Shown here: piece after piece, positions 1 through 64,000 of the stretch
Position numbering within the stretch: position 1 is the first letter of the stretch
Layout of the letters: each line of letters opens with the position of its first letter
Origin: Apostichopus japonicus
Lineage: Eukaryota > Echinodermata > Holothuroidea > Aspidochirotida > Stichopodidae
NCBI RefSeq assembly: GCF_037975245.1
Contig: NC_092566.1
Coordinates: 17,455,001-17,519,000 of the forward strand
Direction: 5' to 3'
Length of the DNA stretch: 64,000 nucleotides
The notes under the pieces: model-generated
The model's database searches: none
Seen by the model: only the letters and a program-made list of their open reading frames with translations
What the model was told of the DNA's origin: nothing
Program-made: the position numbers and the translations under genes

Positions 1-756
1 ATATATATAATATATATATATAATAATATATAATATATAATAATATATAATAATATATAATAATAATATATATATAATATAATATATATAATATATATAA
101 TATAATATATAATATATAATATATATATATATAATATAATTCGTATATATAATATATATTCGTATAAGTTATCCAATTTGGCAATTTGGCAATTTGGCAA
201 TTTGGTAATTTTTTTTAAATTTGGCAATTTGGTAATTTTGCAATTTCGTATACCCTTATGATTTTGTTCGATTTTGGCCCAAATCACGACTTTTTTAATT
301 CTTCCCAAAATTATATATAATATAATATAATATATAATATATATTATAATATATAATATAATTATAATATATAATATATAATATTAATATATAATATAAT
401 TATAATATATATATATATAATTATAATATATAATATAATATAATATATATATAATATATATAATATATATATAATAATATATATATATAATAATATATAA
501 TATATAATAATATATAATAATATATAATTATAATATATATATAATATATATAATATAATATATAATATATATATATAATATAATTCGTATATATAATATA
601 TATTCGTATAAGTTATCCAATTTGGCAATTTGGCAATTTGGCAATTTGGTAATTTTTTTTAAATTTGGCAATTTGGTAATTTGGCAATTTCGTATACCCT
701 TATGATTTTGTTCGATTTTGGCCCAAATCACGACTTTTTTAATTCTTCCCAAAATT
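1..756. repeat. TA-rich arrays in two ~443-bp units
   Basis: Long (TA)n/(TAA)n tracts alternate with a unique segment carrying ATTCGTATATATAAT and repeated AATTTGGC words. This segment appears near 139 and again near 582, a period of about 443 bp. Reading frames here are low-complexity Tyr/Ile and are not coding. The unit's end (CTTCCCAAAATT) continues into the 324-bp satellite that follows, so the two arrays share sequence. Confidence 0.85.
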
Positions 757-2700
757 GTACCTGCGGTGTGTGGCGCCCTTTTGATACCTTTCCATGTGAT
801 CAGAGCAGAATAAACAGTCATATTTCGGTGACAAATGAAATTTAAAAACCATATCTTGACGTCATTTCATATCAAATTTAAATGACTAAAACTTCGTCGA
901 ATTCCACTTTTGTCACGAGAGAAGCGTTTATTTGGGTTCTGGGAATCCGTATAAGTTATCCTGAGAGATATTTGAGAACTTTCATTTTTGGCCGAAATTT
1001 GGCAATTTCGTAAGGATATACCCTTATGATTTTGTTCGATTTTGGCCAAAATCACGACTTTTTTAATTTTCCCCAAAATTGTACCTGCGGTGTGTGGCGC
1101 CCTTTTGATACCTTTTCATGTGATCAGAGCAGAATAAACAGTCATACTTCGGTGAAAAATGTAATTTAAAAACCATATCTTGACGTCATTTCATATCAAA
1201 TTTAAATGACTAAAACTTCGTCGAATTCCACTTTTGTCACGAGAGAAGCGTTTATTTGGGTTCTGGGAGTCCGTATAAGTTATCCTGAGAGAAATTTGAG
1301 AACTTTCATTTTTGGCCGAAATTTGGCAATTTCGTAAGGCTATACCCTTATGATTTTGTTCGATTTTGGCCAAAATCACGACTTTTTTAATTCTTCCCAA
1401 AATTGTACCTGCGGTGTGTGGCGCCCTTTTGATACCTTTTCATGTGATCAGAGCAGAATAAACAGTCATATTTCGGTGAAAAATGAAATTTAAAAACCAT
1501 ATCTTGACGTCATTTCATATCAAATTTAAATGACTAAAACTTCGTCGAATTCCACTTTTGTCACGAGAGAAGCGTTTATTTGGGTTCTGGGAATCCCGTA
1601 TAAGTTATCCTGAGAGATATTTGAGAACTTTCATTTTTGGCCGAAATTTGGCAATTTCGTAAGGCTATACCCTTATGATTTTGTTCGATTTTGGCCAAAA
1701 TCACGACTTTTTTAATTTTCCCCAAAATTGTACCTGCGGTGTGTGGCGCCCTTTTGATACCTTTTCATGTGATCAGAGCAGAATAAACAATCATATTTCG
1801 GTGAAAAATGAAATTTAAAAACCATATCTTGACGTCATTTCATATCAAATTTAAATGACTAAAACTTCGTCGAATTCCACTTTTGTCACGAGAGAAGCGT
1901 TTATTTGGGTTCTGGGAGTCCGTATAAGTTATCCTGAGAGAAATTTGAGAACTTTCATTTTTGGCCGAAATTTGGCAATTTCGTAAGGCTATACCCTTAT
2001 GATTTTGTTCGATTTTGGCCAAAATCACGACTTTTTTAATTCTTCCCAAAATTGTACCTGCGGTGTGTGGCGCCCTTTTGATACCTTTCCATGTGATCAG
2101 AGCAGAATAAACAGTCATATTTCGGTGACAAATGAAATTTAAAAACCATATCTTGACGTCATTTCATATCAAATTTAAATGACTAAAACTTCGTCGAATT
2201 CCACTTTGGTCACGAGAGAAGCGTTTATTTGGGTTCTGGGAATCCGTATAAGTTATCCTGAGAGATATTTGAGAACTTTCATTTTTGGCCGAAATTTGGC
2301 AATTTCGTAAGGCTATACCCTTATGATTTTGTTCGATTTTGGCCAAAATCACGACTATTTTAATTCTTCCCAAAATTGTACCTGCGGTGTGTGGCGCCCT
2401 TTTGATACCTTTTCATGTGATCAGAGCAGAATAAACAGTCATATTTCGGTGAAAAATGAAATTTAAAAACCATATCTTGACGTCATTTCATATCAAATTT
2501 AAATAACTAAGGCTTCTCAAACAGGGATTTGAGAACTTTATTTTTGCCCGAAATTTGGCAATTTTGTAAGGCTATACCTTTATGATTTTGTTCGATTTTG
2601 GCCCAAATCACGACTTTTTTAATTCTTCCCAAAATTGTACCTGCGGTGTGTGGTGCCCTTTTGATTCCTTTCTATGTGATAAGAGTAGTATAAACCCTCA
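757..2700. repeat. 324-bp tandem satellite, about six units
   Basis: The marker GTACCTGCGGTGTGTGGCGC recurs at 757, 1081, 1405, 1730, 2054 and 2378, and a variant (GTGTGTGGTGCC) at 2637. Spacing is 324 bp (once 325, last unit 259 and diverged). Units are nearly identical, suggesting recent homogenisation. The period is a multiple of three, so the same ~69-residue minus-strand frame reappears in each unit. I read that frame as a by-product, not a gene. Confidence 0.93.
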
Positions 2701-3169
2701 TATTTTGGTGGAAAATGAAATTTAACAACCATATCTTGACATCATTGTTACAGAGCACTGACCACTTGGCCATGGCAATTATTGAGAAGTTTCTAATATT
2801 TTCACTTCAGAATGGAAGAAGTGAGGAAAAGAGCCCCCCCCCCCCCCAAAAAAAAAGGATGCCTCAACTGAGGTTTGAACTCAAGACAATGATATTGTCT
2901 GACTCCATATTTTCCTTCTGATAAGCTAATTGTTCTTGCTTGCAATATGTGGGTTTATTAACTCCATAACTTTCTTTAGTTTCTACAAGCCCTCCCTAGC
3001 CCCATTATGCACCACCAATTTCTTTATCATTTTTTATTTTTATAATTCCTTGCTGGAGGTAAAAGGAATCTGTGAGATGGTGATGGCCCATATGTGTGCC
3101 TTTGCGACACCTTGGTTTATAAACATGTAATGCAAAGGTACATGGTGGTTGAACTCCATACAGGCATCT
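2701..3169. other. no recognisable gene
   Basis: Degenerate end of the satellite, a C-run/A-run (about 2836-2860) and unique AT-rich sequence. Short frames have no recognisable motif or splice context. Confidence 0.5.
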
Positions 3170-3560
3170 GAGTCAAAGAACCCTATTGTCATTGGAGGTC
3201 AAGGTCAGCAAAGGTCAGAGTCTGAAAACTTGTAAAAACTATAACTTTGAAAGTAAAGCATGGATGAACTTTAAACTCAGTATGTGACTTCATCTTAGAG
3301 ATTACAAAATATTTTTATCACTTCCATAGAGATTAAAGGTCATTTGAGGTCACCAAAGGTCAAAGTCAGACAACTGTAATTTTATAACTTCAAAGGCAAA
3401 GCAGAGATGAAATTCAACCAAAGTAGGTGGGTCCAACTTTAATAGCGAGTACAAAAAGTCCTATTGTGTTTCATAGAGGTCAAAGGTCACCATATGTCAA
3501 AGTCTGAAAATTGAACTTGATGTCTTCAAAAGTGAAGCTTGGATGTTCTCACACTCGGTA
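3170..3560 (+). repeat. dispersed repeat rich in AGGTCA, degenerate tandem units
   Basis: Degenerate units of roughly 110-130 bp share phrases such as AAAGGTCA, GTCAAAGTC, TGAACTT and AAAGTAAAGC. At 3337-3362 three AGGTCA hexamers are each separated by 4 bp (TTTG, CCAA). Related units lie at 4270-4530 (plus) and around 8040-8480 (opposite orientation), so this is an interspersed family. Confidence 0.6.
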
Positions 3561-3774
3561 TGTAGATCAGACTTTATACGAAAGTACAATAATCTGTTTC
3601 TCCAGCCATGCCCAAATTTTGAAAGAGGGCCGTGTTCCAAGAAACTTGACAAGTTGCAGATGTTGACTAAGAATCACAATGGTACCGTGAGTTGAACGTA
3701 TATACACTTGTGTTTGTCATTATTGCAGGAGAGATCTTTTGAAACATATCATCAAAGTTTCAAGTGACAGGCTA

Positions 3775-4140
3775 ATTGTGTTTCCGCAGACTCCTCAACA
3801 TATCCTACAGGGACCACATCTCCAATCAAGAAGTGAGGAAAAGAATTGGCCAGGCTATCGGGCCCTACGATGACCTCCTCACCATTGTGAAAAAACGCAA
3901 ATTGAGATGGTATGGCCATGTCACAAGATTTACAGGACTGGCTAAGACGATCATGCAGGGCACGGTACCGTGAGAAGGAGAGACAGACAAAGGAAAAGAT
4001 GGGAGGACAACATCCCAGAGTGGACGGGCCTCAAACTGCCTGATGCCCTTCGAGAGGCCGAGGACAGGAAGAAGTGGAAAGAAATTGTTGGGAGGGCATC
4101 TGTGGCGCCCCTACGGTCTACCAGACTTCGGGATAGGTGA
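3775..4140 (+). mobile_element. 3' fragment of a non-LTR retrotransposon (RT C-terminus), frameshifted
   Basis: The plus frame from about 3775 gives FRRLLNISYRDHISNQEVRK, then KLRWYGHVTR, a typical C-terminal segment of LINE reverse-transcriptase polyproteins. A stop at 3971-3973 interrupts it. In another frame it continues with RQRKRWEDNIPEWTG and ends RLRDR-stop at 4140. The two frames together look like one ancestral C-terminus with at least one frameshift. Only the last ~120 codons remain, so this is a 5'-truncated dead copy. The exact LINE clade cannot be set from this fragment. Confidence 0.8.
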
Positions 4141-4269
4141 GGTGAGTTGAGTTTCTAGAGCCAAAATGCACAGGTGGAACTTTGAAATATGCAGGCTTCT
4201 CCCAACATGATCATATATCTTGTGAGCTTTTTCACGCTATTGTGCAACTTCCGAGTCAGAGATTCTGAA

Positions 4270-4530
4270 CAGTACATATCACATTGGACCTATATGACTT
4301 GAGGTTAAAATCTGAAAGCCAAGCAAATCTTGAATGAACTTCGTACTTGGTAGGAGGATCCAATGTAGTAAGTATTAAAAAGAACCCTGTTGATTTTTTA
4401 TGGAGTTCAAAGGTCAATGGAGGTCAGTATTGGTCAAATTTTGAAAACGTTATGATAGCAATAACTTTAAAGGTAATGCTTGATTGAACTTCATACTTGG
4501 AATGTGGATGCACCTTTTTATAGTACAAAT
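4270..4530 (+). repeat. second copy of AGGTCA-rich repeat
   Basis: Same phrases as at 3170-3560. It contains AGGTCA-ATGG-AGGTCA-GTAT-TGGTCA (4412-4437), again with 4-bp spacing. It lies just downstream of the LINE fragment. Confidence 0.55.
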
Positions 4531-6847
4531 AAATTTGTGTGCACAGTTAAGCCAATTTTGTGCCTATAAAATGCGGGCCAAGAGATTACTAACTTGGATT
4601 TCTGGTTCTCTATTGTGAAGAAAGAAGTCCTTGAGGCGAATGAGATATCAATAGGCGGTGTACAACGCTACTGTAAACATCAAACTGTTAGCAGACGGTT
4701 AACGATAAATCATCTCTGACAACAATTCACAAAAGGTTTGCGGCTTACTTTCGATAGATTAATGTAATCAAATTAGCATGAGAGATTCACATGGTAACTG
4801 CAAAGTCAAAAGAGAAAGAGAAAGAGGTTTCATTTTAAAGTTAACTACGACCATAAATATATATTTATCCATTCTTTACACTAAGCGTTCATCTGAAAAT
4901 TGCCTTAAAGCTCAAAAAAAAAAAATGTATGCTAAAAAATTATTATTACGGCTACAATCTCACCAGAAAAATAAACTTCTTCCATTTATTATAATACCAC
5001 AAAGCTTACTTTTATGATTTACCTTTCAATAATAAATGTACTTAGTTTTCCAACAAAACATATAGAAACATTTAACATAATATAACTGTTCAACAATAGT
5101 ATATGAATCTTCTAACATGATCTTCCACTCAGTATAACTCCTCCCGACCTGTTCCCACAAAAACAAAAATTTCTCCAAAAATAATTTTTTTTTACCCAAG
5201 TGAATGAAAACACTTTTCTAGGACTATGCTCACTTTGATTGTATGCATGAGATTATGAGAAATCACCTTTTCGCTTGCCAACTTACATGGTGGGAGTTGC
5301 TTTGAAAGTACTTGAAATGTAATATGCAGGGAAAAGAATATGCTCATATCAATTTTAATCATAAATGGAATGATTAACTGCAAAATTGGTTCATCAGCCT
5401 TTTCATAAGACATATCCTGATTTAATCTGCATCTTTTAAGTGACCTTTAAAGTGACCTTACACCAATAAAAAAAAATAGAAAATAAATAAATAAAACAAG
5501 AGTGAGAGACATGTTAAGTAATTGATTACAGTGAAGCCTACATTATCTGTACCTTCTGCGATTCAGTGATATCTGGATGATCGGATATTCATAATTCTTT
5601 TTATACGTTAAGTGTATCATGCTGTAAGTTTATACATTTCGACTCACGGGTACGATACATTATAAGACAAATGTAGGTAAAGAGTAAGAGGTCCAAACAT
5701 CACACTCAATCAATTTGTTTGTTTAGTTTGGCCTCAATTTCTCAGTTGTCTGTCACAGACCAGATGTGTAGACTTGTGATCTAGGTATCAAATAATTCTA
5801 TTTCTATAATTTCATAAAATCAAAATCTACAATTATATACGTGTGCAGACTTTTGTGACCTGAGTATCAAATAGTTCTATTTCATAGTTCCTAAAAATCG
5901 CAAATCTCCAATCATGATGAGAGGGTAAAAGTGAGCGACAATAATCTTGAATATCAGAAACTTACCGTAAGCGATCAAGATAATTAGGTTGTTTCTCTAA
6001 GTATTAAGCCTGAAGTATTTAACCTAAACAATTTTCTTTAGCTTTCATTTACTTCCATATTCCTCCCACTGTGTTTGTTTTAACTACATGTTTGTATTGT
6101 TCCTTAAAACTAAAGACAAATAAATAAGATTATAAAATATTAAAGACACCAGAATATTCAGCCTCCTGTATATTGAGTTGTTTTATCTTCAAAAAAACTC
6201 TCCCTCCTCGATGTATGGTAAACAACACCATAAATTGTCATGCTATGATTTCACTCCATGCTTAACACACGTCTTCTGGTCACTGCTAAAACAAGCTAAC
6301 CTTCCCGTTGTTTTATTGGGTTTTTTTTTTAACTCCCTGTAATCAAACCAAGTGCCTCTTGGATATCATCATTCCTTAACAAAGTTGATCCATCTAGCAG
6401 ATGGGCCATCTCAACAAGTCAAATATTTTATTGAAGATGGAGATTTCGCAGTCCAAGAGTCTGCCGTCTTTGAGCTTCTCAAATCACAACAACAACTACA
6501 AATAGTTTCCTTTCAATTCAAACTTCCTCAGTATGGTGGAGAATATTTGCGACAAGTTTGATCGTAAATATTTATATGCATTAAGTATCTTCAAAATTAA
6601 CCTTGACAAACATGTAGCAATGTCACATGATGAGAACTAGGAAAAGTCACCCCCCCATTTCCTCACCCCCCCACCCTCCACACCCTCATCTTCCCCAACA
6701 TCCACTGAATAACTGAACACAATTGATCACAATACATTCAAGGCAACATTAAACTCTCTTTATCTACAAAAACTATAATGCTGCATATTTTCTTTTCTAA
6801 AGGTTCACAAACGGTGGGGCTATTAAGCTAAACACAAGGTTCACATT
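4531..6847. other. no recognisable gene; 3' flank of the carboxypeptidase gene
   Basis: AT-rich sequence with short frames (for example 6352-6561 plus) that show no recognisable domain. A near-duplicate of ~70 bp is present at 5761-5832 and 5839-5908 (ATCAAATARTTCTATTTC in both). Minus-strand AATAAA words (TTTATT on plus, e.g. near 6312) could serve the carboxypeptidase gene, but none can be assigned with confidence. Confidence 0.4.
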
Positions 6848-7262
6848 TCTTTCATGTATGGGAATGAATTTGATGCCACTGGAATCAACTTTGACTATAC
6901 AGGTTGGTTGGTTGCTTGATTCCAGTTAAGAAACTGCCTTCTTGTTGCTTTGAGATTTTCCATTCTACTTCTTAAAACTAGATGATGTTAAGATTCGAAG
7001 AGCATTCTCTCGATAGAATGGGCACTATGCCAGTGTTTATGGAATCTTATAAAGTACATTGGACATGTGTCTGACATCGAAAAACTTTTATCATCTAGCA
7101 CCGAAATGTATCCTGCAAGATAATTTTGTAATAGTTCGATACTAACTGATCTAATAAAAAAAAAAAAATCTGTGACACCTGATCCTTATAGCTGCTGCAA
7201 TTATTGACCCTAAGACTGATATTTTGTAGAGACAACACGTTTACATTCCCATACATGAAAGA
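6848..7262. mobile_element. possible 415-bp MITE with 19-bp perfect terminal inverted repeats
   Basis: TCTTTCATGTATGGGAATG at 6848-6866 is perfectly complementary to CATTCCCATACATGAAAGA at 7244-7262. I see no coding capacity between them and no convincing target duplication outside, so the mobile-element reading is tentative. Confidence 0.4.
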
Positions 7263-7348
7263 CGAGAGGGCACCAATAAACTATGTGGAGGTAACACACT
7301 GATGGAATGAACGAGGAAAAAAACTTATTCACAGACTATGTGAATACA

Positions 7349-7560
7349 CTAGAGTTGGTTTAGCAGATTCTCCAGTCGCTCGTCGAACCCCTTGACAGTC
7401 TTGGGGATTTCGTTGCTGGGACGAAGCTCAAAGTTGCAGATGGATGCAGTCTCCATCTCGGCAACATAGCAGGTTTTGGTCTCGGAGCTGTAGCCATCCG
7501 CGGATGCGGTGACCCTGTAGGCACCGCTGGTCAGGAGACGCCAGTAATCGCCGTCGAGTG
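7349..7560 (-). CDS. CPE: carboxypeptidase E-like exon 7 (C-terminus and stop)
   Basis: The acceptor is TTGCAG. It encodes [20 protein letters not shown] and ends [12 protein letters not shown] with TAG at 7349-7351. The final segment can form a short amphipathic helix, the part that in vertebrate CPE mediates granule sorting. Confidence 0.93.
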
Positions 7561-10500
7561 CTGCAATTGGAATATAGAGGGCAGTGTAACTAAGACGGCA
7601 GGTGAGGGTTAAATGATGAAAGGATAGCACTAGTTAGCAGTCCTGTGTACCACCAAAATCAATCTTATAAATAACCAGAAAGCCAGGTGGCTTTGTGATT
7701 CCAAAGCAAAAGTCATCTTGCATAAATCACAGAGAGAATGGCCAAAGTTTGAGAGCTCGATATAACCTGTTGACCCCTTGAGCCAACTTTTGTACCCAAT
7801 TGAGATGACCTGTTGACCCCTTGAAACTCAGAGGGTGAAAACTGATAAGAGCCCTTATGAGGGGGTTAAAGAAACACTGTGTGAAAAAGGTTTCATTTCC
7901 TGGATGCCTATGTGTTGTTGCTCAGCCCTTTCTCAAAACTGTCTGAACTGAGTTTACCAAACTATGTTCACCAAATGAAAATCATTGGAGAATTCACAGA
8001 TTAATTGTAGCTTTAATTTTGGGGTTATCCTATTTAATAGGTTTTCAGACTTTGACATCTGTTGACCTCATGTGACATTTGACCTCTACCAACATCAATA
8101 GGGTTGTTGCACTCACCAAGCTGGATCAACATAACAAAGTTTTCAGTTCAAGAAAGATGTACTTTCTTGAGTTATCGTGTTTACAAGGTTTTCAGGCTTT
8201 GACATAAATGTTGACCACCAATTTCAATAGGGTGCTTGCACTCATCAAGCTGGATCTGCATACCATTTACAAAGTTCAACAAAGATGTACTTTTTGAGTT
8301 ATCCCAGAAATTGACCTCTGTTGACCCCAAATGACAATTGAACTTCACAGCAAAGAATGAGGTTCTTTGTACTCAATAAGACGGATCCACATACTAAATA
8401 TGAAGTTCATCCATCTTGAACTTTTTGAGTTGCTGTGTTTACAAGCGTCACACAAACACACAAGGTCACCATTGCCAAACATTCCATCTGCCTCTGGCAG
8501 GGACTTAAAAAATGTTTTTACCATCAGATTTCATGACGTGTGATGTATCGGGCAAATTGTAAAAGATTTGAGGAAATGTGATATATTTGTTGATTGTATA
8601 ACTTTTCAGGAATATGCAATGGTTATACAGTGTTGCCAACAGATAGATCTGTCCATTGTATCATAAAAGCGTCGCCAGTATTTCTGGGTATAAGTTGTTG
8701 GCTCGAGGCATGATGGGTACTTACCAGTGGTGATGTCATGATCTATGCCCGCGACATTAATGTTTGCGTTCGGAATGCCGTTGCCTTCTTCATCGACTAC
8801 AATGCCCTTGATACCGATGTGAGTCTAAACAATGGAAAAAAAACAATGGAAAAGAAACAAAAAGTAATCAGGGAACGTTTAAATGTTCGGTCTCAGTGTA
8901 AGTTGCTGAGTTACCAAAATAAAAAAAAAATCAAACTGTTTTATTGTTATAAATAATTGTCTTCTGTCCCCCCACCTTCTACCCTTGTTCCCCCACCCAC
9001 ATCACTTCTCTTCTCATGGCTACCCTTTTTCCTCCACACCTTTCTGCCTTTGTCCCTCGCCAGCTTATACCCTACCCCCTTCCCTTAATCCTCTCTTTGT
9101 CCCTCAACAGTTTATCTCCTACCTCTCCTCTTCCCCTGCTGGTTTCTTTCTTTCTTCTCTCCATCCCTTGTTTACTAATCCCCTTACATCTATCTCTTTG
9201 TGTTCACCATGCTCATTAACCTGTCTGTATTCTGGGTGTGTTTTTTTCCCTTCTAGTACTGTTACTTGTCATTTTAGCCTTTGAAGAAGATCCTGCTAGG
9301 ATCATAACGTCAGGCCAACTTACTTTTACATATTTTCTTACACAGGCTCTCTAGTGGATAAGCTGTTTGCTAACAGTTTTATTTTATTTTTATTTTGTTA
9401 TAAATAAATAAATAAATAGTTGATTATGTACAGTGAGAGTTAATCTTGCAGTCAATGTCTTCTTGATGTTTGGAATACCTGCTTCCATGATCAAAGACCT
9501 CTGACATAAGGAACATCACTACAATGTAAGAGTTCTTGAGGCTAGAGTTCCTTTTATGGATGAGTGATTTGTGCATTGCAATGAATGAAGGCAAAGCCAT
9601 GTTTCAGCTCAGTTGCCAAGGCGATGATGACACTTATTCAACTCTTGCTAGATACACTGTCATGAAACTTTTTTCATCTCTGTCATCTTTGTTATGAAGT
9701 ATGCCATCAGAATGTGACTCTATCACCTTGTTATGAAGATACTAAAAATCCTGATTTTGAAGTCAATGTCTGTAAATTTACTTGTACAACCTATCGTGGG
9801 TCACCCCACTGTCAGAGAAATCATTCCCATGTGGTCTGTGCGTGACAGAGACAGAAAGCAACCAAACTTGATTATAAACTGCTATTTACGACACTATCCT
9901 CTTGCAAACTTATGGAAGCTTGTCAGTAACTTCCATCCATTACTTTAGAACTGGAACAAATTTGATTTGATATAATTAATTTCGATTTCAGCTCTGCTTA
10001 GAATCAACGAGAGAGGGAGGGAGACAGAGAGAACTGTTAGCAATCTGCTTACATACTGTCGCAAAAAAGCCAGCATAATAATAATAACAAATTACATCTA
10101 TATAGCGCTTAATACTGCGTTTCAAAGCGCTTTACAAAGTAGGAAAGAGACAAAGGAAACCAAGAAAAAAAAAGAAACTAGGAATCAAACAGAAATGTTT
10201 TAAGTTGTCTCTTGAAAATACAAAGGGAGGGAGAGTCACAAACGTGAAATGGGAGTTCGTTCCAAAGAGAAGGCGCAGCGACAGATAAATAGATAAATTC
10301 TGTCAAAAGTGAGAGGGGCCTGACGTTTCTATCTTAGCAGATTCTTCTTTAGAGGTTAACTGAAACGAAAACACCTAAGGACACGTTAAGAGACACGGAC
10401 TGACAGACAAACTGGACGAATGAGACAGCAATGAATAGAGCAAAACAGAATCATTAAAAGGGAGGTAAGATGAAAGAAGAGGATGACAGGAGCATTAAGG

Positions 10501-13500
10501 GCTCTCGAAGGGCTCCAGGCACAGCGTGAAGGAGTGACTGGTTTGGGTGGATCGTCTGCCTAAACCTACCATTCTGATGTAATGCAGCAGTGAGTTCAAG
10601 TTATCCAACCAGTACTGTTGGAGTTCACTCTCGGGAGGCATCTTCACGCAGCTCAACTCTATGGTCAGCTCGAAGGTATTGGTGTGGAGGTAGTTGTAAT
10701 CTTGCATACCTAGAAAGGAGGAGATTAAAGAAGAACTATGATGTACCAACAAAATCCCAGTAGTAAGATTTTGTTGCGAGTGACTGGCATCTGGCCTCCT
10801 CAAATCTCATATGAGTGTTCATACTGAGAGGATGTTATCTAAACAGGGGATCCAAAACCAGACATGATCCTCTGCTCGTTTTCCAGTGTGAACACTGCCT
10901 ACTATTATCCTTTATCACTTCCCAATTATCGCCACCTCGCCACGGACTTACCGCCACTTAATGGATACCATTCTGCTCCATTAGTGATGCCATCTGGGAA
11001 CAGCTGTGAGCCCATGTCAGTGCAGGCCGCCTTGTTGCCTTGCTGTGACATGACCGGATGCCACTGGGAGTAGCTCAGTGCCAGGAAGCGGAATACGTCG
11101 TTGTCGGGCGACACCGAAAAGCCCTTCTTCCCAGTGCAGCTATCATCGTAGGGGTAGTTGGCTACGATGTCACCACCGTGCAAGTTTGCTGATAGAACAA
11201 ACGGGTACTCCTGCAGCCACTCTATAACTGCTTCTGTTTCAGGTTCAAGCTGGAGATGAACCAAGAATATTTTTTTTAGTTTGTTTTGTTATATGCACAA
11301 TATATATTCACTGTGCTGGTAACAGCTTCCTCACACACCAGTTAAACACCAAACATAGAATACTTGTAACATTCACTGCGCTGGTAACAGATTCTTCACA
11401 CACCAGTTAATCACCATACTATGAATACTATGTGCTGGTAACAACTTCCTCACACACCAGTTTAGCAAATTACAGTGAATACTTACATTCACTGTGCTAA
11501 TAACAGATTCCTCACACACCAGTTTAAACACAATACAGTGCATACTTACCTTCAATCTGCCGGTAACTGCTTCGATGTGGTTGTTAGGTCCGTGTCTACG
11601 GGTGTGGTCAAAATTAAAGCAGTTCCGTTTGTCTCCAAATAAAACTCTATCCAAGTCAGGAAAGTTTCTATTCAGATCTTTGTCGTTAGCATTTGTGCGA
11701 CCAACCAACCAATCATTAGTCGATTCTTCTTTTAACTGACCATTAAAGAAAAAGAACAGTATGTTTGAACTGACCAATGATAAAAAACAATATTTTTGAA
11801 CTGACCAATGAAAACCCAGTTCTCAAGTTAAATACATCATGTTTTCTGCTTCTTTCACATCATTCTTCCTTTGACAGTCTTAAGTCAAGTACCACTGCCA
11901 GACTATGACAAACATCAACACAACATGCCAGCCCAAAAGTTCATCAATATCATAAAACTTACTGGAAGCTGGCGGAAACGCACAAAGCAGTTTCGCGGAA
12001 CTACTACCTGAGAAAGTTATGCTACTCAAAAACGAACACATGGGCGTGGGTCGCACACTAAAAACAGCCCCCAAACTCCCTCCCTTTATAAGAAAAGGAT
12101 ACTTATCAGGCTGTAAAAGACTGTAGAACGTTCTGAAATCCCAAAAGATGTATAGAAGGTAAAAATCCAATGTATTGCGGGCAATTTCCGTAAGATTTGG
12201 TATCCACTACAAAAACTCATGTCTAAACACTTTGGATGGTAGAATGAGAAGGAAGGGCAACGACCGGAGGAGCCGGTCACTGAGGGTGCACAGTGTTAAA
12301 AGATTACCAGGGCACACTAGACACGGTAGAATGAGGTGCTAAGGTTGTGAGGAGACAGGTAAGCGAGGAGCGAAGTAAATTTCAAGCAACTTGAAACAGC
12401 TCAAAGATAAAGGCTATCATCCTCGTGACAATTTTAAGTCACAACACCGTTCCCTACACAGGAAGAAGATGATATAAAGTAAAGGGTCAAGTTAAAGTCA
12501 AGTGGTGACTGCTCCAGGATGTCTTAAGTTCACCCCTGTTGCTGTACATACACATTGACAATTGGTAAAACTAGACCATCTGATGTGCCGGTGAAGAAAA
12601 AGGCTTCCGAGGACAACACAAGAAGTGCAAAGGCTTGACCGAAAGAAACCCTCTGGGGAATATTTGGGAAACCTAACATACAAGTACTGTAACTTACTGT
12701 ACAGGCCTCTTACTGAATCAACAGTCATTTTGAATTCATTTTGAAGTGTACCCTCCTTCATATTTAGGAATAATTAGGCTGGAGATTCATTTTTTTTTAA
12801 ACTGTCAGCGATATGAGTACAGTATGAAAGAAATCGGAAGCAATACCATTATTATACCAATATCTTATAAATTATGACATCTTTTTTGTTGGTTGTACCA
12901 CAGTACGGAGGGGTATCTCAATGCTGTGAATTTGGTTTACAGTTTAAGTGAGATATTCTGCACATAAATGAAAGTTTGTAAGATTTGTAAGAAATATAAA
13001 CTTATTTACATTTTTCCTTTGAAAATTAACTTGGTTCTTTCAGACAGCTTTACTTTTATATATATACACTTTAAACTTATAACAAGTCAAATTTATAATA
13101 TAAACTTTTTTTCAATATGGCTTTGAAAACAATTAATTTGGTGCTTTCAGACAACTTTACTTTTATATATAGAAAACTTATATTCAACAGTCAAATTTTG
13201 TAATATATAAACTTATTTTCAATTTGGCTTTGAAAAATTAATTTTGGTGCTTTCAGACAGCTTTTACTTTGATATGTATGTGGCAAAAACCTTCCATCTG
13301 GCTTCATGGCTGCTAGGATACCACGCGACAACGGCAGGCCTGATTCATGTTACTGAACGATTCATAGAATTTCACGTGTCAACGACAGACAATTTCACGT
13401 CGTGACATCTCCCATTTGACATTGTCACTTTTACAGACACAGTTCTATATTACAGGCATGAGCTTTTTCTTCAAATTCGCGGAATATCCGTGATTTCTCT

Positions 13501-16500
13501 TCTACCTCGGGGACAAAAACTATTATCCTAACACACTGTAGCATACACAAACTGGAGCCTATACCGCAATTTTTTTTTACCCCAGGCTCATCCCTGATAT
13601 TATTTACCCATCTTTCATTCAGGTCACTACTATGTACAGTGTGTTTAAACTCTAACCTGTTTGAGAGCCTTTGCGAATCCGTCCGGATTCATGGTCGGGA
13701 GGATGTGGATGCGGGTGTTATTGACCAGCCACTGTATCCGCTTGTTACCATTCTTGTACTCCTTGCAGAAATACTCGGGCAGCGTGAGTAGCAGCTGACG
13801 ACCCACGGCTTCGTTTCCATGCATGTTGCCGACATATTTAAACTCTGGTTCACCTGTAACGAAGAAACAAGTACATAACGGGTATTAAAATCAATGCAGG
13901 GTTTGGACCATTTCTACGAGCTGAAAAAATGATGAGGTATATACTGTATAAACTGAGGTTGACCTGCCAGTGTGTTAGCAGAGGTGCAGTCCAATTAATC
14001 ACTTAAACAGGACCCCTGCTTTAACAGACTAAACCACTTTAACAGGACCCTGCTTTAAAAGACTTTACCACTTAAAAGGAGCCCTGCTTTAAGAGACTTT
14101 ACCACTTAAACAAGTCCCCCTGCTTTAAGAGACTTTACCACTTAAACAGGAACCCTGCTTTAACAGACTTTACCTATTAAACAGGACCCTTGCTTTCGAA
14201 ACGTTTCCTTGGCAAACGATGTTGTGATATTCCAAGGTAGAGAAGGCTAGACAACTGACCCATAAGGATTATAAGGTGGCATACACCTATTAGGTGTATT
14301 AGGTGTACCTATTGGGTATATACACCTATAAGGCGGCAAACATCTATAAGGCGGCATACACCTATTATCCACACGCTTGATTGTTCCCCTTCAGGAAAAG
14401 TGCCAAAAAGCAGCAGGAGAAATGTTTTTTGACCTGTTATCAATCATGATCTAGTTTTTTGTTGCTTGCATGTTGAAGAGCATTAATGGAAGTACATGTG
14501 GTAGAAAATTGGGTCAATTGAGGCAATTTTAGACCCCTTTAGGCCTCCCAGGAGCAGCGTACACAAAATTGTTTACTACTGAGTGAAGAGGTTTGTTTAC
14601 AAGTGACGAAATCTTCCGGCTCGGATAGCAAAAAATCTACATGGTCATGATACAGAAGATTGATGGTGCCACAAAGGCCAACTTGTCAGCTATCCGGTGA
14701 TGGGTAGCGTTAAGCAAGTGAGAACTTCTATCTAGACTTAGAGACCACATTACTATTGTGATTTCGTGTGTAAGTCAATGGGGCTTTTAATGGGCATATG
14801 CTACCGTAAACTGTGCATGTACTCTGTTATAATTGCTGATAAAGAGTTTGTTTGATTGTAACTGATCGCACACTCTCAGAAAGCTAACTTCAAACAACAG
14901 CAGATGTACACATATAATTATAACAGTTTGGGAAGTGTGGACATAAGACTACATTTGTTGAAATGCATTTGTCTCTTGATGTCATTCTTTTAATATTCCA
15001 AAAGATGCATAATTAAACAACCATGAACAAAGATAGAAATAAACAAAGACTTTTTTAAAATTTAAAATCAATCATTGAAGTTGACAAATTTAGATTCCTC
15101 CTATTTGTTTTCCTGCCTGGAAGGTAGACAAGGTGTGCGGGGAGGGGGGTATAAATGTTATATTTTTCATTTGGAAATAATTTGGTGGGTGGGATGGGCA
15201 ACAAAGGGGTAGATGGAGGGAGTGGAGAGGTGAATAATTCTCCTTTTACTGTCATTTTGAGGAAGGAGAAAAAGAAGTAACCTTGTTTTGTTGGTTTGCC
15301 AAAAACCTGCCCCACAGCACACATTTTTTCCTTCCCCCTCCCAAAGAAGTTTATGATGCAAAAGAGGCCCGCTGAGTGCTGACAATTAAGCCTTACTAAG
15401 ACAAATAGCTCATTATTGGGATCTTTTACATTCAAATAGCTTTTTGTATTCTTTAATTTAGTCAATGGTTGCATCAGAATGCCAGTGATAAAAAAATATG
15501 ACCAAATAAGGCAGCATTATTTTCTTTCTCTCCCCCCCCCCCTACATTTCCGTTTCAAGTACTTTCTCAAAATCTATCTGCGTGGGTGATGTTTACTGTA
15601 CCAGTTAATGATTCATTGTATTTAGTGACAGCTCACTAAAAGCTCCCAAACTCCTACTAATGAGTTTGACATATTTATGACACAGTTAAAACTGGAATGT
15701 AAAAAGCTAATTACACTCTGGTTCTAAATGTCAAATACCGCAACATATCTGTTGAAAGCTGCACGTTTTAGTCACACATCTTCATCTCTGTTGCCTGCAG
15801 GGAATGACTTTTACATCAGCTGAAGGTCTCGTTTACCTCTCCAGAGTCGATTTAAATTTATAATGCTCAAAACCGGCAGAATCTCTTCAGATTCAAATCT
15901 TGGAATTCGAAATCCACAACAGTGAGATTGAGAATGACGATCACTTCAATGACCAGTAAAACCACTAAATCCAGGCTTAATTTAAGCTTACAAAACTGAA
16001 ACAAGTAAGAACGGTGTCTTTGATTTTACAGCAAACTGGTAAAGCGAGTACTTCTTTAGTATAATGTGATGGTTAAGTTTATAATATACAGTGTACCTAC
16101 AGTACTGTACTGTACAAAGTTAAGTACAGTATAATGTCATTTCAAAACAAATGAAATTCAGCAAATTCTATCAGCTCACAAGAAAATGACCATAAAGTTT
16201 AGCAAGTTACTCCTAGTGCATGTACTACGTACTGAAGTCACAGTAAATCTACTGACTTAACTTTAAGTTGTTTTAGATTTCAAGTACAGCACAGTTCAAA
16301 CCTCTCTACCCCCAGGGAATAATCCCCCCACCCCAGTATAGCATTGCATTATGATACTTGTCCAAAATGGTCAAATTGTTATTCAAGTATGTACAGTATA
16401 GCAGTTTTTGTACACAGAAACCTTAGTATTTTCAAAGGGACAAAATACAGAACCTTCAAAGCTGCAACACAAAATTTGATGAAATGCTGAAAGTTTTCTT

Positions 16501-19500
16501 TTGACCTCTATACTGTACGAGTACAGTACTGTAAATGCTTGTTTATTGATGCAGTGTTACACAACATTTATACTACAGTAGCATACTGGTCTACTGTAAC
16601 AATCTAGACACAGTACAGTATATGTTACATTTATTTAAACACATACTAACATACTGCATATAAACATTTAAGAGGCCGTGTAACACATACTGTAGTGCCA
16701 AGCTACTGTATATATATGCTTGGCACATACTGTACTTTATAATGCATGTAATTACCACACTATATCCCTATATTACCAAATATATATATCAATAACATCA
16801 AATTTCTGTACTCTGACAAATTCTGATATAACGCAATTAACTTCGCTAATTCACACAATGTTTGCATTAAACGTCAGTACCCCTTGTCCTCGACAGCATG
16901 GAATAACAATATAAGGTCTCTTTTTAATGAGGAGAAAATTTGATTCCCATGGCAACCGTCTCTTTCCAACCTACGTCAGAGTGGAGTTGAGTGGTGTGTG
17001 ATCTCACAGTTCTACGGCTTCTGATTATTGTACCGTGGCCAGGCTTGAAGTACGATAGCACGGTACGGTACACACATAACTTACAGTGCAGGGCACTGCA
17101 GGCATTGGTATGTAGAGTCAAACCGGCACACTTCACCAGTTTTGCACTGATATTTAATAACTTGTATAATTTTACCACCGGACGGCACTGTGTAGTTAAG
17201 TGTAAAGGGTGCAGGAGGGGTGCAGGAGTGGTACAAAACAGTCGTACAGTTACAACAGGGTACAGCTCTAAGAAATAGATCTTACTTCAACGAGACTGAA
17301 GTTACACTATGTACATTTTGTAAGGTCTGATCATAATATAGGTTACAGGAAAAAAACAGTTAATTGCTCTGATCTAGAAAACATTGCTTCATCATTGCTT
17401 TTAAATACAAGTTTATTTACTTGCTTACTTTATTATTATTAAAATTAATAAAATATGCTGGTATATTTAATCTCAGTGGCTATCATTGTTCCAGCAGGTC
17501 ATGATAAACAAAATTGTTTATGATTCATTTAATTGACATCAATTTGAAATAAAAAATAAATAACAATAAACATTTGGCTTTCTGACACATCTTACAATAC
17601 AGAATATTTTTTATAAATTTTTTAACTTTCATGAAATGATTTACATTTTAAAGCAAATTTATACGCATATCAAATTGTAGATTTGGTAAGAAAAGGGTAG
17701 TGTTGTGCCTGGTCATTGTGGGGTGCAGTGCAAGTACAGTATGTTAAAAGTTGTTATAAGAGCTACTGTACTGTAGGTGGATCGAAATCTATACAGTATG
17801 TATACTGTAAAAGACAGGTAGAGAGAGAATTAAATACTGGCCATTAGTTGACAAAGAATGGCTGACCTTGACCAACTTTAGCTTGAAAAGTTCTAATTAA
17901 TTAACTGCTTTGAATCCACTGAAAACTAATCTCACAAGTTTGAAAGATCTATCATCATGCATTGCATTTCCTGTACCTTGCCAAGGATGGCCTACTTTAG
18001 CTTAAAAAGTTCTAATTAATTAACTACTTCAAATCCACTGAAAAATAATCTCACCAGTTTGAAAGATCTATATATCATGATTTCCTGTATATATTGCATT
18101 TCCTGTACCTTTTCAAGGATGACAAATCCGAAATGACTTCACTGTGTTGCTGGTAGTGTTGCTGGTAGTGAATTACATTGTGAATCTTTCTGACATTATA
18201 TGCAATGTCGATATATATATGTAAACTCTATAAGACTCTTACATATAAGACTATACTTAAACTCTATCCTTGTGCTTTCAACGTGGAACATATGTTACCC
18301 TTTGGCATTTCCAAAAGAAGTGTATTGCGAATTCTTTGGTCGACAGATTTTTCAAGATATGTGCACTAGTTGGGAGGCCATTGTCGACTGACAAGATTGT
18401 GTATACATAGTACATACACTAATGTAAATAATGTGACATGAACGGCCCTTGTACTAATATTTGCCCTTCATGAACAGGACATTAAAATTTTGTATTTGAT
18501 TAATGGAAATTATCCCTTTCGAATTGTTAGGTATGGGATCTGGGCCTTTGGCAGTTACTTTATGAAAGCAATTGTAGTTCACACACACCGTGAAACAAAA
18601 TACTTATGAGAATACACTGGAAAAAACACACTGTAGGACCTGTGAATGGTACTGTAACAAACTAGATTATTATATATATTATTTTTTTCTGTACCATAGA
18701 TTCTGTCATTCAGAAGGAGGAGGGTCATGATCTTAAAGGGACATTGGAGGGGGGAGGGAGGGGGAGGGAGGAGGGGAATGTAAGAATGTTACCAGTTTGT
18801 GGTTATAGGAGACCGGTATGAAAGGAATGATTCAAGTTTAATAATTTAGTACAGTACAGACGTTTAGACTACAGAACATGCTGTAAATCTAGTTATTTCC
18901 CGCCTGATTTTAATACTCCATTTCCACCCACGCAAATAACGAAACAAACACTGAAATCACTTGCTGGACCTACTAACTATCAATTTACACATGATGGTAC
19001 TTACCTGTCTCACCTCTGCATGCACTCTGATTTTCTGTAACTACTGAATAAGCTACAAAATGTGGTAACATTAGTTATAGCACAGCCAATCCCGTTGAAC
19101 CCTCCCCTCCCCTTCCTTCTTTTCCATTGGTTACATTTACTGTACATAGTTTACAGTACGTATGGATGGGGCACAAGTTTCTCGTCATGAATCCATGAAT
19201 TGAAACACAGACTATACTATACACATTTATACCATGGCAATACTGAACTTGAAGAATTGTTCTGTACAGTATGTCTAATTTTATGCTACAAACATTTAAA
19301 AATGTGCAGCGGGGAGAAGGTGGGGTGGAGGAAGAGGGGGGGAGGAGAGAGGGAGGGATGGTGGACACCTCAGTGACCTCACCAAACATTTTACAGACAT
19401 TAATACTTATTGTCTGATGTCTACTTTAACCTTCGTCAATGGATATCAATTGAAAGGGGAGGACAAGTAGAGTATCTACAGTATAGTAGGAAGGAGTATT

Positions 19501-21906
19501 TGAAAACATTTGGCAAATATTATAGCAGACTAGATGCTGGGAATAATTTATCCAGTACATCGCATCGCAAAATGCTACACAGTATTAGCTACTGTAATTG
19601 CCGTACGAATGCAAAGATGTACATAGCAATTTTGTACATAGGAAACATAGAACTTTATCAGCTCTAGACAAAATTCACAGCTTTCAAAACTGCTACAAAA
19701 ATTTTGAACAAAATTCCTTGTGACAATACAGTTGGCGAGTTGAGAAAAATGAAAAATGAACAAGTTATTGCACTACTGGAAGGCCTGCACAATACCACAC
19801 TTAACAATACGGTAAGTATATATACATTCATTTATAAATTTATATAATTATTAATCTTATTTATGTCAAAGTTTGAATTGTGCAATGTTCTATTATATAA
19901 CTAACGTGACCAATTCTTGGTTCCGAACCGATGAGAGAAATTATTGATGATACTTGTAACTTAAGTAACCAAACAGCCATGTCTCAACTTAGTAGCTTTT
20001 TAAAATAATAAAAGTCAGGGCTTTCTCAAGATCTACAATTTTTGTCTAATCCTTCAACTGGTGAGTATTTAAACATTAAACAGGTTATCGGGTCGCCTGC
20101 CACGTGTGGTCTTCGCATCAGTATTGATCTTGGCGGCGGGGGGGGGGGGGGAGGTAATGATACTTGTTGCTGTTGATTTAGAGGTGTTTTGGCATTGTTA
20201 TCAATCAGTAGGGGTACTGAATTAGGGTAGCTTCAGTAATTAAATATATACTGACATAGTCTACTGTACAGTACTGGCAAATATATTGTACAGACTTCAC
20301 ATACAATTTTATCATTTTGGGCTTGATTAAGTACAGTGCAGTACTTCCGATAAACTGCGCGCTTTGTGCAGAGTAGTGATGTAAAACAATAGGCTTGTAA
20401 TTACATTAATAGTTTTGCTTTCATATGTCAATTCCTGCAAGAAGTGAACCTTCTGTGACTTGACATTCATAGACTAAGCCTAGAGGGCTTCAGTAGGTCT
20501 GAAAACTAAGTATTTCATACTAGCGTAAAAGTCCACACTATGCCTTCTTGATAAATTTATGTCATGAATGCTGATTGTTCACAAAAGTTAACAAAAACCG
20601 TAAAGTCATGAATGTTAACTGAGGGTTGGTGGACCTACTCACAATTCACAACCTTACTTCACTCTACCTTGAGCATATCAACACAAATTATTCTTAAAGT
20701 CCCATTATGCAATCAATCTCCACATCTTTCTTCTTTATTCTTGAGTTTTAAATAATAACACAATCGATTTGATTGAGCAAGTTTAAAAAGAAAAGGTGTC
20801 CTGTCTTTGCTACACAATTGGTAGAGCTAAAAACATTAATCGGACACAAACCGGGGAACCAAATGGGCTAGTCTAGGCATAGTAATGAGGAACATGTCAC
20901 GTGACTTCCATGGTTGGTACTGTACATGTTTTCTTAACTATAGTATAGATGTTTTTTTACTTTTTGTGAGATATGTCATACTGTTGCCTAGAGACTAAAC
21001 CTGCATTTTTTTTTTAAATTGATGGGTAGCCTATGGCATTAGCAATAGGTATGAAATACAATGGATATACTAACAACATGAATTGGGGTAGTGGTCTGAA
21101 GTACTATAACAAATACAAGTTGGGCCTAACTTTAGAATCTGTACCATATGATTAAGAACGTATAGGGGTTAGGAATTAGGGCTAGCTAGGGGCAGGGAAT
21201 ATGGGTTAGGAAGTAGGGTAAGGGAGTAGGGTTAGGGGTTAGGAATTAGGGTTAGAAAGTAGGGAATAGGAGTTAGGGAGTAGGGTTAGAAAGTAGGGAA
21301 TAGGGTTAGGGGTTAGGAAGTAGGGTTAGTCGAATGGTACGGATTCTAAATTAGTACCATTAATACCATAAAAGAAACCCTACAAATTGACAATTCATAA
21401 TCATGGACGTTAAAATATGAATCTAAGAGACTGACTTCGGTCAGCTTGCGGCTTTGATAAGCCAATGATGGCTTCATCGCGAGTTCCTGTTTGCAGGATC
21501 TAAAATTTACATACATACATACAAATGTAGCCTAGGCCTAGGCCTACACTGTAGCCTATGCTAACAAGTAACAGACCGAGACCCTATATTTGTCCTGCAC
21601 TGACACAGGCTAATAGTAATAATACTAATAATAGGTCTAGGACTATATTTGTATCTCACCAACTTCATGAACCCCTGGATTGCTGGATATCTCGATAGCT
21701 ATGAGTTCCCTCCCTTCTACGCTCGGTATAGAAAGGCTGTACACTCGCGTAATTTCTGGACAATCTGCATTGACATCGTGTAGGATCTGTGTCATTTGAT
21801 CATGATCTTGGTAAACCCAATCATGATCTTCTACTGAAAATCCACCATCACTGGAGGTTGCCAAAACCAGGGAGAATACCCCCAATAGAGAGCAGAAAAC
21901 CCTCAT
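7349..21906 (-). CDS. CPE: carboxypeptidase E-like metallocarboxypeptidase (M14, N/E subfamily), 7 exons
   Basis: Exons (minus): 21660-21906, 13657-13853, 11550-11735, 10952-11249, 10570-10709, 8725-8824, 7349-7560. They sum to 1380 nt = 459 aa with matching phases and GT/AG borders throughout. Signal peptide at about 1-20. The M14 domain has zinc ligands H94/E97 (GNMHGNEA) and H234 (SANLHGG), substrate-binding R171 (DLNRNFPD), Y316 (MQDYNY) and catalytic E327 (TIELSC). A transthyretin-like domain (~357-440, [16 protein letters not shown]) and a short C-terminal helix follow. The family removes C-terminal Lys/Arg from peptides; CPE does this in secretory granules to make neuropeptides and hormones. 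By remembered family features, CPE fits best (length, GDYWRLL, amphipathic C-terminus); CPN1 or CPM-like is the alternative. Intron 1 is 7.8 kb. Confidence 0.93.
7735..8480 (-). repeat. AGGTCA-family repeat in carboxypeptidase intron 6, inverted copy
   Basis: Repeated TGTTGACC, TTTGACCTCT, GGATCCACATA/GGATCTGCATA and CTTTTTGAGTT phrases are the reverse complement of the 3.2-4.5 kb family. Near 7766-7822 the phrase ACCTGTTGACCCCTTGA occurs twice. No exon-like frame is seen. Confidence 0.5.
8725..8824 (-). CDS. CPE: carboxypeptidase E-like exon 6 (transthyretin-like domain)
   Basis: The acceptor is GTTTAG. It encodes [20 protein letters not shown] then GIDHDITT, and ends one base into an Ala codon at G|GTAAGT. 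Confidence 0.93.
8960..9330 (+). mobile_element. CT-rich retroelement 3' region (possibly Penelope-like)
   Basis: A pyrimidine-rich stretch (8960-9260) is followed by TTTGAAGAAGATCCTGCTAG then GATCATAACGTCAGGCC. The GAAGAAGATCC-loop-GGATC...ACGTCAGGCC arrangement recalls 3' regions of dispersed retroelements in marine invertebrates. The element class is inferred from a remembered pattern. It sits in carboxypeptidase intron 5. Confidence 0.35.
10077..10145 (-). mobile_element. tail fragment of tRNA-type SINE
   Basis: TAATAATAATAACAAATTAC, TATATAGCGCTTAATAC and CAAAGCGCTTTACAAAGTA match the tail architecture of the fuller SINE copy at 62515-62822, including its orientation. Only the tail portion is recognisable. 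Confidence 0.6.
10570..10709 (-). CDS. CPE: carboxypeptidase E-like exon 5 (catalytic Glu)
   Basis: The acceptor is TTCTAG. It encodes [20 protein letters not shown], carrying the Tyr and catalytic Glu, then [15 protein letters not shown]. It ends phase 0 at ATG|GTAGGT. Confidence 0.94.
10952..11249 (-). CDS. CPE: carboxypeptidase E-like exon 4 (third zinc ligand)
   Basis: The acceptor is CTCCAG. It encodes [20 protein letters not shown], supplying the third zinc-binding His, then [11 protein letters not shown]. It ends one base into a Gly codon at GTAAGT. Confidence 0.95.
11285..11549. repeat. ~70-bp minisatellite, about four units, at exon 3 donor
   Basis: Units share CTGGTAACAG.TTC.TCACACACCAGTT plus GAATACTT. 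At least the unit near 11477-11487 holds ATACTTAC, which on the minus strand is GTAAGTAT, the same donor core as exon 3 (11544-11549). The array is the downstream part of carboxypeptidase intron 3 next to the splice site. Confidence 0.75.
11550..11735 (-). CDS. CPE: carboxypeptidase E-like exon 3 (substrate-binding Arg)
   Basis: The acceptor is GGTCAG. It encodes [20 protein letters not shown] and ends [10 protein letters not shown] at a strong GTAAGT donor. The donor directly abuts the minisatellite at 11285-11549. Confidence 0.95.
12995..13268. repeat. ~115-bp AT-rich tandem repeat, 2-3 units
   Basis: GGTGCTTTCAGACA, CTTTTATATATA and GGCTTTGAAAA recur at about 115-bp spacing in carboxypeptidase intron 2. 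Confidence 0.7.
13453..13596 (+). mobile_element. 144-bp MITE, copy 1 (CAGG[CG]ATGAGC termini)
   Basis: It starts CAGGCATGAGC and ends GGCTCATCCCTG, giving inverted termini, and is flanked by ATATTA on both sides (6-bp direct repeat). Internal TAGCATACACAAACTGGAGC and TCTACCTCGGGGAC are shared, inverted, with the copy at 48911-49065. It lies in carboxypeptidase intron 2, about 60 bp from exon 2's donor. Confidence 0.75.
13657..13853 (-). CDS. CPE: carboxypeptidase E-like exon 2 (zinc motif HxxE)
   Basis: The acceptor is TTACAG. It encodes [20 protein letters not shown] with zinc ligands His and Glu, then [13 protein letters not shown]. It ends phase 0 at CAG|GTTAGA. Confidence 0.95.
13998..14197. 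repeat. ~35-bp minisatellite, about six units
   Basis: Degenerate units of CACTTAAACAGGACCCTGCT followed by TTAAVAGACTTTAC lie in carboxypeptidase intron 1. A short (CACCTAT)-type array follows at 14270-14365. Confidence 0.8.
14371..16059. other. intron sequence, no gene seen
   Basis: Part of carboxypeptidase intron 1. The minus frame at 15055-15474 is open but low in complexity, with no domain and no paired splice sites. Confidence 0.5.
16060..20350. repeat. intron region enriched in TACTGTA/TACAGTA
   Basis: The palindromic words TACTGTA, TACAGTA and GTACTGTAC recur dozens of times (clusters near 16090-16130, 16510-16735, 17745-17815, 18850, 19140-19275, 20260-20345). They are rare in the rest of the window. 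The region also holds a two-copy ~127-bp duplication at 17857-18125. No coding exon was recognised. Confidence 0.6.
17857..18125 (+). repeat. two-unit ~127-bp tandem duplication
   Basis: AAAAGTTCTAATTAATTAAC, AATCCACTGAAAA and AGTTTGAAAGATCTAT occur in both units in carboxypeptidase intron 1. Confidence 0.8.
21160..21330 (+). repeat. degenerate telomere-like TTAGGG/AGTAGGG array
   Basis: GGGTTAGGG, GGAATTAGGGTTAG and AAGTAGGGAATAGG words repeat at 6-12 bp spacing in carboxypeptidase intron 1. Only part of the array is exact TTAGGG, so it may be an old interstitial telomeric tract or a convergent minisatellite. Confidence 0.65.
21425..21521 (+). mobile_element. SINE/LINE-tail element with (ATAC)n end, fragment
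   Basis: CTTCGGTCAGCTTGCG, ATGGCTTC, TCGCGAGTTCCTG and a terminal (ATAC)n tract match the right half of the insertion at 29694-29905. It is the second copy of that family in this window. Confidence 0.7.
21660..21906 (-). CDS. CPE: carboxypeptidase E-like exon 1 (signal peptide, start of catalytic domain)
   Basis: ATG at 21904-21906 is followed by a hydrophobic signal sequence ([19 protein letters not shown]). The exon then encodes [19 protein letters not shown] and ends one base into a Gly codon at donor G|GTGAGA. That base joins GT of exon 2 to continue G-EPEFKYVG, the expected family sequence. Confidence 0.92.
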
Positions 21907-22240
21907 ATTGGTTACTCTGATTGTCCTTTACCACTTCACAAGGAATGTCACCTTTAGATTTTGTTTTAAATGTCTGATTTCGATAGAAGTTCAGTACAAA
22001 AATTATGTGGCTTGTTTGCGCGATCGCTGATAACGTGTAAAGACTATGCATGCAATACTGTACGTTCAACTACTACTACAAGCATATGGACAGTCGTAAA
22101 ATACACTATATATAATTACATAGTGCGCTGAGCGGATACGGATGTTACTATACTGTTGGTGATATCTGACGTCAGTGATTGACTAACTGGTCCATATAAA
22201 TGAATTTGCATCACTATAGTTTTATGGTTATTCGTTTAAC

Positions 22241-22273
22241 CATGGAGCTATAAACCAGGTTTATAGCTCCATG
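22241..22273. repeat. 33-bp perfect palindrome flanked by GTTTAAC
   Basis: CATGGAGCTATAAACC, a single A, then the exact reverse complement. The 7-bp direct repeats GTTTAAC lie at 22234-22240 and 22274-22280. It is about 330 bp upstream of the carboxypeptidase start codon. Compare 31550-31589. Confidence 0.85.
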
Positions 22274-22627
22274 GTTTAACCATGTAAGCAGGATTCAACC
22301 AGATTCGCGTGATGTTCTAAAGTTATTTATATTTGGTAAAGGTGAAGAACTTTTCCTACGTTTCATGCTATTAAATATTTGTAGGAGAAGTTGGAAATTG
22401 TTTTGCATTTCTAAATCTGAAATTGGCCCTAAATGTCAACATACCAATTGTTCAAAGTTTTCACTAGCGCAGACATTAATGTGGCAAGCCAAATTAATTA
22501 ATTAATTTTCTGGCACATGTTATCTTCAGCAAACAATAAAACAATTTTTTTTTTATATATCAGAAAATTATGAAGAAACTGCAAGAGAGTAGATATTATA
22601 CTAGTCAAAATCATTCGTGGGAACAAG

Positions 22628-23938
22628 CAGTGGCGTCGTGCCCATTGGGGCCCGGGGGGCACAGCCCCCCCCCCCCCAAATTTTGTCAAAGGTGTCATAA
22701 AATGTTGTCATAATTTTAAAAAAAAAGTGTTTTGAAATCTAAAAGAAGACTAAATTGTCAATTGCTCTTTGATGGTCGTTGCGGATTTTCTTAACGTCGC
22801 TCGTGCCTATCAGCCAATTCTCACCCTGCCAGTCACTTCCTGCTCATGCGAGCGCAGCTTTTCGGCGTTAAAGTTTGTGAAGAATTCGTTGCGGACGAGC
22901 ATGTCCCCAAGCACGCCTGAGTGACCTGATGGTGCTGGCCACGCACCCCGACTGCGCGAAAGCGTGCAAGCAGACTGCCATTGACTCATTTTGGAACCTA
23001 ACTCAGCGACGTTGAATGAGAACAGTGTCAGCAACTGAATTTCTTGTAGGGCCTACGAGAAATGGGGCTTCTGTTGACTGCTTGGTCAATGGCTGTTAAT
23101 TGTTGACATTCAGTCAATCGAAACAGTTAAATAATTACTGGTTGATAACTAATGAACCAAATGTGCGATCAACGCTGCCATCGTCGAACAATATTATATA
23201 TACGTAGTCTTAGAGTAAGTGCAACCCGTTACCTTTGCCAAAGTCAGTCAATTTTCCATGAAAAAAATATCCAAGCCTGTAACAAAGCCGGAAAGTTAAG
23301 ATAAATGTAGTGAACAGAGATTATGGGACTCCATGTGAACTTCTTCTTAAGTAATGCAATCAGTTCGCTAAAAGGTCCACCAGGATCAATTTTCCTCATG
23401 ATCTGATAGGTAGTTACGAAAAAAAATTAATACTAATAATCATTTCAAATACAGTCACAATTAACCTGTAAAATAATCACTTCGTTATCGCACGTTTTAC
23501 CTTAGGTTTCGCTACTCTCGCTTTTTCTGCCCATGTTTTCAAACGGCATAGCTTTTTCTTCACCCAGTGACCACTTCTCACGGGCATGGGCGACAATCAT
23601 GGATCAGCCAACACAAAAATGTTTCGATTTCTTAAACTTTGGGCGCTTCTGGGAGACGAGGAATTGGTAAACTGAGGAATAAATGGCGATCAGTTCCTTC
23701 GAGAATATTTCCCAAAATAAAAAATTGCCGGAAATTGTTATCAATGTTAGGGGTGTTGCTTACTGCCATAAGGCACGGGAAGTGCCGTTTCCTGCAATCT
23801 GATGGGTCTGCCAGACGAAAAATTTTCTTGTACGCTGCGCGCCAACCTGTGGTGGCGCTCCGCTTAGATAGTCATCACCTGCTGACGGCCCCCCCCCCCC
23901 CCAAAAAAAAATATATATATTTTCGCACGACGCCTCTG
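22628..23938 (+). mobile_element. hAT element, 1311 bp, 8-bp target duplication, degenerate
   Basis: The left end CAGTGGCGTCGTGC and right end GCACGACGCCTCTG are inverted. GGAACAAG is duplicated exactly at 22620-22627 and 23939-23946. The element contains a transposase relic (22770-22924), C/G runs near both ends and a ~90-bp right-end box at 23781-23872. The 8-bp duplication, CAnTG-type terminus and transposase relic identify the hAT superfamily. Confidence 0.9.
22770..22924 (+). pseudogene. hAT transposase C-terminal (dimerisation) domain relic
   Basis: The plus frame reads AYQPILTLPVTSCSCERSFS then ALKFVKNSLRTSM before a TGA at 22922-22924. The LP.T...CERSFSALK..K..LR..M pattern is the conserved C-terminal region of hAT transposases. 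No catalytic N-terminal part survives nearby, so this is a decayed internal fragment of the element at 22628-23938. Confidence 0.82.
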
Positions 23939-23946
23939 GGAACAAG

Positions 23947-24952
23947 TCGAAAAACTTTTATATAGACAACTTAAAATTCCAGAAGAATTTTGAGATCTAT
24001 AGCCTAGTTGACATTTCGATTGAGTAAAAAGATGAGGAAATTGTAAGACAAATTAGACTATTTGTAGATAAAATGAAAGTTGAAAGAGTTGACATTCCAA
24101 TGTCGCATTCGAGCGCCAATTTATGATACGATATAGCTTCCTATCCCTGCACTGCTCTAACATTTTGCACCCCATTGGACCAAGGAAATGGTAAGACCAA
24201 ATTTAGCACACTTTTTTGGGGGCATAGGGGTTGGGGTGGGGGGGGGGAGGTCCATGTGTTGTCCCAAACATTACTGACAAAAGGAAGTTTTCAAAAATTC
24301 TTTTCCCCACATGTTTATCAGGTTTATTTGAGAAGTATTTAATTCAATATCACGAGATTGTGAAAAATTGACGTAACTTCATGTGAAATGTTGAAATTTG
24401 CGATTTGGCAGTTTATTTGGCTCAATGTTGGTATCAATGGAAAAAGAATTTGGGACAAGACTACCACAGAAAACCCTTAGAATTTATTTTTAAGATAGCA
24501 GATATTGTATGATTTTAATTTTCCTCACATGTGACGGAGACTAATAGAAATCATCTTCCATATAGCTAAGATATTAAATCTCTTTCTTGGCCCACCTTGG
24601 GGCACAGGAGGACGGTTAAAACTATAGAGCGTTAGAACTTCTAGAGAGATTCTTGTCAGAACTTTTTCGAAAATTTGATTTGCTACGAAATTGGGGAAAT
24701 GGTGTGGTAGGACTGCATGTTTTCTGAAACCTAGTTTTGGACTCAGTGGGACCAATGATGTACTTGCTGGAATTGGATTTAGTTATAAATAAACAACAGA
24801 GAAACAGACACATGTTAGAATTAGGTCAAAATTTGTTTACGCTATAACGGTAAACTTGTATTAAACCCAACAATCGGCCTCTGACGTCAACAAGTCTTCA
24901 AAACACAATTTGCATCGAATTGAATACTAAAAATTAATTGAATATTCATTTT
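23947..24952. other. no recognisable gene
   Basis: Unique AT-rich sequence with a G-run at about 24235-24250. The minus frames at 24525-24813 lack recognisable motifs. This is the 3' flank of the unknown gene that begins at 24953. Confidence 0.45.
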
Positions 24953-25581
24953 TCATGTGTCATCAGGAATATCGCATCCAAAGAGTTGAACAAATAACTT
25001 TCCAGCGGTATCAAGGAATGACGTCATGTAGTAAGGACTAGACACTTCTTCTGATTGGTCAGTGTAGCTCCTACTGGCGAGTTTTTCAATGCACTTACAG
25101 TACACGCTCAATTTCGGCTGACGGTCTGTACTAATGAAGCTGAACAGGTTCCTCTTAATCTTATCTTTGAGCCCTTCAGGTTGTGTCTCATCAAGGAGAT
25201 GGTAAGCCTCTTTCAGATCCTTTCTGAATGAGCTGTTGTACCCAAAAGAACTTTGCAAGGGATCTTCGTGACTGACTTTGATGACTGGCTTTGCGATGGA
25301 TTCGCCACGTCCGCGTTCTTCTTCACTTTCAACGGCGTTTGCTATCGGTTTGCGTTGATCAAGTGGAAAAGAGTCAAGCGCCCTCTTTCCGTTAAGGTCT
25401 TCTTTTTCTGGCTTTAGCAGAGACTTTCTCCAATTTCGATGTAACGTCTTCGTGACGTCATCGGTAATTCCAATCGTCATCTTGGAGCGATGCATGATAG
25501 GAATTTTCTCCTCCTTGACGATGTCTTGAAGGAGCACAGCGTTGTTATTGTTGGCATTACCAACATGATTGATTGTTAAAT
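24953..25581 (-). CDS. copy A exon 2 (main coding exon)
   Basis: The acceptor is TTTGACAG; the exon is open for 209 codons to TGA at 24953-24955. It ends GKLFVQLFGCDIPDDT. Over the last 101 residues it differs from copy B at 12 positions by my count. Confidence 0.85.
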
Positions 25582-28086
25582 CTGTCAAATATAATAACGT
25601 TAATATTACACGGCCCCGTTACAGTACATCATGCAATTTTCACGTTTTACATTAGTTTGATGTGCCTACGATGTATACTTAATAGTTTCTACCAAACTTC
25701 CAGTTAAGCTTTATAATTTATACTGCAAGAAATGTATGTGAGCAACGACATATTTAGGAGCTTTCACAGGAGATAAATTTAATGTAGTCAAGCAGTGGCG
25801 GAGAAACAGGGGGGGTTGGGGGGGTTTTAACCCCCCCACTTTTTGAAGAGGGGGGGTTGGCCCACACAATCAACCCCCCCTAGTTTTTGCCAGTAATGTT
25901 CTGTTATAGCCTATGTTATGTGCTCCAAATGGCATAATAAATCAAATTATTAAATTTGAAATTGTTAAAGTCATTTCAACCTTTTACCTGGTAGGCTACA
26001 TCAACAATTAACGACCGAAAACCGAGTTAGAATTGACCGACACATTATTTCTAGCCCCTTTCCCCCACCTTGCGCATTGGAACTTGTAGCTCATAGCGCT
26101 AACTTCACCCCACAACAGAAATACACAAAATAACGTTTTGTTGCTGTTGAATAGCTTTGGAACTGCATACACTTGCCAACTTCAACGAGGTGAAGGAAGG
26201 AAAAGAAAAAGAAGAAAGAGAGAAAAGGATGGAGTAGAAAATACGGCAAGAAAACGGGAAGAGGAAGAGGAACAGTGACAAAATTATTCGAATTTGTAAA
26301 GCAAACAGCAGATATCACATCATATCAGTGAGCATGAAAATGGCGTTCCACGATAAACAGCCTCCAAACCATGGGCGCAGATCCTGGTGAGGACAGCGGG
26401 ACGCGTACCCACCAACATTTTCAGTAGTGGGGACATGATATACCGTGTCCCCACCAATTTGTCTTTGCATTTCAAGTTCCCCTGTATGGAACTTTGGCGC
26501 AGTTTGATCCAGCATTGTGCAAATGACATGTAGCAGTTCTCATTTTATTGTATTTTATCCACAGTTGTTAAATATAGGACGGAAATCGCATTTGCGGCAG
26601 CCTATATTTGTTTTCTGGGAGAGGACCCCAGACCCATCGTATATACAAAAGTCTACTTGGATTATTTGTCCCCTGATTTTCTTTCTGCAGACGCCCATGT
26701 ATTTCTCCAAACTAAATTTCTAAGCAATGAGATCTAAAACTTAAGGAGGTTTAGGAGCATCATTAGGTCTGGGAAGTGTTATTTCCGGCGATCTGGGAGG
26801 TATATTTGCCCCAAAAAATCGTACGCTACGCGCGAACCCATGGTCGCGCTCCGCTTAGATAGTGTCATAGAACAGACACGCGTCCCCACCAATATCCAAG
26901 ACTGATCTGCGCCCATGGTCAAAAATGTCGATGTGTGTAGTGTTCGGTTTCGGAAATATCTGGTATATTTTTATTTCCTTGAACGAAATTTTTTAGTAGC
27001 CGTCTGAATTTTCGAAAATTCCCTAACCAACATTCTTCATCATACTTCATCATACTTGTGCAATTTTGACCCGTCTGTTAGGGTTTGAAGGAGGTTTTTC
27101 TATATCGGTTGTCCATTGATGATATTTTGTGCAACATTATGGGTATGTTTTGAAGTGAATTTATTCACGAGAATTGTGAATTTTCAAATTCTGAACAGTG
27201 GGGCTGACGGATATTGTGGGCCGCGATGAAGAATCACCTACAAAAGCAATGATCCACAGGATATGTGATGAAGTCGAACATGATGTGTGACTGGTGACAA
27301 TCTTCAAAAAGGTTATAGATGAAAAAAAAAGTATTTGGAAAAAACTTGGTTGTCAGGCAAAAGTGTACATATGGTTGGTCAGTTTCAAGCCATTTCAAGT
27401 GCCATTTCCGGTGATCTGGGGGTACCAAAACCAGAAATTTTCTTGTACGCTGCGCGCCAACCAATGGTGGCGCTCCGCTTAGATAGTAATACGCGCCCCC
27501 CGGGTTAGAAAATCCTGTATACACCCCTGGTTAAATCCAGCTTTTCAAGGCCTGGGCAGTGCCATTTACTGCAATCTGGGAAGCAATATTTGCCAAAAAA
27601 TTCTTGTGCACTTCGCGCCAACTTATGGTGGCGCTCCACTTAGATAGTGAGCCAGCAGTTATGACTTTTTATTTCATCAATGGCCTGCAACCCCCCCACT
27701 TCTGACAAGAAATCTCCGCCACTGTAGTCAAGTTTGGACAAAGCGAACTTTTTCGATTATCTTGTTTTTCTTTGGAACGAGTCTATTATTTATTTAAAAT
27801 TTCTGCCAAGATTAAAGTTGATAAATTCTATATGGTACATTTATTAATAGAGAACACCAATGCAGACAGCATCATGAATTTTATAAGCTTTGGAATAGGT
27901 TGCAACACTAAACACTACATTCATTAGCATATATAGATACAGTAAACTGCATCCCATTTAGCCAATTCTAAAACTGTATCATAAAAGTTATTACTATAAA
28001 TAGATAGATAGAAACTTTACCTACAAATATTCTGTCTTTGTATGAAATTGGACTAGTTTTGAGTACTTACCAAAGGTATTTTCCAT
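24953..28086 (-). CDS. unknown 214-aa protein, intact copy A of a head-to-head pair
   Basis: Two coding exons: 28071-28086 (MENTF plus one base) and 24953-25581. They join as F-DLTINHVGNANN, 645 nt in all. No signal peptide or transmembrane segment is seen. The N-terminal half is polar and Lys/Ser rich. The last ~100 residues (from LQSSFGY) are probably helical, with a core FISTDRQPKLSVYCKCIEKL that is identical in the neighbouring copy B. I do not recognise the family and assign no function. The 2.5-kb intron holds a 1.9-kb hAT element; without it the intron would be ~550 bp. The shared structure with copy B, including the 16-base first coding exon, is the main support that this is a real gene. 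Confidence 0.8.
26370..26917 (+). mobile_element. nested hAT-like element with CATGGGCGCAGATC termini
   Basis: CATGGGCGCAGATC at 26370 is mirrored by GATCTGCGCCCATG ending at 26917. It has a right-end box at 26775-26863. The flanks (CTCCAAAC and GTCAAAAA) do not form a clear 8-bp duplication, so either this copy is old or the termini are slightly misplaced. Confidence 0.7.
27398..27530 (+). mobile_element. right end of another hAT-like insertion
   Basis: A right-end box (27398-27487) is followed by a C-rich run, GGGTTAGAAAATCCTG and CACCCCTGG, a plausible hAT right terminus (CAGGGGTG inverted). No matching left end was found within the host element, so it is truncated or decayed. Confidence 0.5.
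28071..28086 (-). CDS. copy A exon 1 (16 coding bases)
   Basis: ATG at 28084-28086 encodes MENTF plus one base, then GTAAGTAC. Copy B has the same length, phase and donor (ATGGAAAATATAGTTT|GTAAGT). The preceding AACAACAG could be a splice acceptor, so a 5' UTR exon may exist further upstream. Confidence 0.78.
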
Positions 28087-29158
28087 GATTTTATCTGTTG
28101 TTAACAGATAAACAAGTTAAATATGTTGTACGTAATAGTAAATATGTCTTCACTTTTCTAAGGCAACTATTGTTGTGTATATGTTTTCTTTGTTTTTCAC
28201 ACACAATTGTGTATTACATCTATTGCTCTCTGTGATTCAACAATGACCCGTGTGAGCATAACGTCATTATTATACGGCGTGCCCCAGATGCGTGAATGCG
28301 ACTTAAGAGTATGCACATTGACTGGGAAAACAGCGTCAGTCACAATTTTTGTTTTGGGCGTTTTGCGTGACCAGCCAGACAACATTAATGTATTTGGTCA
28401 TGCGGTATGATGTGCGCAGGTTGTCGGCGTTCTGAATAAATCAAAGACTTCCGGCGCTAGATTGATGACTCCTATACTGTTAACACACAAACACATGAAG
28501 CCAGTACACGCGCGCGTCTGCAGAATAAGATTTCTTGAAGTGCGTTCGTATACACGTAATGATGAAGCCAACGTGCGCGCGTATATGCGCTGGGTATTCA
28601 TTTAGCTGTTGTTCGTTTTGTGAAACTAGTACTAGTAGTAGTAAGTTGAGTCTCGTCTATCCGACATGCTCAGTGATTAACCTCCGCGACGTATCACGAT
28701 CTTGCGCAGGTTTATTACTTCCTCGAAATTGTTAATGTTAACGTCCTTAAATTGCGACTTTATTTTTCCAAGCAAGGTAGTCACGGGTAGTCACGGGCAG
28801 TTTTGTGAAACTGCTTTGCCGTATTTCGTTGTGATATGTTACCGCGCCGATACAATTTTTTTTTTTTCTGCGCAAATGTGGCATCAGCAATACTGCAACT
28901 AGTATTACTGCGGCGAAACGGACCGTTTGCGCATCAGGACGCGTTATAATATTTGCACCTCTGGCAGTGCCATGAAACAACGCATAGTTCTACATTGTTT
29001 AGTCACAAACAACAGGAGGTTTGTTCAATATGGTATAAACAGAAACAAACAAAACACATATATACACAACAAAAGTTGCCACAGAAGTGAAAACATAATT
29101 ACTACGGTATTACGTACAATATATTTAACTTGTTCATCTATTTGAAACAGATACAATC
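28087..29158. promoter_or_regulatory. shared divergent promoter region of gene pair A/B, inverted duplication
   Basis: The ~1.07 kb between the two start codons is partly mirror-image. CATATTTACTATTACGTACA, CATATTTAACTTGTTTATC and TATACACAACAATAGTTGCC upstream of A (minus, 28097-28190) match TACGGTATTACGTACAATAT, ATATTTAACTTGTTCATC and TATACACAACAAAAGTTGCC upstream of B (29050-29146). The centre (about 28480-28700) is richer in CG and CGCG. Transcription start sites are not visible directly; the regulatory role is inferred from position and conservation. Confidence 0.6.
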
Positions 29159-30438
29159 ATGGAAAATATAGTTTGTAAGTACTGATTATTCAACTAATTT
29201 CTGTTATAAACTATAATGTTTTCGCTTTTCTCTCGGCCACAACATCAAATGTAAGTTGAGCGGCTCTACTTGATAATTATAGATCACTAAAATCATTAAT
29301 ATATTACGTATAACTATTGAACTCCCTTTTTACTCTAGTTATACTATAACAACGATAGCTGCATGGAGTAGGCTATAGGCTTGTTTGGAAATGTTATATG
29401 CAAATAAGAACATTGATCAGTTTTAACAGTTACGCGTAAAGGTAGGTCAAGTGGACACTACAAATGTAAGCCAGAAATGTTGAAACCGTCTTGCGTAATG
29501 CAAAGTTAATTAACATTTTGTACTCGTTGTTTTTGGACAGATCCAAAAATCAATCATGTTGGTAACGCCAACAATAACAATGCTGTGCTCCCTCAATACA
29601 TCGACACGGTGCATAACATTCCCATCATTCATCGCTCCAAGAAGAAGCATGGAACTGCTGGTGATGACGTAACGGAAAAGTTACATCGAAATTTTTACAT
29701 CCCCGTTAAAAGTTACATCCCCGCCGACAGCAATGTGTGTCGTCTGGCAAGGGTGTTGTTCAATAACAACTTCCCGACATGGACGTTAAATGGATGTGTG
29801 CCGAGAGATTGGCTTCGGTCAGCTTGCGAGTCTACAAGCCTCCATGGCTTCTTTCGCGAGTTCCTGCTTGCGGGAAGATCACATATACATACATACATAC
29901 AAATTGGAGAAAGTCTCTGCTAAAGCCACGAACGAATCGCCCTGATGAAAAGAGGGCGCTTGACTATTTACCATTTTGCCGAGCTGATATGACAAAACAT
30001 GACGTTGCAAGCCAGGGCAAAACTGAGGGCGTCACTCCAAAGATCCTTAAACCCGTTGACTCGAACAACCACTTGCTATCTGTTCCTTCGCACAAGCGTC
30101 TTAAAGAAAACCAAGGGAGCTTTAAGAATCCTTTGCAAAGTTCGTTTGGTTACAGCAGCTCATTCAGAAAGGATTTGCAAGAGGCTTACCATCTCCTTGA
30201 TGAGAAACAACCTGAAGGGCTCAACGATAAGATTAAGAGGAACCTGTTCAACTTCATAAGTACAGACCGTCAGCCGAAACTGAGCGTGTACTGTAAGTGC
30301 ATTGAAAAACTCGCCAGTAGGAGCTACACTGACCAATCAGAAGCAGCCTCAAGTACTAACTGCATGACGTCATTTCTTGATACCGCTGGAAAGTTATTTG
30401 CTCAACTCTTTGGATGTGATATTCCGAATGACACATGA
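29159..30438 (+). pseudogene. copy B of the unknown gene, frame broken by a 212-bp insertion
   Basis: Exon 1 is 29159-29174 (MENIV plus one base); exon 2 is 29541-30438. They join as V-YPKINHVGNANN. The frame is homologous to copy A up to KLHRN. A 212-bp insertion (29694-29905) then shifts the frame by two, and the homologous frame resumes as NWRKSLLKP and runs to TGA at 30436-30438. Without the insert, B would be about 233 residues, with an extra segment (around KTEGVTPKILKPVDSNNHL) absent from A. The last 101 residues are about 88% identical to A. This is the only frame lesion I find, so inactivation may be recent or polymorphic. An ATG inside the insert (29779) opens a frame that joins the conserved half, so a truncated or novel N-terminus is possible. 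Confidence 0.8.
29694..29905 (+). mobile_element. SINE/LINE-tail insertion with (ATAC)n end and AAATT target duplication
   Basis: AAATT occurs at 29689-29693 and 29901-29905, while copy A has a single AAATT at the same codon position (CATCGAAATTGGAGAAAG). The insert ends in (ATAC)n. Its right half matches the fragment at 21425-21521. Its direct effect is a +2 frameshift of copy B. Confidence 0.88.
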
Positions 30439-31549
30439 AAATGAATAATCAAATCACTTATAATGCACAATTGTAACGTGAAGCCTATGCCACCCGACCC
30501 AGCGAGAGGTTCTCGTCAATAATACATAATTGTTTAGATAAATTACTGTTTGTTTTGATTAATTACTTTCTTAACTCACTTAAGCGAAAGCACTGATTGC
30601 TTTGTTATGGCGAATAAATTTTTCTTAAATTTGTAAATTTAACTTTGCTGATTAACTTCTGTCCCAATCCTTTGCGAAAGTCCAATAGTCCGATGATAGA
30701 AACTCCACCCTCCTCTTACTACTTATATACGCTAGAAGCTTTTGAATTCATAACATGACCAAATCAGTATTGTTCCCCAATATTCTAAAAACTCAAATAT
30801 CGAACTTCAGCACACAGTTTACTATAGTCTACCACAAGCAAAACGGTCTTTGATTACTGAGAAGTGTTAATAACTAATTTAATGATGTCCAATGTCCGGG
30901 AACAACTCCTTAATTGGGTCAGAACCTTCCAGGAAAACCACCATGTAATTTAGCATATTTAAATTAGCTACACTATTAATAACCTTTAAATGCTGCTCGG
31001 GACGTACGTCACCTGTTCCTAACAAAAAATAAAGTGATAAGTCGAAGTCTACAATTGACAATGATAAGTAGTATAACATTAACAATACTGATATCAACAA
31101 CATTGATTTTATAGTAATATATTAAACGTCGTTCCATGTAGATTGTGATCACGTGATTAACGCCTAAAGTGGCATTCTCCAGTGAGTCAGATATGTTGCA
31201 TTTTTTTGGTTTGTGGCTTCGATGATATACATCAATACCAAGATACGTAGTGCGACAGTTGCGGCAAGTCAGGCAATTGAAATCACTGAAAGATCGTCCC
31301 ATCCCTCTGGAGTAAAAATAGTTGGATTCATTTCCCAATACGTTGGTTCTCGTTGTTAGAAATTATTAAAAAATATTACGTCAAGTTGGACATGTCATCA
31401 ATGGGCAAGGTTTCAGCAATTCTGAGAAAGGCTGCTATTACCTATAGTGAAAACCTTTAGAGACTCAAAAAGCTTGACGCATTTAATTATACAAGTCCAT
31501 GGAGAAATGATATAACAATCATATATACGTACTATAACTTAAGTGTAAC
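30439..31549. other. intergenic; AATAAA at 30613 and unassigned minus frames
   Basis: AATAAA at 30613-30618 is a possible polyadenylation signal for copy B. The minus frames at 30879-31103 and 31009-31338 (FNCLTCRNCRTT; GTGDVRPEQHL) are preceded by acceptor-like sequences. I could not link them in phase to the Ly6-like gene, so they stay unassigned. Confidence 0.4.
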
Positions 31550-31589
31550 CAGGGAGCTGCTACTCTAACGTTAGAGTAGCAGCTCCCTG
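31550..31589. repeat. 40-bp perfect palindrome flanked by GTGTAAC
   Basis: CAGGGAGCTGCTACTCTAAC is followed immediately by its exact reverse complement, with no loop. GTGTAAC is present at 31543-31549 and 31590-31596 in direct orientation. Its outer core CAGGGAGCT parallels CATGGAGCT of the palindrome at 22241-22273. Confidence 0.88.
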
Positions 31590-31872
31590 GTGTAACCGTC
31601 TGGCTGCGTTGTTACTCTGCGATCGTTCAGAGTCTTTTATGATGTCTCTCTTGACGGTTGAAGGGTCGGCGTTTCGAAGACGGTCATTGGCCACTTAATG
31701 TGTATACGATTCCGCGACCGGTTCATAGGCAAACCATGTTCAACCGTGACGAAATCCCTCATTTTTACATCGATTTACACAGATGCTTCGATACCCCGTA
31801 GAATGTAACTTCGTAAAGGACTTTTGTGTTGTTAGTGCACGTTGCCCAGTATTCACGTTACACATTGGTATG

Positions 31873-34092
<2,220 letters not shown>

Positions 34093-34121
34093 AGTATAAA
34101 TTTCGGATCAAATCTGTGAAA

Positions 34122-35327
34122 TTAAAACAGATAAATGTATAAGTTTTCTTTGTTTCAAATTCCAGAAAAGAGAGAGAGAAAAAAGAAGAAACCTGTTATT
34201 GTTTCAGCGAATTTTATGTGTACACAGTTCCTGCAGTGTTAAGTATATAACCAAACAAGTTTCTGTCTCGGCCGTTTCAACAAGTTAACTAAAAATACAT
34301 AACTGTTTATTTGTGTTTATTTGAGACAAGCATTTCTTAAGCTCTTTGGTCCGTTTTGCAGTTCTATAGACATCACTCATTTTTTTTGTTGAAATTGCTT
34401 TTTAATGTAATCGATATAAGCAAAGTGTTTTCTGACAACATGTTTTGTTAAACTGCTGTGTCATTCTATAATTTGGTATACATGCTATAACAGGTAGGAT
34501 ATCGACCTAAACTGGTAACGAGAAAAGTTTATCCCTAATTTATTTCTACGCGATAATTTTATGTGTACTGACCTATACCAGAAGAATAGCAAGTAGAAAA
34601 TTGTAAATGGGAGGCATAATGAATGCAGAATTTGTAGTCACAATTCAGTATGAAAGTACTTAAACACCCCCTCACCCACCCCACTCCCTCTCCGAGCAAC
34701 ATACACCCTATACAAAACGACAAAAATGACGATGAAAATTGTTGTTTAACGATGGATTAATTTTTCAACAATATCCACTGTTTCCCTTCTGGAAAGAAAA
34801 TTGCTATCCATAACGTGTTGTCACCCATAAATTGCATATCATAATGTATATCCCGTAGCTCTAGTTATAAACATACATTTATTCCAGAATTCAACGAAAC
34901 ACTAAAATTATTCAATAAAATCTTGACAAGAGGCATCTTGAATATTCACTGATTAGCTTAATTAGTTTCTATAAACAAATCAAGGTACGTAAGGACTACA
35001 CAGTCTGATTACATACATTGGATTCCTCTGCGATCACCACAGATCATCACTAAACAAACTATGGTGGTCAACATTATACTGTTACTTTTATTCGTATTAA
35101 TATTTTGAAAACTGTATCCATAGTACAAAGATTGCCATGACACCCCTTCTTTTACTAAAATTAACGTTTTAGCCATGGCCTACAACAGTTTGGTATATTA
35201 TTTTTCGTTCGGTGACGATGTGTGTAGTATATTTAGCCTTTATGGATGATGAATATGATGATAATAATATTAATAATAACATAAAAACATTCTAATAAAA
35301 AGCAATTTATTTACATGATTTACTCAC
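34122..35327. other. no recognisable coding feature
   Basis: AT-rich presumed 5' UTR intron of the LU gene. No repeat family or exon-like frame was recognised. Confidence 0.4.
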
Positions 35328-35430
35328 CAACCTGCTAAGATTTCCCCGTTGTAACTTGCTGTTAAGGTTGATATGAATTTCTGTCTTTAAAGTCGCCGCA
35401 CCATTTCAAACTTAACCTCCTTCTCAGCAT
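35328..35430 (-). other. possible 5' UTR exon of the LU gene
   Basis: On the minus strand, TTAGCAGGTTG|GTGAGTAAA forms a good donor at 35326-35327. The acceptor ATTTCACAG just before the LU coding exon 1 needs such a partner. The upstream limit is unknown. Support is splice signals only. Confidence 0.3.
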
Positions 35431-36145
35431 TTTCTTTCATTTGTCACGACAAACATTGGAAGATATATTGCATCTGTCTCCGGTAGTAATCAAACATTTA
35501 ATGATCGTTTTTCTTATCCACATAGAGGAAATGGCGAAATATTTTTTTTTTTTTAGCTTCTTTCAGTATTCTGAATAAGTCATCGAGAGTCGAACAGTTC
35601 AACGAACCAATAAATGCCCAAACAAAAAAAAAAACAAAAAAAAATGAAAAATATAAACGGGAAGGAATAATTTCAACTAAAACGAGAAAGTGATATTTCT
35701 ATCCTAATGAAGGATTGATTTATTGCTGCACCATACGTTATAGTTACTGCATCGAATGAGCACGTGAGTTCTCAACTAAAGTGAAAACACTGGCAGATAA
35801 TCAATGCTCAGTTATGTATTCAATGTGCAGCGGACTGCGTTTCATTATTAAATCCGTATTGCAAACAGCAGTGCGTACAGTATAGTTGTCAAGCAAAAGC
35901 AAGGATATAAGTGACAGCAGAATTGGAGAAACTTCCTACCAGTAGGCCTAGTATTTAATGTTAATAGCAGGGTACCTGAAACCGAGGCCGAGTAAGACCA
36001 AAGCATACCCTCCCCCCCCCCCCCACAAATGGACTTGGTATCCCTTTTTTTATGGTGTAGGCTAGCCCTTTCTTTTTCTACCCTGTAGAAAGTGACTTTC
36101 TGTGTGCACATTTTCAATTGAAATTAAGCATGTATAAAGTCCATG

Positions 36146-36149
<4 letters not shown>

Positions 36150-36194
<45 letters not shown>
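36150..36194. repeat. (AT)n microsatellite
   Basis: About 22 uninterrupted AT units. Confidence 0.95.
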
Positions 36195-36197
<3 letters not shown>

Positions 36198-36229
36198 TAT
36201 TGCCAAACTATCTTTTCTTTTACGGATAT

Positions 36230-36396
36230 TTGATCTTAAGAAGGCTGATCGCTGTCATACTGCGGAAGACGACAGTAAGTACATTTTGAAGAATAATATG
36301 ATACCAATGTGTCAGTGTCTATCTGTGACATCACACCTGTTTGCTTCAAGTTCACTTTTGGTACATTTTCTGACCACTCCAGTGCCCTCCACACCC
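36230..36396 (-). pseudogene. possible decayed LU-domain exon
   Basis: The minus frame GVEGTGVVRKCTKSELEANR then CDVTDR runs into a stop. The next frame gives DTLVSYYSSKCTYC. Together they resemble the second half of an LU domain (G..G..V.R.C...C...C.YC) with one frameshift, upstream of the intact LU gene on the same strand. No matching first-half exon was found. Confidence 0.25.
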
Positions 36397-37145
36397 TCTC
36401 ACAGAAGCCAAGCGACAGTACCGAGAATAAAAGGGATTAAAATAAAGACGTTACAAAACTGAATGTAACAACCTCACTAGCTCTACACAAGTAATTGTGC
36501 TGGAAGTTATGATAAAGTAAATTAAGTTTGGGCTGTTTGGTATAGATTTTTGCATCCACCTCAATTTATGCACTCTTTGTGTAAACATCGGCGATGTTAA
36601 TGTAATGACAGCGAAGTGATTTGCTATCACCATGGGAATAACTGTTCCTAAAATATAAAAAAAAAATGAGTTACTCATTTCTTTCATCAAATTAAAACAA
36701 ATCTTGTTTGCCATGTTGTCAAATTGATGGAGTAGGTTCCTTTATCAATTTTGGACAGCGATGTTTAGACATTGGATACGATTGTGGGGGTGATAAGGAG
36801 GGATTTTTCATTAGGAGGGAGTTTTAAAAGTCGGTTGCTAGGGGCTGTTCAGATGAGTCAAAATTTGAAGTGTCGTCTGAAACACAGATAACGGATAGAC
36901 CAGACAAGATGACAAACATGGTTCCCTTCTATTTGTAATGACCAAGAGGAATACTCTAATAGGTCTTTGTAGCTCCGAGTAAATTTATGAAAACGAAGTA
37001 AAATCACGCATTTCAGACTTGGCAGGCGACTTAATTACTGAGTCTTCCCGGTTTAACTTATCAAAGCACGGAAAATGTGAGTCTTATTAGACAACACATA
37101 TAATGGCCGACAGAGTGGCGGGGTTGAGGAGAGAGGGGGCAGGGG

Positions 37146-37524
37146 CAGTGGCGGAGCGTCCATACAGTCAGGGGGCGGATGCCCCCCCCCCCCCCCGACG
37201 GACTCAAATGGACTGCTGGCGCTCTTTTCAGCTTTTTACCACTTTTTACTTATTCGCGATTATTGACTTTTTTATTGCGCTCTCATCTACTTATTGACAT
37301 TTGTCACATTATGTTGGCGATGACACCTATTTATTCTTCGTTTATCTGCTAATTAACAAGGCCTGGAAAGGGTAATTTCCGGTGATCTAGGAAGTATCTT
37401 TACTCAAAAACTTTCTGTACCCTCCGCGCCAACCTGTGGTGGCGCTCTGCTTAGATAGTGTCGAAAGCGCCCCTATACAGACCATTCTCGACCCCCCTGA
37501 CCAATACCCCTAGCTCCGCCACTG
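37146..37524 (+). mobile_element. 379-bp hAT MITE with 8-bp target duplication
   Basis: The termini are CAGTGGCGGAGC and GCTCCGCCACTG (12-bp perfect inverted repeats). GGCAGGGG is duplicated at 37138-37145 and 37525-37532. It contains the right-end box at 37368-37459 and terminal G/C runs. The termini match the element at 25793-27724, so the two belong to one family. Confidence 0.93.
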
Positions 37525-38797
37525 GGCAGGGGAGGCTCAACCAGTGACTAGCGCGATATTATATAAAGTGAGGCAGGCCAGAAATATTCAGGTTGAGTTA
37601 TCAAATCATTGAAATGTTCCAATTCCCAAGTCATTTTATCTTCATACAAACACACGCTAACGTATGTCAGTTGTACGTTACTACTCAATTGACGTATTCT
37701 TCAGTATTATAAATCTTACGGTCAACTTATTAGCCTTCTTTCTGGTTACGTTATCATAAAAATGGATACAAGTGTGCGAGAACACTGGCTGGGCATGGTT
37801 AGGCTTCCATGAAAGGGGCTGATCCCCACCCACCCCAACCCCCACACGCCATTCTAGATAATAACAGGAAGGTATGTACAGTACGGCGAATAAGGGCGCA
37901 CAAAGTCTAATTTTCGTGCTTTTGTTTAGGACTGCATCAACGAACACCAAATTGGATTTATGAGGCATGACGTCATTTTCAATAGATTCGAAGATGCACT
38001 ATTGTGATACTGATCCCTTTACTCGTGTTGAACATGTATATCCCGGTAGCGAATTTTTTTTTCCCAAACAGATTTGCAATTACGGATTTTTCAGCCAATC
38101 AGATTGCTCGTGACGTCAGCATCAATAATGACCATCGCTTGGAAGTTCGAAGACATATACTGAGTTACACACTGACACTTGATTGTGTCTAGTTAAGGGG
38201 TTTCCCTTCAAACGCCCTAACTTTACTTTTAAGCTTGGATTACATATTGACCTCACTTATGATACATACACTACATTCTATTTGGTTCGTGTTTGCGTTA
38301 TCCACGATTCGTGAGCCGTCCTATTGAAATCAGAATTCGTTTCGTGGAATGGGGCCTACACTAAAAGCAACTTCACGACGCGAGTTCACGAGTCTTGAGT
38401 GAATATACACAAAACAGTATAGTGCATAGTATGATATATTTCCGTCACTGCACTGTGTACGAAGTTATAATACATATAGGCCTACAGCGCATGTGTGATG
38501 CACCCTGTACGAAACTTTCACTGTGCGATGTTATCGATTAATGCCTTCACAGAAAACTTCGATCAAAGTAGATCATACAATAGTAATACTAGTGTGCTAA
38601 ATATGTCTAAACCAATTCCAAACCTATCTAAATATATGTACGAAAAGCTACGGGTAATTTGAACGGGTATATCTTCGTTGCAACAAATGGATGCAGAACC
38701 TCGAAGTGAAGGTTTCTATGATGATAACGTAACTTTTCCCATAGGCGTACGAGTCGGGGGGGGGGGGGGGCAGGGGGGGGGGCAGACTGCCCCCCAA

Positions 38798-38944
38798 ATT
38801 TCCAGAGGACAAGAAATTCGGGCAAAAGTCCTAAAAAATTCGGGCAGCCTAAGAGGAGAAAAAAATATATATATTTATATATATTTTTTTTAGGCTGCCC
38901 GAATTTTTCAGGAGTTTTGCCCGAATTTCTTGTCCTCTGGAAAT
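38798..38944. repeat. near-perfect ~70-bp inverted repeat (hairpin)
   Basis: ATTTCCAGAGGACAAGAAAT and AATTCGGGCAGCCTAA on the left are mirrored by TTAGGCTGCCCGAATTTTTC and TTTCTTGTCCTCTGGAAAT on the right, with an ATATATA-rich centre. It lies inside the element at 38740-40048. Confidence 0.9.
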
Positions 38945-39129
38945 ATATGCAGTAGCTTGCCCGAATCTTTTTCAAATTTTTGCCCGACAATTCCATGATT
39001 TTCTTTATTTAGCATCATGATGCCCGAATATTTCCGTGTAACACCACCGTAAGCGCAGTTCATCTGGGTTACCACACTTTTTGCACGATCAATTTTTTTT
39101 TTTCGAACTAGTCAATTGTATACCTGGAC

Positions 39130-39478
39130 CAAGGGCGGCGGAACCAGGGGTGGGCACGTGCCCCCCACTTTTCCTCAGGTTAAAAATGTGCCTTTTTTCT
39201 TCATCAAAATTGAGGTGCCTCAAGTTAGCAAGAGGCCTGGGAACCAGAATGAACACTCGATCGGAAAGGGCCGTTTCCGGCCATCTGAGGGGTTTGTAAA
39301 ACCAAAAAATTTCTAGTACGCTCCGCGCCAACCGATGGTGGCGCTCCGCTCAGATAGTACAATAAGAGTTATAGTGGGTACTAAATATAAGGCTGCATCA
39401 ATCCAATCGAATTTCTGCGAAATGCCCGTTGTGTCGGTGCACCCCCCTCCCCAGATTAAAGTGCTTCCGCCGCCCTTG
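39130..39478 (+). mobile_element. 349-bp hAT MITE nested in a larger hAT element
   Basis: CAAGGGCGGCGGAA and TTCCGCCGCCCTTG are perfect 14-bp terminal inverted repeats. ACCTGGAC is duplicated at 39122-39129 and 39479-39486. The right-end box is at 39266-39358. Exact termini and duplication suggest a young insertion. Confidence 0.95.
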
Positions 39479-40056
39479 ACCTGGACATCCCCAACATGAG
39501 TGTATATAAGAAGCATTTTCTTTTTCATGGATGATGGGGGGGGGGGGGGGGAGTGCCTACAAGCCTAGAAGTACAGGTTTATCATATTCTTTGTTATATT
39601 TTATACTTTTTTGTGAGACAAATTGCAGTCTCACCCGACACAGCGACATTATTCCGCCTACGTGTCGTTGAACAATGTATGTTTTTCTGGAGGTAGCTGA
39701 GTACCGTGTTAAAATATTAAATAAGGTAACTAAATAGGAGCTTAAAAAATATACTGTCCGATTTTCCCCTTCAAAGTGATGTTACCATTTTTTCTTCTTC
39801 TAATTTAGCAAATTTTTGGGGAAGTGTAAATTTCTAAAACGTGAGATTATAAAATAAAGAATGTTTAGATGCAACTTGCAAGGCCTCAGAAGTGCCGTTT
39901 CCGGCAATCTGAGAGGCATTGTGTGCCCAAAATTTTCTTGTACGCTACGCGCCAACCAATGGTGGCGCTCCGCTTAGATAGTGTCACGGGAACTTTCGGG
40001 CACAAAAAGTTCTGCCCCCCCAAACTGAAATGGTCCCGTACGCCTATGACTTTTCC

Positions 40057-43000
40057 CACCAATCATGAACGACTATTTACGCACACTTGCAAACCTGTTT
40101 GGGAAAAAAAAAATTCGCATCCTGGTACGTAAACCAGTTACTGTCCATGGTGTGTGGAGTTGGTAGAGCCTTACTCCTGTTACCAACATAGTCATATAGG
40201 AAATATGGATGATGGGTGGTAGGAGGGTGAGGAGGTGGCCAGGGGTAACAGAGGCAGCAGGCTGGTGTATTCAGTCGAAGTTGGTCATTTCAAGACTGAA
40301 ATGGTGGATGGGTTAGTCATGAAATGAGGTAGGTATTGGTGGGAGGGGCTGGACCATTCAGTCACTTTGGAGATGAAGGAAGGGGTGCTAGAAGGGGTGA
40401 GTGATGGGGCAGTTAAGGGGTACACTGACCAAGACGACACAAAATAAACCCAGACACAAATTGCTTAGTATTATAATCAAATTCTATTTGTCTTTCTGCA
40501 AAGCCGCCATTTTTATTACCAAATAATTCCAACTTGCATTTTTTTTATTATATATGTACACTATTAGTCAATTTCTTCTCATAAAGTAAATGCTTCTAAA
40601 TACATTTCTATTCAAAATTAAATTTTTCTTTCATACCAAACTTTTATAAACTACAAACTAAAAGATGACTGGGTTAAAGACATTATCACTCTCAAAACAT
40701 TTCATTAGTTTAGAGACAACTTACAAAATATAAATATTTATAAAAAATGGTCAAATATTGCACCCCCCTCCCCCTTACCTCATACTTTCTTATGAAGTAG
40801 AGAATTAATTTGAAAAAAGCCTGACATTTTCTGGTATTTAAACAGGGTAATAGGTATGATAATTTTTTTTGGGCCACACAAAAAAAAAACCAATTTTTCA
40901 TCTATGTATTTGTGTCATTAGTAATAATAAATAAAGTCACAGGGGAATTATCATGATTAACTTATTTTTTTGCTCTATATTTCTGTTCACATTTGATCTC
41001 AGCAGGACTGCTTCTTAGGAACATCATGGCACCTATAAAGATGACTGCACTGAGCAATGCAATAATTTGTCACTTCAGTCCTCATCTTGGCACCTAATAT
41101 GATAATAGGCAGTTTTTGCTAATTATGCATACAAAATTTATAACTGTTATTTTGTGCTATTTCACAGTTTCTTAGTAGGTGTTTTGCTCTTGGGTGAATA
41201 TGTCATAATACCACATAAATAAGTGTGTTCTTTCCATGGACATTTCACAAAAGAACCCATGTTAAGGATGAAAGGGGTTAGACTTAGGTTCAGTAACCCC
41301 CACCCCTATTCTGGAAGACATCTCCCCCCCCCCCCCCACTCTTCTCCCAAGTTTTCATATCAGTTGGAAAAGTGCACTCACAAATAATAAGTTTGAAACT
41401 TATTTGTGACATAACTATTTTAAAATTGCCTTCACATCTTACTTCCCATCACATCATGAGACATTATCACGGTATGACCTTCTCATTGTAAGTTAAACTG
41501 TTCATTATTTTTAGTAATATAATTATATAATTCTACATTGACCTGCCCAGTTATGTGCAAAATTACATAGTTTGGAGACATAAAGAGCACATTGCTTTGT
41601 GTGTCTTGTGCTAAATTATGACCATTATTTAGTTGTTGTATTACATCATGCATATATGATAATTGCTAATAATGTTCAAGTCCCTAGCAAATGCAATGTC
41701 TTCAAAATAAATCGATTTTACAAATCCATATATTGTGATAAAGAGCTGTAATAAATTAATAAAAATATATCTTAAAAAAAGAAGAAGAAGAAACACATCT
41801 ACCAGATTTAGTTCGAAATTTCAAGCAATTCAAATAAAAAATATCTAACTATATAAAATAAAAAAAACTCTAGAAATAACCTATACCACACCAAACAGAA
41901 ACCCTACGTTAAAAAAAAAACACATGCATAAGTTTCTTACAAAAATATTTCCTTGGAAGTTAAGATCGCCAACATTTGTTACCACCCCCCGCCCCTGACA
42001 GAATTATACATATAGCCAGTAACATTACAGGTGTCCATGACAAGCTTTAAACCTACTCAGAGACAGTCAAGTTATAAGGGTTCCATGTTTTTGTGATTCT
42101 TTGCTTCTGAATAAGTTATTAAGTAATCAAATTTCAGAGGGTTTTGCTGAACATTTATCACTTTATTACCAATCGATTTCTTTTAATCCTCAGGAACTAA
42201 ACGTAAATTACACAAACTTTGTACTTCATTGCAGAGAGAAAATACAGGACTTCCTTTCACACATATAAACCTACTTCATTGCATCACCTTACATGTTAAT
42301 AAAAATATTTTGTGATGAAACACACCAAACAGGAAGGCTGCTATAATTGTTGCAATTTTGAAGATATAATTATATTTTCTAAGGCACATAATTATTTAAA
42401 ATAATTTCTGAGTGTTACTCAAAGTTATTTTTTCCCCTCATAGTTTAACCGGTCAACTTCATCATGTATTCCAGCCTTCGTTTACATTGTAGATTGCAGT
42501 GATGATATGAACAACACACCAATCTTCATTTAAAAAAAAATCACCACAAATTCGACAAATTATGTCTAATATCTTCAAGTTATTATTAAACTTAAGACAT
42601 ATTGAAAATGAAAGAAGATAATATTGCAAAAGCTACCAAAATTCTGTTTTTTTTTCTCTTTCTAAAGTAAACTTTCCAAGGTGATTTAAGGACTGAAAGA
42701 TTTTCCTTTTAAATTACTTTAAAAGTTGCACTAAATAAAAGAATACACTAGTCCCAAAAAAAAAAAAAAAAAAAAAAAAATCGTTCGTACAAAGTCAAGT
42801 CCTTTCTTTTGGCGGTATAAACAAATTCTAAAGAGAATATAAGCAAATATATCTCTGTGTGTTTCAATGATCCAATATTTGTAACCCACTCATTGTCATT
42901 TATATACAGATGTATATAGGTTTATCTGGCTTAATATCTTTACCATACAATCTTGCTTAATACAGATGTGGCACTTACAGTGTGTCATATAATATTTGAA

Positions 43001-43740
43001 TTTAAATGTATTTGAAGAGATTTTCAAGAAGGCAGTGTAGTTTGAAAACTGATTATATAATAAAGAGTAATAAAGTACTGGTCTAAGCTGAATACAATAG
43101 TATAAAACGCTTTTAACTATTTTTTGAGAGAGTTCTACGTATGGCAGTGAGTACCTTAACAGCAGGTTTAATCTGTAGAAAAACTAAAAATTTGACTTTG
43201 TTCTTAGATTGCTGCAAAAACCTATAATCCCCCTACCCCATCCCCCCAAAAAACATTAATTGGTGAATAATGTCATGATTGCATTCAATTCTATCAATAC
43301 TTATTAAAATTAACTCACTATACACCCACCCACAGACTTACGAGTTTGTTCTACTAAATGAAGTTGACATAGTTCATTGTCTCTAAATTATGTATTTATA
43401 CAAACAAAAGAAATTAAACAATTGCTTGTTTCTTTGTGTTTTTATGCAACAATGGGAGTTATATATAATAGACAAAGCAGCTAACACCAAATCTGTTGGT
43501 TGCGTCCCACTTAGAAGGCTATCACCACACAGAGCAGTATCCTGTATTGTTCGATCTGTCGCACATCGCCACAGTGAACACTTCATACTGCACGAAAGAG
43601 CATGTAGCCGCACAAGGAACGAACGTCTGTAATTAAATTGCATCGTCATTTTAACAGTAAAAATTTCATCAAGGTTTGGACTGAGTTACCTTTGCAGCAA
43701 GCCCACAAAAAAATTGTGCTGCGAACAAGTTGTGTTTGTG
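40057..43740. other. AT-rich non-coding, possible 3' end of the SORBS gene
   Basis: No coding exon is seen. Minus-strand AATAAA words (TTTATT on plus near 40511 and 40555) make a transcript end around 40.5 kb plausible. A run of 25 A at 42756-42780 follows CTAAATAAAAGAATACACTAGTCCC, as in a reverse-transcribed poly(A) tail on the plus strand. Confidence 0.4.
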
Positions 43741-45260
43741 AGGTTTATATCATTAGAATCTCCTTTACATAGCCTAGCAATGTAGGTTGGGTTTTCATCA
43801 TTAGAATCTCCAGTACATAGCTTAGCAATGTAGGTTGGCTTTTTCAGCATTACAATCTCCATGACCTAGCTAAGCAATGTAGGTTGGGTTTTAGTCATTA
43901 ACATCTCCATTACCTAGTTTAGCAATGTAGGTTGGGTTATCATCATTAGAATCTCCATTACCTAGTTTAGCAATGTAGGTTGGGTTTTCATCATTAGAAT
44001 CTCCATTACCTAGTTTAGCAATGTAGGTTGGGTTTTCATCATTAGAATCTCCATTATATAGCATAGTGATATAGGTTGGGTTTTTAATCATTAGAATCTC
44101 CATGACCTAGCTAAGCAATGTAGGTTGGGTTTTAGTCATTAACATCTCCATTACCTAGCTTAGCAATGTAGGTTGGGTTTTCATCATTAGAATCTCCAGT
44201 ACATAGCTTAGCAATGTAGGTTGGGTTTTTAATCATTAGAATCTCCATCACCTAGTTTAGCAATGTAGGTTGGGTTTTCATCATTAGAATCTCCATGACC
44301 TAGCTTAGCAATGTAGGTTGGGTTTTCATCATTAGAATCTCCATTACATAGCTTAGTATGTAGGTTGGGTTTTTAATCATTATAATCTCCATTACCTAGC
44401 TTAGCAATGTAGGTTGGGTTTTCATCATTAGAATCTCCAGTACATAGCTTAGCAATGTAGGTTGGCTTTTTCAGCATTACAATCTCCATGACCTAGCTAA
44501 GCAATGTAGGTTGGGTTTTAGTCATTAACATCTCCATTACCTAGTTTAGCAATGTAGGTTGGGTTTTCATCATTAGAATCTCCATCACCTAGTTTAGCAA
44601 TGTAGGTTGGGTTTTCATCATTAGAATCTCTGTTACAAAGCTTAGTGATGTAAGTTGGGTTTTTAATCATTATAATCTCCATTATATAGCTTAGTATGTA
44701 GGTTGGGTTTTTCATCATTACAATCTCCATGACCTAGCTTAGCAATGTAGGTTGGGTTTTCATCATTAGAATCTCCATTACCTAGCTTAGCAATGTAGGT
44801 TGGGTTTTCATCATTAGAATCTCCATTACCTAGTTTAGCAATGTAGGTTGGGTTTTCATCATTAGAATCTCTGTTACAAAGCTTAGTGATGTAAGTTGGG
44901 TTTTTAATCATTATAATCTCCATTATATAGCTTAGCAATGTAGGTTGGGTTTTCATCATTAGAATCTCCATTACCTAGTTTAGCAATGTAGGTTGTTGGG
45001 TTTTCATCATTAGAATATCCATTACCTAGTTTAGCAATGTAGGTTGGGTTTTCATCATTGGAATCTCTGTTACAAAGCTTAGTGATGTAAGTTGGGTTTT
45101 TCATCATTATAATCTCCGATAAATAGCTTAGCAATGTAGGTCGGGTTTGTGAGTTTTTATCATTACAAATCTCAATTACATAGCTTAGTATGTAGGTTGG
45201 ATTTTTCATCATTAGAATCTCCATTACTGTACATAGCCTAGTGATGTAGGTTAGGTATTT
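43741..45260. repeat. 48-bp minisatellite, about 31 units
   Basis: The unit contains TAGCAATGTAGGTTGGGTTT, TCATCATTAGAATCTCCATT and ACCTAG. Most units are 48 bp, with some 46-50. On the minus strand the 48-bp period reads as a 16-residue repeat (NGDSNDENPTYIAKLG), but length variants break the frame and there is no start or splice context. It lies 0.8-2.3 kb downstream of the SORBS stop codon. Confidence 0.95.
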
Positions 45261-46043
45261 CTTCTCCTATAACAGTGTATATAATAGTGCAACCCCACCC
45301 ACCAACCCACTTGAATTCTTCTGGCTGTACCAACATACTAGGAAGAATGTTACTCCTCCTCAAGGGTCTTGTGCACCCACTTGACTCTTCTTAAAATAAC
45401 TCACAAAACATCTCTTTGAAAACCGTGTCTCTTCCGATCGCTGTCGGCCATCTTGACAGCTTCGTAGAGAGACTTGACTCCAGCGACAGATACTGTAGGA
45501 TTTAGCTATCGTACAAGGCTTTCTTCTTCCTGGCAGGTTTAGGGCTTCTCTACATTTCAAAAGGCAATCCATTAAGGCACTCTCGTCTTCATCTTCCAGG
45601 CCGCAAATTAAAAACCGAACTTTTCATCCTGTGAGAGGGAGGTATACATATTCAAGGAAACCAACTTGACTGAGAGTGACTGCCGTCCCACCCTAATTCT
45701 CCCACTTTCTTTCCCACCCTCCCTCCATCCCTTCTCTCCCTCTTCCCCCCCCCCCCCCCCTTAAAAGTATCCTTGCTAAAACCAATTCTCTGCAGGAAAT
45801 ATTGAGGATTGATAAATCACACAAATGACAGTCCATCAACAAGCGGAAAAATGTACCGAGGGTGGAAATATTAATGTTGTTGATGGTTGGGAATGACTGA
45901 CCATAACCAGACTCTCTAGCATATTTTTTGGTCTAGACTGAAGATGGATAGGTCAAAGGTTATCCAGCAATCCAGTCAACAGGACTCTTGCAGGGAGAAG
46001 GAAGTGGAGGGGAGAGGGCATATCAAGCTCGTAATCTTTGTTT
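45261..46043. other. 3' flank of the SORBS coding region
   Basis: Probably 3' UTR. A minus frame at 45360-45572 has no recognisable domain. A C-run is at 45747-45762. Confidence 0.45.
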
Positions 46044-46227
46044 TTATTCGAGATACTTACAAGCTTTGGTAACGTAGTTGCCAGGGAAGGTGCCAAACAT
46101 CCCCGTCCTCAGAGAGGTTCCTACGAACCACCCGTCGTCACACTTCTCTAAGACCACCACCATATCGCCGTCTCTTAGCTCCAATTCGTCGTCGTTCTGT
46201 GGCACGTAGTTATACATCGCTTGGTAT
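46044..46227 (-). CDS. SORBS: SORBS last visible coding exon, SH3-3
   Basis: The acceptor is CTCTCAG. It encodes [40 protein letters not shown] and FPGNYVTKA. Translation read straight on ends CKYLE with TAA at 46044-46046. A strong donor (T|GTAAGT at 46055-46060) could instead splice to a further short exon that I could not find. Family members normally end a few residues after GNYV. Confidence 0.9.
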
Positions 46228-49200
46228 CTGAGAGTAGCGAAAGGGGTACGACATGGTTAATATGACAGACCATCATGTGTGTAGACAAAACCTCTCTACA
46301 TAGGAATATTGTAAAGGAAATATACAAGTCCCTCATCCAATTAGAAAGACAACATGACAGATGGTTTGATAACTTCAAGATGTTTTCTCCCCAAAACACC
46401 AAAGCCTCGACCTATCAAGCTTTCATAGCAAGGGGTATCAAGGTCTGTTTGTACAGGACACTCGGGCCAGCAGTTAATGCAGTGAACAGGCACACCATCT
46501 TGAAAATATCCTTCCCATTTAACCCTTCTTTTCTTTGGAAATGTTTTTGATTCACTTACTGATCTTGAGGTTGTCTTGTGATGGGTGTTGGGGATTGCCT
46601 ATCGATGGTGTACGTTTGAGCCGTCCCATGGTGCGGAGATGGTGCGATCTGATGGTGCTGTGATTGTGATACCGGATGTTGTGAGACGCCTGGGTTATAT
46701 TGCTGGGTCCTAGGTGGTTGATGTTGTTTTTGTTGATACATAGGCTGTGGAAAACGAGAATTTGAATAATCACCAGGTCTACAGTTTTACAACGAAGAAC
46801 CTAATGTTACACATCTAGGTGTCAGTGTTTACAATATAGCAAATTACACAAGATCACTTTTAGCTGATTCGACGTACCTGAGATTGGACAGGTGTGGCTT
46901 GAGTTTGTGTTATTCTCTCGTCCGGAACCCTTCCAGGGCTCATTGGCTGACCTCTGGCCGGCTGCTGGTTCATTGAGCGTCTTGTAGGGGACTGAACCGT
47001 TCTTGATGAGGGTGAGTGCGGTCCCCCTTGGGTACCAGCAGGTGAGATGGGGCCTCTCGTAGGGGAGTGGCTTCCTTTCGATGAGGGTGAAATCGGCGAA
47101 CGGTAACTTCCAGTGGGTGACAGTGCAGATGGGACAACTGTAGTAACAAGTGAAGTGAAGGAAGTCATAAATTTCATTCTTTTTTGGAGAGAATCAAATT
47201 CTTACTTTGACATATACCTAAATATTCTAAGGCAAGCCAAACAGGACATAATGTATGCATACTATAAATTGTTATCAATACAACCTTTTCACTCATCTGC
47301 CACCATTGTATAGTCATCATCTCATTTTGCAAAGGCTGACCAATAATTTGTATCAAAACACAAACAAATACATACAAAAAAATATATACAGGACTACTAG
47401 CTGGTCCAATCCATAAAGTTAATGTAACACAGGAAGAAACTACACAATCAGGTTTTGTCAGCAAAGACATGTCATAATTTTTTTGGCTATGTGTTTTCAT
47501 GATATTTAGAAGATCTCATTGATGGAGAAAAACTTCACACATTAATTGTTTTGATGTGTAACAGACAGACAGGCTGACAGAAAGACAGACACTAAGGACC
47601 CACTGGGTGGAAATATGAAAGACTGTGTATGTTGTATGACACTAAATCTAAGATTATACTAGTCTTTTCACACACCTTCAGGATGCTTGAGGACTTCAAT
47701 GTAACTGTCGGGGAAGATTCCCGTCCTCGGTCCCAGACGACCCTCCCACCAATTACCATCCACTCGTCGGATAAGATCTATGTAATCATGCTGTAGAAAG
47801 AAGAGAAAAGAAAAAAACTCTCAGTTTAACATGGCTGAATATTTACCATAAATTATGATTGAATATTGGAGGTGTGTCTTCTCAGCTTTATGAACTGAGG
47901 AAAGAAACTTGATTCTTCCAAGCCTCGATCAGGACAGTATCAATGGATTCTACTTGTTTTACTTCAAGAAGGCTTACAATACTTGTTACAATAAAGTTAA
48001 GTTTGTGCTAATGTCTTTATGTGGCAAAAGATGTCTGGCAGCAAATGTCCAGACATTCATGAGCAAATTTTGCTAGATGATATAGATCTGCTATGAAAGA
48101 GCACACTTCTTGATAAAGTCATAGTTGCTAGGCCAAATTCCCGTAGGAATACAAGATGTATCGTAACATTAATGCAACACATTAGTTGTGTTGCAAGAAG
48201 ATGCCAACCTCAGCAACACAAGTAAAAGCTAGAAGCCAGACAAAGAAATAACATCTTTTTTTTTAAATTGCATATATGTTTGCCCTTTGATCTGTCCAAT
48301 TCCTTTATGAAAGGTAATTAAAATTACACTTAAAACTCACTAATTACTACTTTTAATACTTCTAGCCTGGACGATATAAAGATGGATTTCACACTTACTT
48401 TATGAAGACTGACTAAGATTTGATTCACATATTGCAATAATGCTTACTTTAGTAATACCTTAGAATCCCAATGCATTCATACTAACCTCATCGATACTAA
48501 CTTAATTCACTAGATTCAAACCATCTTCACACTGATCTACATCTCACCTTACTAAAAGATAATTCATTCTGGGTCTCTCCTTTGAATTTAAATTTAGCTT
48601 TAGCTTTCCCTTCTTTACTGGGTAACGCTAATTGGTTCTTCCTGGCTTCATCTATTGATGTAACAACCTGCAAAATAAAATAAAAACAAACTCTGGACCA
48701 TCAGCAGGAACCTATAAGTTCAAGAGCAAACGCTCTAACTGCTACAAAACATCTCCATCACACATGCGAGGGCAGGCGGGAGGGCGGATGAGGGTGTGGA
48801 AGCATCAGGGTACTTACATTAAGTGTTGGCAGTTTGCTTACAAGATGAAAGACATTTATCTAACAAAATATTGTCTGTTGTTGCAGTTCAAAAAAATCCA
48901 CAACTATATGCAGGGATGAGCCTGGGGTAAAAAAAAAATCACGGAACTTTGCAAAAGATGCGGTATAGGCTCCAGTTTGCATATGCTACAGTGTGTTAGG
49001 ATAATAGTTTTTGTCCCCGAGGTAGAAAAGAAATCACGAATATTCGCGGAAAAAGCTCATGCCTATATATGTTGTACTCATGTCTCTCTTTCTTGTCAAG
49101 CAGCTTGACTCATCTTCTGAAACAATTTTTTTAAGTTTAATGAAACTGTAAATAACTGGGACTGACCTCGATGTAGGACCTGGGAAATATTCCCATCCTC

Positions 49201-52200
49201 CCGTGATGTTCTCCCTTGTACCAGTTCCTATCGATCTCCTTTGTCAGGTACAAGGTATCTCCTTTCTTGAAACTTAATTCTCTGCAGAGGAAGAACAGGA
49301 AGACTTTGTTGTAATGTTCCATTGATTGGACATTTCAATCTAACATTGGATTTAAATGATGAGTATTCTTTCCTGTGATGTCATTATTTGAGGCAGGATT
49401 TGTTATGGCCAGAATATGGTGGTAATGAGACAATTTAGGGACTTGAATATAGTGTAATATTGAGAAAATAATAGAAAAGAAATTAAAAAAAAGGAAATAA
49501 TAAGAAATAATACAGTCATTACTGTTGTGCTAGTTAAATCCAAGATTCACAGTCTGATGCTTCATAAAGGTGGCTGAACAAAAAGTAGTATTCATAAATG
49601 AACCTCATGTGTTTTAGTCCGATGAAAAAAAGAATTGTGGAATACTATTTGCTAATCAATAAAAATTTCCCTTTTTTTATTCATTTATGAACATCTTAAC
49701 ATTAGTTTCTTCATTGCATCAAGGATTTGACAGGGAATTCGGTTAGGTAGGACTTTACTTTGCACTTGTGTGCGAACCTCCGAAAAAACTTCACTATAAA
49801 CTTTATAAATATTTTTAAAAAAAGAAAGGCTTACAAATGTTTTCCAGGTCTTCAAAATATGTTGGTATATATTGATACTAAATGTAAAGGATTGTTTCTA
49901 AATAAATTTGAAAAAAGTTGTGAAGAAGAAAAATTGTTCATTACTTTGCACATGTGATTAGCCAAGAAATGGTGCAATAAGGTGTGACTTACTTTGGGCT
50001 TTGAGCAGAAAAGCTGTACAAAGCAATGGCACATGCCCTTGTCTGTAAGAGAAACATTAAAAAAAAAAAAAAAACCAATAAGTATTTCATGAGTATTGAA
50101 CTGACAGACAAAATGACAATTATAATTTTCCTTGTGAGCTTCGCCAATCCAGTCTAGGTTATTTTCTGACAACTAAACCTGCATCAGGAAGAAATCTTTG
50201 CAGGAATTATTGTCAAACGACAAACACTGCTTTGTTCTTGCTTGCATCGTTAAGTAGCTGGCCAACTTGAGATGAACAAAACATTTTTTCCACAAATCTT
50301 CAATAAGTATTTTGCTACCCACTATCGAAAATGATTCCCAAATTTGGTGGTCTCATTGTTGAATTTGACTCTAGTCTCCAAAAAGACCTTTTAAATAATC
50401 TGGAGTGGTAGAACTTCTAGGAAAGTATTTTTCAAAATTTTAAAAACAATATAAATTTCTGAACAATTAGAGCCAATACTGATGACATCTAAATCCATCA
50501 CTAGATTTACAGACTGATTCCATCATCTAATCCAAAGACTCAAATCATTCGTTTAATTTTTTTTTGTTTTAATTACCTCTTTCTTGGACGTATTGTCGAT
50601 GATCGGTTTAGCGTCAGCAAGAATATCCTTGAATCGGTCGTCCGTTATGATGGGTCCTTTGGTTGAGGTGTAGTCGGAGTGTCTTCTGCTGTCCTGAATC
50701 TCTCGGTCAGCTAGCGCCCTCTTCTTCTTCTCCTCGTCGATAATTTTCTGCGATTCACACAAAATGATCGACAAGATAACAATGTAAAATTTTGGTTGTT
50801 TGAGATAATTATCTTGCCCTTTTTTTTTAGAATTTTATCAATGTTATAAAGATACATCATGCAGACAAGCATGAATTTACTCCAACAGTCACCGAAGCCA
50901 AATTCTGATATTGACGTTAAATGATTTCAAAGCTTTTGGAAATGTAATAACATGAAAGATTTCTTTAGCCTTATAAGGCAAATTCAGTTTTCTATAATGT
51001 GCATGTCCATTCGTTCTGATAAAACAATCATGTGTCCTGTTTCAATACCAAACATTATCTTCCTCAATATATATGAAGTGAAGGAACTATGATATTTACA
51101 GAGCAGTATTTTTTTTATAGGTCTTGTGTGTTGCGCAAATCCAATGTTCTTCTATGTTCTTTTAATATGGATGGACGACATCTTGCCTCTGATGGTTTTA
51201 CAAATATTAACCTTGTGTACAACAGATTTTCTAGTCCGTCTGTTTCCACCACTTTTACACATGAACATTCAGGTACTGACAATTTCTTGAAAGGTTCTTT
51301 AAAAAAGACAACGCATCGAAATGCAAGGTGCACTGGGAAAATGCGGCCTTCTGAATACTCACTTGCACGGAGGCCTTGTCCAGTGTGTGCGGTGGGTTTT
51401 TATAGTTGTAATTCTTATCTTTACCAGATATATTGGAGGCACCCAAACCTAAAAATATAACAGAATATATCTGTTAAATCATTTAGGCAAACGCCACTGA
51501 ACTTCAAAACAACAATTCAACTTTTTGTTAGGATATAGACTAATTTGTAAACACATTTAATGGACTGTTCTATTTATGGCATACTACTAATTTGAAACTC
51601 CCAAACATGGGCTGCTTCTGTTCCTGTTACATAGATAGATAGCAGATAGGAAGGAACGAGCCATTCAGCTTTCCCACATCTGTATATGTGGTTGTGTAGC
51701 ATTGTACCATGTACCCTTGCATAAAGTTGTATCATAATAACAGCCTTCCAAGCGGATTGTTACAAGGATGCTAAACACTGCCTGCCTCTCAATACTTCTT
51801 GGTCTTTGTCTGTGACAAACCTCACATCCATGAAATATCAGGTCAGGAATATTTTAGGAATATCTGCATGGTGAAAAATCACATTTAGGAGATGCTGTGC
51901 AACCATTTTCTAACCATTTGGAAATGAAAGACCTGTTTCATACATACATCATCTGAATTGTACGATTACTGGTGTCATCAGCAAGTAAATATTTCATACA
52001 CTTTAGTACCAATTCACGGCTGGATAAGACTATCCGTAAAGCACAGGCAGGGTTATTTCCAGAGCTAAACTGGCAGAAATGCCGATCAATTCCTTTTCCA
52101 TGAATTTCCCAGCCGATTTTCTGTTTGTGTCTTATTTTTGACTCACGACTATTCTAACGACTTTGCCCTTTACATAAACTTCCGTGATTTGGTCAGCAAA

Positions 52201-55200
52201 TGTTTTGAGTGAATGGTAGAAATGTGAGGAATAGTTTAGAATAAATCTCAGAGACAAATAATGGTGAAAATATATCCAACTATGGACTTTACATCAGTAA
52301 ACAAACTACTACTGGAGTTGGTATTAAAATGAATGATCAATGATAAAAAGAGATTTATTAACAATGGATTAGATTTAAGATACCTCGCATTAAATCCTCA
52401 TTCATCGATGACCAATATTCAGACAAATTTTGTGCTATAATTTAAAATGAGCTAGATCAAGTCTTATGTTACTCAAAATGACCACTGCATATTTCAATAT
52501 AAATTTCAACTTCATAGTTAGTAGCTAGATGAAACACTTTGAAAAGATTTTTTTTGTCTGAACAAAGAATTATTTCATAGATTGATGTCTTTAGTACCAA
52601 CTACATGATATTATGAAAGAGATGATGAAAATACCTCGCTCATGTCTGCGCTAAACTACTACATCATCTTCCAAACACGACAGATACTGCATGGCCCACG
52701 TGAAAGGCACACCTAACATTTGAGGGGTAGGTAGAACGCCTTTTGAATTCCTTCATTCTCTGGAACAAAAATTCTGTTCTTGGCCAGAGTTGTAACAAGT
52801 CCAATCATTTTAAGCTTGAGTTGAGTCATTTGCCAGTGATTTTCCTGACTCCGGTGGAGTCCTGGACTCCATTCACTGCTTTTTCTCTATGTAAAAATAT
52901 TCTACTTTTTGAGTCACGGCTCGCTTAAGCACTAGTTCTAGTCGATAATTGTTTGAATTTGTTCTTTCTTTTAATTTCCTAATTTTTTAATATTTTGGTT
53001 TAGGCAAGCAAATGTTGGGATATAAAGTCATAATGGAACCACTTAATTTCATGCCAGAAATACATTCACAAGGTTTAGTGTACATTTACATATTCCAAGG
53101 GTAAAATCATACATACTATTAATATTTTATTCTAGCCAAAAGTTGCCCATTTTAAGTTTGTTTATAGCTTCCTTGTTGTTCTTTTCTCATTTAGTAACAT
53201 ATATATTTAATTGTCCAGCTTGGAACATTCCATAGATCCAAAGAACACCCTAATTTTACAGGATAAATAAATCATTCAATTTTACAATCAAGTAATCATA
53301 TATTATATAATCGATATCCAAAGAAACTTGAAAACATGCAAAGTGCAATATATATGTCTTTCAACATGTTATTGTGCGGTTATTGGTTAATATTTTTCCA
53401 TAGTGCAAGTATTGCCAAAGCCATTATTGTAAAGGAGCATATTATCCATCTGGAAGTTACCTTTTGAATATTGATATCGACGTCTTAATTTATTTGTGAC
53501 ACCTTCTGCCATATTTTGTTCGTATTGTCGTCTTTTGTTATTCTCCGCCAAGGAAAACAGATACAATACACTCCCTTAATATATAGGTAAGTTTAATTTT
53601 AAAAATGAAAATAGCAAGCACCTTCGAGAGATGAGAGAGAGGGCGCCCTCCTAGGAGGAGGTGATTTGATACCCAGCCTCTCTGCCGCTGAAAGACGTCT
53701 CCCTCCGGGCTCGCTGCTTAATCTTAGAGAGCGATGTCGGGGCAGTCCACGTGGGAGGGACATGCTTTTATATTGATATTGTGATCTGGTGCGGGTAAAA
53801 CCTGCCGACATGCACAGACAGAGAGACAAGGCATACGTTTGGGTTGTAAAATAGGTTAGAGAAGCTGTCATGCTACAAGAAATGTCTACATGCATACTAC
53901 TACTACTACGAGTATATGAACAGAGATATTACATCTAGAGAAGAAGGAACATGCAGAAGAGGAACACATAGTAAAGTCAAACAGTCAAAAAACGATAACG
54001 GGTACATGGATTATCGGAGCGGTTGTTTAGTGTTAGTATTCAGTGGAGACATTGGTATTAAAAGGCTTTTCATAATTGTGTTTGGTAATGTGTAAACTTA
54101 TAGCAATTAGGAAACAGACAACACCATGCCAGACCCCCCCCCCGCTCCCACTCCCTGAAACCCAAGGGACAGCATTGGTTGATTTCGCTAGTTAATGATG
54201 AATGTCAAAACCGCTTCAAATGATTAAGATAGTAAAGGAGTACCCTCACTTACAATCCTCCCCCTCTCCCCCTCTCTCCCTCTCTCCTCAACCACCCACC
54301 AAATCTTCACAACCACACATGTGTAGGAATATTCATAAAGTTTACATTTTCAATCTGAGTAATGCATAGGAAGGGGCATTGATACATGTCCACTGGGTGG
54401 ATTATCCTGACAATAATTTTAGAAACTAATGATAACATAACATGTGGAATTGGAGAAATTTAGTTATATGAATGAAATGGTAAAAAGATGTGAACCTCAT
54501 GAATCCATGTTTAGACCTCAGCTCTCCCACTACTTCTGGAGGTTTAAAAGAGGAACTATTTTTTTTTTTTTTGTGGATGATTATCAGTTCTATCAGTCAT
54601 TGGGCCCACCTTAGCTAAATATTGTCATAAGAAAATGAGTTAAACCAAAATCCACAATATTTCATTTGACCTTTCATTTGTGAAAATTAAAAATAATTTC
54701 AACTACTAATATCACTTTGTTTGGGGTAAGTTTTGCCTAAATTTACTTTTGAAATTACATCACTGATGTCCATTCTTCCAAATAATACTTTGGAGAAAAG
54801 TAACTACCTAATAGGAAAAACAAAAAGTTAACTGAATGATCTCTTGCTGAGAATGAGTATGGCACTAAGAAAAAAATATCTATTTTCTAATCTATTTGCA
54901 ATGATCAATAACTAAAACATTTATACATGATGATAATACTTAAGAGAAATGACACTCATTCCATCCCCTCCCCCTCCCCCTCCCACATGAAGTTATTTGA
55001 AATGAATTCTTGATTTTGCTTGGAAACAGGGAAATGGTAAATGATGAATTCTTTGATACCAGGTGAGGGCAGACAAATTGAAGAACAAGAAAATTGAGGA
55101 AGTAATAGCATCAACCACCGAGCAAACTGAATAGGACAGTGTTCAGAATCGCATTCCTCGTATGAATGTAGCACCGAAGGTAAAAAATATGCACAAACGA

Positions 55201-58200
55201 TATCAAGAAGACCAATAATGTTGTGCAGGGCCTGCTGGTTATGTATGGGAGAGTAAACCAAAAAAGATAGAAAATGCTATTCCATAGTGAGCAGATTACA
55301 TCTTTGTTGTGGCTATTTCATTTATACTAGCCATAAAGACGATTGTTTCCAAACTACATATTATCGCCCAGATTTGAAAATTATTCTAATGTAGACATGA
55401 TCTGCTTGTGGGTGTGAGAATATGAGGCAATGTGCGGGTTGCAGGTTTATAGAAGACACAAAGGAGTGAGGTGACGAAGATGGCGGACTGATGAGAATTA
55501 TAGACAAAAGAATGAGAGCTACGTTAGCACATGCAGTATTACCTGTTACGTGGTGTTGCGTTACTCCAGAGGCAGTGTTAGTAGGTAACGTGGAGGAGGA
55601 GGAGGATGACGTTACATCAGTTAAGATCAAGTGTGAAGTACTGTTTGATAATTTGTTAAAATTCTGTGGCGATGATGAAATTGCATATTCATGACGTTTA
55701 TGATAATAAGGTGTTGGTGTGACATGACTGTGATTGATCCTTGTGACAAGGTTTGGAAGACTGCGATAGATTTCTTTCGAGTCCTGCGGTTGGTTATCTC
55801 TGACGTTCAGGTCGTGCATGGCGGTGTCGGTTAAATGACTCTGTTTCTCTTGACCCGTCGGTCGTGATTGATCGAGGTGACTTTTACTAGAATTTAGGAA
55901 GACGTGAGGTGACTTGTGGTGAGTGGAGGAATTGTCGTGGCGTTGAAGTTGTGTCGGTAATCGTTGCTCGTCGGTGTCATCAACATTTGTAGGAGCATGA
56001 GCCACTCCTCCCGGCTTATATTCTCCTCGACTTGTTTCTTCAGGTGATGCATCGATGCCAAGATGGTCATTGTTCTGTGACGTCACTGACACACGATGAC
56101 GAGTAACGTTGGTAGCAGTCAGGTGAGGGTCCACGACTGCACCCGTTCCATGCACGTATGCATCCGCAGCGGTTACATCTGACGATCTAGATTCTGCCTC
56201 TAGGATTTCTTCCCAGTTGCGGTGCACTTCATGAACCTTGTCTCTATCCATCTCCTCGACTTCAACATCATCACTTGCAGGAATTGCTGATTTTTTAAAC
56301 CAACTCTCCATTTTCTTATCTATGAGATCAGGGCCGTCATCTTGTGGAGAGTAAGCCAAATGTTTATCAAATCTTACACGTTTCTTTTCTGAAGTTTTGT
56401 TTGGGTACAATCGTGGCAACTCTTTTCCGGGAAATGTTGTCCTTACCTCTTCCTCACCATCATCTACTCTACCTTTTAACAACTGTTCCCAAATCTCATC
56501 TTTCTCAGTTGGGTTAAGATCGGATTTATATTTATCTGTTTGTCCATGCTGCGTACCTTTGACCGAAGAGGACTTCTTGTTCAGCTGTAAATAGAGTCTA
56601 TCGAAAGTGGCTGAATACCTCAATTCGGATGGTGATATCTGACCTTCCATGCTCTGTACTCTATGTTCATCAACATCGACTTCCTTGGTTTTAATCTCCT
56701 TCCTCTCCTTCCCTTTGACGTTACTTTTACGGTCGATGTCTTCCTTAGAATTTCGATATAGACCCACATCTTCCACTAAGTCTGCCCTCCGGCTATCAGC
56801 ATTAGGTATCTTCTCAGTGTCATCGCTCCTTCCATTCTCCTCTCTTTGGCTGCTGTTGTTTTCCCTCTCGACGCCTTCCAAGCCGTGCTCGGCACTCAGC
56901 CCTCTAAAGTTATAATACTCACTTCCCTGTGCTAATATTTTCCTGACAAAGTCATTGTGTGTAAGTTCTTTCGATACCGTATAACTGCCTGAATTGCTCT
57001 CAGTGGCTTTGATGATGCCATAATGCGCAGGGCTACTTCCCTCACCTCCAACGCTCTTCGTTCTCAGATTTCTATGGAAGTTTGATTCATCCCTGCTGCC
57101 TACTCCGGTATCCGTTCTCCCAGAATCAGATAAATACTCCTGCGGTAACGTGGCACGACTGAGTGGATTGCTAACGATCATTTCTCTCGGAGATTCAGAT
57201 GAGTCCGCAATACCAACTCGATGGTTCTCTGTTAACAATTGCCGATTGGCTTCTTTCTTGTCAACAATAGTTGTCCTCCCGTTGAGCTCTATCTCCTCCC
57301 AGTCGACTTGGACCTCTAGATTATCTTTGACTTTACGGAACCCCAACATCTCTGAGAGAGAGAACTTCGGGCCTTGATGACGATCGGAGCTTTCCACAGA
57401 AAGGTTCTCAAGACTTGTGTAATAGTTTAATGCAGCTTCAAATTTATCGGCATTGTCGGCATCATCAAGAGACTTACTAAAATATTTCTCTTTCCTTTTG
57501 GAATCGCTTTCATTCGACGATAGGGAGAAGAGTTCCTTAATTTTGAAGAAAACATCGGAGGGCAATGTTGATTTTTTGACAAGGTTGCTATATTCCTGAT
57601 ACCCCAGTCTTTGCTCAGTTGACGACATCTCCGCATCGGGACTAGGTAAACTTACCATCGCCACTCGCTTTTCACTATTCTTCCTTTCTGTCGAGATGTT
57701 AGCCACATGTGTTTCATTCTTTTCTTTGCTTTGAATGCTCCCATCTTTGATGATTAATGGATCAGCACTTTCTGCCTGTCTTCTACTTGAAAGGGATGGA
57801 TCATTGATAGATGTTTCATCATCAACGATTAATTTGTCATCACTTGCGCTAGCATCGGAAACGCTTTGACCTACGCTGCTCCAAGAAGGATCATCGACTA
57901 AAACAGCTGAACTTTCTGAATCGAGGTTTGACTTCCTCGACAGATAGAAACTGTCAATTAAATCCCCAGATTTGATGTCAAATCCATTATAACTGACATC
58001 CTCATACATGGTCTCATTCCTTTCACTTCTCCAAGGTGGATCATCAATAACATGGGAAGTATATCTACTGTAGCATACATCATTACTCATATCAAATTCT
58101 TCTTCACTGTCCCTTATATCTTTATCATCACTTTTCCCAGGTGATTTTGTATCATCGTTTAGTGATGGATGGTTATCATATGTATCTCCAGAGTAGTGCT

Positions 58201-61200
58201 GGTGCTGTTCAATTCCCATGACCAATGGAGTATTGTCCTGATCAAGTCTTTGGTCGTCCTCATCATCATCACTCAAATCAACAATGGCACTGCTGACACC
58301 AGAGTGTTCATGATTAACATTAGATGGTACGACCTTAAGGGTATAATTGTCATCATCATCCACATAATCATCACTTAAATCAACAATACCACTGCTGACA
58401 CCAGTTTCTTCATCATCCACATTGACTTGCCGACCTGTCTGACTATAATCATAATAATCATAATTATCATCATCCACACAACCATCATGGTCATCCTCAT
58501 TAACATCATTCATAGATGGCATCTCATTTTGTGTATCATCACTTAAATCAACAACACCACAGCTGACACCAATTTCTTCATCTTTCACTTTAAGTGGTAA
58601 CAACTTCATTGTACAATCATCATCTACATAATCATGATGATCAATCACATTATTGCTATCATCATTCCGAGATGTAATATCATTCTGTGTATCAACTACT
58701 CCAACAGTATCAGCACTTTGTTCAGCTGACCAACCTGCGGCATGGTCATATGGCAGTCCTCTTGCAATGGGCGACAGTTCCTCCGATAAAACATGGACAC
58801 TGCACTCAGCAGAGTCACCTTCCTCATCTTTTCCACCCTTAATGACAGTCGAACTATCGATGGGTATTTCTGTAGAGTCTTGTTTCACTTGAGGATCTCC
58901 ATGAACAACCCCAGGGACATCAACCAGTTGCCAGGATAAACCATCTTCATGAACTCTTTCCACTACTGCTGTACTACTGACCTTTGACCTATCTAGAGAA
59001 TCAGTATTCACATTGACTGAATATTCTGCATCAGATAAAATACGGTAATCCAATCCTTCGTAATTTCCACTGTCAACCCTATCAAGTTTCTGCATTAAAG
59101 TGCCTACATTTTTGTGAATCTCTCCTGGAGGTGGATACCTATAATTACTGCCATCTGTGATGGTCTCGTCTCTGTTGAGAGTTTCATCATGCTCAAATGT
59201 CCTTAAAGGGGAAACCTCTTCCAAAGTAGATCCTGCATCCTCGGTAGTTGTTTTCCAATTACTATCAATTGGAAAATGGTGATCATCAACTTTGCTAGTC
59301 TTAATCAACTTCTTAGATCTCTTAGATGGGTGTGAATTTGCTTCATATTTTGATGGGTCCTCAACAAGACATGTCTGTATCTTATTTTGGTTATTTGTGT
59401 CGCCTTTGGCGCTTTCCTTCCCGTTCGGAGGGGCACCGCCAAGATCAAGACAAGGTTTTCGAAATAGGCCTTTCCCTCTAACATCGGTGACCGTTCTCAA
59501 CTTTCCTCCGGCCAGAAGTAATAACCATAATAGTTCATGACAGATGATGACTTTGGAGTGAAAAACCTCTTCTTCAGAGGATGAAAGATAACAATGGGAG
59601 AATGACAAATGACAACAATAGCGTCAACTATGTAATTGTTTGAAGTAGCAGGTCGTCTCGTCATGTTATTTATGACATATTGTTTACTAAAGTGGAGTGA
59701 ATGTTCTCTTGTTTATTCAAAACTGTGATTATGTTCACAAAAGTGTGAACTAAATTGCTACATGATTCTACACATTAATATGTTATGGTTTAATGATAAT
59801 ATCTTTGGTATTCAGGATTTAAATGGCAGCTTTTGATGTGGTAGAAAACTATCAGAATGTAGAAGTTCCTGACATTCATTGCCCAAGATAAATGTCATGT
59901 CCTTGTCACTATGGAAATGGATAATGTAATACAATGTACAGGCCAGATGAGGTGTAGAACTTGTATGTAGAACTTGCATTAGATATGGAGTTTACGAGAT
60001 GATTTAGACTATCCTCAACTGCAAACTTTAATAGAAGTATCTTACTTCCACTTCCAGTGACCTTTACTCTTATACGACACAACAATTGCCTAATTACTAG
60101 GTTCATGTAAAGTGAACTCATAGTGTGTATGTAAGTTGAGATATATATTTAATTTGTAGCCTGTTTGTTGGTGGAACAATTAAGAAGAGGAAACCTTAAT
60201 GAGCTCATGAAGGTCTGCTTGACCTTTGATGGGTTAGTAAAGAAAGAGGATATAGGAAGCTGTTAGAAACACTGATATGCTACTAAGAAAAATTGAGAGC
60301 AACTGCCAACTTCGAAACACAAGACAGACCCAACAGCCGAAGGGAGAATACTACCTATGCCATTTTTAAACTTCATTTTGGAAAAAGTCTCTAACATTAT
60401 GTACTAGATAACAACAGCTAAAGACATTCTATGTCATCAGCATCTTAATTCTCAGGACAATTTGAACAAAAAGTGTCCCAACAACATATTAGAGATAAAT
60501 AACCAGTCACACTTAACTATCTCCAGAAACACTAATTTATTGTGCAGCTCACCAACAATTTGATATAAAAGATGGCTCCTCCATCATAGAATAGTTTGGT
60601 CACACAGTTTGTAAGAAATGTAGCAAACAATAAGAAACTAGAAAAAGAATTTCTTTTCAAAATGATCTTGTTGGATCGATAGCCAAAATATTTTATGTTG
60701 GACTGTTAATATGAATCTCTCCCATAGATGACAAAGAGAGGGGGGTGGGGGGAGGGGGAAGAGTGAGGAGTTGGGTCTGTCTTGCAAGTTCCACTGGCTT
60801 CATAATGCAGACATGTTAGTATCTTTACAGATTAGTAACTGCTTTTACATCCAGGTGAAACAATGACTACATTCATTCTATACCAGTGGTTTATACCAAT
60901 AATTCATGCTTTGGCCTTTGTTCCAGTATTCTTAATCTTCATCTGCTTTATCATTCTCACTTCCACCCATGACACCACATACCCAAATTTTAAGTAGCTA
61001 AAGAACCATAATGGAAATGAATGACTTTGAATTCTTCTCTTCAAGGATAAGGAATTAAATCTGGCTACCTGTCTAAATGTTAATATTGCTACATTTGAAG
61101 CAGAGGGGGGGGGGGGGGAGGGGGAGCAGTATTGAATGAATGATTGCAACATTTTGCAATCATTTTACTTTGAAAGTCAATGAAAAATAATTCCCTGTTA

Positions 61201-63715
61201 ACAATGCTTTATCGTCTCAGAGTGTTGTAAAAATTTCAACCACCGAAGCAGAGAACTTTTCCCCTGTCTCATTTTATAGCTTTTGAAACCTCAATCACCA
61301 AAATGCCAAATTCACCAAAAATCTAGATTCCAAAATGCAAATATTTTGACCATAATGCAACAAAAGTTCTGGGCGTATTTCATATTTCCAAATGTGTGAA
61401 TGCTAAAATTCAAATTTTATACAAACTCTGTAAATAAATTTCTGAACTGTTATAAACTCAATACTATTAAATAATACAGAGAAATCTAATTTGGAGAACA
61501 GGTTTTTCATGAAATAATTTATCAAGAATTTTGAAGCAATTGTGGGTTTGAATGACAATGACAAGAGACAGAATGTTAACATAAATCTGTACTTTTGTAA
61601 CAATGACTCAAAAGCTAATTTAACTGCAAGCAAGCAATGCATTAAATCTTATCAAGCCTTATTTCATCATTTTGAGGATCGAATCATGTTATTCCAGTTC
61701 TATGTAAATATGTTAAGCAATTTCATTAGCTACTAAGTGTTTCATGTTTAAAACACTGGGACAAGCCAAGTATCTATCAATATTAGAACTTAAAAATAGC
61801 ACACTTTGCACAAGTTAACTTTTTCTAGCATGAGCCACCTATACCAATGTGGTCAGCCATTTCAATTTTTTTCTCATATATGATATTTGACACATCTTTT
61901 CCATATGATACATGTTACATTAGCAAATCTGAGATTAATATCTCACTCTAAAGAGACATAACATTATCTATAACTATGCCAAGAAACGAATAGCAGAAGT
62001 TTTCTTGGCACTTACCTTGGTTGTTCTTGTCGGGATACTGGTTTACTGGCAAGTTTTGTTTAGCTCTTCGACTTTCATCGTCTGATCCGTAGCCAGATCG
62101 ATGACTACAAGAAGGAAGATGATGAGTCTGAGATCATTTAGATTGCGGAGACATTTAGCATGAAAATTTACGAAGATTTCTAAACAGTGATGTTAAGAGA
62201 TGTTCTGACCCTCTCAGGTATTGGGAGCGACCAACCATGTTAAATTGACTAGCTGAAATATCTCAGACCGGATGAACCTTTCAGGGTGACAGAAACCAGA
62301 ATTTATGTAAACAATTGACAACAGAGGATGGCTATTTCTTGGAATTTTGTCATATATAATCTGATTGAAACACTGTTTTAAGGGTCAAGTGTATAAATCT
62401 GCAAGTAGAATTAAAAGATACTGATAATTTACTCTTCATGAGTCTATTATTTTGTACAAGCCAATCCTACAGCTGTGCATGCAGGCAAATTAAGTGCACT
62501 GCAAGACATATATTTAATAATAATATTTGCTTTTTATATAGTGCTTTATACCAGCGATAGGTCTCAAAGTGCTTTACAGACGTTATATTACCCCTGGTCA
62601 ATGATAACCTGTCCCAGAGACAATCCCGCCAGTCGGCAGCAGTTAAATACTGCCCCAATGTCAAGTTAACCTCACAGGTACCCATTTAACCCCTGGGTGG
62701 AGAGAGGCAAGTGAGATAAAGCATCTTGCCCAAGGACACAACGTAATGAACTAGGCAGGAATCGAACCAGCAATCCTTGGATCACGAGTCCGACGCCTTA
62801 GCCAATTGGCCACCACGCTCTCTAACATGATACATGATACTCAGTGCTCTTACCTTTGTGGAGGCGGAGCTGCATAGTCCTGACGTACAGTCTGTGCTTC
62901 CATCGGCTAGAGAAGAAAGATAAACCAAGACGAAGGAATGTGAGGGGAATGTAAATCTTCCAGGCTCTAACAGAATGGGTAAAAGAAACATGAATGAAAC
63001 CCTTGCCCTGTTCAAGGCTTGAGTTATGAAGGAATGCTCAGCAGCAATTTGTTTAATATTATCATATAATTGTTGCAGTTTTATGAACCTGTGAACCTGA
63101 CAACAAAATATTAAATTACCCCAAAAACTTTTATAACACGAGACAGAGAGAGATAGAGTTAAATCTTCAGCATAGTTGAATCATTGAACAAGTCAGACTA
63201 AAATTCAAAAAGCAATGTAGGGGGTGACAGTACTCTGGAATAATTTAGTGATCACTATTTATGAAGCAGTTTTCAATTTTATATATTTTGCTTCCCATAA
63301 ATTACTGAAACTGTGCTATAAATATTTACAATTGTACAGCAATTTGCAGAGTTTTTGCGTAGCATTTTACTATTCGATACCAGATTTACTCCTTAAGACA
63401 TTCTCCAAAAAGCGGCGGTCCCAGAATAGGAAGAGAAATAGAAACAATTGTGATTGCTTCATAATTTCTGGCTTAAATGAGAAGATTTGCTATAAGTTGG
63501 TCCTATTCTTTCATAATCACAAAGAATAGGGTTTCACTCAACAGGACTACGTAAACCTTACTCTTGTAACCTTGGTACCTTGGAAGAAACCCATCAAACT
63601 TACTGCTCTTTCTGTTCCCACAAGAGATGATTTTCCAGGTTCATAGTCAACAATACTTCTGGGCTGCTGTCTGTATCTATTGACTGGAGTACTGACCACA
63701 GGGTTGTCTGCAGGC
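46044..63715 (-). CDS. SORBS: sorbin/vinexin (SORBS/CAP/ponsin) family SH3 adaptor, 3' part
   Basis: Fourteen in-window exons join in phase: 63604-63715, 62854-62906, 62016-62104, giant 55543-59571, 53622-53801, 51363-51448, 50577-50747, 49993-50042, 49167-49281, 48548-48667, 47676-47790, 46878-47137, 46560-46744, 46044-46227. This gives 1916 codons including stop, or 573 if the giant exon is skipped. Three SH3 domains lie at the C-terminus: ALYSFSAQ...ELSFKKGDT...[28 protein letters not shown]...NWWEGR...GIFP, and [17 protein letters not shown]...WFVGT...GTFPGNYV. A Pro/Ser/Gln-rich linker separates SH3-2 and SH3-3. The third SH3 and [13 protein letters not shown] are hallmarks of this family, which links vinculin, Cbl and actin at focal adhesions and muscle attachment. 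The 5' exons, where a sorbin-homology domain would be expected, are outside the window. Confidence 0.92.
46560..46744 (-). CDS. SORBS: SORBS exon, Gln/His/Pro-rich linker
   Basis: The acceptor is TTTCCACAG. It encodes [20 protein letters not shown] to TRQPQDQ, and ends two bases into a Gln codon at CA|GTAAGT, completed by A of the last exon. Confidence 0.85.
46878..47137 (-). CDS. SORBS: SORBS exon, Ser/Pro-rich linker
   Basis: The acceptor is TACTACAG. It encodes [20 protein letters not shown] through [20 protein letters not shown], with many SP sites suited to proline-directed kinases. It ends phase 0 at CAG|GTACGT. Confidence 0.85.
47676..47790 (-). CDS. SORBS: SORBS exon, remainder of SH3-2
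   Basis: The acceptor is TTCTACAG. It encodes [20 protein letters not shown] then [15 protein letters not shown], ending phase 1 at GAAG|GTGTGT. Confidence 0.92.
48548..48667 (-). CDS. SORBS: SORBS exon, linker and start of SH3-2
   Basis: The acceptor is TTTTGCAG. It encodes [20 protein letters not shown] then [17 protein letters not shown], ending phase 0 at AAG|GTGAGA. Confidence 0.92.
48911..49065 (-). mobile_element. 155-bp MITE, copy 2
   Basis: Inverted copy of the element at 13453-13596. It starts CAGGGATGAGCC, ends GCTCATGCCTA, and is flanked by TATATG on both sides (48905-48910, 49066-49071). It lies in a SORBS intron just past the SH3-1 donor (49165-49166). Confidence 0.75.
49167..49281 (-). 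CDS. SORBS: SORBS exon, remainder of SH3-1
   Basis: The acceptor is CTCTGCAG. It encodes [20 protein letters not shown] then [18 protein letters not shown], ending phase 0 at GAG|GTCAGT. The SH3 Trp and GIFP...Y signature are present. Confidence 0.93.
49993..50042 (-). CDS. SORBS: SORBS 50-bp exon, start of SH3-1
   Basis: The acceptor is CTCTTACAG. It encodes [16 protein letters not shown] plus two bases, donor [27 protein letters not shown] is completed only when joined to 49167-49281. This fixes both borders of an exon too short to show as a long reading frame. Confidence 0.88.
50577..50747 (-). CDS. SORBS: SORBS exon, charged helix-forming segment
   Basis: The acceptor is AATCGCAG. It encodes [20 protein letters not shown] then [20 protein letters not shown] and ends phase 0 at GAG|GTAATT. 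The Lys/Glu-rich start probably forms a single helix before SH3-1. Confidence 0.82.
51363..51448 (-). CDS. SORBS: SORBS exon, 86 bp
   Basis: The acceptor is ATTTTTAG. It encodes [20 protein letters not shown] then HTLDKASVQ and ends phase 0 at CAA|GTGAGT. Confidence 0.8.
51449..53621. other. SORBS intron, no exon recognised
   Basis: AT-rich. No repeat family or in-phase SH3 or linker exon was seen. Confidence 0.45.
53622..53801 (-). CDS. SORBS: SORBS exon, basic Ser/Arg/Pro-rich
   Basis: The acceptor is GTCGGCAG. It encodes [20 protein letters not shown] to [15 protein letters not shown], phase 1 to phase 1, donor GAAG|GTGCTT. It contains several RxxS-type phosphorylation-like sites. Its phases allow inclusion with or without the giant exon. 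Confidence 0.8.
53802..55360. other. SORBS intron, no exon recognised
   Basis: It holds C-rich/CT-rich simple tracts (54133-54150, 54257-54290, 54960-54985) and no recognisable exon. Confidence 0.45.
55543..59571 (-). CDS. SORBS: SORBS giant cassette exon, ~4.03 kb, acidic/disordered
   Basis: Open for 1415 codons (55361-59608), far beyond chance. The donor ACAG|GTAATA at 55541-55542 gives phase 1. The best acceptor, ATCCTCTGAAG just before 59571, also gives phase 1, so the exon (1343 codons) could be skipped without frame change; the acceptor choice is less certain. The product is Asp/Glu/Ser-rich with no folded domain I recognise. It holds three VDLSDD motifs, acidic tracts ([20 protein letters not shown]) and a C-terminal Ser/Thr-rich part ([13 protein letters not shown]). 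By analogy with long neural or muscle isoforms in this family, it is probably isoform-specific. Confidence 0.8.
59609..62015. other. SORBS intron upstream of the giant exon
   Basis: AT-rich with G-runs at 60740-60762 and 61105-61125. No exon with paired splice sites was recognised. If the giant exon begins further upstream than proposed, its start would lie at the left edge of this stretch. Confidence 0.4.
62016..62104 (-). CDS. SORBS: SORBS exon, 89 bp
   Basis: The acceptor is CTTGTAG. It encodes [20 protein letters not shown] then NQYPDKNNQ, and ends phase 1 at G|GTAAGT. That phase can join either the giant exon or the 53622-53801 exon. Confidence 0.82.
62515..62822 (-). mobile_element. 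tRNA-derived SINE, near full length
   Basis: On the minus strand the head reads GGTGGCCAATTGGCTAAGGC then GGTTCGATTCCTGCC, matching pol III A-box-like and B-box sequences of a tRNA. A ~170-bp body and a tail CAAAGCACTATATAAA-type with ATTATTATTA follow. A tail fragment of the same family is at 10077-10145. It lies between the 62016 and 62854 SORBS exons. Confidence 0.8.
62854..62906 (-). CDS. SORBS: SORBS short exon, 53 bp
   Basis: The acceptor is TTCTCTAG. It encodes [17 protein letters not shown] and ends two bases into a Ser codon (AG|GTAAGA), completed by T of the next exon. A SINE begins about 31 bp past the donor. Confidence 0.82.
62907..63603. other. SORBS intron, no exon recognised
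   Basis: AT-rich; frames on either strand lack paired splice sites or recognisable motifs. Confidence 0.4.
63604..63715 (-). CDS. SORBS: SORBS exon with [13 protein letters not shown] motif
   Basis: The acceptor is CATTACAG. It enters at phase 2, encodes [20 protein letters not shown], and ends phase 0 at GCA|GTAAGT. It is the most 5' exon visible. Confidence 0.85.
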
Positions 63716-64000
63716 CTGTAATGAGCAAAGGTAGCGACATTCAAATCAATGTACATTGTCACTGAGGCAAAAGTGCTATATTCAACTAGTAGAGTTTAGT
63801 GAGTATTTACTCAGCTTTCAGTGTTCCTGAGTTATTTGTGCTTATTTAACTATGAGTGTTACTGAGCCATCAATGCTATGGGCATGCTTTCTCAATAATC
63901 AGAATTACTGAGTAAAGAAGCTACCCAAATCTTATCGCTCTCAAATGATCTTCCAAACCTAGCTGTTAAACTATATTTCCAACCAAAACTCAAATATCAG

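Follow-up and report, generated by a model that had tools for sequence, protein, structure and literature searches.

Two homologous copies of a small gene lie on opposite strands of the Apostichopus japonicus window (the whole 64,000-nt stretch of DNA that was analysed), copy A on the minus strand and copy B on the plus strand, with their 5′ ends facing and about 1.07 kb between their ATGs, the arrangement of an inverted (head-to-head) tandem duplicate. Self-comparison of the window pairs the inverted arms 24950-25263 with 30128-30441 (93%), 25458-25589 with 29533-29664 (82%), 25361-25443 with 29894-29976 (80%), and 28044-28137 with 29108-29201 (80%). In both copies the first coding exon is only 16 nt long, is phase 1 and is directly followed by GTAAGT (28071 to 28086, minus strand, ATGGAAAATACCTTTG, in A; 29159 to 29174, plus strand, in B), and the phase-1 second exons begin at 25581 (minus) and 29541 (plus). 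An earlier note on this DNA had proposed an inverted duplication with a common 16-base first coding exon and splice phase, and the mirrored arms and matching anatomy bear this out. Its claim of equal exon structure holds for the first exon and the intron phase and fails for the second exon, which in B is not intact: a 212-nt insert interrupts it (29689 to 29900). Since the position and phase of the intron are common to A and B, the duplication appears to have taken place at the DNA level and not by way of a retro-copy.

Copy A has an intact two-exon frame, with a whole CDS of 214 aa. Its intron of 2489 nt (25582 to 28070, minus) separates the first exon from a second that codes up to a TGA (24953 to 25581, minus), and holds an inserted 1.93-kb element (25793 to 27723) with inverted ends AGTGGCGGAGA/TCTCCGCCACT, flanked on each side by the duplicated 9-nt sequence GTAGTCAAG, whose two copies begin at 25784 and 27724. 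Scored with a rough consensus matrix, the first donor of A ranks among the best 0.96% of GT sites in the window and its acceptor among the best 7.1% of AG.

In copy B, the first exon is followed by a 366-nt intron (29175 to 29540, plus) and by the portion of the second exon that lies 5′ of the insert (29541 to 29688, plus). By genome search, the insert is a 5′-truncated tRNA-derived SINE on the plus strand, with its body at 29718-29900; AAATT stands at its start and is repeated just 3′ of it. Since its length is 2 mod 3, the frame is shifted: the portion 3′ of the insert (29901 to 30438, plus) is open to a TGA in a frame that differs from that of the first portion, and B in its present state reads 132 aa, up to an early stop at 29921-29923. 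Joined across the insert, the flanks give 233 codons with no internal stop. B thus carries a frame-disrupting copy of a dispersed repeat, as a pseudogene made by mobile-element insertion would. A genome search with the insert scored 40 of 1343 first-look candidates, namely the window copy and 39 others, and all 39 of these others are 100% identical to it over 183-184 nt, which makes the insertion young. The SINE shows 0 changes in 183 sites, whereas A and B differ at 11 of their 61 synonymous sites (Fisher P about 1e-7). Hence, in this assembly the “divergent pair” of the earlier note can at most have existed until recently, and B reads as a freshly broken copy, not as an established second gene.

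It is improbable, though not absurdly so, that B still works. For this, the SINE would have to be spliced out as a new intron, or supply part of one, or else translation would have to start at ATG 29779 within it; the C-terminal region would then continue to be produced. There are 157 GT..AG pairs able to restore the B frame, and the donors of the 8 listed fall in the top 5-13% of GT, about where the first donor of B itself falls (top 10.4% by the same rough matrix); the best-scoring pairs join donor 29735 (top 7.2%) to acceptor 30097 or 29878 (top 11.6% and 13.8% of AG). However, some moderate scores are expected among 157 pairs, and the acceptors of the 8 listed pairs, at the top 11.6% or weaker, rank below those of both B (top 2.5%) and A. 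Similarly, an ORF at 29767-30438 runs for 223 codons without a stop and contains ATG 29779, but with the insert so young, an open frame 3′ of it is explicable without selection.

The C-terminal 102 codons of the two copies show 12 residue differences (90/102 identical); the figure of about 88% given in the earlier note is thus correct, and the 20-residue block that it called identical sits within an identical run of 30 residues. dN/dS in this region is 0.25 (bootstrap 0.11-0.61), a two-sequence value not attributable to A or to B. A neutral simulation predicts 16.7 residue changes, against the 12 seen (P 0.02), and the differences by codon position are 6, 7, and 10, so that a third-position excess is not clear (P 0.57). 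Also from only two sequences, dN/dS is 0.77 for the N-terminal 48 codons and 0.57 for all aligned codons, and it is 1.97 in a 15-codon stretch 3′ of the insert site. A dN/dS near 1 across the shared region, which the earlier note had named as counting against its gene, is therefore not seen in the C-terminal region; the N-terminal and overall values are less reassuring.

Like the earlier note, the profile and sequence searches recognise no known family. The pair has no match in Pfam at E<=10 or in NCBIfam at E<=1; PHROGs (E up to 1) gave none for A and a single chance-level match for B (E 0.13), and PDB sequences, searched with phmmer and a profile, gave five matches (E 0.71 to 2.4) and nothing convincing. 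For the lineage restriction that the earlier note proposed, the comparison covered these PDB sequences and viral and prokaryote contigs: none of 11 pattern matches in viral contigs or 171 in prokaryote contigs was confirmed. A search of its own genome at E<=0.001 recovers A and two pieces of B and nothing else, and the 4 matches at E<=10 are A, B, and 2 at chance level (E 3.0 and 4.2) with stops. Two structure predictions, a check likewise proposed earlier, were made from two-sequence alignments and returned helices only, with mean pLDDT of 37.7 and 48.2; they are too poor to use in a fold search. A tentative picture, put forward with low confidence, is of a soluble, intracellular protein in which a C-terminal region of about 100 aa, probably helical, and a short N-terminal motif, NHVGNANNNNAVL, would bind partners, with a freely evolving linker between them. 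The lack of a Pfam, NCBIfam, or convincing PDB relative, the low structural confidence (pLDDT 38 and 48), and the N-terminal dN/dS would also suit the notion that neither copy is functional and that the A frame is a remnant of decayed or mobile sequence. We consider this very unlikely, since the open run of A, at 221 codons, exceeds the longest in each of 30 simulated sequences (first-order Markov, window length; maximum 207), A and B have a common splice structure and a low C-terminal dN/dS, the B frame is intact but for one very young insert, and the further genome copies that a mobile element would have were not found. As to a possible setting, the locus was considered as part of a sex-determination region, and this was set aside: the neighbouring genes were sought in an A. 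japonicus GWAS paper (PMC9128100), and “carboxypeptidase”, “sorbin”, and “LG6” are absent from the portion of that paper available.

The distribution of similarity between A and B is patchy. Their introns have no significant similarity (40/300 shuffles reach the observed score), and this holds when the element is removed from the A intron, leaving 549 nt. A weak colinear match (226 columns, 54%, E 0.027) may reflect introns that are homologous but very diverged. The middle of exon 2 (97 nt in one copy, 151 nt in the other) is unalignable, with 87/300 shuffles reaching its score, whereas both sides of it are 80-93% identical. Similarity of the 3′ flanks is borderline (8/200 shuffles), and a longest identical run of 63 nt is unexceptional (P 0.095). 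Similar exon ends and about 110 similar upstream bases, set against diverged introns and a diverged exon-2 middle, fit patchy gene conversion but do not prove it. A narrow literature search for gene conversion in divergently transcribed pairs gave no match. The closest parallels are the mirror-image pairs Amy-p/Amy-d and Hsp70Aa/Hsp70Ab of Drosophila; according to the available part of the source, both undergo ectopic gene conversion, which in Amy is confined to the coding sequence while the flanks evolve independently (PMC3924832). These too, as far as that part describes them, are tightly linked inverted paralogues kept alike. Unlike them, however, A and B are only 80-93% identical in their alike parts, with a diverged exon-2 middle and one copy broken, and conversion between them is proposed from the two copies of one genome.

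The conversion step has a rival with a substantial chance, if somewhat under even, of being right: a recent simple inverted duplication, with dS of about 0.2 giving its age, after which introns, spacer, and flank lost their likeness through indels and transposon insertions. The divergence of the upstream block (about 80% identical), the N-terminal block (dS 0.26), and the C-terminal block (dS 0.21) agree with one another, a 1.93-kb element did insert in the A intron, the 3′ edge may be a duplication breakpoint, and the weak intron match points the same way. It accounts less well for the dissimilarity of the introns once that element is removed, and for an unalignable stretch of exon 2 between well-conserved sides.

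By alignment, a mirrored block adjoins each ATG (28087 to 28195, minus, for A; 29043 to 29158, plus, for B), scoring 350 where the best shuffled score was 115 (0/200 shuffles) and ending in a weak acceptor-like AG 8 nt 5′ of each ATG. The mirrored upstream sequence claimed earlier is thus real for about 110 nt of A+T-rich DNA; in the 847-nt spacer between the blocks (28196 to 29042), the two halves are at most faintly alike (9/200 shuffles reach the observed score). Between 28201 and 29100, CpG observed/expected in the eight 200-nt windows is 0.98-1.80, compared with 0.62 for the whole window, and this CpG-rich spacer is a candidate single shared promoter. We find no support for the earlier idea that the promoter was duplicated with the genes: the mirrored block is short, has the acceptor-like AG at its end, and mostly falls outside the CpG-rich stretch. 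The distance between the ATGs and the CpG-rich spacer recall bidirectional pairs with a shared promoter (about 1 kb or less, in the partial sources at hand); unlike such pairs, A and B are paralogues, and the mirrored block is largely outside the CpG-rich part.

Taken together, an inverted duplication, a recent disruption of B, and an intact A make up a quite probable account of the locus. The duplication would have left a small two-exon gene in two copies that point away from each other. The C-terminal region may then have been under purifying selection, with gene conversion between the copies from time to time, and together these would explain why the exon ends are still similar; introns, spacer, 3′ flank, and exon-2 linker would have drifted apart or undergone replacement. 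A would be the source of the working protein, and B, freshly broken by the SINE, may still be intact in some individuals. It is possible, although we hold this only tentatively, that a taxonomically restricted gene, its facing copies held alike by exon-limited conversion, is now losing B, with the SINE allele segregating alongside an intact one. In kind, this is ordinary gene duplication and loss; with so young a break, the locus could offer a natural experiment on how an echinoderm loses a gene copy and on exon-limited conversion, and if the SINE allele does segregate, early pseudogenisation could be followed directly, along with its consequences for conversion between A and B.

The SINE itself merits a comment. 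A 182-nt stretch of its body is exact in 11/11 other copies fetched, and in all 11 it is immediately preceded by GGTTCGATTCC or GGTTCGAATCC; 9 of the 11 have a longer tRNA-like head, the likeness being to tRNA box B. This head, together with the (CATA)n in which the family ends, as does the copy in B, is as in tRNA-derived SINEs with simple-repeat tails; unlike these, the copy in B is 5′-truncated, with 29 nt on its 5′ side that are absent from other copies. A literature search for tRNA-derived SINEs of sea cucumbers, as far as its partial sources go, turned up only a piRNA review. The assembly paper (PMC10344927), in the part available and if it describes the same genome, puts SINEs at only 0.02%; in that case, the insert in B is a sign that a genome with a very small reported SINE share holds a young SINE family.

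By gene models built from the sequence alone, the window contains one gene in two copies facing each other. In copy A, on the minus strand, coding begins with a 16-nt exon (28086-28071); across an intron of 2489 nt, the second exon runs from 25581 to a stop at 24953, for a predicted product of 214 aa. Copy B, on the plus strand, shares this 16-nt first coding exon (29159-29174), from which an intron of 366 nt separates a second exon that starts at 29541. The ends of the exons, together with the upstream block (the stretch mirrored beside each ATG), lie in inverted arms of 80-93% identity, and the final 102 codons of the two copies differ at only 12 residues. Moreover, the open run in A is 221 codons, compared to 207 for the longest in 30 simulated first-order Markov sequences. 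On these grounds, the core observation of the earlier note, a facing duplicate pair, is right. However, that note also credited B with an exon structure matching that of A, and here it missed a 212-nt insert, between 29688 and 29901, that breaks the second exon of B. Since the insert length is 2 mod 3, the two halves of the exon lie in different frames, and in its present state B reads out as 132 aa, with a stop ahead of the conserved C-terminal region. A is probably the single working gene. B, an inverted duplicate, would have kept its coding frame up to the insertion of a young SINE, which broke that frame in the sequenced haplotype.

Copies of the insert are dispersed in the genome. A search there yielded 1343 first-look candidates, of which 40 were scored, and the 39 of these other than the window copy are all 100% identical over 183-184 nt. 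All 11 other copies fetched carry an exact 182-nt stretch of the body (29718-29900 in B) with GGTTCGATTCC or GGTTCGAATCC directly upstream of it, and 9 of the 11 have a longer tRNA-like head; this upstream sequence resembles tRNA box B. From the identical genome copies and the upstream sequence and tRNA-like heads of the others, the insert reads as a young SINE, truncated at its 5' end and tailed by (CATA)n. The pentamer AAATT occurs both at the start of the insert and just 3' of it. At 21402-21526 there is an older relative of 77-78% identity. The joined flanks form an open frame of 233 codons, and thus the SINE is the sole lesion seen in B. Over 183 nt it shows 0 changes, whereas A and B differ at 11 of 61 synonymous sites (Fisher P about 1e-7). 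In the assembly paper for A. japonicus (PMC10344927), SINEs amount to just 159,644 bp (0.02%), yet 4,963 tRNAs are listed. Given these figures, and provided that they describe this genome, the SINE family of the insert may be concealed among the "unknown" repeats or the tRNA calls of that annotation. The sole tRNA call in the window, a tRNA-Thr (CGT) at 62747-62820 (-), has a score of 33.4 (Rfam cut-off 29 bits) and, after it, a stretch resembling a SINE; judged by resemblance, this call may be a SINE head.

Judged by its sequence, B could still work, either by splicing round the insert or by starting at an ATG inside the SINE. As many as 157 GT..AG pairs restore the frame, and the 8 best pairs listed have donors that rank at top 5-13% among GT sites, comparable to the donor of B's first coding exon (top 10.4%). 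Their acceptors, at top 11.6% or weaker, nevertheless fall below B's own (top 2.5%). The ATG at 29779, within the SINE, leads into the C-terminal frame.

For the C-terminal 102 codons, dN/dS is 0.25 (dS 0.21, dN 0.051; bootstrap 0.11-0.61), but it is 0.77 for the N-terminal 48 codons and 0.57 for all aligned codons (a figure that takes in a middle without reliable alignment); with two sequences only, such constraint is not attributable to A or B singly. Equally few C-terminal residue changes arose in 2% of neutral simulation runs. Differences by codon position number 6, 7, and 10, with no clear skew (P 0.57), and the 15-codon stretch 3' of the insert site has a dN/dS of 1.97.

The similarity between A and B closely follows exon boundaries. 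Compared base by base with no gaps, the copies have an identity of 0.9 over the first ten bases of the intron, 0.8 over the last ten, and 0.3-0.6 further in; past the stop it is 0.5-0.6 over twenty bases and then 0.0-0.4. By ungapped extension, the first of the inverted arms continues into A's intron for 27 nt. Between the intron interiors, similarity does not exceed that of shuffles, whether the 1.93-kb element in A's intron is removed (score reached in 40/300) or retained (25/100), and one weak colinear match was seen (226 columns, 54%, E 0.027). The middle of exon 2 is unalignable (87/300 shuffles), similarity in the 3' flank (8/200) and spacer (9/200) is borderline, and that of the upstream block is strong (0/200). 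With dS at just 0.21-0.26, clearly alignable introns would be expected. Patchy gene conversion between the facing copies, halting at unlike sequence, would explain unlike introns beside alike exon ends. A likeness is found in Drosophila Amy, for which a review describes concerted evolution restricted to coding sequence (PMC3924832). Turnover by indels and transposons is the rival candidate for the same pattern.

The duplicated promoter of the earlier note was not borne out. The mirrored block is about 110 nt (28087-28195 in A; 29043-29158 in B), and the 847-nt spacer between (28196-29042) is CpG-rich, with an observed/expected ratio of 0.98-1.80 in eight 200-nt windows (28201-29100), compared to 0.62 for the whole window. 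A single candidate promoter, shared and located in the spacer, is thus more likely than a duplicated one. An AG 8 nt 5' of the ATG is conserved in both copies and might mark the 3' end of an intron in the 5' untranslated region, but it scores unremarkably as an acceptor (top 17%).

As the earlier note had stated in recognizing no known domain, the protein has no convincing relative in Pfam-A, NCBIfam, PHROGs, or PDB sequences. Structure prediction, which that note had proposed, did return helices, and helices only, at low confidence (pLDDT 38 and 48). In its own genome (671,581,487 bases, 35 contigs), the exon-2 protein query at E<=0.001 matched A and two pieces of B only, and a query with the C-terminal region, relaxed to E<=10, added just two chance-level places, both with stops.

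Elsewhere in the window, Pfam matches on the minus strand comprise zinc carboxypeptidase exons (Peptidase_M14; 10.9-21.9 kb, 3 of 4 over the cut-off and one under), SH3 exons at 46.0 kb and 49.1 kb, and, at 7.3 kb, a carboxypeptidase regulatory domain below threshold. An open frame of 1420 codons at 55361-59623 (-) has no Pfam match at E<=0.1. The 1.93-kb A-intron element (25793-27723) is flanked by a 9-nt duplication, has short ends in inverted orientation, and contains units, about 60-160 nt long, with related stretches at 23.8, 37.4, 39.3, and 39.9 kb. A long GAY-rich repeat at 32094-32631 is readable as an aspartate run, and arrays with longer repeat units, seen as repeated open frames, lie at 867-2412 (-) and 43891-45266 (-).
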